Shown: positions 1 through 54,291 of the stretch, piece by piece | Position numbering within the stretch: position 1 is the stretch's first letter | How the letters are laid out: each line of letters opens with the position of its first letter | DNA from: an uncultured bacterium | GTDB taxonomy: Bacteria > Cyanobacteriota > Vampirovibrionia > Gastranaerophilales > Gastranaerophilaceae | NCBI GenBank assembly: GCA_949288725.1 | Contig: CASELF010000059.1 | Location: 1 to 54,291 of the forward strand | DNA length: 54,291 nt | Reading direction: 5' to 3' | Position numbers and translations under genes: made by a program | Notes under the pieces: generated by a model | Seen by the model: the letters and a program-made list of their open reading frames with translations, nothing else | Databases searched by the model: none | Told to the model about the DNA's origin: nothing

Positions 1-2
1 TC

Positions 3-140
3 CAAGGACAAGATAAAGATTTGGAATTACGTTTGAAACAGTTAGATACAGAAGAAAACGCAATATCAACAGAATTAGATTCAGTTAAGAAAGTAATATC
101 TAAAAACGTTGATAGTTCATTCAAGACATTCAACGCATAG
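3..140 (+). CDS. C-terminal end of a MAASQARLL-family paralogue (5' truncated by window)
   Basis: Only the last 45 codons are inside the window, in frame 3, ending at TAG 138-140. The peptide is an amphipathic, probably coiled-coil tail with the core LDSVKKVISKNVDSSF and the terminus FNA. It is clearly paralogous to the end of the 480-aa protein at 7649-9091, which ends YEAVKKVISNNVEKSF...FNA. The function is unknown. The tail is reminiscent of the C-terminal helix of rod, hook or needle-type export substrates, but that is inference from shape only. A hairpin terminator follows at 200-224. Confidence 0.75.
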   Translation, partial: QGQDKDLELRLKQLDTEENAISTELDSVKKVISKNVDSSFKTFNA

Positions 141-199
141 ATTAGATAAAACTTTACTTAATTAAAAATTTTCCTTTCCCTTTTTCCTATTGATTTTCC

Positions 200-224
200 A
201 ACGACTTTAATGTCGTTTTTTTTT
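200..224 (+). terminator. Rho-independent terminator after the truncated first gene
   Basis: The stem AACGAC / GTCGTT (200-205 with 212-217) has a 6-nt loop and is followed directly by a T run. The stem is short but the T tract is long. It separates the first gene from glgC. Confidence 0.6.
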
Positions 225-304
225 GCTTAAATTTAATTATTTAGAATTAATGCACAATATTCAACTTTGTTATATAATTTATATATTGTGAAAGAGGTGT
301 TTAT

Positions 305-1540
305 ATGACGATAGATGACGCATTAGTAATGATTTTGGCAGGGGGCGAAGGGAAGAGATTATACCCGCTGACAAAGGATAGAGCAAAACCCGCAGTTCCG
401 TTTGGCGGTCGTTATAGAATTATTGATTTTGTAATAAATAATTTTATAAATTCAGGATTTTTCAAAATAAAGGTTTTGACCCAATATAAATCAGATTCTT
501 TAAATAAGCACATAACAAGGGGTTGGGCATTATCGCCATTTTTAAACCAATATGTTGATTTAGCACCGGCACAAATGAGAACAGGTAATGATTGGTACCG
601 TGGAACAGCAGATGCAATTTATCAAAATATATTTCATATTTTAGATGAAGATCCTAGATATGTCTGTATTTTCGGCGGGGATCATATATATAAAATGCAG
701 GTTTCTCAAATGCTTGATTATCATAAGGAAAAGAAAGCTGATTTATCTATTTCAGGTATTCCTATTCCTATTGAGCAGGCTTCTGAATTTGGGATTATGG
801 AGGTTGACGATAATTGGAGATTAATTAATTTTGTAGAAAAACCTAAAACCCCTCCAAAATCTATTCCCGGAAATCCTGGAATGTGCCTTGCGTCTATGGG
901 AAATTATATCTTTGATAAAGAAATTTTGCTTGCCGCTTTGGAAAAAGATTATGAAAACCCAAATTCTCAGCATGATTTTGGGAAAGATGTAATTCCAATG
1001 TTGTTGAATGAAGGTAAAAATATTTATGTATATAATTTTGCGACAAATTTCTTCCCCGGAATGACTGATAGTGAAAGAGGATACTGGAAAGATGTCGGAA
1101 GTATTGATGCTTATTGGCAGGCAAATATGGATTTGTTAGAGCATACTCCTGAATTAAATCTTTATTCAAAAGAATGGCCGCTAAGAACATTTAACTATAA
1201 TTACCCACCTGCAAAATTTGTTTGGGAGGAAGGTGATAGAGTTGGTCTGGCAACAAATTCTATGGTTTCGGAAGGTTGCATTATCTCCGGTGGCGGTCTT
1301 TCAAGATGTGTTCTATCTCCTAAGGTTAGAATTAATAGTTATGCAAGCGTAACAGATAGTATTCTAATGGAGAATGTCGAGGTCGGAAGATATTCTCAAA
1401 TTAGAAAAACGATTATTGATAAAAATGTAGTAATTCCTCCTTATACAAGGATTGGCTTTGACAGAGAAGAAGATTTGAAACATGGATTTCATATTTCTGA
1501 ATGTGGGGTTACTGTTGTTCCTAAGGGGGCTATTTTGTAA
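305..1540 (+). CDS. glgC: Glucose-1-phosphate adenylyltransferase (ADP-glucose pyrophosphorylase)
   Basis: This enzyme makes ADP-glucose from ATP and glucose-1-phosphate, the committed step of bacterial glycogen synthesis in the cytosol. The 411-aa length is normal for GlgC. The N-terminal nucleotidyltransferase domain shows the ATP/activator loop LAGGEGKRLYPLT with AKPAVPFGG, then GTADAIYQN, the GGDHIYKM aspartate region, EFGIMEVD and the glucose-1-P loop FVEKPK. The last ~120 residues have the hexapeptide left-handed beta-helix pattern. ATG 305 is preceded by AAAGAGGTG, and a TATAAT-like -10 lies at 273-278. It stands alone between two terminators. malQ about 4 kb away on the other strand is the other glycogen/maltodextrin gene here. 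Confidence 0.97.
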   Translation: MTIDDALVMILAGGEGKRLYPLTKDRAKPAVPFGGRYRIIDFVINNFINSGFFKIKVLTQYKSDSLNKHITRGWALSPFLNQYVDLAPAQMRTGNDWYRGTADAIYQNIFHILDEDPRYVCIFGGDHIYKMQVSQMLDYHKEKKADLSISGIPIPIEQASEFGIMEVDDNWRLINFVEKPKTPPKSIPGNPGMCLASMGNYIFDKEILLAALEKDYENPNSQHDFGKDVIPMLLNEGKNIYVYNFATNFFPGMTDSERGYWKDVGSIDAYWQANMDLLEHTPELNLYSKEWPLRTFNYNYPPAKFVWEEGDRVGLATNSMVSEGCIISGGGLSRCVLSPKVRINSYASVTDSILMENVEVGRYSQIRKTIIDKNVVIPPYTRIGFDREEDLKHGFHISECGVTVVPKGAIL

Positions 1541-1573
1541 CAATTGCTAAAAATTTGTTTGTTTAGAAAGTTT

Positions 1574-1606
1574 TTGAGGTACAATTCTTTTGTACCTCAA
1601 ATTTTT
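1574..1606 (+). terminator. Rho-independent terminator of glgC
   Basis: A perfect 10-bp stem (TTGAGGTACA 1574-1583 with TGTACCTCAA 1591-1600) has a 7-nt loop and is followed by a T-rich tract. Confidence 0.85.
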
Positions 1607-1686
1607 GTGTAAATTTTTGTGAATATATTAGCAAAAAAGGGCAATTCCAATGTTTTATATACGTTGTTGCTTTTGGGTAGGAATTT

Positions 1687-2280
1687 ATGTCTAGAATAAG
1701 TGGTATAAATTTAATAGGACGAATGTCGAGTTCATTAACGGACTCTGTCGTTTCTGCGTTGCCTAAAACAACAATTGCAGGTAAGAAGAAATTACGTGCT
1801 ATTGATTGGATTGGAGAGAAATTTTCTTCCCCTGAAAACCGACTTATTTTAGGTGTTTCTGCATTGATGACGCAGCCGTTTATTGATGCTCATAACAAAA
1901 AGGTTGATGATGAAACCCGTAAGGTTTCTGTTGCAAGAACTGTTGCTAAAATAATTGCCGGAACCTTTACCGGATATTATGTTCGTGCAGGTTGTATCAA
2001 AATGATTGATGCAATGACAAAACTTCCATCTGAGGTTGCTAATCCGAAATCATTTGGCGGAAAAATGAGAATGTTATTTACTCCTGATGCGGCAAAATCA
2101 GGTGTTTTGAAAAGTTTAAAAATGTATAAAAACGCTCTTGGGACAACTATATCTCTGTTTGTAATGTTGTTTACTAACTTTTTGATTGACGCACCATTAA
2201 CTAAATATTTAACAAATTTATTTACTGATAAATTTATTCATAAGCAAAAAAATGATAAAGGAGGGACTGTAAATGAATAG
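1687..2280 (+). CDS. Hypothetical membrane-associated protein, first of an overlapping pair
   Basis: A 197-aa protein of no recognised family. It has no signal peptide. It shows two hydrophobic stretches, around residues 55-70 and a stronger one around 150-170 (SLFVMLFTNFLI), and it is otherwise basic. Its stop overlaps the start of the next gene (2273) by 8 nt, so the two are probably translationally coupled. The pair shares the theme of a soluble basic start followed by hydrophobic segments, suggesting they work together at the membrane. GTAGG just upstream of ATG 1687 is a weak ribosome site. I do not assign a function. Confidence 0.75.
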   Translation: MSRISGINLIGRMSSSLTDSVVSALPKTTIAGKKKLRAIDWIGEKFSSPENRLILGVSALMTQPFIDAHNKKVDDETRKVSVARTVAKIIAGTFTGYYVRAGCIKMIDAMTKLPSEVANPKSFGGKMRMLFTPDAAKSGVLKSLKMYKNALGTTISLFVMLFTNFLIDAPLTKYLTNLFTDKFIHKQKNDKGGTVNE

Positions 2281-2911
2281 TTCTTCTTTCTTCAATGCTT
2301 TTAAAAATTATATGGCAGAACACTATGGCAAAAGCCATGGAAAAATGCTTATTCATACCGGTGTAATAGGTTGGATATTGTCAGCAGCAGCGCAAGTTGG
2401 GGCAATTGTTACTAATGACAAAATCTCTCACAAGCAAAAGATGTATCTTATTCCTCAAGAATTGGCTGATGCTGCTGTGAATATTGTTTCTTTTTATCTT
2501 ATTACTCAATCTTTCAAATCTGTCGTTACTAAGGCTGTAAATTGCGGTAAGATATTAAACAAACCTGTTAGAGCCTTTTTAGAAACTAATAATGTCAAAA
2601 ATATAGGTAAAAAATCTTTTGATGTATTAAGAGATGGAAACTTAACAAAGGATCTTGTTGCGAAGTTTGAATCTTTTAGAAATGGTGTTGATTTTATTGG
2701 TACTACGGCCGGTTCTATTCTGTCTTGTAATATTGTTACTCCTATTATTCGAAATGAGATTGCTACAAATAAACAGAAAAAACATATTGCAAAATTGGAG
2801 GAATATAACATTTCAGTTGTTGACCCGGGTAAAATGACTTATTTGCCGAGACCTTCAATGCAAACCTTCCAATCAAACGCATATAAATCTTCATCTAATC
2901 TAAAAATATAA
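2273..2911 (+). CDS. Hypothetical membrane-associated protein, second of an overlapping pair
   Basis: A 212-aa protein of no recognised family. Hydrophobic segments lie at about residues 28-48 (HTGVIGWILSAAAQVGAIV) and 62-82, with a third weaker one near 140-155. The C-terminal third is polar. A strong Shine-Dalgarno AAAGGAGGG sits inside the 3' end of the upstream gene and supports ATG 2273. The last 12 nt overlap, tail to tail, the 3' end of the anti-sigma gene on the other strand, so the two operons converge with no terminator between them. Confidence 0.75.
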   Translation: MNSSSFFNAFKNYMAEHYGKSHGKMLIHTGVIGWILSAAAQVGAIVTNDKISHKQKMYLIPQELADAAVNIVSFYLITQSFKSVVTKAVNCGKILNKPVRAFLETNNVKNIGKKSFDVLRDGNLTKDLVAKFESFRNGVDFIGTTAGSILSCNIVTPIIRNEIATNKQKKHIAKLEEYNISVVDPGKMTYLPRPSMQTFQSNAYKSSSNLKI

Positions 2912-3430
2912 ATATAAAAATCCTCCAATTATTGTTATTAAAAGTGCGGTAAATAATATCATTATTTTGTAGAAGTAGTTTGTAGTGTATTCTTTTCCGT
3001 CTTGAAGTTTGTGCAGTATTTCTTTTGAGTAATCATATTTAAAGTCATTTTTGGTTTTGTTGTATGCATTACCGATTACTTTTTGAAATCTATACATCGA
3101 TTCAAGTTCTTTTCTTGCTGTTGGATTTGATATAGTCATTTTTTTCATCATTATATTTTCACGAGAATTAAGTTCATTATCTACGTATGCAGATAATCTG
3201 TTTTTGAATTCATAACCAAGAGAATCTGTATTTTCTTGTTCTTGGGGTGTTGGTTTACTTGTGTTTTGGTATTTCCCAAGAATATTTGTTAAATCATTAA
3301 TTTTTTTTCTGCACATAGGACATTTTGCCAAATGTAAATCAACATATTCTTTTAATTTTGGATTTAATTTCCCTTTTATATAAAAACTTATTAGTGCAGA
3401 AACCTGATTGCAGGTAAGTTCCTTATTCAT
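2900..3430 (-). CDS. Zinc-finger anti-sigma factor with one membrane helix
   Basis: A 176-aa protein. The N-terminal ~45 residues match the ZAS (zinc-binding anti-sigma) pattern: H-x3-C-x2-C in HLAKCPMC, after a short helix. A second similar helical stretch (LSAYVDNELNSRE, ~residues 80-92) resembles the same fold without the cysteines. A single transmembrane helix lies near the C-terminus (IMILFTALLITIIGGFLYLYF), leaving almost nothing outside the membrane. It starts 13 nt after the ECF sigma gene, the standard arrangement for a sigma factor and its inhibitor. The role (sequestering the sigma factor at the membrane until a signal) is family knowledge. The signal cannot be seen. Confidence 0.88.
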   Translation of the reverse strand: MNKELTCNQVSALISFYIKGKLNPKLKEYVDLHLAKCPMCRKKINDLTNILGKYQNTSKPTPQEQENTDSLGYEFKNRLSAYVDNELNSRENIMMKKMTISNPTARKELESMYRFQKVIGNAYNKTKNDFKYDYSKEILHKLQDGKEYTTNYFYKIMILFTALLITIIGGFLYLYF

Positions 3431-3443
3431 ATTTAGTAACTCC

Positions 3444-4040
3444 TTATATATAATTTTTTAAAACTTCTTGTAATTTTATTCTGGCTCGCGCAATTCTGGA
3501 TTTTACTGTTCCGACACTTGTATTGGTAGTTTTTGCGATTTCATCATAACTTAGACCTTGAAATTCTCTCAATATAATTGCAATTTTAAAGGGTTCTGGA
3601 AGTTGGCGAATTGCAGATTTTATCATGTTTTCGCATTCTGCTGTTATACATTTTTCAACAGGCTTACCTTTTGTATCGGTAATTTCAATTTTTAATGAAA
3701 AGTCCGGTGAATTCTCATTACAATCTATGTATATTAACTCTGGTGCTTTTTTTGTTTTTCGCAAGCTGTCATAGTATGTGTTTGTTATTATTTGATTTAA
3801 CCAACGTTTAAAGCATTTAGGTTTTTTTAGTGTGTGTATGTTTTTTGCGATTTTTAGAAGTACTTCTTGCGTTAAATCATAAACGTTTTCATCATTCTTT
3901 GCAAAATATGCAAGCGTTGCATATACTTCTTTTTGTATTCTTTTTAGTAGTTCGCCTAATGCCTTAAAATCATCTTTTTGTGATAATACAACAAGTTCCT
4001 CTAATGACATTTTTTTATAGAGCAACTTATTTTCTGACAT
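3444..4040 (-). CDS. ECF-type RNA polymerase sigma factor
   Basis: A 198-aa sigma-70 family protein of the extracytoplasmic-function class. Region 2 spans about residues 25-90, with DLTQEVLLKIAKN and the FKRWLNQIITNTYYD stretch. Region 4 ends the protein with REFQGLSYDEIA and the helix-turn-helix SVGTVKSRIARARIKL. The ~35-residue insert between regions 2 and 4 is a little longer than usual. A very strong Shine-Dalgarno (AAGGAGG) precedes ATG 4040. The gene for its putative anti-sigma follows directly. The upstream region up to 4162 is AT-rich and could hold an autoregulated promoter, but I cannot name a -35/-10 pair with confidence. Confidence 0.93.
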   Translation of the reverse strand: MSENKLLYKKMSLEELVVLSQKDDFKALGELLKRIQKEVYATLAYFAKNDENVYDLTQEVLLKIAKNIHTLKKPKCFKRWLNQIITNTYYDSLRKTKKAPELIYIDCNENSPDFSLKIEITDTKGKPVEKCITAECENMIKSAIRQLPEPFKIAIILREFQGLSYDEIAKTTNTSVGTVKSRIARARIKLQEVLKNYI

Positions 4041-4162
4041 GAGAATTCCTCCTTAATATAATATTAAGAAGTAATATTTTTATTAGTACCAACTTGTTAC
4101 CAAACTAATCAGGTAATATTCAAAATTTAACAAGTTTAATTCTGATAAATATTTGAGTTTAT

Positions 4163-4508
4163 AAATATGTCATTGCAAATTTATTTTGAAATCTGATTTG
4201 TGTTGCACCAGGTATAATTTGGGTGTAGATCCTGAAACAAGTTCAGGATGACAGGTAAGGTAATTACAAATATGTCATTGTGAATTTATTTCGGAATCTG
4301 ATTTATTTGCACCAGGTATAATTTGGGTGTAGATCCTAAAACAAGTTCAGGATGACAGGTAAGGTAATTACAAATATGTCATTCCGAATTTATTTCGGAA
4401 TCTGATTTATTTGCATCAGGTATAATTTTGATATAGATCCTGAAACAAGTTCAGGATGACAGGTAAGGTAATTACAAATATTTCATTGTGAATTTATTTC
4501 GGAATCCT
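4163..4508. repeat. Tandem array of a 104-105 bp palindromic repeat, about 3.3 copies
   Basis: Copies start at 4163, 4268, 4372 and 4476 (the last is cut at about 4508). Each full copy contains two internal palindromes: ATTCCGAA/TTCGGAAT (best in copy 3, 4381-4401) and ATCCTGAA/TTCAGGAT (4437-4457). The copy as a whole is bounded by near-identical inverted ends (TGTCATTCCGAA 4377-4388 against TTCAGGATGACA 4450-4461), so each unit can fold as a cruciform or RNA hairpin. It fills the gap between the TPR/NHL gene and the sigma operon. The motif style resembles the dispersed palindromic elements of other bacteria. No ORF is present. Confidence 0.9.
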
Positions 4509-4524
4509 ATCTCTTAAAATATTT

Positions 4525-5379
4525 TTATCGTATCAATTTTCTGCGAACTACGGTATTGCTACCTTGAGAAGATATGAAAAGCATATTATTATTTATATAT
4601 AGACAATATGGGCTTTGAATATCTGTTGCAAATTCTGTTATAGTTCCATTTGTATCAACTTTTAAAACATTGTTTTTGTTGTAATTTGCAATATAAATGT
4701 TATTGTTATCATCAATAGCAAGTCCTATAGGACCATCTATTTTTTCACTTTTTATATAGACAATTTTTTTGTTGTCTGGACCTATTTTGAAAATTGTATT
4801 TTCCGAAAACCCAGCAATATAAAGATTTCCGTTTTTATCAGTTACAAGACCTGTAGGGCTTGAGATATCTTCATATAACCCATCGGTAAGTTCTTCTTCT
4901 TTTGCGGCTTGTTCTTGTTTTTGTTGAGTTTGCAATTCAGAAAGAGTTGTCTCCATTTCTGCAGCCAATTGTTGTGCTTGAGCGCTAACTTTAGAATCAA
5001 GCGGAATTAGGGTTAAGTACATTTTTGCTTTGTCATACTCACCTAAATTTTTGCTTAATACAGCGGCTTTGAATACAGATTCATAATCTTCAGGGTTACG
5101 AAGTATTATTTGTTTAAATACTGATAAAGCAGCCTCTTTTTGGTTCAAATATTCAAGGATTGAACCCAAGTTGTAATATGCATCAATATAATTAGGGTCA
5201 AGATCGATTGCTCTTTTGAAGCAATTTGCGGATTCTTCAAATTGTCCTAATTTGTAATAATCAATACCTTTGTTATATTGGAGTTTTGCATCTGTTGCAA
5301 TTTCTCCGAAAGCAGTTGTTATTGTAGATATACAAAGTAATCCTGTTAGTAAAAATTTAACAAATTTATATGATTTCAT
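4525..5379 (-). CDS. Secreted TPR and NHL-type beta-propeller repeat protein
   Basis: A 284-aa protein with a signal peptide (hydrophobic FLLTGLLCISTITTAFG, cleavage likely near residue 25). Residues ~30-140 form about three tetratricopeptide repeats (YNKGIDYYKLGQFEESANCF, then YYNLGSILEYLNQKEAAL). A Gln/Glu-rich linker follows at ~145-168. From ~residue 170 on there are about three NHL-like strands (SPTGLVTDKNGNLYIAGF, then GPIGLAIDDNNNIYIANY), fewer than a full six-bladed propeller. The start overlaps the 3' end of malQ by 14 nt with the Shine-Dalgarno GAGGAATTAG inside malQ, so the two are one transcription unit. A protein-interaction role in the periplasm or at the outer membrane is inference. 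No catalytic residues are visible. Confidence 0.85.
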   Translation of the reverse strand: MKSYKFVKFLLTGLLCISTITTAFGEIATDAKLQYNKGIDYYKLGQFEESANCFKRAIDLDPNYIDAYYNLGSILEYLNQKEAALSVFKQIILRNPEDYESVFKAAVLSKNLGEYDKAKMYLTLIPLDSKVSAQAQQLAAEMETTLSELQTQQKQEQAAKEEELTDGLYEDISSPTGLVTDKNGNLYIAGFSENTIFKIGPDNKKIVYIKSEKIDGPIGLAIDDNNNIYIANYNKNNVLKVDTNGTITEFATDIQSPYCLYINNNMLFISSQGSNTVVRRKLIR

Positions 5380-7228
5380 CTAATTCCTCAATTATTTCTT
5401 TATTTGCATTTGCAAATGCGCTGCCTCTTGCAATAATTGCTTTTTTAAGAAGTAATGGTAAGTTTATAGGTGTCATTTCTTCAAAGTTGTCAGGAAGTCT
5501 AAGACTCCAGTTTTTATCTCCGGAAGTTCCAGGAACATTATATGTTTCTGACATTTGGAAATAATCTGTAAAGAATATTTGTATATTTTCTGCCTTACAA
5601 GCAAACAATTCAACAAGTTTAGTTTCCACTAAGAAATTTACATCATTTGTCATTTTAACAATAATAGCATCTTTGTCCTGTTCTTCTGCGAAAAGATCTT
5701 CTACCAAATTTTTAACATGTAAATATCCTTCGTGAGTATGTACCATTGATTTTGCCCACAAGGTTACAGGTTGGTTATCGTGAGTACCTACCATAGCCCA
5801 GCAGCGTTCAGTTATATTTTTGCATCTGTATGGGTCATCCTCTTCTGTTGGTACTGTGAATTGGGTTAATCTCATTCCTAATAAATCGTACTGTTTCATA
5901 ACTGCTGCAACAGGATTTGTTAATGTTCCTAAATCTTCACAAACGATTGCATCTTTTGTTAGACCTTCTTCTTTTGCTGCTGCAATAACAATTTTTTCAA
6001 TAAGACGACCGTATAATCTGATTTGTTCTTCAGTTAGAGATTTAACTCTTTTCTCTTTATCTGAAGTTAAAGACATATCTAAATCTTCAACTCTTGCTAT
6101 CGCATATTTGCTCAGTTCAGGATGTTCAGGGGAAGAATATAATCTTCCTGCACCTTGTTCAGGCATTGGCTTTTTGCCTGCTTTATAAACCCAAGGGTCA
6201 ATAAGTCCTACGATATGGTCGATTCTAACACCACCAGGGTTTTCTCTAAACATTTTTTTGAATAATTTTTTCATTAATATGCCGGCTTCACCCAAAGAAC
6301 CGTCAGAATTGAATAGCTTTTCAGGATTGATAACAGGAAATCCCCATGCCTGACCATCTTTTGAAAAATAATCAGGAGGACATCCAAGGCACCAACCTTC
6401 TAAAAATAATGATTGATATGCCCAGCAATCTCTGTCTGAAAATGCTACTTGTCTGTCTGCAATCATTTTTACGCCTTTTGAAGCGGCATATCTTTGTGTT
6501 TCTTCACTTTGTTTGTATAGTATGAATTGAATAAATTTGTATTCATCTATTTCTTTTTTGTATTTTTTAGAAATTTCTTCTATACGTTTTGCATATTGCA
6601 TTTTTTCTTCAATTGATTTTGGATTAAAAAGATTTTTATCCATTGAAATTTTCCAATTTGGCCAAAAATCTGTACCGTGTTCAATTGAAAGTGCTTCATA
6701 TAAACTGTCTTTGTCAAGCCAATCATCATTTTCAATTTTGTATGCTTCAAATTCTGTCATTGCTTTTTTATCATTTAGTGCAATAAAATTTGAATATGCT
6801 TCAGATAATGCTTGTGTTTGTTTCCTTTTTATATAAGAATAACTTGTTCTGTGTTTGCCTTTGTTAGGGTTGTTTGCAACAATTTCATTAAATGTTTCAA
6901 CTGATAAAATTCTGCCCCATTTATCGGTAGTTAATTGTTTTAGATCAATGAATAAAGGGTTGTTAGAAAAGATAGTTCCAGTATAAGGAGAAGAATCAGA
7001 CATTTTTGTCTTGCCGGCAGGACCCATTTGAATAGCATCAAATAAGCCTGATATATAGTCAATAAATCTGTGTCCGGCAGTTGAATTTATTGTGCCAAAC
7101 CCAGTATCTTCTCCCGGAGCAGCAGGAAAACTTCCATTATGCATAATGAATACAAAATTCTTTTTGCCAAGAATTTTTAATGCTTTTTTGACAGTACTTA
7201 TTCTATTGTTATTCAATGTACATACCAT
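5366..7228 (-). CDS. malQ: 4-alpha-glucanotransferase (amylomaltase, GH77)
   Basis: This enzyme transfers alpha-1,4-glucan segments between malto-oligosaccharides during glycogen or maltodextrin use. The 620-aa length is in the GH77 range. Catalytic landmarks are visible: the nucleophile region GGVRIDHIVGLIDP (Asp in RIDH), the acid/base region VCEDLGTL (Glu) and the stabiliser GTHDNQPV (Asp). The start SFPAAPGEDTGFGTINS is the expected substrate-site beginning of the barrel. The first ~30 residues include a short basic segment not needed for the fold. GAGGGG lies upstream of ATG 7228. A 14-nt overlap with the TPR/NHL gene suggests co-expression of a cytosolic glucan enzyme with a secreted protein, a pairing with no obvious explanation. 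Confidence 0.95.
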   Translation of the reverse strand: MVCTLNNNRISTVKKALKILGKKNFVFIMHNGSFPAAPGEDTGFGTINSTAGHRFIDYISGLFDAIQMGPAGKTKMSDSSPYTGTIFSNNPLFIDLKQLTTDKWGRILSVETFNEIVANNPNKGKHRTSYSYIKRKQTQALSEAYSNFIALNDKKAMTEFEAYKIENDDWLDKDSLYEALSIEHGTDFWPNWKISMDKNLFNPKSIEEKMQYAKRIEEISKKYKKEIDEYKFIQFILYKQSEETQRYAASKGVKMIADRQVAFSDRDCWAYQSLFLEGWCLGCPPDYFSKDGQAWGFPVINPEKLFNSDGSLGEAGILMKKLFKKMFRENPGGVRIDHIVGLIDPWVYKAGKKPMPEQGAGRLYSSPEHPELSKYAIARVEDLDMSLTSDKEKRVKSLTEEQIRLYGRLIEKIVIAAAKEEGLTKDAIVCEDLGTLTNPVAAVMKQYDLLGMRLTQFTVPTEEDDPYRCKNITERCWAMVGTHDNQPVTLWAKSMVHTHEGYLHVKNLVEDLFAEEQDKDAIIVKMTNDVNFLVETKLVELFACKAENIQIFFTDYFQMSETYNVPGTSGDKNWSLRLPDNFEEMTPINLPLLLKKAIIARGSAFANANKEIIEELDEII

Positions 7229-7280
7229 GATGAACTACCCCTCTTACTTATTAAATCTAAAACACTAATCTTTATAAAAA

Positions 7281-7353
<73 letters not shown>

Positions 7354-7592
7354 ATTTCGATATTTTCATATTATCATAAACATTCTTGATGTAAAGCAGA
7401 AATATTTTCATAGTTTAGACCATATAGTTATTAGTATCATTTTGTTTCAGCGTTTAATTTCTTGCTGTAATGCTAGTATTTTATATTATTCTTTTCAAAT
7501 AAGCATCAACTATTCGCATTAACTTCTTCAAATATTAATTTATGTAAAGTTTTTTGTAATATTTCGCCCCAAAAATTAAAGAAATTATTAAA

Positions 7593-7619
7593 TAAAGCCG
7601 TAAACATAGGTACGATACG
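7593..7619 (+). promoter_or_regulatory. Possible sigma-28-like promoter in the 295-bp gap before the 480-aa gene
   Basis: The gap 7354-7648 holds no gene. Near its end TAAAGCCG (7593) and TACGATAC (7611) are 10 bp apart and resemble the flagellar sigma consensus TAAAG...GCCGATAA at 5 of 8 positions in the second box. It precedes ATG 7649 by about 30 nt. The match is partial, so this is a suggestion only. Confidence 0.25.
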
Positions 7620-7648
7620 AAAATTGTTGAAAGGAACTATTAAACACT

Positions 7649-9091
7649 ATGGGAATGGCAGCATCACAAGCTAGATTATTAAGCATAACTGCAAGACTGT
7701 CCAACAATGAACAGGAACAGCAGTCAGTTGCTTATTCTAAACAAAGACTTGCTGATACTTCCAATCAAGTTAACCAAACTTATCTTGATGCTATGAATCA
7801 AACAAAGTATCAACTTTTAACTGGTTATAACAGTTCAGAAGCAATTTACGAAGATTTAACTTACAACCAAATAACAGGACTAAATTCAGTAGCAACAGGC
7901 AAGCAATATATTGTAAAAGATAAAGAAGGTAAAGTTCTTGTATCTTCTGCTATTGCTAAGGCATATGAAAATAATAACGGTGATTTCAACAGATTTTTAA
8001 GAGATTTGGGATATACTCAATCAGATGTTGATGTTACTGATTATGCAGGAACAGAAGAGGCAATTCACGAGGCTTGGGACAAATATTTGGCTTCAGTTGG
8101 CAAAAGTATTGATAATTATGAAGATGGTCAACATATTTTAAGTTTTGATTATACAGCATTCAGTGATGAATCATTTGACGGTTATCCTACATATAATACT
8201 GCGTATGCATCAGTAAGCGGTGCGGATAATTATGCAAGTGTATATAAAGACAGCACGGGATATTACAAGGAACGCTATTTAGTTCAGGCAATTGAAGATG
8301 AAAATGGCGATAAATATTGTGCATATCAAACTGATGATCAAGAAGGTTCTGATGAATGGACAATTCTTGAAAACGTTACATATAATACTGAAACAGAAAA
8401 ATTTATGTATCAAAATCTTGATGGTGAAATTGTTTCAGCAGATACAGTATATGCAGATCCTGAAGAAGAATTGATTAGTGAAAATTATAAAAATTACTTA
8501 ACTCCAAATGGCGAAAGTTATGTTTCAGAAGGCGGAGTTGCTTATGATTTGTATAAGCAATCATCTGCACTAAACTTTGAAGGTACAACAGAAGCACAAA
8601 GAGAATTATATGATTATGCCGTATCAATTACAGAGGCATATTATAACAATTCAAAATCTGCATCAAGTAAGAATTTAACATATGATGCACAAATAGTTAC
8701 ATACTATAAGAATATATTTAATCAAATTAGAAAATCAGGATTAACAACAACTAAAAACGAAACAAACTTCAAAGAAACAAATTGGCTTGTAAATCAATTG
8801 AAGGCAGGCGAATTAACATTAGCATATTATTCAACTGCAGATAAAGGTTTTGTAAGTACAACATTAGATGACGATGAATCAATTGTCGAAAAAGAAGATT
8901 CATCAGCAATGGCAATTGCAGAACAAGAATATCAATCAATGATGGATAACATTGAAAGTCAAGATAAACAATTTGATTTGCAATTGAACAGATTATCATC
9001 AGAACACAGTGAACTTCAAACAGAATATGAGGCTGTTAAGAAAGTAATAAGTAACAATGTAGAAAAATCATTTAATATATTTAACGCATAA
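7649..9091 (+). CDS. Hypothetical MAASQARLL-family protein with helical ends
   Basis: A 480-aa protein of unknown function. The N-terminal ~65 residues (MAASQARLLSITARLSNNE...) and the last ~60 residues (...EYEAVKKVISNNVEKSF, ending FNA) are predicted long amphipathic helices. The middle is acidic, Asp/Glu/Tyr-rich and looks globular or loosely structured. Helices at both ends with a variable middle is the architecture of flagellar axial proteins and related export substrates, and there is no signal peptide. I infer, but cannot show, that it is exported or filament-forming. A paralogue ends at 140, with glgC and other genes between. AAAGGA lies rather far (13 nt) from ATG 7649, and ATG 7655 is an alternative start two codons in. 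A terminator follows. Confidence 0.8.
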   Translation: MGMAASQARLLSITARLSNNEQEQQSVAYSKQRLADTSNQVNQTYLDAMNQTKYQLLTGYNSSEAIYEDLTYNQITGLNSVATGKQYIVKDKEGKVLVSSAIAKAYENNNGDFNRFLRDLGYTQSDVDVTDYAGTEEAIHEAWDKYLASVGKSIDNYEDGQHILSFDYTAFSDESFDGYPTYNTAYASVSGADNYASVYKDSTGYYKERYLVQAIEDENGDKYCAYQTDDQEGSDEWTILENVTYNTETEKFMYQNLDGEIVSADTVYADPEEELISENYKNYLTPNGESYVSEGGVAYDLYKQSSALNFEGTTEAQRELYDYAVSITEAYYNNSKSASSKNLTYDAQIVTYYKNIFNQIRKSGLTTTKNETNFKETNWLVNQLKAGELTLAYYSTADKGFVSTTLDDDESIVEKEDSSAMAIAEQEYQSMMDNIESQDKQFDLQLNRLSSEHSELQTEYEAVKKVISNNVEKSFNIFNA

Positions 9092-9139
9092 AGATAATTT
9101 ATTTAATATTTCCCCTACTAATTTTCGTAACTTTTCCCT

Positions 9140-9168
9140 GCCGCAAGATTAAATCAATGCGGCATTTT
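9140..9168 (+). terminator. Rho-independent terminator after the 480-aa gene
   Basis: The stem GCCGCA (9140-9145) pairs with TGCGGC (9158-9163) across a 12-nt loop, followed by ATTTTT. The hairpin overlaps the stop end of the gene on the opposite strand. Confidence 0.7.
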
Positions 9169-9910
9169 TCTTATCTTTATTGTTAACTCCATATCCAAAC
9201 ATTGCAAAATCATATTTTGTAGGGTCTTCAGGACAAAAGTGTTTTAAATTTTCTGTCAATTCAACAACTGATTTAAAGTCATTTGCTTTTCTTATTAATA
9301 GTCCCATCTGTCTTGAAACGTTGCCTACATGAACATCTAGCGGAATATATAATTCAGATGGCTTCATAAAATTCCAAATTCCGACATCAACAACACTTTT
9401 TCTAACCATCCAACGTAAGAGCATACACATTCTTTTCATTGCTCCGCCATTTCTAGGATCAGGTATCATTTGATAAAAACCTTGACCAACATTTTTACTT
9501 GCACGCTCATAAAAATATCCCGTAACTGTTTCAAATAATTTGTTTTGTTGATAGCCGTGTTTAAATAATTCTTCCAGTCCTTCAGAGGTGTTATACAGTT
9601 CTTTTAAAGTTTCAAAGATACAGATAAAATCATTGGGTTTTCCAAAACGGTAATTAAAATCACCGATAATTCCACTTTCAAAATTCTGTATAAAGTTTAG
9701 GGGTTCATTTTGAGCGATATTGAATAAACTGTTTAGTTTTTCAATGAATTGTTTTCTGCTTCCATAGGCAAGTAAAGATGCAATAAAGGAGGCAATTTCA
9801 ATATCTTTTTTGGTACTGAACTTGTGTGCAAATTGTACGGGATCATCCTTTATAAAATCTTTTGTTTCGTATTTTTGTGCAAGTTTATCTAATTCTTCTT
9901 TTGTTATCAT
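9149..9910 (-). CDS. TIGR02757 / DUF2400 family protein
   Basis: A protein of ~253 aa matching the DUF2400 (TIGR02757) family by its characteristic blocks: an opening LDKLAQKYETKDFIKDDP, then SFIASLLAYGSRKQF, RWMVRKS...VDVGIW, the nearly invariant IPLDVHVGNVSRQ, and the ending PTKYDFAMFGYGV. The family is related to HhH/GPD-type folds and its biochemical role is not established. I chose ATG 9910. A TTG at 9928 would add MCNNSL but neither start has a good ribosome site. It stands alone between the 480-aa gene's terminator and the 5'-nucleotidase gene. Confidence 0.88.
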   Translation of the reverse strand: MITKEELDKLAQKYETKDFIKDDPVQFAHKFSTKKDIEIASFIASLLAYGSRKQFIEKLNSLFNIAQNEPLNFIQNFESGIIGDFNYRFGKPNDFICIFETLKELYNTSEGLEELFKHGYQQNKLFETVTGYFYERASKNVGQGFYQMIPDPRNGGAMKRMCMLLRWMVRKSVVDVGIWNFMKPSELYIPLDVHVGNVSRQMGLLIRKANDFKSVVELTENLKHFCPEDPTKYDFAMFGYGVNNKDKKNAALI

Positions 9911-9969
9911 AAGAGAATTATTGCACAAGAAAATTATAACTTCTACTATTAAAACTTGTTAAATCTAAA

Positions 9970-11616
9970 TTAATCCACAATAGTAATTCTATTGTCATCT
10001 TTGATTTCGATAGGTTGCTGAAGTTTTTTGATATAATCGCAAGTTAATTTATCTTTATCAAAATTATATTTTTTAATTACTATATCATTAGGATTATCTG
10101 TTTTTAAGTAGTTATTACCGCCAGTAGCGTAGAAGTCATCACAGGCTACTGTATATTTTTTGTTTGGATCAGGATTATTAACATCAATTTTGTGAGCGAT
10201 GTTGTCTTTGTCAATAAATTCCATTTCAAGTAAATCACCTTGTTTGTTGGCTTTATATTTTAATCCTGAAACAAATAGTAATCCCGGTTTGTGAGTTTGT
10301 TCAGTTAATGATTTTAATCCGACTTTAATAGAATCAACAATTTGTTTTTCTGTCAGATTTATAACCCACATTTTGTCTTCAAAAGGTGTAATATCAGAAA
10401 CTAATCTTGTGTCTATCGGACCTTCAGAAAAACTTCCGCGGATATTACCGGAATTTAGAATACCGATATCTGTACCTAATTCATTTTTCATTGCGTCTAC
10501 TATTATATTCGCATGAGGGTTGCTTTCTATTAGTCTGTTTTCAGGTGGCGGAGTTGCAGTTTTTACTTTTCCGATAACTTCCGGTTTACCTAAGATACTT
10601 TCTACAGTATCTTTTATGTATAAAGGTCTGTTAAATTTTCTTGTTTTAATTATATTATTTTGGGCTTTTTTGATAACTCCATTTTGGTCAAAATCAACAT
10701 TGAGAATTCCAACATTTTCACCATCTTGACCGGCTTGAGTTATTATAACGGGTTCTCCTGATTTTGAGTAGAATAGATTTTCGCCTTCTTTTAATCCTGA
10801 GATAAGTTCATGTGTATGGGCACCAAATATAATGTCAACACCTTCTACTTCTTTTGCTATACGTTTATCATTTTTGTTCCCGCTATGAGATAAAACTACA
10901 ATAATATTTATTCCTTGGTCTTGTAAATTCTTTACTTCATCTTTTAGTAATTTTATAGTTGTATCAATATCTTTAATTGAAAATTTACTTAAAGTATCAT
11001 TCTTTTTAACCCTATCGAACATATCTGATGGGGAAATTCCTATAAGTCCAACTTTTGCATCTCCATAATTTACAACCATAGATTTTTGAATTCTTGATTT
11101 TAGAGGGGAATTTTCTTCAACATCAAGGTTTATTGATAGCATTTTGCATTTTGAATCATCTATTAATTTTGCCAAGTCATCAGGTTTTGCTACATCAAGT
11201 TCGTGATTACCTATTGTAGAAGCCAGAAATCCTGTCCAGTCCATGAATTTGCTTGCAACTTTGTTGTGAAGATAATTTGCACCAAGAATTATATCTCCTG
11301 AAGCAACTTTGAATTTATGTATCGGTTGGGTTGTATTTGTGAAGAAATTTGCACTATAAACTTGAGCAGGAATTCTGTCAAATTCTTGCGATATATTATG
11401 AATTCTTTCCATATTTGTCATTTTGCCGTGAACATCATTTACATATAACCAACTGGTATGTGTAAGTTTTGGTTCTGTAGTTTGCAGAGTATTTGTTTTG
11501 GTTTGTTCATCTGCTGGGGCTGTTTGATAAGTTTTGTCAGGCATGGCTTTAGTATTTTGAATTGGTTTTGCCTGATATGGCTTAAAATATGGATTTATAT
11601 TTGGTGAATTTATCAT
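9970..11616 (-). CDS. UshA-like metallophosphoesterase / 5'-nucleotidase
   Basis: A 548-aa two-domain protein. Residues ~52-330 are a calcineurin-like metallophosphoesterase: VNDVHGK (metal ligands Asp and His), GNHELD, LSHSGNKND and GAHTHE. Residues ~340-540 are a 5'-nucleotidase C-terminal domain: NIIVDAMKNE, GILNSGNIRGSF, ITPFEDKMW and the final DDFYATGGNNY. Relatives hydrolyse nucleotides, usually in the periplasm. Here no signal peptide is seen. Instead there is a ~50-residue Pro/Thr/Gln-rich N-terminus (INSPNINPYFKPYQ...), which makes the location uncertain. AAAGG precedes ATG 11616. Substrate cannot be told from sequence. Confidence 0.9.
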   Translation of the reverse strand: MINSPNINPYFKPYQAKPIQNTKAMPDKTYQTAPADEQTKTNTLQTTEPKLTHTSWLYVNDVHGKMTNMERIHNISQEFDRIPAQVYSANFFTNTTQPIHKFKVASGDIILGANYLHNKVASKFMDWTGFLASTIGNHELDVAKPDDLAKLIDDSKCKMLSINLDVEENSPLKSRIQKSMVVNYGDAKVGLIGISPSDMFDRVKKNDTLSKFSIKDIDTTIKLLKDEVKNLQDQGINIIVVLSHSGNKNDKRIAKEVEGVDIIFGAHTHELISGLKEGENLFYSKSGEPVIITQAGQDGENVGILNVDFDQNGVIKKAQNNIIKTRKFNRPLYIKDTVESILGKPEVIGKVKTATPPPENRLIESNPHANIIVDAMKNELGTDIGILNSGNIRGSFSEGPIDTRLVSDITPFEDKMWVINLTEKQIVDSIKVGLKSLTEQTHKPGLLFVSGLKYKANKQGDLLEMEFIDKDNIAHKIDVNNPDPNKKYTVACDDFYATGGNNYLKTDNPNDIVIKKYNFDKDKLTCDYIKKLQQPIEIKDDNRITIVD

Positions 11617-11705
11617 TTATCTACCTTTTCTTTCATCTTTATTAAAACCCGTAAAAATAAAAGTTGCTCTTTTTTGTTGCTTTATTAAATTATTGTAATA
11701 TTCTT

Positions 11706-13103
11706 TTATGCGGCATTTTTCATTTGCTTATACATACTAAGTCCTTCAATCCAATTTGGTACAATATTCATATCATTTTCAACAATATGTTTTGGCAGGG
11801 CCGCGTGGTGAATTTTCGGAAGAATATAATCTTCTGAATATTCTATCGGTTTGTAGATATTATCATCTGTATCGTTACAAATGAATATCGTTTTTCCGTT
11901 TTCGCCTGTTCTGTAGCCAACTATAGTTATTTCATGCCCATTAACGATGATATTATTATTGTCAGTTTGGGTGTAACCTATAATTACGTCTTCACCTTCA
12001 TTTAGTGCCGTTATTAAATGTTTTTTCATTGTGGCTAAATCTGTTTCATATCCTATCAATCTTGCATTTTCATCTACGGTTTGATAGGTTACGGATAATA
12101 TATTCTTGTCAAATACTACTGATTCAGTGAATGTCTTTTCAAATTCAATTAAGCCTTTATCATTTTGGTTAAATTTGCCTGTCCTTTTATCTGTTAAAGA
12201 GTTATAAGACTGTTGAGAACCTATTTGCATAAAGGTTGATTGCATTAAAACATCCAGAGGGGTTCTTTCTGCCGGATCTTTGTGAGTTGTTTGAATTCTT
12301 GCTCTGATTATTGCGTTTTTATCAGGTGCAAATTTTAATTTTGCAGTATTTAGATCAGTGGTTTCCCACGGAATTTCAAACGAATTTAGTAACCAAATTG
12401 AACTTAGGGTATCATCTGCCAAATTGTTCATTTTTATTGTTTTTTCAACAGATAATTGTGGAGAACTCACTTCTTGGGCAAATCTTGCAAATTCTGCAGG
12501 CATTTGGTTTGCTAATTTGAATTCGGTGCTGGCAGCTACACAAGTTCCTGAGTGTTCTACATTAACATCTAATGCGCCTTGGTAAATATCAATTAGGTTT
12601 GTCTTGTCGGCATTGTTTGCTTTTATAACCGTATCCTTATATTCTTCCGGAATATCTCCGAATTGTTGTGTTATTAAATAAGGATATGCTATTGTCGTTA
12701 ATGTATCGTTAAGTATTGATTTAGCATTAAGCCCTTCTGCTCGTGGCTCTTTTATAATTTTGTATAAATTGTCAAGTACAGAACTCTTATCATTGGAATT
12801 GTTATTTAATAGAATTCCGTTTTTTAAAAGAGTATTAATAATCTTTTTCCCGGATTTGCTAAGATTAGCAGAAACTTCGGTATATTTTTCTTTCTCTTCT
12901 TTTGTGGTTAATGAAGTTCTTAGGTTTATGTTTTGAGGTGGAGTTGCTGCAGAATTAAATTGAACATCTTTTTTTGCTTGTGCAGTAAAAGATGGTACAG
13001 CATGTTCACTATTTCCAATATTCTGAACTTGTTTTTTACGTTCAGTATTTTGAATTGTGTTATAATTATACTGTTGAGTAAAGAAACCTATTTTTTCTAC
13101 CAT
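11706..13103 (-). CDS. Putative papain-like cysteine peptidase, lineage-specific
   Basis: I start this at ATG 13103 (465 aa), preceded by GTGGAG. An upstream start at 13163 would add 20 residues without a better ribosome site. The N-terminus is polar and carries the motif PSFTAQAKKDVQFNS without a signal peptide. A papain-type order of residues is visible: Cys in HSGTCVAAS (~residue 190), a long middle, then His in VNGHEITIVGYR (~400) followed by Asn/Asp in FICNDTDD (~418). The GHEITIVGY...CND spacing is the pattern of C39/C1-like peptidases. This assignment is from motif geometry only, and a transglutaminase-like relative is the other possibility. It is transcribed away from the TOPRIM gene. 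Confidence 0.7.
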   Translation of the reverse strand: MVEKIGFFTQQYNYNTIQNTERKKQVQNIGNSEHAVPSFTAQAKKDVQFNSAATPPQNINLRTSLTTKEEKEKYTEVSANLSKSGKKIINTLLKNGILLNNNSNDKSSVLDNLYKIIKEPRAEGLNAKSILNDTLTTIAYPYLITQQFGDIPEEYKDTVIKANNADKTNLIDIYQGALDVNVEHSGTCVAASTEFKLANQMPAEFARFAQEVSSPQLSVEKTIKMNNLADDTLSSIWLLNSFEIPWETTDLNTAKLKFAPDKNAIIRARIQTTHKDPAERTPLDVLMQSTFMQIGSQQSYNSLTDKRTGKFNQNDKGLIEFEKTFTESVVFDKNILSVTYQTVDENARLIGYETDLATMKKHLITALNEGEDVIIGYTQTDNNNIIVNGHEITIVGYRTGENGKTIFICNDTDDNIYKPIEYSEDYILPKIHHAALPKHIVENDMNIVPNWIEGLSMYKQMKNAA

Positions 13104-13181
13104 AATAACTCCACATATATTATAAAAACTGAAATAAAGAAAAATTGCTACTTGTGTAAACAAATATTAAAGAGGAAGTAA

Positions 13182-14168
13182 TTGAAAATTACAAAAATAA
13201 AACCATTATCAAAAGATCAATTGATAATTTCCATTGATAGATTAACAAGGTTCAAGGAGCCGGAAGTAAAATATATGAGAGTATTTTCTGATATTTTGGC
13301 TTCAAATTTGATAATCCCTAAATTAAAGAAATCAGAAATGGAGAGAATAGATTACCATGAGATAACAAGAGTTGTTGAAGAAATAATTAATTCCTCCTTA
13401 AAATCATACGGAATTGAACAGACTGATAACTATACAATAAATAATAAAATTTATGAATATGAAAACACAATATTTAAAATAGATGAAAATACAGAAATTT
13501 TGTTGAAAAACAAAATAAACTATGATGGATTTGTAAATTTGATAACAGAAGATGCCCCTAAGAATTTGCAATGGCTAAAGGCGCAAAAGTATGTTGAAGA
13601 TATAAAGAGTTTTCGCCAAAGCCACCTAATAAAATATCCGATAGAAAAAGTAGTAATAGTGGAAGGTGCAACAGAAGAAACATTGCTACCTGAATTTGCG
13701 AGAAGATGTGATTATGATTTTGATAAAAATGGGGTATATATACTTTCAGCCGGTGGGAAAAATCAAGTAGTAAAACTATATTATTCATTGGTGGAAAAGT
13801 TAAAAATTCCTATTTTTGTCTTGTTGGACAAAGATGCTAAACAAAATCAGGAATATATAAACTATAAGTTAAGACCGCAAGATAGCATTCACTTGTTATC
13901 ATGTGGAGAATTTGAGGATTTGTTGCCAATGGACTTGGTGAAAAGGACATTGGAATATGAGTTAAACAATATATCAATGGTCGAACAAGAAATGCTGAAA
14001 CCGGCAGAACCAAGGGTAAAAATATTGGAAGAAATATTTAAAACCCGAGGCATGCATGAATTTAAAAAGGTAGAATTTGCCCAGATGGTACGTAGTAATA
14101 TAGCCCAAGAAAGCGATATATCAGCCGAAATACGGGAAATAATCAACGGAATAGAGAAATTAAAATAA
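13182..14168 (+). CDS. Stand-alone TOPRIM-domain protein, OLD-nuclease-like
   Basis: A 328-aa protein. The start is TTG 13182, 4 nt after AGAGGAAG. Residues ~155-260 look like the TOPRIM domain of OLD-family nucleases: the Glu motif VIVEGATEE, then LSAGGKNQV, then the Asp pair in VLLDKDAKQN, then SCGEFEDLLP. The N-terminal 150 residues are helical and not recognised. The AAA/ABC ATPase that normally precedes this TOPRIM in OLD proteins is absent, and no ATPase gene adjoins it. It lies directly upstream of the tRNA-Glu promoter. A DNA-cleaving or repair role is inferred from the domain only. It should not be confused with the other TOPRIM-like gene in the integrated element. Confidence 0.75.
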   Translation: MKITKIKPLSKDQLIISIDRLTRFKEPEVKYMRVFSDILASNLIIPKLKKSEMERIDYHEITRVVEEIINSSLKSYGIEQTDNYTINNKIYEYENTIFKIDENTEILLKNKINYDGFVNLITEDAPKNLQWLKAQKYVEDIKSFRQSHLIKYPIEKVVIVEGATEETLLPEFARRCDYDFDKNGVYILSAGGKNQVVKLYYSLVEKLKIPIFVLLDKDAKQNQEYINYKLRPQDSIHLLSCGEFEDLLPMDLVKRTLEYELNNISMVEQEMLKPAEPRVKILEEIFKTRGMHEFKKVEFAQMVRSNIAQESDISAEIREIINGIEKLK

Positions 14169-14172
14169 AAGG

Positions 14173-14201
14173 TTGACATTTAATTTTGTTCATTCTAGAA
14201 T
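14173..14201 (+). promoter_or_regulatory. Sigma-70 promoter of tRNA-Glu
   Basis: A perfect -35 TTGACA (14173-14178) and -10 TAGAAT (14196-14201) are separated by 17 bp, about 23 nt before the tRNA 5' end. Confidence 0.9.
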
Positions 14202-14223
14202 AAAACTCGTAACGAAAGTTCAA

Positions 14224-14299
14224 GCCCCCATCGTCTAGAGGCCTAGGACAACACCCTTTCACGGTGTAGACAGCGATTCGAATTCGCTTGGGGGTACCA
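14224..14299 (+). tRNA. tRNA-Glu (anticodon TTC), CCA encoded
   Basis: The acceptor GCCCCCA pairs with TGGGGGT and the anticodon stem CACC/GGTG carries loop CTTTCAC, giving TTC. The T-loop is TTCGAAT, the discriminator A, and CCA 14297-14299 is encoded. Confidence 0.95.
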
Positions 14300-14310
14300 T
14301 TTTAAAAGCA

Positions 14311-14333
14311 GGAGGCAATAAGCCTCCTTTTTT
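14311..14333 (+). terminator. Rho-independent terminator of tRNA-Glu
   Basis: GGAGGC (14311-14316) pairs with GCCTCC (14322-14327) across a 5-nt loop, followed by six T. Confidence 0.9.
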
Positions 14334-14505
14334 AGTGAATTCAAATATTTTTAAATTACAAAAGTCGAAGAAACGAACTTGAGTAAATAGATCAGGATAG
14401 TTGATAAGCGATATAGAAGAAAATTTAAGTGGAATAAATTTTCCAAAAATAAAGGGGTTGCTTTTTGATTTTTAGCGTATAATAATATGGTGTGAGCGAT
14501 AATAT

Positions 14506-16278
<1,773 letters not shown>

Positions 16279-16313
16279 TATTATCTCCATTTCTATTATT
16301 ATAACTTATTGTA

Positions 16314-16457
16314 CTACTGGCATGAACTTTCCTTGTTTATGCTTTCTTGTTCTTTTACAATACTAAATAAATGTTTTATAAATTTAATATATACTTCAGG
16401 TTTATGTTCTTCACATTCTTGATATATAATATTTAGTTTTATATCATTTTTTTTCAT
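16314..16457 (-). CDS. Small 47-aa ORF upstream of the integrase
   Basis: A short ORF ending 23 nt (to 16290) or 35 nt (to 16278) before the integrase start. The peptide is charged, starting MKKNDIKLNIIYQECEEHKP, and has a helical look. AAAGAGA lies about 10 nt upstream of its ATG. Such a small gene ahead of a serine integrase could be a directionality factor or regulator, but nothing in the sequence proves it. It may also be non-coding. Confidence 0.4.
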   Translation of the reverse strand: MKKNDIKLNIIYQECEEHKPEVYIKFIKHLFSIVKEQESINKESSCQ

Positions 16458-16519
16458 TATTTTAAATCTCTTTCTATTACCTATCTAATATACCTATCTA
16501 ATAGTGTTTTTATTTGGCT

Positions 16520-17422
16520 TTACGTCATTTTTTCTTTATAAATAAATATGTCTTTAAATAGTTGCTTAAATTCTTTATTTATAAGGAGTTTCTCCGTATT
16601 GCACATTTCGAAGTCTAATATATGTTTCCAGTTTTTATGATGTTTTTCGTATAATGGTGCAGACTCTTTATCTATAAGGCTTTTCATATAATTTATAAAT
16701 TCAACTAAGTAAAAGTAATGGCGTTTGATTTCATATACTTTAGTTTGTTTATACTTAGAGCAAATTATATTTTTAACAGGAAGTTTTAAATATAGTTTGT
16801 GTAATATTGTTAAAATATTTTTATCTCTATTTGCTAGAGTATTTTTTGAAGGTTTAAAATATTTAGTTTTAAATTTTTGATTATAAAAATTTGTTTTATC
16901 TGTGTATTTCTCGGAGTTTTCAATTCTATCTAATCGTTTATGTAATGTGTCTTCTAGAGGAGTTAAATTATTTATATGATTAACTTGTGGGTTTTTGTTG
17001 TTGTGATGTACTGTAAGGCTAATTATATTGTGATATAAACACATAACTAATCTATGTAGTAAGTAAGGGTTAGATTCTTTTTTTATTGCATTGTTTATTG
17101 TGGTGCATAACCCTTGTTTTGCTAAATAATATAGTATGTTAGCTGGCATGTTTTTTAATAAATAAGGTTTATCCAGTTTGACATATTGAGATGCTAGTTC
17201 TGTTTGTTTTAATTCTATGATTTTGGGTGTTTTACAATTTTCAATTATTAAGTAATAGTTTTGAAGATTGATATATTCGTTATTACTTGAAATGATTGCT
17301 AAATAGTATCCGTTTATAAATCCATCTCCAAGTACTAAATAATGTTTTTTGTGTATTAAATATTTGTTTGATATTTTTTCTCTAATGAAATTTTTATACA
17401 ATAAAGTTAAACGGTTTTTCAT
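16520..17422 (-). CDS. Putative HNH-endonuclease-like protein of the element
   Basis: A 300-aa basic protein. I choose ATG 17422, preceded by AAAAGGAGACATT. An upstream ATG at 17446 would add eight residues. Residues ~138-158 read VHHNNKNPQVNHINNLTPLE, the HNH pattern (His-His, Asn, then a second half with Asn-His and NL) typical of homing-type and phage HNH nucleases. The rest is Lys/Tyr/Asn-rich and unrecognised. It lies between the integrase and the 500-aa protein on the same strand, with ~90 nt gaps on both sides. It could be part of a defence pair with the upstream gene or an accessory of mobility. Either is inference. Confidence 0.6.
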   Translation of the reverse strand: MKNRLTLLYKNFIREKISNKYLIHKKHYLVLGDGFINGYYLAIISSNNEYINLQNYYLIIENCKTPKIIELKQTELASQYVKLDKPYLLKNMPANILYYLAKQGLCTTINNAIKKESNPYLLHRLVMCLYHNIISLTVHHNNKNPQVNHINNLTPLEDTLHKRLDRIENSEKYTDKTNFYNQKFKTKYFKPSKNTLANRDKNILTILHKLYLKLPVKNIICSKYKQTKVYEIKRHYFYLVEFINYMKSLIDKESAPLYEKHHKNWKHILDFEMCNTEKLLINKEFKQLFKDIFIYKEKMT

Positions 17423-17511
17423 AATGTCTCCTTTTCGTTTTGACATTATGAGTAAACCATTTTTTAGGAATGTATCGGTAAAATCCTTGGCGAATGTTTG
17501 CTCGGGATTTT

Positions 17512-19014
17512 TTATAAAAGCATTTCAATTTGTTTGATATTCATCATTATAAAGACTCTTTTTTCTTGTGATGGATTTTTGAAAAACATTTCTATGCTAT
17601 TAGGAATTGTATTTAATGCTCTAACTAAAATTTCTGTTTTTTGCGTGATTTCAGCGTCTTTATCATAAAATGCTGTCTTGTATGTTTTAAAGTATTCCTC
17701 TTCATTATTGATTTTATCAAAGTTTGAGAAAATATTAGTAATAGTTTTATTTGTTTTATTTTCAAAAAACGGGTAAATATTTCTTATAATAGATAGTGCA
17801 AATTCTTGTTTTGACGTTTTTTCTAAGTTTTGATAGATTTTTTCAAGTGTAGATGTTTGAGAAAATAATGTATTATATATAATTGTAAGATAATTGTCTG
17901 CAAAATCTTTAAATTTATTAAAGCTCTCTTTTTGATTTATATTGGTGCAGTGTTGCGCATTCATATATTCACATTCACTACAATTATGATCACAATCATA
18001 CATTAAGTTAAAACTATGCAGAAACATATTATATTCTTCATCAAGTGCTAATTTCTCAAGATTGTTTTTTGAAACTTTGTAATTTAAACTTTGACTAAGA
18101 CTTTTTGTTATGAATTTAGCAAATTTGTACATATTTTGAATTGTTTTATAAGCTTTTTTAGCTTGGTAAATTATTATATATTCATCTGAAGAATAAGCAT
18201 TGTGTACACTTTTAATTTGAGCTAATTGGGTGTTTCTATTCTTTTCTAGCTCTTTTTTATATTCCTCATCTTCAAAGTATAAATTTGCTTTGTTTTCACC
18301 TGCTTTAAAGGATTTCCACGCAAATATTTTCGCTGCGTTTGAGATATTTTTTAATTGGTCTTTAAAGAAAATTTCAAGTGAATCATACATAAAAATCCAA
18401 AACCAATAATTGTTTAGCAATTCAGGTGATTTTCCCCAAAGTTTATAGTATTGTGGATTATCTCTAAAAAAGGCTAATAGTTCGTGCTTTGTGCCATAAT
18501 CTAACGTATCTGAAAAATATAATGCTAAATAGTGACCAAGAAATTCTTTTGTATCAAATGTTGCATATAGTGAAACAGGGATTTGAAAAGCTTCTTTTAT
18601 TTCATTAGTGTATATTAGTAATTCTCCAAATAGTAATGTGGGTTTTAATAGTGGTAATGTGTCTAATAATACTGTTTTAAAAAATTTATAAGTTATAGGC
18701 TTTTCATAGTTAATAGTTCTATAATTATATAGTTTTTCATAATCTTTTTTTGTTAGCCTTTTTATATCTTCATCACTTAATGAAAATAATAATTTTGTTA
18801 TTTTTTTTAGGTATGGTATTAAAAAATCTCTTGGGTTAGTGTTGCATAAATCATCTATCAGTTCAGTGAAGAAATTGTCATCAAAATAGTTATCAAGTAA
18901 ATCTTCTGGAGTTTCATCATCAAATTCAGAAAAATCAACATTGTGGTGAAAGCATAGTCTTAATAGGCTGTTTAACTTAATTTTGATTTTTTTATTAAAT
19001 TTTTTGAATTTCAT
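17512..19014 (-). CDS. Unknown ~500-aa protein with a cysteine cluster
   Basis: I do not recognise this protein. It is Lys/Phe/Asn-rich, soluble and mostly helical. The only distinctive motif is a cysteine cluster at ~residues 340-360 (YDCDHNCSECEYMNAQHC), which could bind zinc or an iron-sulfur centre. ATG 19014 has AAGGA at proper distance, while ATG 19020 two codons up overlaps that site. It precedes the HNH-like gene on the same strand with a 90-nt gap, so the two may be expressed together. Upstream, 19021-19211 is an AT-rich gap with no gene. Confidence 0.7.
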   Translation of the reverse strand: MKFKKFNKKIKIKLNSLLRLCFHHNVDFSEFDDETPEDLLDNYFDDNFFTELIDDLCNTNPRDFLIPYLKKITKLLFSLSDEDIKRLTKKDYEKLYNYRTINYEKPITYKFFKTVLLDTLPLLKPTLLFGELLIYTNEIKEAFQIPVSLYATFDTKEFLGHYLALYFSDTLDYGTKHELLAFFRDNPQYYKLWGKSPELLNNYWFWIFMYDSLEIFFKDQLKNISNAAKIFAWKSFKAGENKANLYFEDEEYKKELEKNRNTQLAQIKSVHNAYSSDEYIIIYQAKKAYKTIQNMYKFAKFITKSLSQSLNYKVSKNNLEKLALDEEYNMFLHSFNLMYDCDHNCSECEYMNAQHCTNINQKESFNKFKDFADNYLTIIYNTLFSQTSTLEKIYQNLEKTSKQEFALSIIRNIYPFFENKTNKTITNIFSNFDKINNEEEYFKTYKTAFYDKDAEITQKTEILVRALNTIPNSIEMFFKNPSQEKRVFIMMNIKQIEMLL

Positions 19015-19211
19015 GGTCATTCCTTATGTTTATACCTAAAATTGATTTAAGTGCCCTTTTAAAGTAGCTAAAAATTTTTAGTGTCTGGAAGCCTTGTCTC
19101 ATAAGGGCTAAATTTGTTTTTTTATTTTTGCACTAAAAATAAAGCCTGTGTTGTGAATTGGAGAAAATTTTGGCAAAGTTTATTAAAGGTATTTTCTTCT
19201 ATTGTAAAAGT

Positions 19212-19538
19212 TTATAGTTGTTTTAAATTGATAAGTGATTTATAGCAAAATTGTAATTCTTTGTCACTAAGAGAAGGTAATATATTTGTTATCAATTCAA
19301 TAAGTTCTTCTTTGCTTTTGATATGCTCAATTTGAAACAATTCAAATATTTCAACTCCAAGAATTTTGGCAATTTTTTCTAAGTTTTCATCAGTTGGTCT
19401 TTGTTTTCCACTTTCAATTCTTGTGAAATTAGATCGTTCCATGTCTAACATATCAGCCATTACACATTGTTTTATGTTTCGTGCAAGTCTTAATTCTTTT
19501 ATCCGTAGTCCAAGTTTATTACTTAATTCAGTTTTCAT
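19212..19538 (-). CDS. XRE-family helix-turn-helix regulator, divergent from mod
   Basis: A ~108-aa protein. Residues ~5-62 are a Cro/C1-type HTH: GLRIKELRLARNIKQCVMAD, then the recognition region MERSNFTRIESGKQRPTDEN and KIAKILGVEIFELF. A ~40-residue helical tail follows. ATG 19538 is preferred. A TTG at 19586 would start in the operator region. The gene is read away from the type III mod gene, and a 10-bp inverted repeat lies between them, so it probably controls the methylase and/or itself, like controller proteins of restriction-modification systems. Confidence 0.9.
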   Translation of the reverse strand: MKTELSNKLGLRIKELRLARNIKQCVMADMLDMERSNFTRIESGKQRPTDENLEKIAKILGVEIFELFQIEHIKSKEELIELITNILPSLSDKELQFCYKSLINLKQL

Positions 19539-19582
19539 AATAATAGGATAGCTTGTTTTTTGAGTTTTAAACACATTATTAG

Positions 19583-19610
19583 TCAATACAAATGTTGACT
19601 TTTGTATTGA
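19583..19610. promoter_or_regulatory. Candidate operator: 10-bp perfect inverted repeat between XRE gene and mod
   Basis: TCAATACAAA (19583-19592) and TTTGTATTGA (19601-19610) are exact inverted copies around an 8-bp spacer. A -35-like TTGACT sits in the spacer at 19595-19600, facing mod. A second small palindrome GTCATGAC follows at 19611-19618. This is a good candidate binding site for the XRE protein. Confidence 0.65.
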
Positions 19611-19677
19611 GTCATGACATGAATAATGACAAAAAGTATTACGACATAGTAGTTTTTTATATTAAAAGGGTTACGTT

Positions 19678-21552
19678 ATGGCTGAAAGTTTGATTGAACA
19701 ATTACCAAAGATTGTTGCAGAAGGTAAAAAAGAAGTTGAAAGAATTATGGAGCGTTTAGATAGCTCTAATAAAATAACATTACAAACAAATGAGTATGTT
19801 TTGCCTGTAAAAAAAGAAGAAAATTTGTTTAAAAGTAAATATCAAGATATAGATGGTCAAAATTGGTTTAATAGGCTTATTTACGGTGATAATTTACTTG
19901 TGATGCAGGCTTTATTAAACGGAGATGAACAAACTGGTATGCCATCAATGAGGGGTATGATTGATTTAATTTATATTGATCCACCTTACGATAGTAAAGC
20001 TGATTATCGAACAAAAATAACATTACCCGATTGCAATATAGAACAAAAACCTAATGTCCTAGAGCAATTTGCATATTCTGATACTTGGAAAGAAGGAACT
20101 GTAAGTTATTTAAAGTATATGTATCCACGCTTATATTTAATGAAAGAATTATTATCTGATAATGGGGCTATATATGTACATGTAGATTACCATATTGGGC
20201 ATAGTTTAAAACTAATACTTGATGAAATATTCGGGAAAGAAAATTATATAAATGAGGTAATCTGGTTATATAATACAGGAGGTATTCCTGAAAAATGTGG
20301 GTTTGCCAAAAAGCATGATACGATTCATTTATATGCTAAGAATAAATCTCTTGTGAAATGGAATAGTCAAAAAGCAAAAACTTATATTAGAGGAGATTTT
20401 TTTAATCCAGATCAACCTCGAGCTAAAGAATTGGGTATAGAGCAAGATGCATACGGCTTATATCGAATGACAGAAATGAAAGATGTTTGGGAAATTGGCA
20501 AAATTTTTCGAAATTCTCCAGAACGTTTGGGTTATGCTACTCAAAAACCTGAGGAATTATTAAAGAGAATTATTTTTTCTGTAACTTCAGAAAATTCAAT
20601 AGTTGCAGATTTCTTTGCAGGTTCTGGAACAACTGGAGCCGTTGCAGAAAAATTAGGTAGACGTTGGATTATGTCTGATTTTGGAAAACCTGCCAATATG
20701 ATTATGCGCAAACGTCTTATTGATCAGGAGGCAAAACCATTCTTATATCAAGCTGTAGGTGATTATCAAAAAGAAGTCTTTGCTTCAACAAAAGAATTTA
20801 AAAGGGTTGGTGATTTGTCACAAGTAGTATTAAATTTATTTGGTGCAACTCCATTTTTTGATGAAAATGCACCTAAGAATTTAGGCCAAATTAAAGGTTC
20901 AAGAACTCTTGTATATGTAGATAGTCCAAATAAAATGACTGGTCTGTCTACAATAAAAAAAGCTCAAGAATTAAAAGAAAGTTTTATGGGAGGTTGGAAT
21001 AAAGTTATTATCTTAGGTTGGAATTTTACTTTTGATATTGCAAATATATTGAAAAATATTGATAATTCTCAGGTTGAAGTTTTAGTTATTCCACCGGATT
21101 TAATGGATAAACTTAAATCAAAAGGTAATTATAAAAAACTTATTGATTCAAATAAAATAAAATTTTCATCATTACAATATTTGACAATTAAAGAACCGAT
21201 AGTAAATACATATTCTTGTGATATTGAAGAAATTGAAATTGAATTAGATAATTATGTTTTATTATCTCCTAATGCTTTACCATTGGATGATAAATACAAA
21301 GATCAGTTACAATCTATAATTGCTGATGATCCTCTAGCTTTAATAGAATATTGGAGTATCGATCCAGATTATGATGGAGAAACTTTCAGAAGTAAATGGC
21401 AGGATTATAGAGAAAATACTCATAATGATGATGATCCATTGAGAGTTATTAGAAAAGCAAAACTTCAAGTTCCTCAAAGAGATAATAGGAAAATTTGTGT
21501 TAAAGCCGTTGATGTATTTGGCTTTGAAAGTGTTATAGTGAAGGAGTTATAA
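19678..21552 (+). CDS. mod: Type III restriction-modification system, Mod (N6-adenine methyltransferase)
   Basis: The modification and recognition subunit of a type III system. The 624-aa length is typical. Motif IV DPPY appears in [14 protein letters not shown] (~residue 101) before the SAM-binding motif [16 protein letters not shown] (~315), the beta-class order expected for type III Mod. The region between (~150-290) is the target-recognition stretch and would set the specificity, which cannot be read from sequence. ATG 19678 has only a weak GGG upstream. The res gene begins 3 nt after its stop. Mod alone methylates; with Res it forms the nuclease. Confidence 0.95.
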
Positions 21553-21555
21553 TAA

Positions 21556-24456
21556 ATGCCAACATTATTGAATACAGGGACTAAAGATATCCCTTTATAT
21601 TTTGCAAAACAATTAACAAATATTGTAAATCAAGAATGGGAAGCTGGAACTTTTTTTTCTAAAGTTACTCCTATAACGCAAGATTTATTGAGATATTGGT
21701 TCAATCCTGTATTTTGTGATTCAAGAGAAATAAATTTTCATAGAGGACAAAAGCAAGCAATTTTAAATGCTATTTATTGCCATGAAATTTTAAAGGCTGA
21801 TTCAATATTATCAATGTATCAGCAGGCAAGTCAAGATTTATTAACTCCTGAGATATTTAATTATATCAATGATGAAAAATATAATCATCCTAAATATTGT
21901 ATAAAAATGGCAACGGCTACTGGTAAAACTTTTGTATTAAATGCTTTACTAATATGGCAATATTTAAATGCTAAATATAAAGAAATTGATAATGAAGTTA
22001 AATTTACTAAAAACTTTTTATTAGTAGCACCAGGGTTGATTGTTTATGAAAGATTATTAGATGCTTTTTTAGGGAAAGAACAAGAAGATGGTAAACGTAA
22101 TTTTGAAACTTCTGATATAAAGAAAAATGAAAAATTATTTGTTCCTGAAAAATATAGAAACGCCTTATTTAGTTTTATCCAGAATAATGTTGTTCAAAAA
22201 GAAGAAATTGCAAAGAAAATTACTGGAGATGGGATTATAGCTATAACAAATTGGCATTTACTTGCGGGTGTTGAAGAGTCAGAAAATTCAGAAATTTCAC
22301 CGTTTCAAGATACAAGTAAAATAATTAAGGATTTATTGCCTATAACTCCAGGAACTACGGCTGGACACGATTTAAATACAATTGATAATAGATTTTTAAA
22401 GGGTGGAGAATTAGAATATTTACAATCTTTAGATAATATATGTGTTTTTAATGATGAAGCGCACCATATACATGAAAATAAACAGAATGGTATTGTTTCT
22501 GAAGTTGAATGGCAAAAATCCTTGAATTATATCTCAAAAGGTAAAGGTCGAAATTTTATTCAAATTGATTTTTCAGCTACTCCATATGATATTACAGGTT
22601 CAGGACAAAAAAGGACTAAACATTATTTCCCTCATATTATTGTTGATTTTGCGTTAAAAGAAGCGATAAAAGATGGTTTGGTAAAAACTATAACAATTGA
22701 TAAGCGTAGAGAATTTGCGTCATTAGAAAATGATGAGTTAGATTTTAAATCTGTTAAGGATGGGAATAACATTATTGCTTTATCTGAAGGTCAGCGCATA
22801 ATGATTAGGGCAGGTTTGAGTAAATTAAAATTATTAGAAGAAGAATTTACAAAAGAGAATGAAAACAAATATCCAAAAATGCTTATCATGTGTGAAAATA
22901 CAAAAGTGTCACCTTTTGTTTGTGATTTTTTAAGGCAAGAGGGTTTATCTGATGATGAGATAATGCAAATTGATACAGATAAACAGGGTGAAGTTGGGGC
23001 AAAAGAATGGGGTAAAATTAAACAACGATTATTCAATGTTGATAAACATTCCAATCCCAAAGTAATAGTTTCTGTATTGATGTTAAGAGAAGGGTTTGAT
23101 GTTAGTAATATATGTGTAGTTGTACCTTTACGCTCTGCGCAATCTTTCATATTATTAGAACAAACGGTAGGACGTGGTTTAAGATTAATGTGGAGGGAAA
23201 AAGATTATCAAGATATAAAAGCTGAAAATAGATATAAGATGTTTGTAGAAAAGCAAAGTCCAAATAATTATCTTGATATACTTAGTATAATTGAACATCC
23301 TGCATTTATTCAGTTTTACGATGATTTAGAAGCTGGGTTGGTTGTAGATGAAAAAGAAATGCCTGAAAGGGGAAATATCTTAGGTGATATTATAACTGTA
23401 GGTTTAAAGGAAGATTATCAAAAATATGATTTTTATATTCCTACAATATTGTCAGAAAAAGAAGAAATTTTAACTATTGAAGATATTGAACTTGGAAAGT
23501 TACAACGTTTACCATGGGCTTTATCTCAATTACAAAATATGGTTAAAGATTATGATGGAGAGACCTTTTATTCTGAAGAAATGATTGATAAAACCAGATT
23601 TGGAGATTACAAGGTAACTAGTGATTTGTTCAATGCGAATAGTTATAATGAATTTTTATCAAGAATGCTAATTGCTGTTACAACAAAACTTGCAAGAATT
23701 GCTGGTCATTCAGAATATCCATTAATGCAGGTAAACCAATCTTATATAGTTAAAATTATTGATGAATATATTAGAAAAACTCTTTTTGGTGAGCCTTTTA
23801 ATCCCTTAGAAGGGAATAATTGGCGAGTACTAATGATTTCAAAATTTGGAATTTTAGAACATATATTAAGGCAGATTAGCAATTTAATTTATAATATGCA
23901 AACTTCTGTTAAAATTCAGGATGCACATATTATTAAGCGATATTTTTCAGATGTTCAGACTTTAAAAATGAGAGAAAATTTTGCGCTAGATATTCGTAAA
24001 TCTATATATACCAAAACGGCTTATCCTTCCAATAAAGGTGGGTTTGAAAAAGATTTCTTATTATATGCTGATAATGATGCACAAGTTGAAAAGTTACTTA
24101 AAATCAATGAGAATTATCATACTTTTGCACATTTAAAATATATCAGAACTGATGGTTTATTATCATCATATTACCCTGATTTTATTGTCAAAATTGGTAA
24201 TAATATATATTTAGTTGAAACGAAATCTGAAAAAGATGTTGAACAGAATAATGTTAAGCAAAAACAAAAAAGTGCACTTGAATGGTGCAATAAAATAAAT
24301 GAGTTAACTCCAGAAAATAGAATGAATAGCTTATGGCATTATTCATTATTAGATGATACAACATTTTATTCTATGAAAAATTTGGGAGCTTCATTAAAGG
24401 AAATCTTGGAATATAGCAAGCTTACAAATGGTAAGATAGAAGGCAAGTTATTTTAA
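21556..24456 (+). CDS. res: Type III restriction-modification system, Res (helicase-nuclease subunit)
   Basis: A 966-aa ATP-dependent restriction subunit. Helicase motifs are intact: Walker A MATATGKTFVLNALL (~residue 120), DEAH-type box FNDEAHHIHE (~300), SATPYD motif III (~343), and motif VI EQTVGRGLRL (~540). A C-terminal PD-(D/E)xK nuclease is visible as YYPDFIVK...YLVETKSEKD (~875-900). AAGGAG overlaps the end of mod and serves ATG 21556, so mod and res are one operon. All key residues seem present, so the system is likely active. Confidence 0.95.
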   Translation: MPTLLNTGTKDIPLYFAKQLTNIVNQEWEAGTFFSKVTPITQDLLRYWFNPVFCDSREINFHRGQKQAILNAIYCHEILKADSILSMYQQASQDLLTPEIFNYINDEKYNHPKYCIKMATATGKTFVLNALLIWQYLNAKYKEIDNEVKFTKNFLLVAPGLIVYERLLDAFLGKEQEDGKRNFETSDIKKNEKLFVPEKYRNALFSFIQNNVVQKEEIAKKITGDGIIAITNWHLLAGVEESENSEISPFQDTSKIIKDLLPITPGTTAGHDLNTIDNRFLKGGELEYLQSLDNICVFNDEAHHIHENKQNGIVSEVEWQKSLNYISKGKGRNFIQIDFSATPYDITGSGQKRTKHYFPHIIVDFALKEAIKDGLVKTITIDKRREFASLENDELDFKSVKDGNNIIALSEGQRIMIRAGLSKLKLLEEEFTKENENKYPKMLIMCENTKVSPFVCDFLRQEGLSDDEIMQIDTDKQGEVGAKEWGKIKQRLFNVDKHSNPKVIVSVLMLREGFDVSNICVVVPLRSAQSFILLEQTVGRGLRLMWREKDYQDIKAENRYKMFVEKQSPNNYLDILSIIEHPAFIQFYDDLEAGLVVDEKEMPERGNILGDIITVGLKEDYQKYDFYIPTILSEKEEILTIEDIELGKLQRLPWALSQLQNMVKDYDGETFYSEEMIDKTRFGDYKVTSDLFNANSYNEFLSRMLIAVTTKLARIAGHSEYPLMQVNQSYIVKIIDEYIRKTLFGEPFNPLEGNNWRVLMISKFGILEHILRQISNLIYNMQTSVKIQDAHIIKRYFSDVQTLKMRENFALDIRKSIYTKTAYPSNKGGFEKDFLLYADNDAQVEKLLKINENYHTFAHLKYIRTDGLLSSYYPDFIVKIGNNIYLVETKSEKDVEQNNVKQKQKSALEWCNKINELTPENRMNSLWHYSLLDDTTFYSMKNLGASLKEILEYSKLTNGKIEGKLF

Positions 24457-24512
24457 AGATAATAAATGAACATTGTTTTTAAGTGTTCGTTATCAGAATA
24501 GTAGAGGTGTGT

Positions 24513-24812
24513 ATGAAAAAATATTTAATGATTATAAGTTTGATATTTATTGGCTCTAATTTGGCTTTTGCTCAGAATACTGTATATTATAATAAATACG
24601 GGCAAAAACAAGGGTATTACAAACAAACTAATTCAGGTTATAATGCTTATAATAAATATGGACAGAAAACAGGGAGCTATAAAAAGACTTCTACTGGTTA
24701 TAATTCATATGATAAATATGGGCGTAAAACTGGCAGTTACAAGTCTAATTCAAATGGGACAGTAACAAGTTATGATAAATATGGAAGAAAGACAGGTTCT
24801 TATCGTTTGTGA
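24513..24812 (+). CDS. Small secreted protein with four YxKYGxKxGxYK repeats
   Basis: A ~99-aa protein. ATG 24513 follows GAGGTGTGT. A signal peptide (MKKYLMIISLIFIGSNLAFA) is followed by four tandem ~19-residue repeats, each containing Y-[ND]-K-Y-G-x-K-x-G-x-Y. The product is Tyr/Gly/Lys-rich, basic and without cysteines. I do not know its function. A cell-surface or periplasmic, perhaps wall- or glycan-binding, role is a guess. It is 56 nt downstream of res, so it may share the transcript, and it is convergent with the RloB-like gene. Confidence 0.75.
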   Translation: MKKYLMIISLIFIGSNLAFAQNTVYYNKYGQKQGYYKQTNSGYNAYNKYGQKTGSYKKTSTGYNSYDKYGRKTGSYKSNSNGTVTSYDKYGRKTGSYRL

Positions 24813-24829
24813 GTAAAGTAAGCTGTTGT

Positions 24830-25465
24830 TTATTTATATAGTTTTAAAATTTGGAAAAGTTCTTTTAATGCAGGTATATTCTTGCTTCTCTCAAGTATTG
24901 CCTTTTTGGATAAATTTTTATAATAAAAGTCTTTTTCTTTTTCTGCATTATTGAAACCATAAATCCCAGCTAATGCATCCTTTAATATATTAACATTTTC
25001 CTTGATAGTTTTTTTGGGGTTAATTTCAGGCGTTCTTTTGGATAATAGTTGAATAATAATATTTTCAATACTAAGAGGTTCTGATAATATGATGATTGGA
25101 TTTTTATTTTTTTTATTTAACTTTTTTAAATCAGTTAATGATATATTTTGAGGAATTTTATTTAATCCCCAAATATACTTTAGTGATTGCAATTTAGTAT
25201 AATCATTGATTTGTACATCATTATCTAACCAAGCAATCACAGTATCGTAATACATTTTTTGTAATGCCTTTTCTATTCTACTCTCAGGAGTACCTCCATA
25301 AGAATTAAGTTTTCTTTTATCTCCAAGTTCTAATTTTATATGATTTTCAGTTAGTTCATACTCAAATATTTCTTTAAAGTAAGAAAATAAATTATATTCT
25401 CTGATACCTTCGCATGATATATATACAATATGTTGAACTGTTCTTCTTCTTTTCTTCTTAGCCAA
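24830..25465 (-). CDS. RloB / AbiLii-like TOPRIM-type effector
   Basis: A 211-aa protein of the RloB kind. It has a basic N-terminus (AKKKRRRT), then VYISCEGIREYNLF (the Glu-Gly TOPRIM-like motif) and VIAWLDNDVQ (the Asp pair), with ILSEPLSIENII later. RloB proteins accompany an ATPase and correspond to the second gene of AbiL-type abortive infection systems. The TOPRIM metal site suggests nucleic-acid cleavage. Its start overlaps the end of the ATPase gene by 8 nt, showing coupled translation. That it is the toxic effector released on phage infection is inference from related ATPase-TOPRIM systems. Confidence 0.83.
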   Translation of the reverse strand: MAKKKRRRTVQHIVYISCEGIREYNLFSYFKEIFEYELTENHIKLELGDKRKLNSYGGTPESRIEKALQKMYYDTVIAWLDNDVQINDYTKLQSLKYIWGLNKIPQNISLTDLKKLNKKNKNPIIILSEPLSIENIIIQLLSKRTPEINPKKTIKENVNILKDALAGIYGFNNAEKEKDFYYKNLSKKAILERSKNIPALKELFQILKLYK

Positions 25466-26687
25466 TAGATATTACCCCTCTTGGTACAGCACCATAACGT
25501 CCTGATAGATATTTTAGTGCAAAATTTTCGGATGTTCGAACTCCACTTATATCATCTAATCTGTATATTTCGGAATTTATTGTATCTGTTTTTTCAACTA
25601 GGAATATTTGACTTTTATTTCTTTCCTCTAGTAAAACGGGTTGATGTGTTGTAAATATTAGTTGAACATCTGGATTATCTTTTGTTTTCCATTCAAATTC
25701 AGCAATCAATTGTTTTACAATAGATGGGTGTTTACTCATTTCAATTTCATCAACAATAAATAATCCACCTTCTTTAATTAAATTCAAAATAGAAATTAAT
25801 AAAGAGATACTTTTTATAGTACCTTCAGATTCATATAATAAAGGTACAACAAAGCTTTTATCATTTTTACCATGTACAAAATTTATTAATTCTCTATCAA
25901 AAATTGTATTATTATTAGTATCACTAATTGCCCATTTACTTTTTACTGTTTTAGATATATCCGTAATGCCTATATCAAAAGATTTAACAGTGTTTAATAT
26001 TTTTTGTTTTAAATCTTCATTTGATTCAATAGTTTCAGATATTTCAAAACAATCAAATATTGCAGGAGGATTTATTCCCCCTTGTTCTGTAAGATTTGAG
26101 TAAAAATTTTTAAATAGGTCCTTCAACCCTAATGCAGCTAAAGAGCCTGTAGTTACTAAGTATGAAAATAGAGAACTATTTTTTTTATCAATTAAACGAC
26201 TTCTTTCTACAGTTCCTATTGCTTGCATTGGTGCAAAATATCTTGTTCTGAATGAATTTTCATTATTACGCGTAGAGGTATATAGTGTTTTAAACTTTGG
26301 CATTTTCAAATCTTTATAGCTTAAAGTCTCTTTTATTATATAATCTCTATTAAATTCAAAACGAAGCTTAAATAGATTTTTTTCTCCACTAAAAATCATT
26401 TCCATTTCTGAAGGTTGATCTTTTAATAGACAATGTGGTTTAAATGGAATTTTCTCATTAATTTTAACTTTTGAAAAAGAGTCGACAGCTAACCATTTAA
26501 AAAAAGCAATAGCTTTTAACATGTTAGACTTCCCCGAAGCATTATTCCCTACAATACAACTAATTTTATTAACATAACCAAAGCTTGTTTTTGCTACACT
26601 ATTATCTATTTGTTTTGATGTAGTAAAATCGAACTCTTGTGTTTCTCCTATGCTATAAAAATTTTTTACTTTTAATTTATATAACAT
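25458..26687 (-). CDS. AbiLi / RloA-like AAA ATPase
   Basis: A 409-aa ABC/SMC-type ATPase (COG1106-like). It opens with LKVKNFYSIGETQEFDF and Walker A CIVGNNASGKSNMLKAIAFF (~residues 48-67). Walker B is LFIVDEIEMSKHPSI (~300), followed by the switch His in LIFTTHQPVLLEE. A helical insert of ~200 residues separates the halves. ATG 26687 has GGAAG at 8 nt, while ATG 26693 is too close to that site. It is the probable sensor/regulator partner of the RloB-like gene. It is transcribed inward from attR and has its own promoter candidate. Confidence 0.87.
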   Translation of the reverse strand: MLYKLKVKNFYSIGETQEFDFTTSKQIDNSVAKTSFGYVNKISCIVGNNASGKSNMLKAIAFFKWLAVDSFSKVKINEKIPFKPHCLLKDQPSEMEMIFSGEKNLFKLRFEFNRDYIIKETLSYKDLKMPKFKTLYTSTRNNENSFRTRYFAPMQAIGTVERSRLIDKKNSSLFSYLVTTGSLAALGLKDLFKNFYSNLTEQGGINPPAIFDCFEISETIESNEDLKQKILNTVKSFDIGITDISKTVKSKWAISDTNNNTIFDRELINFVHGKNDKSFVVPLLYESEGTIKSISLLISILNLIKEGGLFIVDEIEMSKHPSIVKQLIAEFEWKTKDNPDVQLIFTTHQPVLLEERNKSQIFLVEKTDTINSEIYRLDDISGVRTSENFALKYLSGRYGAVPRGVISIG

Positions 26688-26722
26688 TAACATCTTCCTT
26701 TATTTTTTGCATATTATTTGCA

Positions 26723-26751
26723 ATTATTGCATATAAATTGTAATAAGTCAA
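26723..26751 (-). promoter_or_regulatory. Candidate promoter of the ATPase/RloB-like operon
   Basis: On the minus strand, TTGACT (26746-26751) and AATAAT (26723-26728) are separated by 17 bp, about 36 nt before ATG 26687. Three imperfect ~10-bp repeats of the TTGCATATTA type lie between 26706 and 26740 and may be a binding site. Confidence 0.55.
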
Positions 26752-26819
26752 TTGTTATTAGTGGTAATTGTATTTATATTCTTTATTTAACCAAGATATA
26801 TATTTTATCATTAGTTATC

Positions 26820-27113
26820 TTAAAAATAATATAGGGGGTATGTTTTATTGGAATATTTGTATATAACTTGGCGTTGTCCTTTCCCAAATTTATATTCTAC
26901 TTTTCTAGTTCTTTTTATAAGTCCTTTTTTACGTAATTCTTTAATCCACCATTCAGTTTGTCCAAGAGTTAAACCCAAAGATTTTTCCATTAAACCTCTA
27001 GTAAACTCCCTTTTTTGTTGCACCCATGCAATTATTACTTCTGAAGATAGTTTTCTTTTCTGGTCATTAGGTTTCCATATACATACTTTTCCAGCTCCCG
27101 CAACCATTTTCAT
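26820..27113 (-). CDS. Winged-helix reading frame ending at attR: detached C-terminus of the integrase
   Basis: A 97-codon open frame. Its first eight codons (MKMVAGAG) are the attR core, identical and in the same frame as in the integrase at attL. After the core come 89 codons with a winged helix-turn-helix look: an initial helix SSEVIIAWVQ, then EFTRGLMEKSLGLTLGQTEW, then recognition WWIKELRKKGLIKR and a basic wing KVEYKFGKGQRQVIYKY. There is no ribosome site before its ATG, and an in-frame stop lies on the chromosome side just outside attR. I read it as the real end of the integrase gene in the excised circle, not as an independent gene. Confidence 0.7.
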   Translation of the reverse strand: MKMVAGAGKVCIWKPNDQKRKLSSEVIIAWVQQKREFTRGLMEKSLGLTLGQTEWWIKELRKKGLIKRTRKVEYKFGKGQRQVIYKYSNKTYPLYYF

Positions 27114-27155
27114 AGAAGGTGCAAAGTCACCTTCTTTTTTAGTTTTAGCGCTATT
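27090..27155 (+). repeat. attR (direct repeat, right copy)
   Basis: It repeats the last 17 nt of tRNA-fMet, its terminator hairpin and ~15 bp beyond. The rest of the tRNA is absent here. Downstream of 27155 is chromosome; 27156-27357 is AT-rich and has no gene I can support. Confidence 0.93.
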
Positions 27156-27357
27156 ATTTTATTTTGTATTATTAAATTTTATATAGATTGTTAATATATC
27201 TAGATGGTGTAGTCTTATTGAAATACAGCATTTGATGTTTCAAATTACCTATGTTTCCGTTAGGTTTTTTATTATATGAAGTCAGAATTTTTTACCTTTT
27301 ACTCCTTCTTTATATAATTAATAGCAAAAAATAAAATTTACGGATTTTATATCGGAT

Positions 27358-28116
27358 ATGAAAATAACACCTTATATGCACCCTAGTTATAATAACTATA
27401 ACCCCTTTTTTTATGGTTACAAAAGGTCTGTTTATGATGATAGGGGCAAATTATTATATCGAAATGATACTCAATTTTTCAGATTTGATTTAGATTGGGA
27501 TTTATTCGGGTGCTATTTGAAAAATAAATACAGGAATGTGGATAAGGTAAATGTTTTTAGTTATGGGTGTTCTAATGGTGCGGAGCCAATGTCTTTAGCC
27601 TTGTTATTGAAGGAGCAATACTACAAAAGTTGTAATAAATATTTTCCTATAGAGGCAAGAGATATTGATCCTGAGATGATTTCAATTGCGAAAAATCCTA
27701 TCAAATCTATTCCTCATGAGGATTATTGTGCTATAGATAAGTTTACAAGAGGCAATTTTAAAAAATATTTTAGCAAATTAGACGATTCAACAGGTGCTGT
27801 TTATAACACTGGGGAATCTTTATCAGATTGTATAAATTATTCGGTAACAGACATAAATTATGATATTGTAAGTATTCCGCCTAAAAATACGGTTGTTTTT
27901 TGCAGAAATATGTGGCCATATTTAAAATCTCGTGTGGAATGTGAAAACCTTGCCAATATGCTTGGCAAAACTTTAAAGGATAATTGTGTTGTTGTTATTG
28001 GTGATTTTGACAATGCAGTAGGTGCGGGAGATTATTTGATGAAGGCAGGATTTAGAAGGGTCAGAGATCTTCCAAATGTATACGAAATTCCGCCTAAAAC
28101 TTTTTGGTTTTTCTAA
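27358..28116 (+). CDS. CheR-like SAM-dependent methyltransferase, lineage paralogue A
   Basis: A 252-aa protein. Residues ~60-75 (VFSYGCSNGAEPMSLALLL) match motif I of CheR methyltransferases (…CSTGEEPYSIA…), followed by EARDIDPEMI (motif II acidic residue) and VVFCRNMWPYLK where CheR has the NV(L/I)IYF motif. No CheR N-terminal helical domain is present. Instead there is a short leader with NPFFYGYKRSVYDDRG and RNDTQFFRFD. The protein at 31335-32186 is a clear paralogue, sharing the leader motifs, so this is a family rather than a chemotaxis gene. No chemotaxis genes adjoin it. The methylated substrate is unknown. ATG 27358 has almost no ribosome site. Confidence 0.8.
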   Translation: MKITPYMHPSYNNYNPFFYGYKRSVYDDRGKLLYRNDTQFFRFDLDWDLFGCYLKNKYRNVDKVNVFSYGCSNGAEPMSLALLLKEQYYKSCNKYFPIEARDIDPEMISIAKNPIKSIPHEDYCAIDKFTRGNFKKYFSKLDDSTGAVYNTGESLSDCINYSVTDINYDIVSIPPKNTVVFCRNMWPYLKSRVECENLANMLGKTLKDNCVVVIGDFDNAVGAGDYLMKAGFRRVRDLPNVYEIPPKTFWFF

Positions 28117-28159
28117 TTTCTATATATATTTATCTATTAATTATGGCAAACTCCAAAAC

Positions 28160-28651
28160 TTATTTATTAGTCTTTCTTCTTAGGGGTTTATAGTTGAAAA
28201 AATCATCTACAAACTGTTGTTTTTCCTGGGGTGTTATGTTTTTTATAATTTGAATGAAGTTTTTGAGTTGTTTTTTTGAGATAAACCAATAATCATCTGA
28301 TAAAGTATAAAATTCTAATTCGTTAAGTTTGTAGGTATAGGATTGCATTTTATTATGTTTTATTTTTTTTAGAGTTTTCTTTTGTAATTTTTCCAAATTG
28401 AAAAATATTTTTTCAAACCAATTTATGTTTGGGAAATTTTGGGTATTAATTAAAATCTTCTTTAAACCATTATTGTCAAAATCTATAGAAATATTATTTT
28501 CAATTCCATTTTTTGCTAATTTGTTTATGTATTTTACGAACTTAGCATCTCCATGGGAGCAGCAAAACAAGCCTTTTGTTTTGTGATTTCCCAATTGGCA
28601 ATACAGAATACCTTTGAAATTCTGTTGATTTTTATTGTAAGAAATTTTCAT
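28160..28651 (-). CDS. Hypothetical small protein with N-terminal NFKG motif
   Basis: A 163-aa basic protein, not recognised. It opens MKISYNKNQQNFKGILYCQL, an example of the leader motif seen in several proteins here. Two cysteines in GLFCCSHGDAKF and a Lys-rich, helical remainder are the only features. No signal peptide, no transmembrane helix and no clear ribosome site. It converges with the methyltransferase-like gene across a 43-nt gap that has no visible terminator. Confidence 0.6.
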   Translation of the reverse strand: MKISYNKNQQNFKGILYCQLGNHKTKGLFCCSHGDAKFVKYINKLAKNGIENNISIDFDNNGLKKILINTQNFPNINWFEKIFFNLEKLQKKTLKKIKHNKMQSYTYKLNELEFYTLSDDYWFISKKQLKNFIQIIKNITPQEKQQFVDDFFNYKPLRRKTNK

Positions 28652-28811
28652 AGTGATATAAAAACTTGTAAAAAATATTTTTGTCTGTATTTTTATAATA
28701 AATTACGACATAAATCTTAATATTTCAGGTGTAACTGTTCAAATTTTTGGAAAAGTTGTTTTAATATTTTTGTTGGACTTATTTATAAAGATGTAGAAAG
28801 GTTGATAACGT

Positions 28812-29999
28812 ATGATTAAAGTAGACCCCACATTATTTAATCGGTTGGTAAATTCTGTTGCAAAAGTAAAAAAAGGAGCAGCGAATGCAAAGAATATCGG
28901 ATTTACGCAAAGGCAAGTTTTAATAGATACAATTTCCAAAAATAATAATTTATCTAATCCTGAATTTGCAAAAGCCTTGGATGAAATGTTTGCAGAAATG
29001 GCGAATGGTAATTTTTCAAAAGGTGTAGATATTATAAAGAAATTTATCCCAAATCAAGCGGCAATAAAACAGACTTCATTAGGTACAGCCGTTATGGCAG
29101 AAGGTTGGTCAAAACCAATAGTATTTCCAAATGTTCCTGGCTTTAAGATGCTGGATTGGGCTGATAAACCTGCTGAATTAACAACAGAAGGTTTGTGGAA
29201 GGCTGCTTATGGTAAGAAACCGGCATTAACAATGGGGGCAGTTGGAAATTCAAATATTAAACCAGAACAGGTTCGAGGAGGCTGCTCATTGTCTAAAAAA
29301 GAATTGTCAGCCCAGTATGAACAAGGAATAGAAGATTTTTACAGCCCGATATTTGCTTATTTAAAAGAGTGTGGAGCCAACCCAAAAGATATAGGTTTTG
29401 CATTTGCTCATAGTGATTGCGGTGTAGATAGAGCCGCAAGAAATATTGTTGAAAAACAAGGATTAAAGGGTTTTGCAACAACACCTACAGAATATACTCA
29501 ATATTTACGCGGAAAAGAAATGCCTCCTTGTGAAGAGTTCCCTGATGGATTTATTTTGGCAGATTTTCCATTCCCAAGTGTTTTGACAAGAAATATTGGG
29601 CAAATTGAAGATTATGCTAATGTTTATAGCAAAATGGTAGGAAAAGATATGCCATTAGGCGTGTTTGGAGGCGGCGAACACGCTTTTGCAAAAGATGCAA
29701 GAGAAGCACTTATGGGAAAAGAAGGTTCCCTTGCTGTTCCTGTTGATATTATGAAGGATAAATTTGATGTAGTAATTCCGGCAACAGATGCTAACGGTAC
29801 TGTTACAAATGCTGCTCGTGATATGTTAGAAAGGGTAAATGGTTCTCCGTATGAACAATATAAATACGCTTTTAAACATTATTTGCCTGATAATAAATAT
29901 AAATCTGATATTGCGCAGTATGATCCTCAAGCCTCTATTGCAACTATTGCTTATACCAAATTAGCAGAAGAAGGCAAAATCGGTACTTTAAAAAAGTAA
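28812..29999 (+). CDS. Hypothetical Rossmann-like protein
   Basis: A 395-aa soluble protein I do not recognise. The first ~90 residues are helical. From ~residue 140 there are alternating hydrophobic strands and glycine turns: TMGAVGNSNIKPEQVRGG, then IGFAFAHSDCGVDRAARNIV, then PDGFILADFPFPSV and LGVFGGGEHAFAKDA. The HSDCGVDRAA segment recalls the GADG-x-(D/G)-x-AA turn of SLOG-type nucleotide-binding folds, but the resemblance is weak and should be tested by structure comparison. No signal peptide. A terminator follows at 30020-30059. Confidence 0.7.
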   Translation: MIKVDPTLFNRLVNSVAKVKKGAANAKNIGFTQRQVLIDTISKNNNLSNPEFAKALDEMFAEMANGNFSKGVDIIKKFIPNQAAIKQTSLGTAVMAEGWSKPIVFPNVPGFKMLDWADKPAELTTEGLWKAAYGKKPALTMGAVGNSNIKPEQVRGGCSLSKKELSAQYEQGIEDFYSPIFAYLKECGANPKDIGFAFAHSDCGVDRAARNIVEKQGLKGFATTPTEYTQYLRGKEMPPCEEFPDGFILADFPFPSVLTRNIGQIEDYANVYSKMVGKDMPLGVFGGGEHAFAKDAREALMGKEGSLAVPVDIMKDKFDVVIPATDANGTVTNAARDMLERVNGSPYEQYKYAFKHYLPDNKYKSDIAQYDPQASIATIAYTKLAEEGKIGTLKK

Positions 30000-30019
30000 T
30001 ATAGTTTTGATATAAATAT

Positions 30020-30059
30020 AAATAAAAGCGATAGGTTTAAAACCGGTCGTTTTTATTTA
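30020..30059 (+). terminator. Hairpin terminator after the Rossmann-like gene
   Basis: AAATAAAAGCGA pairs with TCGTTTTTATTT (one G-T pair) around an inner GGTTT/AAACC-type stem. The T-rich 3' arm serves as the T tract. Confidence 0.6.
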
Positions 30060-30097
30060 TTTCAGCAAATTTTATTTTTAGGGGTTTTAAAATAAAT

Positions 30098-30865
30098 ATG
30101 AGAATTTTACCCATAAATATTTATAATAAAGACTGCTCGCAAGTTCAAAGTTTTCGTGGTGAAAAGAATATAAATACAACCAGTACTTTATACTCTTCCG
30201 GAGATGAGTTTTTTAATTGTATAAGTTCTTCAATTTTGAAAAAGCATAATGAATTGGCAGAAGTAATTTTTAAAACTCCAATAAGCCCATATCGGGCAAT
30301 TTGGGCACTAGCAAAATCTTCAGATCCAAATGTTTCGCAAGCACTTTTTCATAAGATGCATACTCCTGATGAGCTTGAAGAAATGGCATTTGATATATCA
30401 GCAAGTGATTTTCTAAGAGATATAAAAGTCAAAAAACTTATAGGGCTTGGTGCGTATGCCTTTGCTTTTGAAACAGAGGATGGGAAAATTTTGAAAATAA
30501 CAAATGGAAATCATTTCCATAATAAAAGGAAGCCTGATTTTTTTGATATTCCTATTATTCATCAAGGTAGAATGTGCAGAACATATTATTATTTGGAAGA
30601 TAAGTTATCTCAAGATGATTTAACACAAGAAGAGTTGAAAAATTTGGTAAAACAAATTGAAGAAAAAGGCTACATCCTAAGAGATGTCTATTATTCTTCC
30701 AGATATGGCGAAATCTCAGACAAAATAAAACCAGAACAATTCGGGCGTGCAAAAGATGGTAAAATTTATCTTCTTGATGCAGGATGTGTTTTCCCTCCTG
30801 ATAAACCCTTGATTGATATAAAAAGTATTATTGGCAAATTGAAACGTTTGATTAAATTGAAATAA
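30098..30865 (+). CDS. Kinase-like-fold protein with N-terminal SFRGE motif
   Basis: A 255-aa protein. After a leader containing VQSFRGEKN (~residue 20), a helical segment runs to ~105. Residues ~112-135 read KLIGLGAYAFAFETEDGKILKIT, the shape of a kinase glycine loop (G-x-G-x-x-x) and the strand with the ATP-binding lysine (KILKIT). Near residue 225 YLLDAGCVF resembles the DFG metal-binding motif (D-x-G). A clear HRD catalytic loop is not seen; YILRDVYY may be its counterpart. It may be a small kinase or a pseudokinase. There is no signal peptide. A strong bidirectional terminator follows. Confidence 0.65.
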   Translation: MRILPINIYNKDCSQVQSFRGEKNINTTSTLYSSGDEFFNCISSSILKKHNELAEVIFKTPISPYRAIWALAKSSDPNVSQALFHKMHTPDELEEMAFDISASDFLRDIKVKKLIGLGAYAFAFETEDGKILKITNGNHFHNKRKPDFFDIPIIHQGRMCRTYYYLEDKLSQDDLTQEELKNLVKQIEEKGYILRDVYYSSRYGEISDKIKPEQFGRAKDGKIYLLDAGCVFPPDKPLIDIKSIIGKLKRLIKLK

Positions 30866-30881
30866 TAAAACTCTTATAAAA

Positions 30882-30915
30882 TTACAAAAGCAGTTTTTAT
30901 AAACTGCTTTTGTAA
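30882..30915. terminator. Bidirectional terminator, perfect 15-bp stem
   Basis: TTACAAAAGCAGTTT (30882-30896) pairs fully with its inverted copy 30901-30915 around a 4-nt loop. It serves both convergent genes. Confidence 0.9.
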
Positions 30916-30927
30916 TGATAGCAAATT

Positions 30928-31233
30928 TTATTTCCACCATTTAAAAGAATGCCATCTATTGCAATCATGTCCTGGTTTGCAATCTTGTTTGTGCTTTGGA
31001 GGCTTGTGCTTTTTTTTATGTTTTGGTTTGGGTGGTTTGTGTTTATGCTTATCATCGCAATCACAACGTCTCGCCCAACCCCAAAAACCGGAATTACAAT
31101 CCGAACTTTTGACGGTTACTTCAGTATTGTTTTTTCTTAATCCAAACCAGGTAAAAGTTCCGTGAGCATCTGCAACGGAAAAGGATGATGCCATTAAGAT
31201 ACAAACAATAAGACCTAAGATTCTCTTTTTCAT
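30928..31233 (-). CDS. Small secreted His/Lys/Cys-rich protein
   Basis: A 101-aa protein with a classical signal peptide (MKKRILGLIVCILMASSFSVADA). The mature part has four cysteines before and after a run of Lys-His-Pro repeats (KHKHKPPKPKHKKKHKPP, residues ~60-80), then CKPGHDC and a Trp-rich end. The His/Cys content suggests binding of a transition metal, or binding of polyanions by the Lys/His tract. Both are inference. TGGAGG lies 5 nt before ATG 31233. It is a single gene with the bidirectional terminator downstream. Confidence 0.8.
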   Translation of the reverse strand: MKKRILGLIVCILMASSFSVADAHGTFTWFGLRKNNTEVTVKSSDCNSGFWGWARRCDCDDKHKHKPPKPKHKKKHKPPKHKQDCKPGHDCNRWHSFKWWK

Positions 31234-31334
31234 AAACCCTCCATTACTTATAGTGTTCTATTGTCTTATCTTTATGGTTGATTGTCAAGTAAAGTTTTGC
31301 AAATAAAACAAATTTAATTATGTTGGTAAAACGT

Positions 31335-32186
31335 TTATAATATTTTTTTCCCGTAGCCTAAAATATATTTCCCAATATCTTTAATAGAATTCTTTTCCCA
31401 AATACAGTAATTATCAGGGTTACAAATAAATCCTGCGTCCGTTAAATTCATAGAAGCAAAAGCATTTGATGTATCATCAAATTTCCCAATTACAACGGCA
31501 GAGTTTTTACCTATGGTTTTGTATAAGTTTTCTGCAAGATTTATTCTTGAGGTTTCATCTTTTAGGTAAGGCCAAAAGTTTCTGACCATAACTAGTGAAT
31601 TGTCAGGTTTTACTGATTTGCATTCTTTTGTCGCATCTGCAACTTTAAATTCTACTTTGTTTCTTAATTTGTCCTTTACCTTTACAATCAGGTCATAATC
31701 AGCATATTGCTCCATTCCCATATCAGTAATGATTTTTGGCGGTTCTTGCAAAATTTCAAAGTATTCATCAAATTTTCCGTTTGTGTGGTTATTTATTAAA
31801 TCAATATCATCTTCAAATAATGGTAAGTATCCTTTTTGTGCCATATTAATAATTTTTTCATCATAATCAGAGGCGTGTATCGGAAAGAATTTTTCTGCTT
31901 CTTTTTCGCCGTATTTATCAACCAATTTCATAATCAGAGAATAAACTTCATCTCCTGAAGAACAGGATAAACTATATATGTTAGGCTTATCACAATTTTT
32001 GAATTTGTTGTAGATGTAGTACGTGAATTTGTCCCAGTCTCCTATGTCACTACGGAAAATACTGGTGTCGTTTCTATGAATTAATTGCCCCTTGTCATTA
32101 TAAACCTCTCGGCTGCTGGAGGTAAATGCGGGGGTGTATAATCTTCCTTTGTTATAATAACTTTGATTATAATTTAATATGTCCAT
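31335..32186 (-). CDS. CheR-like SAM-dependent methyltransferase, lineage paralogue B
   Basis: A 283-aa paralogue of the protein at 27358-28116. The leader shows AFTSSSREVYNDKGQLIHRNDTSIFRSD, aligning with YGYKRSVYDDRG...RNDTQFFR in the other. Motif I is IYSLSCSSGDEVYSLIMKL (~residue 70), motif II HASDYDEKII, then VMVRNFWPYLKDE, and VVIGKFDD near the end. As in the paralogue, the CheR N-terminal domain is missing. The two copies lie 3.2 kb apart on opposite strands and are quite diverged, so the duplication is not recent. The acceptor is unknown. No good ribosome site precedes ATG 32186. Confidence 0.78.
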   Translation of the reverse strand: MDILNYNQSYYNKGRLYTPAFTSSSREVYNDKGQLIHRNDTSIFRSDIGDWDKFTYYIYNKFKNCDKPNIYSLSCSSGDEVYSLIMKLVDKYGEKEAEKFFPIHASDYDEKIINMAQKGYLPLFEDDIDLINNHTNGKFDEYFEILQEPPKIITDMGMEQYADYDLIVKVKDKLRNKVEFKVADATKECKSVKPDNSLVMVRNFWPYLKDETSRINLAENLYKTIGKNSAVVIGKFDDTSNAFASMNLTDAGFICNPDNYCIWEKNSIKDIGKYILGYGKKIL

Positions 32187-32257
32187 AATATTATAAAGAT
32201 AAATAATAATAATAGTTGCCTATGTTTTAAGTTTTGTAAATAGGTGATTTTTATTGA

Positions 32258-33277
32258 TTATTTATTTAAAACATTATTATAATTATTTTCGGCATTTTGT
32301 GATTCTTGTTTTACTTTGTCCATAAATTCTTGATTTTTCATAACTGCAAGAGTTTCATCTTTTGACTTTTTAAAGAAACATTGACCTGTTACTTCGCATT
32401 CTGCAATGCTATCTGCAAGTATTGCTTCTTGTTCTGTTATTTTACTAAGATATTTGGCTTCATTTACTGTCCCATCTGAATTATAGTAAGTCATATCATT
32501 GGTAAAATCATCAAAATAAAGTTTTGCTTGTTTACTTTCTGTAGAACCTTCTTTTATTGTGCCAAATTTAGTTATTACCTGTTCTCTTATATTATTAAGT
32601 TGCTGTTTATAGGTTTGGTAATTATTTTCAAATATTTGTTCATATCCTTTAGGGTCGTTGTAATATAGATTTTTAATATTGTTATAGTCTTGCATATTGA
32701 TATTTAATTTTTCAACTTCTTCTATTGGTGCTTTAAGCAAAATTTCTATATTGTTTCTTTCTGTATCAACTATCCTTCTTGCATATTTTTCTGTTGCTAT
32801 TGGTCCTATATTTTCATCTCGTAATACTATATAATTCTGTTTACAGTGTTGTAATTCGTGGCGTAATAATCCATATAGTTGAGCCTTTGAAAGTCCTTCT
32901 ATTTTTTGAGGATCAATAAATATTGAATGATTTGCATAGTTATATTGCATTATATTATCCCCATTACAGACGTTTAAATATATTGCAGGTCTTATTTCTT
33001 CAGGAAAGTTCATTTTTGAAGTCAGTAAATTGTATGCTGATGCTAGAAAATCATTACCTTCTTTTTTAAATAGTTCATTAATTTCTTTTTGTGTTATTCC
33101 TGTTTTTAATCCTCTGCCATATAAGTACATATCAAAAATGTTTCTATCAATTTGTGTCATTTTTTCACAAACTGAATTGGACGGCTTGGGTTGTGTTTCA
33201 GAAATAATTTTATCAACTTGTTTAATTGAATTAGATACTACATTGGAACATTTTTTTAATGCCGGATTTATCCACAT
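32258..33277 (-). CDS. Putative zinc metallopeptidase (HELQH)
   Basis: A 339-aa protein. The zinc-protease motif HExxH appears as LLRHELQHCKQ (~residue 141), preceded by a beta-strand-like NHSIFIDPQ, typical of gluzincin-like folds. A candidate third ligand is Glu in QEAILADSIAECEVTGQ (~residue 285), a region that resembles the E-x2-A-D arrangement. No signal peptide is seen. It begins INPALKKCSNVV and is likely cytosolic or exported by another route. The substrate is unknown. The C-terminal 60 residues are charged and helical. Confidence 0.72.
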   Translation of the reverse strand: MWINPALKKCSNVVSNSIKQVDKIISETQPKPSNSVCEKMTQIDRNIFDMYLYGRGLKTGITQKEINELFKKEGNDFLASAYNLLTSKMNFPEEIRPAIYLNVCNGDNIMQYNYANHSIFIDPQKIEGLSKAQLYGLLRHELQHCKQNYIVLRDENIGPIATEKYARRIVDTERNNIEILLKAPIEEVEKLNINMQDYNNIKNLYYNDPKGYEQIFENNYQTYKQQLNNIREQVITKFGTIKEGSTESKQAKLYFDDFTNDMTYYNSDGTVNEAKYLSKITEQEAILADSIAECEVTGQCFFKKSKDETLAVMKNQEFMDKVKQESQNAENNYNNVLNK

Positions 33278-33324
33278 AATTTTACCTTTCTGTTTTTGGG
33301 GGCTTTTCTGAAGTTATAAAACGC

Positions 33325-33362
33325 AAAAAACTCTAAATTTAACCAAATTTAGAGTTTTTTTT
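33325..33362. terminator. Bidirectional terminator below tsaD
   Basis: CTCTAAATTT (33331-33340) pairs with AAATTTAGAG (33345-33354), with A run before and T run after, so it works in both directions. On the minus strand it ends tsaD. Confidence 0.88.
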
Positions 33363-33383
33363 ACATTTCTTTATTTAAAATTT

Positions 33384-34439
33384 TTATTTCACTCTTGAAA
33401 ATACTTCGACATTAATATCATCAAATGTATTAGTGTTAAAATAAGCACAAGATGCTACCATCGCAGCATTATCCGTACAATATTTCATTGGAGGGGCAAA
33501 AACTTGATAACCTTCATTAGAAAGATTAAACATTTTCTTTCTGATTTCAGAATTAGCAGCAACACCTCCTGCGATTACAACTTGTTTATATCCGCTTTGT
33601 TGTAATGCTTTTTTGACTTTTTTTACTAATGTTGAAGATACACATTCTTGAAAACTTGCACAAATATCTTGTACAGGAAGTTCTTTCCCGTCAAATGATT
33701 TTACAAGTCTTAAAACAGCAGTTTTCAATCCGCTGAAACTGAAATCGTAATCATCAACTTTAGCCTCAGGAAGTTCAAAAGCCTTCGGATTTCCTTCTTG
33801 AGCCATTTTGTCTAATTTTGGACCTCCAGGGTATGGTAAACCAATTAGTCTTGCAACTTTGTCATAGGCTTCCCCAACAGCATCATCAATGGTTTCTCCA
33901 ACAATGTTCTGTTCTGAATATGATCGAACATCAATTATTTGCGTATGTCCGCCACTTATTAATAATGCAATGAACGGAGGCTTTAAGTCTGTATCAAGAT
34001 AATTTCCGCAAAGGTGAGCGTTTAAATGGTTAACTCCGATAAATGGCTTATCATAAACCAGAGCAAGCGTTTTTGCAGCATTCAATCCAACTAATAAACA
34101 CCCAACAAGCCCCGGCCCTACAGTTCCAGCAAATGCGGTGATATCTTTCGGTGTAATTCCTGCGTTTTCTTTTGCTTGTTTAAAGGCTTCTTCAACAATA
34201 ATGTTGATTGAATCCATATGCTCTCTTGCGGCAATCTCAGGGATTACTCCCCCAAACTGTGCATGAGTCTTGATTTGTGATGCAACGACATTTGCAATAA
34301 CTTCTCTACCATTTTTGACTATCGCACACGCCGTTTCATCACAACTAGACTCGATTGCCATTATATAATTGTCATATCCGCTTTCGGGACCTATTTCAAC
34401 AGGTTCTTCCGAAAATAATTTTTTCTTTGTCATCTTCAT
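33384..34439 (-). CDS. tsaD: tRNA N6-adenosine threonylcarbamoyltransferase
   Basis: This protein transfers the threonylcarbamoyl group to A37 of ANN-reading tRNAs, together with TsaB and TsaE. The 351-aa length fits. Seen are the opening MAIESSCDETACAIV, GTVGPGLVGCLLVGLN, metal-binding His in NHLNAHLCG (H-x3-H), LLISGGHTQI, and the C-terminal VIAGGVAANSEIR with CTDNAAMVA. There are ~26 extra residues before MAIESSCDE. The TATAAT box lies only 6 nt before ATG 34439, so the mRNA may be leaderless, or the true start may be further inside. TsaB and TsaE are not in the window. Confidence 0.96.
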   Translation of the reverse strand: MKMTKKKLFSEEPVEIGPESGYDNYIMAIESSCDETACAIVKNGREVIANVVASQIKTHAQFGGVIPEIAAREHMDSINIIVEEAFKQAKENAGITPKDITAFAGTVGPGLVGCLLVGLNAAKTLALVYDKPFIGVNHLNAHLCGNYLDTDLKPPFIALLISGGHTQIIDVRSYSEQNIVGETIDDAVGEAYDKVARLIGLPYPGGPKLDKMAQEGNPKAFELPEAKVDDYDFSFSGLKTAVLRLVKSFDGKELPVQDICASFQECVSSTLVKKVKKALQQSGYKQVVIAGGVAANSEIRKKMFNLSNEGYQVFAPPMKYCTDNAAMVASCAYFNTNTFDDINVEVFSRVK

Positions 34440-34445
34440 AGTGTA

Positions 34446-34473
34446 ATTATATCACACATAAGAATTTCGACAA
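34446..34473 (-). promoter_or_regulatory. Promoter of tsaD, apparently giving a leaderless mRNA
   Basis: On the minus strand TTGTCG (34468-34473) and TATAAT (34446-34451) are separated by 16 bp. The expected transcription start falls on or within a few bases of ATG 34439, and no Shine-Dalgarno is present. Confidence 0.6.
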
Positions 34474-34484
34474 TAAATAATTAA

Positions 34485-34829
34485 TTATGCTAAAATATCA
34501 ATTTTGTTGATTGCGCTTTTTGGAGTTCCGTGTGCAAGTGCATAACTTTCTCCAAGGCTTTCTTCTTTTGCTGCAGCTTCCATACCGGTTGGTTTGAATG
34601 GGCTTGTATAAAGATCTTGAGGGTTAGTTGCAGGGTGTAACAATTTTTCATTAGCATCTTTTGCTAGTGCTTCTTGTACTGTGTGTTCTGCTTCTGCAAT
34701 TTCTTTTGGTGAATATATTTTTCCTGCGCTAGTATATTTTGTTACTGTTGCAGTACCTTTTTCTATTCCTTTTTCAATGCCTTTTGTTAGCATTGTTTCT
34801 CTACCTGTGAATGCAATTTTGTTAATCAT
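34485..34829 (-). CDS. Hypothetical small protein with N-terminal AFTGRE motif
   Basis: A 114-aa acidic-to-neutral soluble protein of unknown function. It begins MINKIAFTGRETMLTKGIEK, with the recurring leader motif of this window (hydrophobic-x-F-[KRT]-G). The middle contains a small repeat (GIEKGIEKGTATV) and the rest looks disordered, rich in Ala, Glu, Lys and Pro. AAAGGAG precedes ATG 34829 at 7 nt. There is no signal peptide or transmembrane segment. Confidence 0.65.
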   Translation of the reverse strand: MINKIAFTGRETMLTKGIEKGIEKGTATVTKYTSAGKIYSPKEIAEAEHTVQEALAKDANEKLLHPATNPQDLYTSPFKPTGMEAAAKEESLGESYALAHGTPKSAINKIDILA

Positions 34830-35151
34830 TTTTTTCTCCTTTGTTTTTGTTTTTATTGAAAAAGTTCTATGCTATTTTTAAAACTCATAAAAATTTTTCT
34901 TGCTATTGTAAATCCTTGAATTTTACAAACCTTAATATATTCGGAATACCCTTTATTTAAGGCTAATAATCAAACTATTCTATAAAATTTGTAAATCCAT
35001 ATTAAGATGCTGATTTAATTTGTTCAGATATACTATAATAAAAAAAATAAAAATGCAACTTAAATAAAAATTATTCTATATAAAAGTTAAGAGTTGCTTG
35101 TGAAGAAATTTACAAGCAACTCTGTTTATTGTATTTAGGTCTGATAGTTTT
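34830..35151. other. 322-bp gap with one 12-bp hairpin
   Basis: No gene is seen. Perfect inverted arms AGAGTTGCTTGT (35090-35101) and ACAAGCAACTCT (35112-35123) could end transcription of the EF-hand gene on the minus strand, although the following T tract is poor. The remainder is AT-rich and could hold the promoter of the 114-aa gene. Confidence 0.5.
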
Positions 35152-36630
35152 TTAAGTATCTGTTTGGTTTTGTTTGTTTATTTTTTCGTCAGGATTATTT
35201 TTCACTTGGGAGGTTAGTTGTTCTTCTTCCATTGCATTTATGGAATTTCCAACTTGTGCTAAAATTTCTTCTGCGTTTTTATTAAGCTCTTCTCTTGATA
35301 TTGTATTGTCTTTTTTTACACTGTCAAATGACGCAAAACTTGAATTAATTATGTTGTCAATTTTTTCTTTATTTGCGTCAGTTACTTGTAATCCAAGTGT
35401 ATTTATAATGAAATTTCTATATTCGGTTTTGTCAAGAGAATCATTTTTATTTTCATCTCCAGCTGCCATTATTTCATCTGTAAGTCCGTTAGGATTACTT
35501 TTTTCATTTGCTTTTTTCGTTGCTTCTGCCAGAAGGTTGCCATTTTTATCCCTAACTTCGATTGTACCGTCTTGAGCATATCCGACATCATAATTTTCGC
35601 CAAGAATATTTTGAAGTTCTTTGCGTTTAGCGATTGTTTCTTCACTTGGTCTTTTCGCAGTTACCGTAATCCCTGCAAGCTCTCCGCCATCAAAAGTTTC
35701 TTCGGTTGTAGTTTCGCTTGGATTGAATTGTTCTGCGGTTATTTCTTCGCCTGCTTGATTTTTATAAGTGATAGTTGTTTCTCCTGCAGAGTTTGTCGTT
35801 TCTGCTTTAATATTTCCTTGGGAATCGTAGGTGTATTTTGTCATAGTTTTCAGTGTAGGGTTATGGGCATCTTGAATACTTTCTGATGGTCGATTGTTTT
35901 TGAAGGATTCTTCATCTGTGTAAATTTTATCTATATTATGCCCATTTTCTTTGCTTGACACTGTTATTGATGTCAATTGTGCATCAGAACCGTCCCCAAC
36001 ATATTTTTTTGCAATGGTTTGCCCTTCTTTGTATTCATAATTCGTTGTGATTGTTTCATCTTTTATGTTTTCAATTGTCTTAATTTTTTGTCCGTCTTTA
36101 TTTTTTATAATAGAAGTATTGTCATTTGGGAAAGTAATTTCTGAACCGTCAGTTGTGGTTGTTGATACTTTTTTTCCTGATTTATCATATTTTATAATAG
36201 TGCCATCTTTTTGTATGTATTCAGAACTTCCGTCATTATGTTTAATTAATTGATCTCCATTTTGATATTTTATAGTAGTGCTTCCGTCGGCATTTTTTGT
36301 GGTTTCTTGCCATTGTGAACCTTCGGGACCAAAATTACTGTTATAAAATTCTGTAGTTTTATTTCCGTTAACTTCAACGTACTTTTCACCTTTGGGAGTT
36401 GCTTTTTCCTGCTGGTCTGCAAGTCTTGATAATGCCTCAAATGCTGCTTTATTATCTTTGCCATAAAGAGTTTTCATCTCTCTTTTGGAAATTTTTCCGT
36501 TACCGTTTGATAAAGAGTTCAAACTTTTTTGCATCGCGATTGCTTCTTTTTTATCAATAATTCCATTACCGTCTTTGTCATAGGTATTAAATAAAACTTC
36601 ATTACCTGCGGTTTTCTGTAATCCTACCAA
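35152..36630 (-). CDS. EF-hand protein with a Gly/Asp/Thr-rich repeat region
   Basis: A 492-aa frame, as open from TTG 36630. An N-terminal EF-hand pair (YDKDGNGIIDKKEA ~18-31, then SNGNGKISKREM ~37-48) is followed by a long middle of YD-like strands (DGSTTIKYQNGDQL, KDGTIIKYDKSGKK; ~95-310). A C-terminal EF-hand pair (GDENKNDSLDKTEY ~390, SFDSVKKDNTISREEL ~430) precedes a disordered end. The calcium-loop residues are mostly kept. No signal peptide is visible. The start is doubtful, because upstream codons in another frame look like the true beginning (see 36624-36716). A calcium-responsive surface or scaffold role is inferred from the domains. Confidence 0.75.
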   Translation of the reverse strand: MVGLQKTAGNEVLFNTYDKDGNGIIDKKEAIAMQKSLNSLSNGNGKISKREMKTLYGKDNKAAFEALSRLADQQEKATPKGEKYVEVNGNKTTEFYNSNFGPEGSQWQETTKNADGSTTIKYQNGDQLIKHNDGSSEYIQKDGTIIKYDKSGKKVSTTTTDGSEITFPNDNTSIIKNKDGQKIKTIENIKDETITTNYEYKEGQTIAKKYVGDGSDAQLTSITVSSKENGHNIDKIYTDEESFKNNRPSESIQDAHNPTLKTMTKYTYDSQGNIKAETTNSAGETTITYKNQAGEEITAEQFNPSETTTEETFDGGELAGITVTAKRPSEETIAKRKELQNILGENYDVGYAQDGTIEVRDKNGNLLAEATKKANEKSNPNGLTDEIMAAGDENKNDSLDKTEYRNFIINTLGLQVTDANKEKIDNIINSSFASFDSVKKDNTISREELNKNAEEILAQVGNSINAMEEEQLTSQVKNNPDEKINKQNQTDT

Positions 36631-36716
36631 TTAAGGTCAATGCTTTTACCCTTCATCCCTTTTAGTTTTAAATATTGTTCCTGTTGTTGCGGAGTGCCGC
36701 CAACTCCATCTACCAT
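36624..36716 (-). CDS. Likely true N-terminus of the EF-hand protein, out of frame by one base
   Basis: ATG 36716 follows AAGGAGACA, a strong ribosome site, and opens 30 codons (MVDGVGGTPQQQEQYLKLKG...IDLNW) that stop at TAG 36624-36626. The long EF-hand frame begins 7 nt before that stop's end (TTG 36630) in another frame. The junction LNW / VGLQK would read smoothly with one extra G. Either a frameshift/sequence error split the gene, or the two are coupled by stop-start overlap. See findings. Confidence 0.5.
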   Translation of the reverse strand: MVDGVGGTPQQQEQYLKLKGMKGKSIDLNW

Positions 36717-37020
36717 AATTTGTCTCCTTGTATATGTGTTATAGAATTTAATATCGTTTATTATTTTGAAAACTTTAACAAATAATATCGTTTGTTAAAT
36801 GATGTAACTTTTGTTGAGGAGGTTTGATTAATGTAGTCGGACACATCGAAAATCATAAAACTATTAAAATATGAATATTAATTTATAACCCACATGGCTA
36901 ATTTTTGAAAAATTTATACATAAATTTTAGGATATTTAAAACCTTTTGCATTCCTCTAAAAAGTACATATTATTTGCGTTTTATTTAGTTTTATTGTTGT
37001 AAATATTTTGGTAATTTTTA

Positions 37021-37050
37021 TTGACTTAAATTTATTTTTTATGTTACTAT
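37021..37050 (+). promoter_or_regulatory. Promoter of the giant adhesin operon
   Basis: TTGACT (37021-37026) and TACTAT (37045-37050) are separated by 18 bp, ~43 nt before the start codon. The rest of the 36717-37092 gap is AT-rich and also must hold the divergent promoter of the EF-hand gene. No other structure is seen in it. Confidence 0.7.
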
Positions 37051-37092
37051 TCTTATAGTTTTGAGAGAATTTTAATATACGAGGTTGGAAGA

Positions 37093-40000
37093 GTGAGGAC
37101 AGTTCAATTCCCAAATAAAAAAGGAATTTTAAAATTTACTATTACATGTGCAGTTGTTGTTTCAAGTTTAGCCTTTGCGGCAAACTCGGCAATGGCAGAT
37201 GAAATAACTATCACAAGCGGGTTGGATGACAATGTTAATCTCTCAAGTAGTCTCCGAAATCCTGATTTTTATAAATCAGGTAATATTTTAAATGTCCAAC
37301 TTGACCCTGCGACATACCCTGATTCAACAATGTCTGTATATGGTAATCTTTACGACGGCTCGATTTCCGGTGTTACAAATCTGATAATTAATGGTAATAA
37401 CTCTACAGTTGATTCTCACTCAACAAACGGAAATGTGAACTATGGCTATCAATTATCCAATGGTTCTAGTATGACGATTAATGATTTATCGTTTACTAAT
37501 TTTGGCAAGGATGATAATAGTATTATCTCTTCTAACGATTTATATGGCGCTTTACTCTATGTTACGGATAAAGATTCTTCTGCCATATTAAATAATGTTT
37601 CAGTAACTGGAAGTACTTTATCAGGTAATGCAACGGTTGCTGTTACAAAGAATTTATATGGTGGAGCTATCGCAAATAATGGACGAGTAGAAATGACGGG
37701 TGGCAGTATATCTGATAATATTATTACAGCAACGTCTGGATGGATAGCAGCTTCTGGAGTTGCTCATGGTGGAGCGATTTACAATACCGGTGATATGTAT
37801 ATATCTGGGACTACTGTGTCTAATAATTCTGCAACTGCACAAACAACTTGGGCGAGTAAAAATACTTCGGCTTTAGGTGGTGGTATTTATAACACAGGTG
37901 CTTTAACACTGACAAACGCCACTGTTTCAAATAATCGTGTTTCTATTGATGGAAGTGGTGGTACTGCATTAGGTGGTGGTATTTATACCACAAATAATAT
38001 AACTTTAGCTGGTGGTAATACTTTTGCTGATAATGTTGACGGTAGTGGTGCTAATGATATTTATTTTGAAAACGGTAATTTATTAGTTAATGGATTGGGT
38101 TCTAAAGAGGTTAATACCATATCAAGCGGTTTGGCATCTAGTGGAAATTCTAATATTATATTAACAGAAGGTGGAAAACTTTTATTAGAAGGCGATAATA
38201 CAAGATTTACAAACGGAAATGCATTAGTTGGTTCGAATAGTATTTTGACTTATGGCGGTTCGCTTAGCGAATCTATTTTAGCAGGAACTACTACTGTTAA
38301 TGGTGAAAATGGTGCTGTAGAATTAGTTGTTAATGATGGTGCTTATGATTTAGAAAGTGGCAAAATCGTTACTTCTAATGGTGTAAACGGTCAGTTTATA
38401 AAATCAGGAAACGGACAACTTAAACTAACAAAAGGTGATTATTCCGGATTTAGCGGTGATGTAATTGTACAAAGCGGTATTTTGAATTTTAATGATTCAA
38501 ACTCACAATATATAGATGCAAATACTAATCAAATCGCGCAAGATGCTACATTAATTTACACAAACGCAAAAGATGCGACTATCTCAGGGGTATCAGGTGC
38601 AGGTGTTTTAAATAAAAATGGTGCGGGTAAATTAACTATATCAGGTGATAATTCAGGGTTTTCCGGTGTTGTTAATACCTCAATGAATAGTGGCGATTTG
38701 GTATTTAACGGAACTTCAGGTGACAAGTTCTTTTCTAATAATGCAAAAGTTTATCTAAATGGAGCAAAACTTCAATATACAGCCCAAACATCAGAAATTC
38801 TTAATGATGAGAATTTTGCAGATATTTCTCTTATTGGAAACGCAATCTTTGATTATACAGCAAATTCAGGTACAACTACTATTGACAAAACTTTTTATAC
38901 CTCTGATGGTGGAGCAAGTTTTATCTTTAACGGAAATTCAAATTCAGATTTTGTTTTGAATGATAATTTATATAATGCAAAACAAGTTGTTTTCAATAAT
39001 GCAACATTATCTTTTGCTAATGGACTTACAAATATTTCTAATAATTTGAACTTAAACAATTCAATAATTGATGTAATGGATAAGTCAATTCAACAATATA
39101 CATTTAATAATTTTTCTGCAGAAAATTCATCTGTAAATATTGATGTTAATTTGGGTGCTAATGTAGGCAGTGATGTCCTTTCATTTAATAATGGCAGCGG
39201 AATTTTAAATATTACAAGTTTAGGTATTATTGATGATGATGGAAAAGATTATCCTAAAACCGTTCAAGTTATTAAAAACAGTGGTACAAGTAATGTAAGT
39301 TTAATTGACAGTGACGTTAATCCAACTATTGCAGGTTGGTCAACAAATGTTTATGAATATTTGATAAACGCAACAAAATCAGATTACACAAAATCATATT
39401 ATGATAGTCTTGTTTTCAAACCTGATAGCGCGGCATCTCCTGATTCCTTGAAAAGTATGAACAACTATCAAATTGTACCAACTAGAGGGTTTTCACTTGT
39501 GAAAGATAGTGAAGTTTATCATATTGCGCGTGATTTGGGAAAAACCGAAAACGGTATATTCACTGTAAATGGTGTTGATAAAGATGAAAGCATAATTTCA
39601 GGATACAGAGTTTCTTATAAGGATAATGGAGATGGAACATTTACTTATTATCCTGATACTATAACTTCTGATAAGGGTTCTTTCTTTGAACTTACGGATA
39701 CAGAAGGTTCTGTAGAATTAAATATTTCCGATTTGACAATTCAAGATGCTGATAGAACAAATCAATCTATAAAGGGTGGTTCTATTATTTATTCAAACAT
39801 AGCAAATGCAGTTATAAATGTTGATAATGCTGCATTTAAAAATAGCCATGCAGTTGGTAATGGTGGCGCGTTTGATATTGAAAATGCTCAGTCTGTAAAT
39901 ATTAATGATTCCGATTTTGTCGGTAACAGTTCAGATGCAGTTGGTGGTGCTATATATACTGCAGTTGATTTGAATATTACGAATTCTATATTTTCTAATA

Positions 40001-43000
40001 ATACAGACAAAGATGGAAAAAATGACATAACGCTTGCAAATGGTGCAGATTTATTATTTACGGTAGACAAAGATAAAACTTCAGAAATCTCAAGCGGTAT
40101 AAAAACGGCAGAAGGTAGCAATTCAAGTAGGTTTACAAAGACTGGTGCAGGAATCCTAAATGTAAGCGGTCAAAATTCACAGTATAAAGGTAATGTAAAT
40201 ATTAATGAGGGTGATGTAATCTTTAATACCGTTGAATATGCTGATTCTTTCTTTGGTTATAGTGACAGTTCAAAGTTTGTTATATCAGATGGAACATCTT
40301 TAACTATTAATAATGATGCAAATTCAGCATTAGTAGGGGGACATTTTGCAGGTTCAGGCGATTTGAATATTAACGGTAACTTCCTGTTATATGGTGATAA
40401 CGCCGATTATACTGGTACTGCTGTAATTAATGGCACATCTGTAGAATATACACCTGAAAATTCCGCAGATACTATATCAGGTGGAGAAATTCAATTCTTA
40501 AACGGTGCGCAATTGTGGACTCCAAATACTTCATCCAAGAATTATGTTGGTGGAAATTTTGTTTCTAATGACACAATTTCTCGATTCCACAAATCTGATA
40601 ATGGTGATTTTACACTTGTTGGTGATAACTCAGGATTTAAAGGCGAAGTTTTGTTAAACGGAGGATCTACAACATTTGAAAAAACTTCTGATACAGCATT
40701 TTTTGGCGGCAAAGTCGGTGTTAATAGCATATTGAATTATAAAACCACTGTAAGTGAAGTTTTGGATAATGTTATTTCAGGTAATGGCACCATAAATAAG
40801 ACAGGAAGTGAATCTTTAACTTTAAATAATTCAACATTCGAAGGTACTACAAATATCAGCGAAGGTACATTGAATGTCACAAGCCAAAATGCAGAGGCGT
40901 CAAATATTGATTTTGTTGCTAATTTATCAAATAATGCAACATTGAATTATATTGCCGGTGCAAATTCTTCAATAACTCTGGGAGGTAAGGATAACAAGTT
41001 AAACTTCTTAGATGGTGCACAAAACGCAACAGCAAATATAACAGCATCTAATATTGTTCTTGATACAATTGCCAATGCTTCAGGAAATAATATTATCGTA
41101 AATAATTCCTATGTAACTTTTGAACAGCAAAATTATTCAGGTAACTATACATTTAATGATTCAGAGATTGATTTGATAAATGATAGCGAAGTTAAAGATT
41201 ATAAATTTGACAGTGTTGTTTCAAATGGTACAGACTTAAATATTGATGTTTCTCTTGGAACCCCTGCAAATAGCGATAGGTTAATTGTTAATGGCGGAAG
41301 CGGAGTTTTAAATATTACAGAACTTGCAATTATCGATGATGACGGATTAGGTGGAGATAAGATTGTTCAGGTTATTCAAAACAACAATGGAAGTACTCTT
41401 TCTTTGCTTGATAATAATGCTAGTTCAGAGATTAATCCGACATTGGCAGCCTGGTCAACAAATGTTTATGAGTATGATATAAATGCTACAAAATCTAATG
41501 AATCAAATAAATACTATGACAGTTTAATTTTTAAGGCATTGGCTGCGGCAACTCCTAATTCATTACGTATTATGAACCATGAACATGATGGTGTAAGAGG
41601 TTTCAGTGTTGTAACTGATAATGTTTATAACATTGGAGATGACTTAGATGAAACTTTAGCAGGTTCATTTAGTGTAAATGGTAAAAATAAAAATACATCA
41701 ATAATTTCAGGTGTTAGAGCAGATGGCTACAATTCGACAAGTGAAAAAGGTTCTTTCTTTGAAGTAGTAAATGATACAGATTTAACAATTAGAAATTTAA
41801 CTATTCAAGATGCACTAAGACAAAATCAAAGTATAAAAGATGGTTCTGTTGTTTATTTGAAGAATAATATTGCAAGTGTCGAAGTTGCTAATTCTATTCT
41901 AAAAAATAACGAAGTTGTAAGAAATGGTGGTGTGATAGCTGCGATTACAGGTGACTTGCTAATTAAAGATTCTGAATTTACAGGGAATAAAGCAGGTTCA
42001 TTGGGTGGCGCTATATATACCGAAACTGAAATTTCTATAGATAATTCAAATTTCCACGGTAATACAGATTCTACTGGCGCAAATGATATTTATGTTGCTT
42101 CAACAGGAGTCGTAAATTTTGATGGCGCAGGTACAACAATGATCTCTAGCGGTATTGCAGGTAGTGGTGTTGTTAACAAAAATGATGCCGGTAATGTGAT
42201 TTTATCAGGCAACAACTCAAATTATGTTGGGCGTTTTAATGTTAATAGTGGAGCTTTTGATTTTAACGCTGAAGGTTCTAATGATTCTTATATTTCAGGA
42301 GTTACAAATATTAAATCTGGGGCAAGTGCAGACATTAAGGCTGCAAATGGTACTAATTTGAATATTGATAAAGGTACATTTACAGGTAATGGCCGTCTGA
42401 ATTTTTCAACTTCATCTGATAGTTCAGTTATAATAAACGGGGATAATTCTGGATTTAATGGGTTAGTATCTGTAAATGGCGGAAATTTGGTTGTAAATAT
42501 GGATTCTGCTGATGATAAATATTTTTCAGCCAATACAAATATCAGTTCAGGTTCTAATTTGATTTTTGATGTCACAGATGGGCTTATTCAGCAGTTTGTA
42601 TCTTCAGATACTGCGTCTATCGCTGGAGACGGACAATTTGTAAAAGACGGTAACGGAACTCTTCAAATTTCAGGTGATTGGAACCGTTTCAATGGCGGAG
42701 TGTCTGTTAAGGATGGTGTTTTAGAACTTATAAGTAATGGCGACGGAACATTAAATACTGCATCTGTGTCAATCAATGAAGATGCAATTTACAGAGTAAA
42801 TAACCAATCGAATACAGCATTAAACTTATATGGTTCAATAACCGGTGGAGAAGGCAGTACATTTGAAATAGCAGGAAATAAAGATTCTGTTGTTGATATA
42901 AGTAATGCTAATAATTCTAACTTCTTGGGTGAAACTTTAATATCAAGCGGAATTTTGGAATATACCCAAAACGGAAGTAATTCTTTTGTTGGCGGTAGTG

Positions 43001-46000
43001 TTAATATAAAAGATTCTAATTCCAAACTTGTCTATACTACTGATTATGTAAATGGTGAGATTATTTCTAAGTTAAATGGAGATGGAACATTAGATAAACA
43101 GGGTACTGGTGAGTTAAGTGCTAATATGGGTGATTTTAGCGGATTAGTAAATGTTAAATCAGGTACTTTTGTTGCTAATGCAGCACAGCGGTCAGAAGAT
43201 GCTAATGGTCAATTTGGATTTAGTGCAAATATCAATAAAGATTCTGTGCTAGACTTCAATGCTAATTCTTCAGATGATGTTTATGAGATTAATTCAGATT
43301 CAAGTTTTAAATATAATAGTAAAAATAGTAATGGCACGATAAACTTTGTAAACGGAACTTATAATGTTTCATCTGATTTGGCAAATGCGATTGGTAATAA
43401 TACAGGATTTCAGCATGCTGTAGTTAATATAATTGGTGATAGTGCTGTTAACTTAGATGGAAGTTATGTATTAAATGGTGATTCTACATTAAATCTTGCA
43501 AACGATTCAATTACAACAACTACAATATCAAGTTTGACAAGTAACGGAACAAATTATATAAATCTTGATTTCGATTTTGCCGGAGGTGAAAATAGCCTTG
43601 GTAGTTTTGATGTTCTGAATATCAATTCAGGAAATGCAAAATTGACATTGACTGATGATAGTATAAATGTTTTCAATGCTGAAAATGACAGAGGGTTATT
43701 AGTAAGCAAAGATTATAAAGTGTTAAATGGAGCAACCTTTGCAAATCGTTATACAGATGAATTAACCTCTAATCTATATGTTTACACAGTATCTGCAAAT
43801 GAAGGTTCTGATATTATTTCTGTTGTAGCAACTGGCTATGTTGGAAATACTTTATACACATTGAACAACCAAACAGATGGCGATAGAACATTCCACTTAG
43901 CAGGAGCAAGCACAGATTATTATATTGGACAGGCTTTAAAGCAAACATTATCAGGAACTTTAAATATAAATGGAAGAACGACAGATAGAAAAGATACTAT
44001 TATAGGTAAGGCTAATGCAGATGCAACAGATGGCTTGTCAATGTTTGAAGTTGTAAAGGATGATACAGCGTTAAATATTCAAGATGTTACAATCCAAAAT
44101 GCACAGTCTGAAAATGGCGGTTCTGTTGTATATCAAAATAATGCCGCTTCAAATGTTTATATAACAAATTCTACAATTCAAAATAATTCAACTGTAGGTG
44201 ATGGCGGAGCAATTTCAGTTATTGCCGGTAATACGACTATTAATAATGCAACCGTAAATTCAAATAGTGCAGAAAATGGAGGTGCCGTATTTGCAAATGG
44301 CGGTATTGTAGAAATTAATGATACTGTATTTTCTAACAACACAGCAACAGTTAATGGTGGTGCTGTGTATAACTCAACAGGCAGCAAAAACTTGGCTTTG
44401 ACTAATGTTGAATTTAGCAACAATAAGGCCCAAGAAGGTTCTGCAATATATAACTTAGGTTCTGCAACTTTAACTGATGTTAAATTTACAGATAATTCTA
44501 ACTCTTATATATATAACGGTGCACAAGGTAATTTAACAATTACATCAGCAATTGGAGATTATACCTTAACAAACGGAACTGCAGCATCAGAAATTACCAA
44601 CAATGGTATATTAAATCTTACAGCCTTAAGAAATTATAGTTTCTCTGTAGAAGATAAGATATCAGGTGGAACAATAAATACATCTGGCAATGTTATATCT
44701 GATAATTTGATATCAAATTCAATAGTGAATGTTACCTCTGGTAATTTGGTTATAAATGGAGGTTCAGAAGATTACGCATTAAATGATGTAACATTGAATA
44801 TAAGTGGTCAGAATAAGGCTTCTTTAGGTAATAAAAATATTGAAGAAGGTAAAATCGCCGTAGATGGTGAATTCAATATTAATAATACTTCTGATAATCT
44901 AATATCTTCTGATTTGGCAGGTTCCGGTATAATAAATAAATCAGGTTCAGGTAAAACTGTATTAAAGGGTCAAAATAACTCTGATTTCAACGGTAAGATA
45001 AATATTACACAAGGTGTATTGAGTTTTGAAAAGACCAATACAAATACATTTGTTAATAATGCCTCAGAAATCAATGTAGATGGTGGAAAGTCAGAATTCG
45101 ATTATGTATCTTCAGATACAGTGGCTAATTTTAATAGCGATTTTGCCAACATTACTTTAAACAATGGCGGAACAGTTTCAGTAACAGGTGCAGGACGTTA
45201 TCTAAGTTCTTACACATTGAATAATGGCTGGTTGAATTCAGTAGGTAGTGCTGCTAATAATATCATCTTTAATGATGCAAATTATATTATTAACAATTTA
45301 TATAACCATTCAAACGGAATAAAAGACAGTATTTCATTTAACAATTCAGTTGTAAGTTTAGGGTCTGCAATTACTGGAAGTGAAATTACTGATGGACATT
45401 CTCATGATGCTGGTGCGTTGGAATACAATTTGACCGGATCAAATTATACATTGACCGATTCTATTTTAGATTTATCAAATCAAACAGCAGGTGATAATTA
45501 TACTTTTGATTCTTTAACCTTCAATAGTATTTCAAATGGAATTTCTCTTGATGCAAATTTAACTTTAGAGCAGGAAGATAATATTTTACCTTATGCAGAT
45601 ACAATCACATCAAATTCCGGTAGTGGAATTGTAGAGATTACTAAATTATTTATCACCAATGATAATGGTAAATTTATTACAGATGCGGAAGGAAATCAAA
45701 GCAAGGGTATTATAAGAGTATTCAAGGGTAATAATAATTTGCAGGTGGCCGATTCAGACGGTGTTCAAATTTTGAGTTGGTCAACAAACGTTTATAAATA
45801 CGGCATTAAATCAGCCTCAAGTAATCTTGCTGATGGCCATGCTCAAGACAGTATTGAAATCGTACCTGATGGTATTGCAAGTACTGATACCTTGAGGGAT
45901 ATGAACATTTATGATCCTATTGGTGACAACTCTGGTGGCAATAGAGGATTTAGTTTCATTGCAAAAGATGGGTTACAAGAAAATAACAATTATAATATAT

Positions 46001-49000
46001 ATAGAGATTTAGATACGACATCAGCAGGAACATTTACAGTATTAGGAACATTAGTTGGGGAAGAAAAGAGTGTTCTATCAGGTGTTCTAAAGAATCTTGA
46101 ATTGTTAGAAAGTGAAAATACAGCTAATTTAATACAAGTTGACGAGAGTACTTGGTCATATAATGGCGATGAATTTGATGCAAAATGGTTGACAATAGAA
46201 TCTATGCCGGATGGAGATACAAAATACACCATTGATGTAAGAGCATTCACACCGGAAAATCATACAAGCGGTTCAATGTTTGAAATTGTGAAGGATACTG
46301 ATTTTGAAATGTCAGATGTATTAGTACAGAATGCAAAAAGATATGAAGGCGAAACAATTTCTGACGGTTCTGTAATATATGCATATAATAAAGATGCAAA
46401 TATTGTATTGAATAATGTTGATTTAAAAAACAATGAAGTTCGAGCAGGAAATGGTGGTGCTATTGCAAATTATATTAGTAATGATTTTATAATCAATCAT
46501 TCAAATTGGCAAAATAATAAAGCATCAGGTAATGGTGGTGTAATTTATAATACATCAGTAGGAATGTCAATTCTAAATGCAACTGCAGACGGAAATAGTG
46601 CAGGTGGTTTGGGTGGTGCTGTATATACATCTGCTGATATGACAATTACTGATTCAAACTTTGGTGTAAATGCCTTAAATACTCATAAAAACGGTCAAAA
46701 TGATATTTATATTGCAAACAATGCAAATGTTGAATTTGTAACAACTGAAGGTAAAACAAGTTCAATAAATAGTGGTCTTGCTGGAGAAGTTGGAACTTTA
46801 TTTGAAAAGTCAGGTACTGGTACTTTGGATTTGAGCGGTTCAAATGCCGACTTTAACGGAGAATTTAGAATATCTTCAGGTAATGTTAATTATAATGCAG
46901 ATGATGTAAATGATTCATTTGTTGCAGGTAATGTAAGTATAAATGAAAATTCTGTATTGACGATGAATATTTCTTATGTTGCAGACATGGATGATCAAGT
47001 TCTTCAAAATGTTTCAAACGGTGCCGATGGAAATGGAAGTTTAGTTAAAACCGGAAATGGCAGTTTGTATTTAAGAGGTGCAAATTCAACTTTTGAAGGC
47101 TCTACAACCATCAATCAGGGTTCTATCATATATAATGCAATTAACAGTTCTGATAGTTATATGGGTGGTTCTACCAATTTGGCAGGTGGAAATACTAATT
47201 TAACATTGGTAATTGGCGAGAATGTTGAAAATCAAATATTATCAGATGTAAGTGGTGTGAATACATCTTCAATATCTAAACAAGGTTTGGGTGATTTGAC
47301 TATATCAGGTGATAATTCAAACTTTGTTGGTACAGTTAGAGTTCAAAAAGGTAAATTGACTTATCTTGCAGATGAAGTTTCTGATAAATATACAAACGGT
47401 AGTACTGAAATTACAGCGGGTTCAACACTTGAAGCAAATGTTATATCTCAAGATAGTGAAGGAAATGAAATTATCGGTCAAACTATTGGAAATCTTATCG
47501 GTGGTCAGGGTACTAATTTTGTAAAAACAGGTGAAGGTACTATTCAACTTGTAGGTAATAACAACTTCACCGGAACAACAACTATTGAACAAGGTATTTT
47601 GTCATATACATCAGATGTCGGCAAATTTGTTGGTGGAAATACCATTATCAATGAGAATGGTACTTTAGAATATTCTGTCTTATCAGGGGATGACAATTTA
47701 ACATCTATTTCAGGCAATGGTGTTTTATCAAAACTTGGAGCAGGTAATCTTAATTTAGTTGGTGACAATTCATCATTTAACGGTGGTGTTCAAATAGGTG
47801 AAGGTAGATTATCTTATGAAACATCTGCCGGAAACAAATTTATAAATGCAAATTCTTATGCAATAGCAGAAGATGCTGAATTGTATATAAATAATTCCAC
47901 TGCAGAGAATCTAAATATTTCAAATCTGACAGAATATGTAGATAAGAATAATCTGTCACAAGGTAGCGGTAAAGTTATAAAAGAAGGAAACGGAACACTT
48001 GTATTAGGTGGCGATAATTCAACTTTTAATGGAACTATAGATATAAATAGCGGTTCTGTAAACTTTACAAAAGATAATTCAACATCTTATATAGCAGGAA
48101 ATACTGAAATCGCACAAAATGCTGTATTAAATTACACAACTAATATAGCAGATGAAATTATCAATGTATCAGGTGCCGGCATTTTAAATAAAGGCGGAGA
48201 AGCAATGTTAGTATTTGATACAGGAAATAATAATGTTGATAAATCATTTGTTGCAAATGCCAACCAAGGAACATTGAATGTAATTGGCACTTCAGCAACT
48301 GATTTTGAATTTAATATGGTCGCAAATAATTCCGCTACACTTGATTATATGTCAGCAGTTGGCAGTACGCATACTGTAGATTCTAATTCGATTGTAAAAT
48401 TTGGTACTAACGCAAAAGATGCCTTGATAAACTTTAATAGCGGGGACTATGTTTTAGCTGGTGATTTATCAAATTATGAAGGTAATAAAATCTCATTTAC
48501 TGATGCAAATATCAAACTAACAAATTCAAATTATAATGGAAGTTATATTATTACAGATTCAGTAATTGACTTAATAAATGATAAGTCTGAGGCAAATACA
48601 TTTGCAAATCTTGCAACATCTGGTTCTAAAATTAAAGTAGATGTTGATTTAACCCTACCAAATCCAACATCAGACAAATTGGAATCAACTGGTGGCGCAG
48701 GCGGTGCTTTAGAGTTAGCCTTAAATGAAATAAACTTAAATGATAACGTTACTGATAATGGACTTGGCAAACAATATACATTAAATATTCTAGGTGGAAA
48801 TTTGACATTAGATAATGATGATACCTTAGAGTATTGGGCAACTTCAGCATATCAATACAAAGTTGATATAGCAAAGGGTGGTCAAGATATTATATTGACA
48901 GCAATAAAAGCTTCAAATGAAAACTCATTAAAGGCAATGAACAATTTGAGCGGAAATAGAGGATTCCAGTTCCATACAGATGATGATAATCCTTATATAA

Positions 49001-51519
49001 TAGGTTCAAATTTAGGAGTAACTGAAGCGGGATCATTTGTTGTGACAGGAACAGGTTCTACTGTTATTTCTGGTGAAGATTCAAAATCATTCTTTGAGGT
49101 TGTAAAAGATACTGATATAACAGTTAAAGATGTTACAATCAAAGATGCTCACTCAAATAATGGCGGTTCTGTTGTTGTAGCAAATAATGGAAGTGCAAAT
49201 GTTATTTTGAATAATACAAATATTACTTCTAGTTCGTCAAATGGTAATGGTGGTGTTATTAATAATGTAAACTCTGAAAGCTTTACTATTAATAATTCAA
49301 AAATTACAAACAACGTATCCAATTCTTTAGGTGGCGCGATTTATACCGCTACAAATATGACTATAGTAGATACTGATTTTTCAGGAAACGCTGATAAAAA
49401 TGGTAAAAATGATATCTACGTAGCAGGTGTTGATACAAATGTTGATATATATGCAACAAATAAAGATGTCGCATTGTCAAGCGGTTTGGCAGGTGAAGGC
49501 AATGTAAATAAACTAGGAAGCCAAAACTTGAATTTATCAGGCAAAAACGATAACTTTGCAGGTAATTTGAATGTTTTGGAAGGCAATTTGAATTACAGCC
49601 AATCATCAGCAACTGACACTTATATTTCAGGAAATACAAATATAGCAGAAAACAATACTGTTACGATTACTAATAATTATAGTGATATTAGTACAGGAAC
49701 ATTCAGCGGAGCAGGTACATTAAATAAAGAAGGCTCTAATGATATTGCTATGACAGGTGACAATTCCAAATTTACTGGTACAGTAAATATCAATAACGGT
49801 AGTGTTGTATTTAATGCTGATAATACGAAGTATTTTGCAGGTACAACAAATATCAATCAAAGCGGTACATTAGCAGTTAATGGAAATAATAATGCACTTG
49901 TTTCAAAAATCAACGGAAACGGTACAATAGATAAAACCGGTACAGGAGCCTTGATATTCCAAGGAACAAACAACTTTAACGGTAATATGAATATCAATGA
50001 AGGTTCTTTTGGAATGGCATCAGGTTCATCAATTGGAAATATTGCAAATGCTCAATTTGCAACAGGAACAGGAATCAATCTTCAAAATACTTCAGTTGTA
50101 GATTTGGGTAATGGTCAATATACAACAAATCCAAGTCCTGCAAGTATTGAAAATCTGTATTTTGATAAGTTGACACTATTAGGTGATGTTAATTTAGATA
50201 TTGATATTGATTTGAAAAATGAATTAGCAGATAAAATAGGTGCAGGAACTGTTTATGGAAACGGAAGTTTAATACTTGATCAAGACAGTTTGAATGTTGT
50301 AAGTGATTCAATTCTAAATAATACTTCAGTTCAAGTTGCATACGGTGATTTAGCAAATTATGTTGCATTGGATCAGGGTGTGACAACAGTAATGGGTCCT
50401 ATACAAAAGTATAATGTATCTTATGATAACGGAAGTTTGTTCTTTGCAAGATCCGGCGGTTCAACACCTGATATAGGTTCCGTAAACCCTGCCGTAATGG
50501 CTTCTCCTGTTGCAACTCAATTGGGTGGATATCTGACACAATTACAAACCTTAAATGCAGGATTTTATCATATGGATAGATATACAAAATATCCTTATAT
50601 GCTAAGATTATCTGCTGAAACTACAAATCGTAATGCAATAGCAGAAACTCCATCATATACAAGAAGTACTCTTCCTGAAACCTCAAATGCGATGTGGGTA
50701 CAACCATATACAACTTTTGAACAGGTTAATTTACACGGTGGAATAGGCGTATCAAATGTTGCGTATGGCGCGATGTATGGTGGCGATTCTGATCTTGTTG
50801 ATTTGGGTCATGGTTATAAGGGTGTTATATCAACATTTGTTGGTTATAACGGTTCTCATATGTCTTTCAACGGCGTAAGTATGAATCAACAAGGTGGAGC
50901 ATTAGGTTTAACCGGAACATTGTATAAAGGTAATTTCTTTACAGGTTTAACTTTATCTGCAGGTGCAAGTGCCGGTGATGCTTATACTCAGTATGGTACA
51001 GATCATTTTGCAATGTTGACAGCAGGTATTGCATCAAAAACAGGTTATAATTTGGAATTAAAAGACGGCAAATTGATAGTTCAACCTTCATTATTTATGG
51101 GTTATACTTTTGCAAATACATTTGATTATACAAATGCTGCAGGTGTAAGAATTGATTCAGATCCGTTGCATGTAATAACAATATCACCAGGAGTTAAGGT
51201 TATTGCTAATTTGAAAAATGGTTGGCAGCCATATTTGGGAGTAAATATGGTTTGGAGCATTATGGATAAGACAAATGTAATGGCTCAAGATGTTCGCTTA
51301 CCTCAACTATCCGTAAAACCTTATGTAGAATACGGAGTAGGTGTTCAAAAATCATGGGGTCAAAGATTTACGGCATTCTTCCAAACAATGATAAGAAATG
51401 TTGGAAGAACAGGTGTTGTCTTAACAGCGGGCTTTAGATGGACATTAGGTAAAGAACCTAAGCAGAATGACAAGAGCGTAAATAACCAATCTCAAAAGAA
51501 AGTTATAAAATCCTTATAA
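37093..51519 (+). CDS. Giant autotransporter-like adhesin (4808 aa)
   Basis: The start is GTG 37093, with GAGG 8 nt upstream. A signal peptide (ILKFTITCAVVVSSLAFAANSAMA, ~residues 12-35) leads. The passenger is a right-handed beta-helix type made of two repeat kinds: autotransporter-associated strands with G-D-N-S-x-F-x-G (e.g. near 38645, 40622, 42440, 47761, 49756) and Chlamydia-Pmp-like GGAIY/GGAVY strands (e.g. 37770, 39943, 42004, 46611, 49331). Five ~700-1000-residue super-modules recur. The C-terminal ~250 residues (~4530-4783) are an autotransporter beta-barrel that ends TAGFRWTLG, followed by a 25-residue basic tail. There are no cysteines of note. A surface-adhesin role is family inference. 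Flavodoxin and VDSFEDF genes follow at 27 and 11 nt. Confidence 0.92.
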   Translation: MRTVQFPNKKGILKFTITCAVVVSSLAFAANSAMADEITITSGLDDNVNLSSSLRNPDFYKSGNILNVQLDPATYPDSTMSVYGNLYDGSISGVTNLIINGNNSTVDSHSTNGNVNYGYQLSNGSSMTINDLSFTNFGKDDNSIISSNDLYGALLYVTDKDSSAILNNVSVTGSTLSGNATVAVTKNLYGGAIANNGRVEMTGGSISDNIITATSGWIAASGVAHGGAIYNTGDMYISGTTVSNNSATAQTTWASKNTSALGGGIYNTGALTLTNATVSNNRVSIDGSGGTALGGGIYTTNNITLAGGNTFADNVDGSGANDIYFENGNLLVNGLGSKEVNTISSGLASSGNSNIILTEGGKLLLEGDNTRFTNGNALVGSNSILTYGGSLSESILAGTTTVNGENGAVELVVNDGAYDLESGKIVTSNGVNGQFIKSGNGQLKLTKGDYSGFSGDVIVQSGILNFNDSNSQYIDANTNQIAQDATLIYTNAKDATISGVSGAGVLNKNGAGKLTISGDNSGFSGVVNTSMNSGDLVFNGTSGDKFFSNNAKVYLNGAKLQYTAQTSEILNDENFADISLIGNAIFDYTANSGTTTIDKTFYTSDGGASFIFNGNSNSDFVLNDNLYNAKQVVFNNATLSFANGLTNISNNLNLNNSIIDVMDKSIQQYTFNNFSAENSSVNIDVNLGANVGSDVLSFNNGSGILNITSLGIIDDDGKDYPKTVQVIKNSGTSNVSLIDSDVNPTIAGWSTNVYEYLINATKSDYTKSYYDSLVFKPDSAASPDSLKSMNNYQIVPTRGFSLVKDSEVYHIARDLGKTENGIFTVNGVDKDESIISGYRVSYKDNGDGTFTYYPDTITSDKGSFFELTDTEGSVELNISDLTIQDADRTNQSIKGGSIIYSNIANAVINVDNAAFKNSHAVGNGGAFDIENAQSVNINDSDFVGNSSDAVGGAIYTAVDLNITNSIFSNNTDKDGKNDITLANGADLLFTVDKDKTSEISSGIKTAEGSNSSRFTKTGAGILNVSGQNSQYKGNVNINEGDVIFNTVEYADSFFGYSDSSKFVISDGTSLTINNDANSALVGGHFAGSGDLNINGNFLLYGDNADYTGTAVINGTSVEYTPENSADTISGGEIQFLNGAQLWTPNTSSKNYVGGNFVSNDTISRFHKSDNGDFTLVGDNSGFKGEVLLNGGSTTFEKTSDTAFFGGKVGVNSILNYKTTVSEVLDNVISGNGTINKTGSESLTLNNSTFEGTTNISEGTLNVTSQNAEASNIDFVANLSNNATLNYIAGANSSITLGGKDNKLNFLDGAQNATANITASNIVLDTIANASGNNIIVNNSYVTFEQQNYSGNYTFNDSEIDLINDSEVKDYKFDSVVSNGTDLNIDVSLGTPANSDRLIVNGGSGVLNITELAIIDDDGLGGDKIVQVIQNNNGSTLSLLDNNASSEINPTLAAWSTNVYEYDINATKSNESNKYYDSLIFKALAAATPNSLRIMNHEHDGVRGFSVVTDNVYNIGDDLDETLAGSFSVNGKNKNTSIISGVRADGYNSTSEKGSFFEVVNDTDLTIRNLTIQDALRQNQSIKDGSVVYLKNNIASVEVANSILKNNEVVRNGGVIAAITGDLLIKDSEFTGNKAGSLGGAIYTETEISIDNSNFHGNTDSTGANDIYVASTGVVNFDGAGTTMISSGIAGSGVVNKNDAGNVILSGNNSNYVGRFNVNSGAFDFNAEGSNDSYISGVTNIKSGASADIKAANGTNLNIDKGTFTGNGRLNFSTSSDSSVIINGDNSGFNGLVSVNGGNLVVNMDSADDKYFSANTNISSGSNLIFDVTDGLIQQFVSSDTASIAGDGQFVKDGNGTLQISGDWNRFNGGVSVKDGVLELISNGDGTLNTASVSINEDAIYRVNNQSNTALNLYGSITGGEGSTFEIAGNKDSVVDISNANNSNFLGETLISSGILEYTQNGSNSFVGGSVNIKDSNSKLVYTTDYVNGEIISKLNGDGTLDKQGTGELSANMGDFSGLVNVKSGTFVANAAQRSEDANGQFGFSANINKDSVLDFNANSSDDVYEINSDSSFKYNSKNSNGTINFVNGTYNVSSDLANAIGNNTGFQHAVVNIIGDSAVNLDGSYVLNGDSTLNLANDSITTTTISSLTSNGTNYINLDFDFAGGENSLGSFDVLNINSGNAKLTLTDDSINVFNAENDRGLLVSKDYKVLNGATFANRYTDELTSNLYVYTVSANEGSDIISVVATGYVGNTLYTLNNQTDGDRTFHLAGASTDYYIGQALKQTLSGTLNINGRTTDRKDTIIGKANADATDGLSMFEVVKDDTALNIQDVTIQNAQSENGGSVVYQNNAASNVYITNSTIQNNSTVGDGGAISVIAGNTTINNATVNSNSAENGGAVFANGGIVEINDTVFSNNTATVNGGAVYNSTGSKNLALTNVEFSNNKAQEGSAIYNLGSATLTDVKFTDNSNSYIYNGAQGNLTITSAIGDYTLTNGTAASEITNNGILNLTALRNYSFSVEDKISGGTINTSGNVISDNLISNSIVNVTSGNLVINGGSEDYALNDVTLNISGQNKASLGNKNIEEGKIAVDGEFNINNTSDNLISSDLAGSGIINKSGSGKTVLKGQNNSDFNGKINITQGVLSFEKTNTNTFVNNASEINVDGGKSEFDYVSSDTVANFNSDFANITLNNGGTVSVTGAGRYLSSYTLNNGWLNSVGSAANNIIFNDANYIINNLYNHSNGIKDSISFNNSVVSLGSAITGSEITDGHSHDAGALEYNLTGSNYTLTDSILDLSNQTAGDNYTFDSLTFNSISNGISLDANLTLEQEDNILPYADTITSNSGSGIVEITKLFITNDNGKFITDAEGNQSKGIIRVFKGNNNLQVADSDGVQILSWSTNVYKYGIKSASSNLADGHAQDSIEIVPDGIASTDTLRDMNIYDPIGDNSGGNRGFSFIAKDGLQENNNYNIYRDLDTTSAGTFTVLGTLVGEEKSVLSGVLKNLELLESENTANLIQVDESTWSYNGDEFDAKWLTIESMPDGDTKYTIDVRAFTPENHTSGSMFEIVKDTDFEMSDVLVQNAKRYEGETISDGSVIYAYNKDANIVLNNVDLKNNEVRAGNGGAIANYISNDFIINHSNWQNNKASGNGGVIYNTSVGMSILNATADGNSAGGLGGAVYTSADMTITDSNFGVNALNTHKNGQNDIYIANNANVEFVTTEGKTSSINSGLAGEVGTLFEKSGTGTLDLSGSNADFNGEFRISSGNVNYNADDVNDSFVAGNVSINENSVLTMNISYVADMDDQVLQNVSNGADGNGSLVKTGNGSLYLRGANSTFEGSTTINQGSIIYNAINSSDSYMGGSTNLAGGNTNLTLVIGENVENQILSDVSGVNTSSISKQGLGDLTISGDNSNFVGTVRVQKGKLTYLADEVSDKYTNGSTEITAGSTLEANVISQDSEGNEIIGQTIGNLIGGQGTNFVKTGEGTIQLVGNNNFTGTTTIEQGILSYTSDVGKFVGGNTIINENGTLEYSVLSGDDNLTSISGNGVLSKLGAGNLNLVGDNSSFNGGVQIGEGRLSYETSAGNKFINANSYAIAEDAELYINNSTAENLNISNLTEYVDKNNLSQGSGKVIKEGNGTLVLGGDNSTFNGTIDINSGSVNFTKDNSTSYIAGNTEIAQNAVLNYTTNIADEIINVSGAGILNKGGEAMLVFDTGNNNVDKSFVANANQGTLNVIGTSATDFEFNMVANNSATLDYMSAVGSTHTVDSNSIVKFGTNAKDALINFNSGDYVLAGDLSNYEGNKISFTDANIKLTNSNYNGSYIITDSVIDLINDKSEANTFANLATSGSKIKVDVDLTLPNPTSDKLESTGGAGGALELALNEINLNDNVTDNGLGKQYTLNILGGNLTLDNDDTLEYWATSAYQYKVDIAKGGQDIILTAIKASNENSLKAMNNLSGNRGFQFHTDDDNPYIIGSNLGVTEAGSFVVTGTGSTVISGEDSKSFFEVVKDTDITVKDVTIKDAHSNNGGSVVVANNGSANVILNNTNITSSSSNGNGGVINNVNSESFTINNSKITNNVSNSLGGAIYTATNMTIVDTDFSGNADKNGKNDIYVAGVDTNVDIYATNKDVALSSGLAGEGNVNKLGSQNLNLSGKNDNFAGNLNVLEGNLNYSQSSATDTYISGNTNIAENNTVTITNNYSDISTGTFSGAGTLNKEGSNDIAMTGDNSKFTGTVNINNGSVVFNADNTKYFAGTTNINQSGTLAVNGNNNALVSKINGNGTIDKTGTGALIFQGTNNFNGNMNINEGSFGMASGSSIGNIANAQFATGTGINLQNTSVVDLGNGQYTTNPSPASIENLYFDKLTLLGDVNLDIDIDLKNELADKIGAGTVYGNGSLILDQDSLNVVSDSILNNTSVQVAYGDLANYVALDQGVTTVMGPIQKYNVSYDNGSLFFARSGGSTPDIGSVNPAVMASPVATQLGGYLTQLQTLNAGFYHMDRYTKYPYMLRLSAETTNRNAIAETPSYTRSTLPETSNAMWVQPYTTFEQVNLHGGIGVSNVAYGAMYGGDSDLVDLGHGYKGVISTFVGYNGSHMSFNGVSMNQQGGALGLTGTLYKGNFFTGLTLSAGASAGDAYTQYGTDHFAMLTAGIASKTGYNLELKDGKLIVQPSLFMGYTFANTFDYTNAAGVRIDSDPLHVITISPGVKVIANLKNGWQPYLGVNMVWSIMDKTNVMAQDVRLPQLSVKPYVEYGVGVQKSWGQRFTAFFQTMIRNVGRTGVVLTAGFRWTLGKEPKQNDKSVNNQSQKKVIKSL

Positions 51520-51546
51520 TAGAAATTTATAGAAAGAAGGATAAAA

Positions 51547-52089
51547 ATGGGTAAAAAAATATTGGTAATTTCATCTTCTCCAAGGAAAGGCGGAAATTCA
51601 GATATCTTATGTGATGAATTTATAAAAGGTGCCTTATCTGCAGGTCATCAAGTTGAAAAGATATCACTAAGAGAGAAGAAAATAAATTATTGTACAGGCT
51701 GCGGATATTGTGCAGATAATGACTATATAGGCTGTACTCAAAAAGATGATATGGCTGAAATTTTAGATAAACTTCTAAATTCAGATACAATAGTTTTTGC
51801 AACCCCGATATATTTCTATGCAATATCAGGTCAAATGAAAACTTTCATTGATAGAATTTGTGCCAGATATACTCATATAGTTAACAAAGAATTTTATTAT
51901 ATAATGACTGCTGCTGACACTTCAAGCAGTACTGTAAAATATGCATTAGGGGAATTTAAAGGTTTGATGGACTGTTTAAGCAACCCTGTTGAAAGAGGTT
52001 ATTTATTTGCTGGTGGAGTATGGAAAAAAGGAGAAATAAATAATACTCAATATTTACAAAAAGCCTTTGATGCAGGTAAAAATATATAA
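51547..52089 (+). CDS. Flavodoxin-family NAD(P)H-dependent oxidoreductase
   Basis: A 180-aa FMN-binding protein of the NADPH-dependent FMN reductase / iron-sulfur flavoprotein group. The phosphate loop of FMN is SSSPRKGGNSDIL (~residues 9-21), followed by the Cys motif YCTGCGYCADN (C-x2-C-x2-C, ~49-57), and TPIYFYAISGQMKTFIDR (~85-102), a signature of this family. A redox role is clear; the partner is not. AAGAAGG precedes ATG 51547. It lies 27 nt after the adhesin gene with no terminator between, so it is likely co-transcribed, an unusual neighbour for an outer-surface protein. Confidence 0.92.
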   Translation: MGKKILVISSSPRKGGNSDILCDEFIKGALSAGHQVEKISLREKKINYCTGCGYCADNDYIGCTQKDDMAEILDKLLNSDTIVFATPIYFYAISGQMKTFIDRICARYTHIVNKEFYYIMTAADTSSSTVKYALGEFKGLMDCLSNPVERGYLFAGGVWKKGEINNTQYLQKAFDAGKNI

Positions 52090-52100
52090 AGGAACAAAGG

Positions 52101-52418
52101 ATGAAGAAGTTATCGTTTTTATTTTTTACGCTAATATTGACATTGCTCAACCCTGTTTTTGCAAGTAGAGTTTCTTCAAATTGTACATATAAAGGTGTTC
52201 CGCTTTATGGAAGAGTTAAAATTGTTGATAGTTTTGAAGATTTTAGAGTAAGGCGAGTTAGTGCCTTTGAGGATTTGAGGGTAAAAGAGGTTACTTCATT
52301 CCCGAATAGTTGTGGTAGATGGCAGTATGTAGAAACTTTCCCTGATTTTAGAGTGAAATTTGTTGATAGTTTTGAAGATTTCAGCATAAGGTCAGTTAAC
52401 TCTTTTGAAGGTCTGTAG
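52101..52418 (+). CDS. Small secreted protein with 13-residue V-x-S-F-[EP]-D-[FL]-R-V repeats
   Basis: A 105-aa protein. A signal peptide (MKKLSFLFFTLILTLLNPVFA) is followed by a short Cys-containing segment and then about six tandem copies of a ~13-residue unit, V-x-x-V-[DES]-x-F-x-D-F-R-V-[KR], one of them changed by SCGR. The regular alternation suggests a small beta-solenoid or sheet. Two cysteines (SNCTYKG and NSCGRW) may pair. The function is unknown. It closes the adhesin operon, 11 nt after the flavodoxin-family gene. Confidence 0.8.
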   Translation: MKKLSFLFFTLILTLLNPVFASRVSSNCTYKGVPLYGRVKIVDSFEDFRVRRVSAFEDLRVKEVTSFPNSCGRWQYVETFPDFRVKFVDSFEDFSIRSVNSFEGL

Positions 52419-52440
52419 AATATTACAATATGGTATTATA

Positions 52441-52475
52441 AAAAACGGCGGATATTTCTAATATCCGCCGTTTTT
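52441..52475. terminator. Bidirectional terminator closing the adhesin operon and lysS
   Basis: AAAAACGGCGGATAT (52441-52455) pairs perfectly with its inverted copy 52461-52475 around a 5-nt loop. A run and T run serve both strands. Confidence 0.95.
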
Positions 52476-52497
52476 AGTTTCAAATCTAAAAGATTAA

Positions 52498-54006
<1,509 letters not shown>

Positions 54007-54117
54007 TATTCACTCCTTCTATTTTGTACAACTCTATAGAAAAATTGTAACATAAAAATTTTAACATATATAAAATAAGAAAAAAATAGCGTGGAATTTA
54101 AGAAAATTCAAATATTC

Positions 54118-54145
54118 TTGACAAAAATTTATGAGCGGATAGAAT
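54118..54145 (+). promoter_or_regulatory. Promoter of tuf
   Basis: TTGACA (54118-54123) and TAGAAT (54140-54145) are separated by 16 bp, ~66 nt before ATG 54212. AAGGAG is placed correctly before the ATG. Confidence 0.85.
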
Positions 54146-54211
54146 TAGAATATCGTAGAATACTAATTTAATAGTAGTATATAGTAGACAGAAAAGAAGG
54201 AGATTAATCTC

Positions 54212-54291
54212 ATGGCACGTGAAAAGTATGAACGTACGAAACCGCACGTTAACGTAGGTACAATTGGCCACGTTGACCACGGTAAAACTAC
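54212..54291 (+). CDS. tuf: Elongation factor Tu, N-terminal part (cut by window end)
   Basis: The first 26 codons match EF-Tu: [20 protein letters not shown] followed by VDHGKTT, the P-loop of the GTPase. AGAAGGAG lies about 10 nt upstream. EF-Tu delivers aminoacyl-tRNA to the ribosome. The gene is convergent with nothing here and divergent from lysS, with its own promoter in the 205-bp gap. Confidence 0.97.

Follow-up and report, generated by a model that had tools for sequence, protein, structure and literature searches.

A tRNA-Met defence island of a Gastranaerophilaceae bacterium with a serine recombinase gene that integration may split and a recombinase-linked, I-HmuI-like HNH protein

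Two neighbouring genes in the window (the whole stretch of DNA analysed, 54,291 nucleotides), encoding a 500-aa orphan protein and an HNH protein, are best read as neighbours in a 12.5-kb integrative defence island and not as one system (probability about 0.7). On this reading the HNH protein would be a mobility nuclease of the I-HmuI type, the 500-aa protein would be cargo, and the large serine recombinase of the island would occur in two forms. A recombinase made in two forms appears to be the most unusual part of the island, and the anatomy of the recombinase is the part that is new. The HNH protein is predicted from sequence and model to be an I-HmuI-like nuclease, a familiar type of enzyme found here in a new setting beside recombinases. 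The original pairing of the two genes is put down to their chance positions within a defence island.

The island and its contents

The island lies in a tRNA-Met gene of a gut bacterium of the Gastranaerophilales family, carries a recombinase, and is bounded by 66-bp repeats of the tRNA 3' end (Table 1). Between the att copies are, from left to right, the large serine recombinase, HNH and 500-aa genes, an HTH regulator, type III mod and res, a 109-aa ORF, AbiLii-like and AbiLi-like genes, and the ORF at 26820-27113. The first-pass annotation had placed the two genes in a defence-rich element, and the recombinase, type III R-M and AbiL-like genes bear this out. The G+C minimum (about 0.25) falls over the HNH and 500-aa genes. 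In G156, which was checked for an empty tRNA-Met site, the left-flank contig ends at the tRNA and the right-flank contig starts near attR.

Table 1. Positions of the island's features and of its insertion site in the window
Feature	Position	Strand	Remarks
tRNA-Met (cat), insertion target	14506..14582	(+)	ARAGORN
Large serine recombinase, 583 aa	14539..16290	(-)	Pfam Resolvase + Recombinase; crosses attL, stops inside tRNA gene
attL, 66-bp direct repeat	14566..14631	.	3' end of tRNA-Met and downstream sequence
HNH protein gene	16520..17446	(-)	308 aa (start probably at 17422); an N-terminal domain, the HNH unit and a helical/HTH-like C-terminal domain
HNH motif	16940..17008	(-)	Residues 147-169 (HH...N...H); aligned by HMMER to I-HmuI H75/N87/N96
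500-aa orphan protein gene	17512..19020	(-)	502-aa ORF, likely start 19014; probably all-helical
CX3CX2CX7C cluster	17947..17994	(-)	Residues 343, 347, 350 and 358 of 502-aa ORF; window's copy only
Cro/C1-type HTH regulator, upstream of 500-aa gene	19212..19586	(-)	HTH_3 E 1.4e-10
Type III R-M methyltransferase (mod)	19678..21552	(+)	PADLOC MTase_III E 1.4e-69; N6_N4_Mtase
Type III-like restriction helicase (res)	21556..24456	(+)	PADLOC REase_III E 3.8e-25; ResIII
AbiLii-like protein (weak)	24830..25465	(-)	PADLOC AbiLii E 0.002
AbiLi-like AAA ATPase	25458..26693	(-)	PADLOC AbiLi E 9.2e-66; AAA_21
Small, probably winged-HTH ORF	26820..27113	(-)	Begins in attR; in frame with recombinase in predicted circle
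attR	27090..27155	.	96.97% identical to attL

Both minus-strand ORFs were confirmed as real genes on the same strand, as originally described. The start given for the larger gene (ATG at 19014) is probably correct, since by eye it has a better-placed ribosome-binding site than the start at 19020; the likelier start of the HNH gene is the ATG at 17422, behind AAAAGGAGACATT.

Several other genes were observed in the window. An OLD/GajA-like TOPRIM protein is encoded just outside attL (13182-14168), next to a gene for a 485-aa protein without a known family (11706-13163). Two CheR-type methyltransferases, 36% identical to each other, are encoded on opposite strands (27358-28116 and 31335-32186), and the C-terminal region of a single 4808-aa ORF (37093-51519) shares 47% identity across 433 residues with a protein of 950 aa in G181 (L021:7511-10363).

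A serine recombinase gene probably interrupted at the att core

The recombinase of the window ends within the tRNA gene as ...SMKMVAGAGFEPTTFGL, and the same frame at attR opens the ORF at 26820-27113 (the tail ORF), which begins MKMVAGAGKVCIW...; joining the island ends in silico yields a single ORF of 664 aa. Homologues of the tail ORF were identified in 10 of 296 other family genomes. Larger stretches were fetched for eight of these ten, and five have a related serine recombinase at the opposite end. In four of them (G208, G134, G047 and G148), the recombinase ends ...SEMVAGAGFEPTTFGL, the tail ORF starts MVAGVHIERVW (with a TTG start in G047), both ends share an exact core of 12-17 bp, and the predicted circles read through without stops to give 666, 656, 656 and 656 aa, respectively. 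An IMG/VR contig provides a sixth in-frame case (663 aa); in G141, the recombinase end is lost and no fitting join was found. Thus, in six of the seven islands that hold both parts, the predicted circle encodes one recombinase of 656-666 aa with the att core inside its reading frame, which is the arrangement of a gene-splitting recombinase.

It is rather unlikely that the in-frame join is a coincidence and that the tail ORF is an independent gene starting in the att core. Frame and place are maintained in six of seven islands, and in G027 a natural ORF fuses sequence resembling the end of the recombinase to the tail domain; an intact, full-length natural fusion of recombinase and tail domain was not found in the phage or viral searches, as would be expected of separate genes. 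Several copies have an ATG in the core, although it is missing in G141, G047 (TTG or CTG) and G111, and no shared promoter or ribosome-binding site is evident upstream of the core, because the chromosome there differs in each island. In a control, 6.8-18% of random splice points in single islands stayed open equally long. Because random splices stay open at this rate, the argument for a split gene does not depend on openness alone but draws on the homology, place and frame seen across six islands.

The recombinase of the window is 44-46% identical to those of its relatives, and the tails are 37-39% identical. Among six relatives, the dN/dS values of the tail (0.03-0.32) indicate a domain under purifying selection; this claim is confined to the relatives because values between the window and its relatives are 0.54-1.02, with large dS. 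The tail domain is probably a winged HTH, a weak label that derives from FaeA-family matches below that family's cut-off (E 0.004-0.013) in three of four relatives scanned, and from a comparison with PapI-type 2htj (E 0.12); the window's own copy matched no winged-HTH family. No member of the HNH family described below was identified in the DNA fetched for the other islands with a tail ORF.

Because the predicted circle encodes one continuous recombinase, integration would cut the tail domain off. The excised circle would produce a 664-aa recombinase with the C-terminal, probably winged-HTH domain, and integration would interrupt the gene at the att core and leave a 583-aa form ending in residues encoded by the tRNA gene. 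The extra domain would probably affect the choice of att site or the strength of binding, with an effect in either direction, and the 583-aa form would help to keep the island integrated. A search of titles and abstract openings in the literature returned no gene-splitting serine recombinase, which is no proof of absence.

Among 13 further serine recombinase ORFs, eight (L024, L028, L072, L128, L131, L133, L135 and L136) terminate within a tRNA gene (Leu, Glu, Asn, His, Ile or Gln) or 1 bp away from one. These recombinases may be gene-splitting too; the DNA fetched for seven of them yielded no second att.

The HNH protein: a predicted I-HmuI-like nuclease

The HNH protein of the window matches a PHROG HNH family (E 2.1e-7), and the best match of its family profile to PDB sequences is I-HmuI (E 3.3e-4). 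The AF2 model is confident (pLDDT 82.8, pTM 0.84) and has a betabetaalpha unit at residues 145-173 (strands 145-148 and 161-164, helix 166-173), so both the HNH reading of the first-pass annotation and its expectation that the pattern would fold as such a unit hold. In the structural comparison, I-HmuI was the top row (Z 5.1, middling by the tool's own note; rmsd 3.9 over 79 aligned residues), followed at ranks 2 and 3 by HNH enzymes of the McrA type (Z 3.6 and 3.0). A Foldseek search of the PDB returned nothing at E <= 0.001; the fold search of viral structures gave a best E of 2.8e-3, with many phage HNH proteins lower down the list. The family claim rests on the PHROG match, the PDB profile match and the fold, because Pfam yielded no family at E <= 1.

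The catalytic residues H148, N160 and H169 are intact in the window's protein. Across the 14 members of the family, H148 and N160 are invariant, and the third catalytic place is occupied by H in 11 members and by N in three (G012, G261 and G332). Based on sequence and model, we infer a working, site-specific endonuclease of the I-HmuI type that probably nicks DNA and binds it through a C-terminal domain; I-HmuI and its relatives are described as nicking one strand (PMC3428280).

Recombinase partners of the HNH family

A family profile was run over 383 genomes of the bacterial family, 33 of which had a match at E <= 0.001; the HNH family is defined here as the 14 members with E <= 2.5e-46. All 14 loci have a Pfam integrase (PF00589, 11 loci) or Recombinase (PF07508, three loci) on the same contig, 824-2021 bp away. 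The recombinase-linked genomes hold 97 PF00589 and 15 PF07508 matches, which gives a rough average chance of 0.028 per genome of finding one within 3 kb. The HNH genes of G381 and G279 are near-copies, so the 14 loci represent at most 13 independent cases. In a class-wide sample of 250 genomes, there were four HNH matches, all within the same bacterial family, and no strong match outside it.

Weaker matches to the profile numbered 25, and 13 of these places were fetched; one (G193:C26) is the tail of a family member, leaving 12. A recombinase (tyrosine integrase) occurs near two of the 12 only, L078 and L079, which are the strongest (E about 5e-8), and the ten others (L080-L089) have no integrase within 9-16 kb. 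In L079, the HNH relative lies beside a short integrase.

The tree, which has long branches, rejects a single clade of the three serine-linked HNH proteins (AU p 0.00014), and the nuclease therefore seems to have switched recombinase partner. A small excisionase-like HTH gene occurs within 300 bp of the HNH gene in seven of the 11 tyrosine loci and in none of the three serine loci (four of the seven are seeds of the search profile, and three match Pfam HTH_17). Given these separate excisionase-like genes and the partner switch, the HNH protein is neither an excisionase nor tied to one type of recombinase. A tRNA gene overlaps the recombinase gene or lies within 118 bp of it in eight of the 14 loci, and one lies on the HNH side in two more; the four loci with no tRNA gene near either gene include two contigs of 5 kb. 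Att repeats of a tRNA end were detected in five of 12 loci tested (window, L023, L029, L071 and L078), or four of ten family loci tested.

PADLOC models (E <= 1e-10) matched near the HNH gene in six of seven other loci with proteins scanned: C3a139 (G040), Cas9 (G156), PDC-M68B (G159), type I R (G261), type IIG and a DrmD-like protein (G079), and a TIR-type effector (G011); G244 had no PADLOC match at that threshold near its HNH gene. The island ends are known for the window, G156 and G011, and the defence genes of other loci are presumed to lie within islands. In G156 (L023:5721-15333), a 9.6-kb island between 46-bp tRNA-Gly repeats encodes an integrase, an HTH_17 protein and an HNH-family protein together with a type II CRISPR-Cas set, which comprises cas9 (9016-12120), cas1, cas2 (PF09827 E 6.7e-14) and an 18-repeat array. 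Beside a TIR-type effector gene, L029:4304-5776 encodes an unplaced 490-aa island protein with a weak NucS-like stretch (E 0.0055).

In six of the 14 loci (L019, L025, L027, L028, L070 and L071), the N-terminal domain of the HNH protein is encoded by a separate small ORF upstream, split at the same domain boundary, with gaps to the main ORF of -15 to 39 bp (177 bp in L025). In L029 and L030, the C-terminal part is a separate overlapping ORF at the 3' end. The split ORFs could encode a protein that is naturally in two parts, with coupled translation, or they could be signs of decay.

Having the gene in pieces in eight of 14 loci is one of several features of a plain free-standing homing endonuclease that parasitises the islands without service to them, along with a homing endonuclease as closest known protein, phage HNH genes as distant relatives, and a patchy spread (14 strong members in 383 genomes). 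We nevertheless consider such a parasite doubtful: the gene has a fixed place beside recombinases of two unrelated families, the catalytic residues are retained in all 14 members, split ones included, and in G156, G079, G381 and G279 the HNH gene is closely packed with the small HTH gene of the mobility region. As a mobility nuclease, the HNH protein would help the island to spread or to compete with other mobile DNA, and would not act as an effector of the 500-aa protein.

For the bacterial family as a whole, the chances are about even for a broader two-part proposal. Large serine recombinases of Gastranaerophilaceae tRNA-Met islands would be gene-splitting, with a circle form of 656-666 aa whose probable winged-HTH domain is swapped on integration for a tail read from the tRNA gene, as a switch between integrating and staying; and the I-HmuI-like nickases, as a family that passes between islands whose recombinases are unrelated, would be a second mobility factor of such islands.

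The 500-aa protein

Two relatives of the 500-aa protein are convincing, L019:7915-9300 (G040, 28% identity) and L020:3396-4784 (G193, 26% identity), with many invariant columns in the alignment, and dN/dS between the G040 and G193 genes is about 0.20 (dN 0.137, dS 0.696); the larger ORF is therefore coding. These three members were all that the overlapping samples yielded (288 family genomes, 383 order genomes, the genome-contig scan and eight genomes of the G040 genus), leaving out weak, stop-containing matches in G181, G137 and G183 (E 6.8e-5 to 6.8e-4). The Cys cluster that the first-pass annotation reported is present in the window's copy, with the spacing CX3CX2CX7C instead of CX4CX2C, and it is missing from both relatives; we reject it as a family hallmark, since it occurs in one of three members.

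Pfam, NCBIfam, PADLOC and PHROG offered no convincing family for it. TAFH (18.7 bits against a cut-off of 27, E 0.0018) and phrog_23716 (E 0.042) were taken as chance matches. Searches of PDB sequences (E <= 10) and of phages, plasmids and viral contigs returned no match, and hhalign of the 500-aa profile against 308 ORFs of at least 180 aa from the fetched loci recovered its own copies only. A membrane segment is not evident (best 19-residue hydropathy 1.35). Structure prediction, proposed earlier as a check, gave an AF2 model from three sequences with a pLDDT of 43.5 and no usable detail, from which we take only that the protein is probably mostly helical.

In all three members, the gene follows a small HTH gene. 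This upstream gene is of the Cro/C1 type in the window and G193, with 41% identity between the two, and of the MerR type in G040, and beyond it lie divergent R-M or helicase genes. The 500-aa protein is probably a rare, fast-changing cargo or third island gene; it comes after a small HTH regulator, with R-M cargo on one side and the mobility genes on the other, and an Abi- or toxin-like role controlled by that regulator would be a guess.

The proposed gene-neighbourhood survey showed that the nuclease occurs independently: among the 14 strong HNH loci, the 500-aa gene is present in the fetched DNA only in the window and G040. The claim that the two genes travel together does not hold for the HNH gene, which mostly occurs without the 500-aa gene, but still fits the 500-aa gene, which adjoins an HNH gene in both loci where the contig continues (window and G040). 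In G193, the contig stops 280 bp past the 500-aa gene, and another contig (G193:C26) starts with the tail of an HNH-family gene. A one-way dependence of the 500-aa gene on the HNH gene is compatible with the two testable loci.

A two-gene defence system, with the 500-aa protein as sensor of infection and the HNH nuclease as the effector that it releases, is highly improbable. In its favour are the adjacent, same-strand order with the 500-aa gene upstream in a defence island, and the HNH gene next to it in two of two testable loci (perhaps also G193). Against it, 12 of the 14 HNH loci lack the 500-aa gene in the fetched DNA and the HNH gene is always beside a recombinase, the Cys cluster occurs in one of three members, and neither protein has a PADLOC match at E <= 0.1.

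Significance

Serine recombinases are widely used as tools, and how they are kept from excising is an open question. If integration truly alters the form of the recombinase, the att site itself would carry the direction control of such an enzyme. The HNH protein is a testable candidate mobility nuclease, and its link to recombinases provides a sequence marker for finding defence islands in this gut lineage, on whose defence islands the literature searches returned no study. A false lead is also closed, in that the nuclease belongs with the recombinase for study and not with the 500-aa protein.

Comparison with known systems

The closest known protein to the HNH protein is I-HmuI (PDB 1u3e), the HNH homing endonuclease of phage SPO1. 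Both have a betabetaalpha HNH unit with the catalytic order H-N-N/H, an N-terminal beta part and a separate C-terminal DNA-binding part. Unlike I-HmuI, the predicted nuclease is encoded outside any intron, beside island integrases, and identity is about 20% over the 79 aligned residues.

For the recombinase, the archaeal SSV1-type 'suicidal' tyrosine integrases are described as having the attachment site inside the integrase gene, which integration splits at a tRNA (PMC8371274). The att site within the recombinase gene and the predicted fragmentation at a tRNA are shared; the protein here differs in being a bacterial serine recombinase with Resolvase and Recombinase domains, which would remain whole, with only a small C-terminal domain lost. 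In the integration-dependent immunity of mycobacteriophages, as outlined in PMC9262239, attP lies in a coding gene and attB in a tRNA gene, and integration alters the C-terminal end of a regulator. The affected gene in those phages is that of the repressor, which is deprived of a degradation tag, and they use a tyrosine integrase. In the window's island, by contrast, it is the recombinase itself that would change, losing a probable DNA-binding domain.

At the level of the whole element, phage satellites and helper-dependent islands with defence genes, as characterised in PMC11389934, are likewise small and tRNA-linked, with a recombinase and variable defence cargo; unlike these, the window's island has no recognised packaging or capsid gene. 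GInt genomic islands similarly combine a fixed recombination module with changing cargo, and their module is described as tyrosine integrases within a set of four genes (PMC5385486), whereas in the islands analysed here one nuclease family is found beside two recombinase families.
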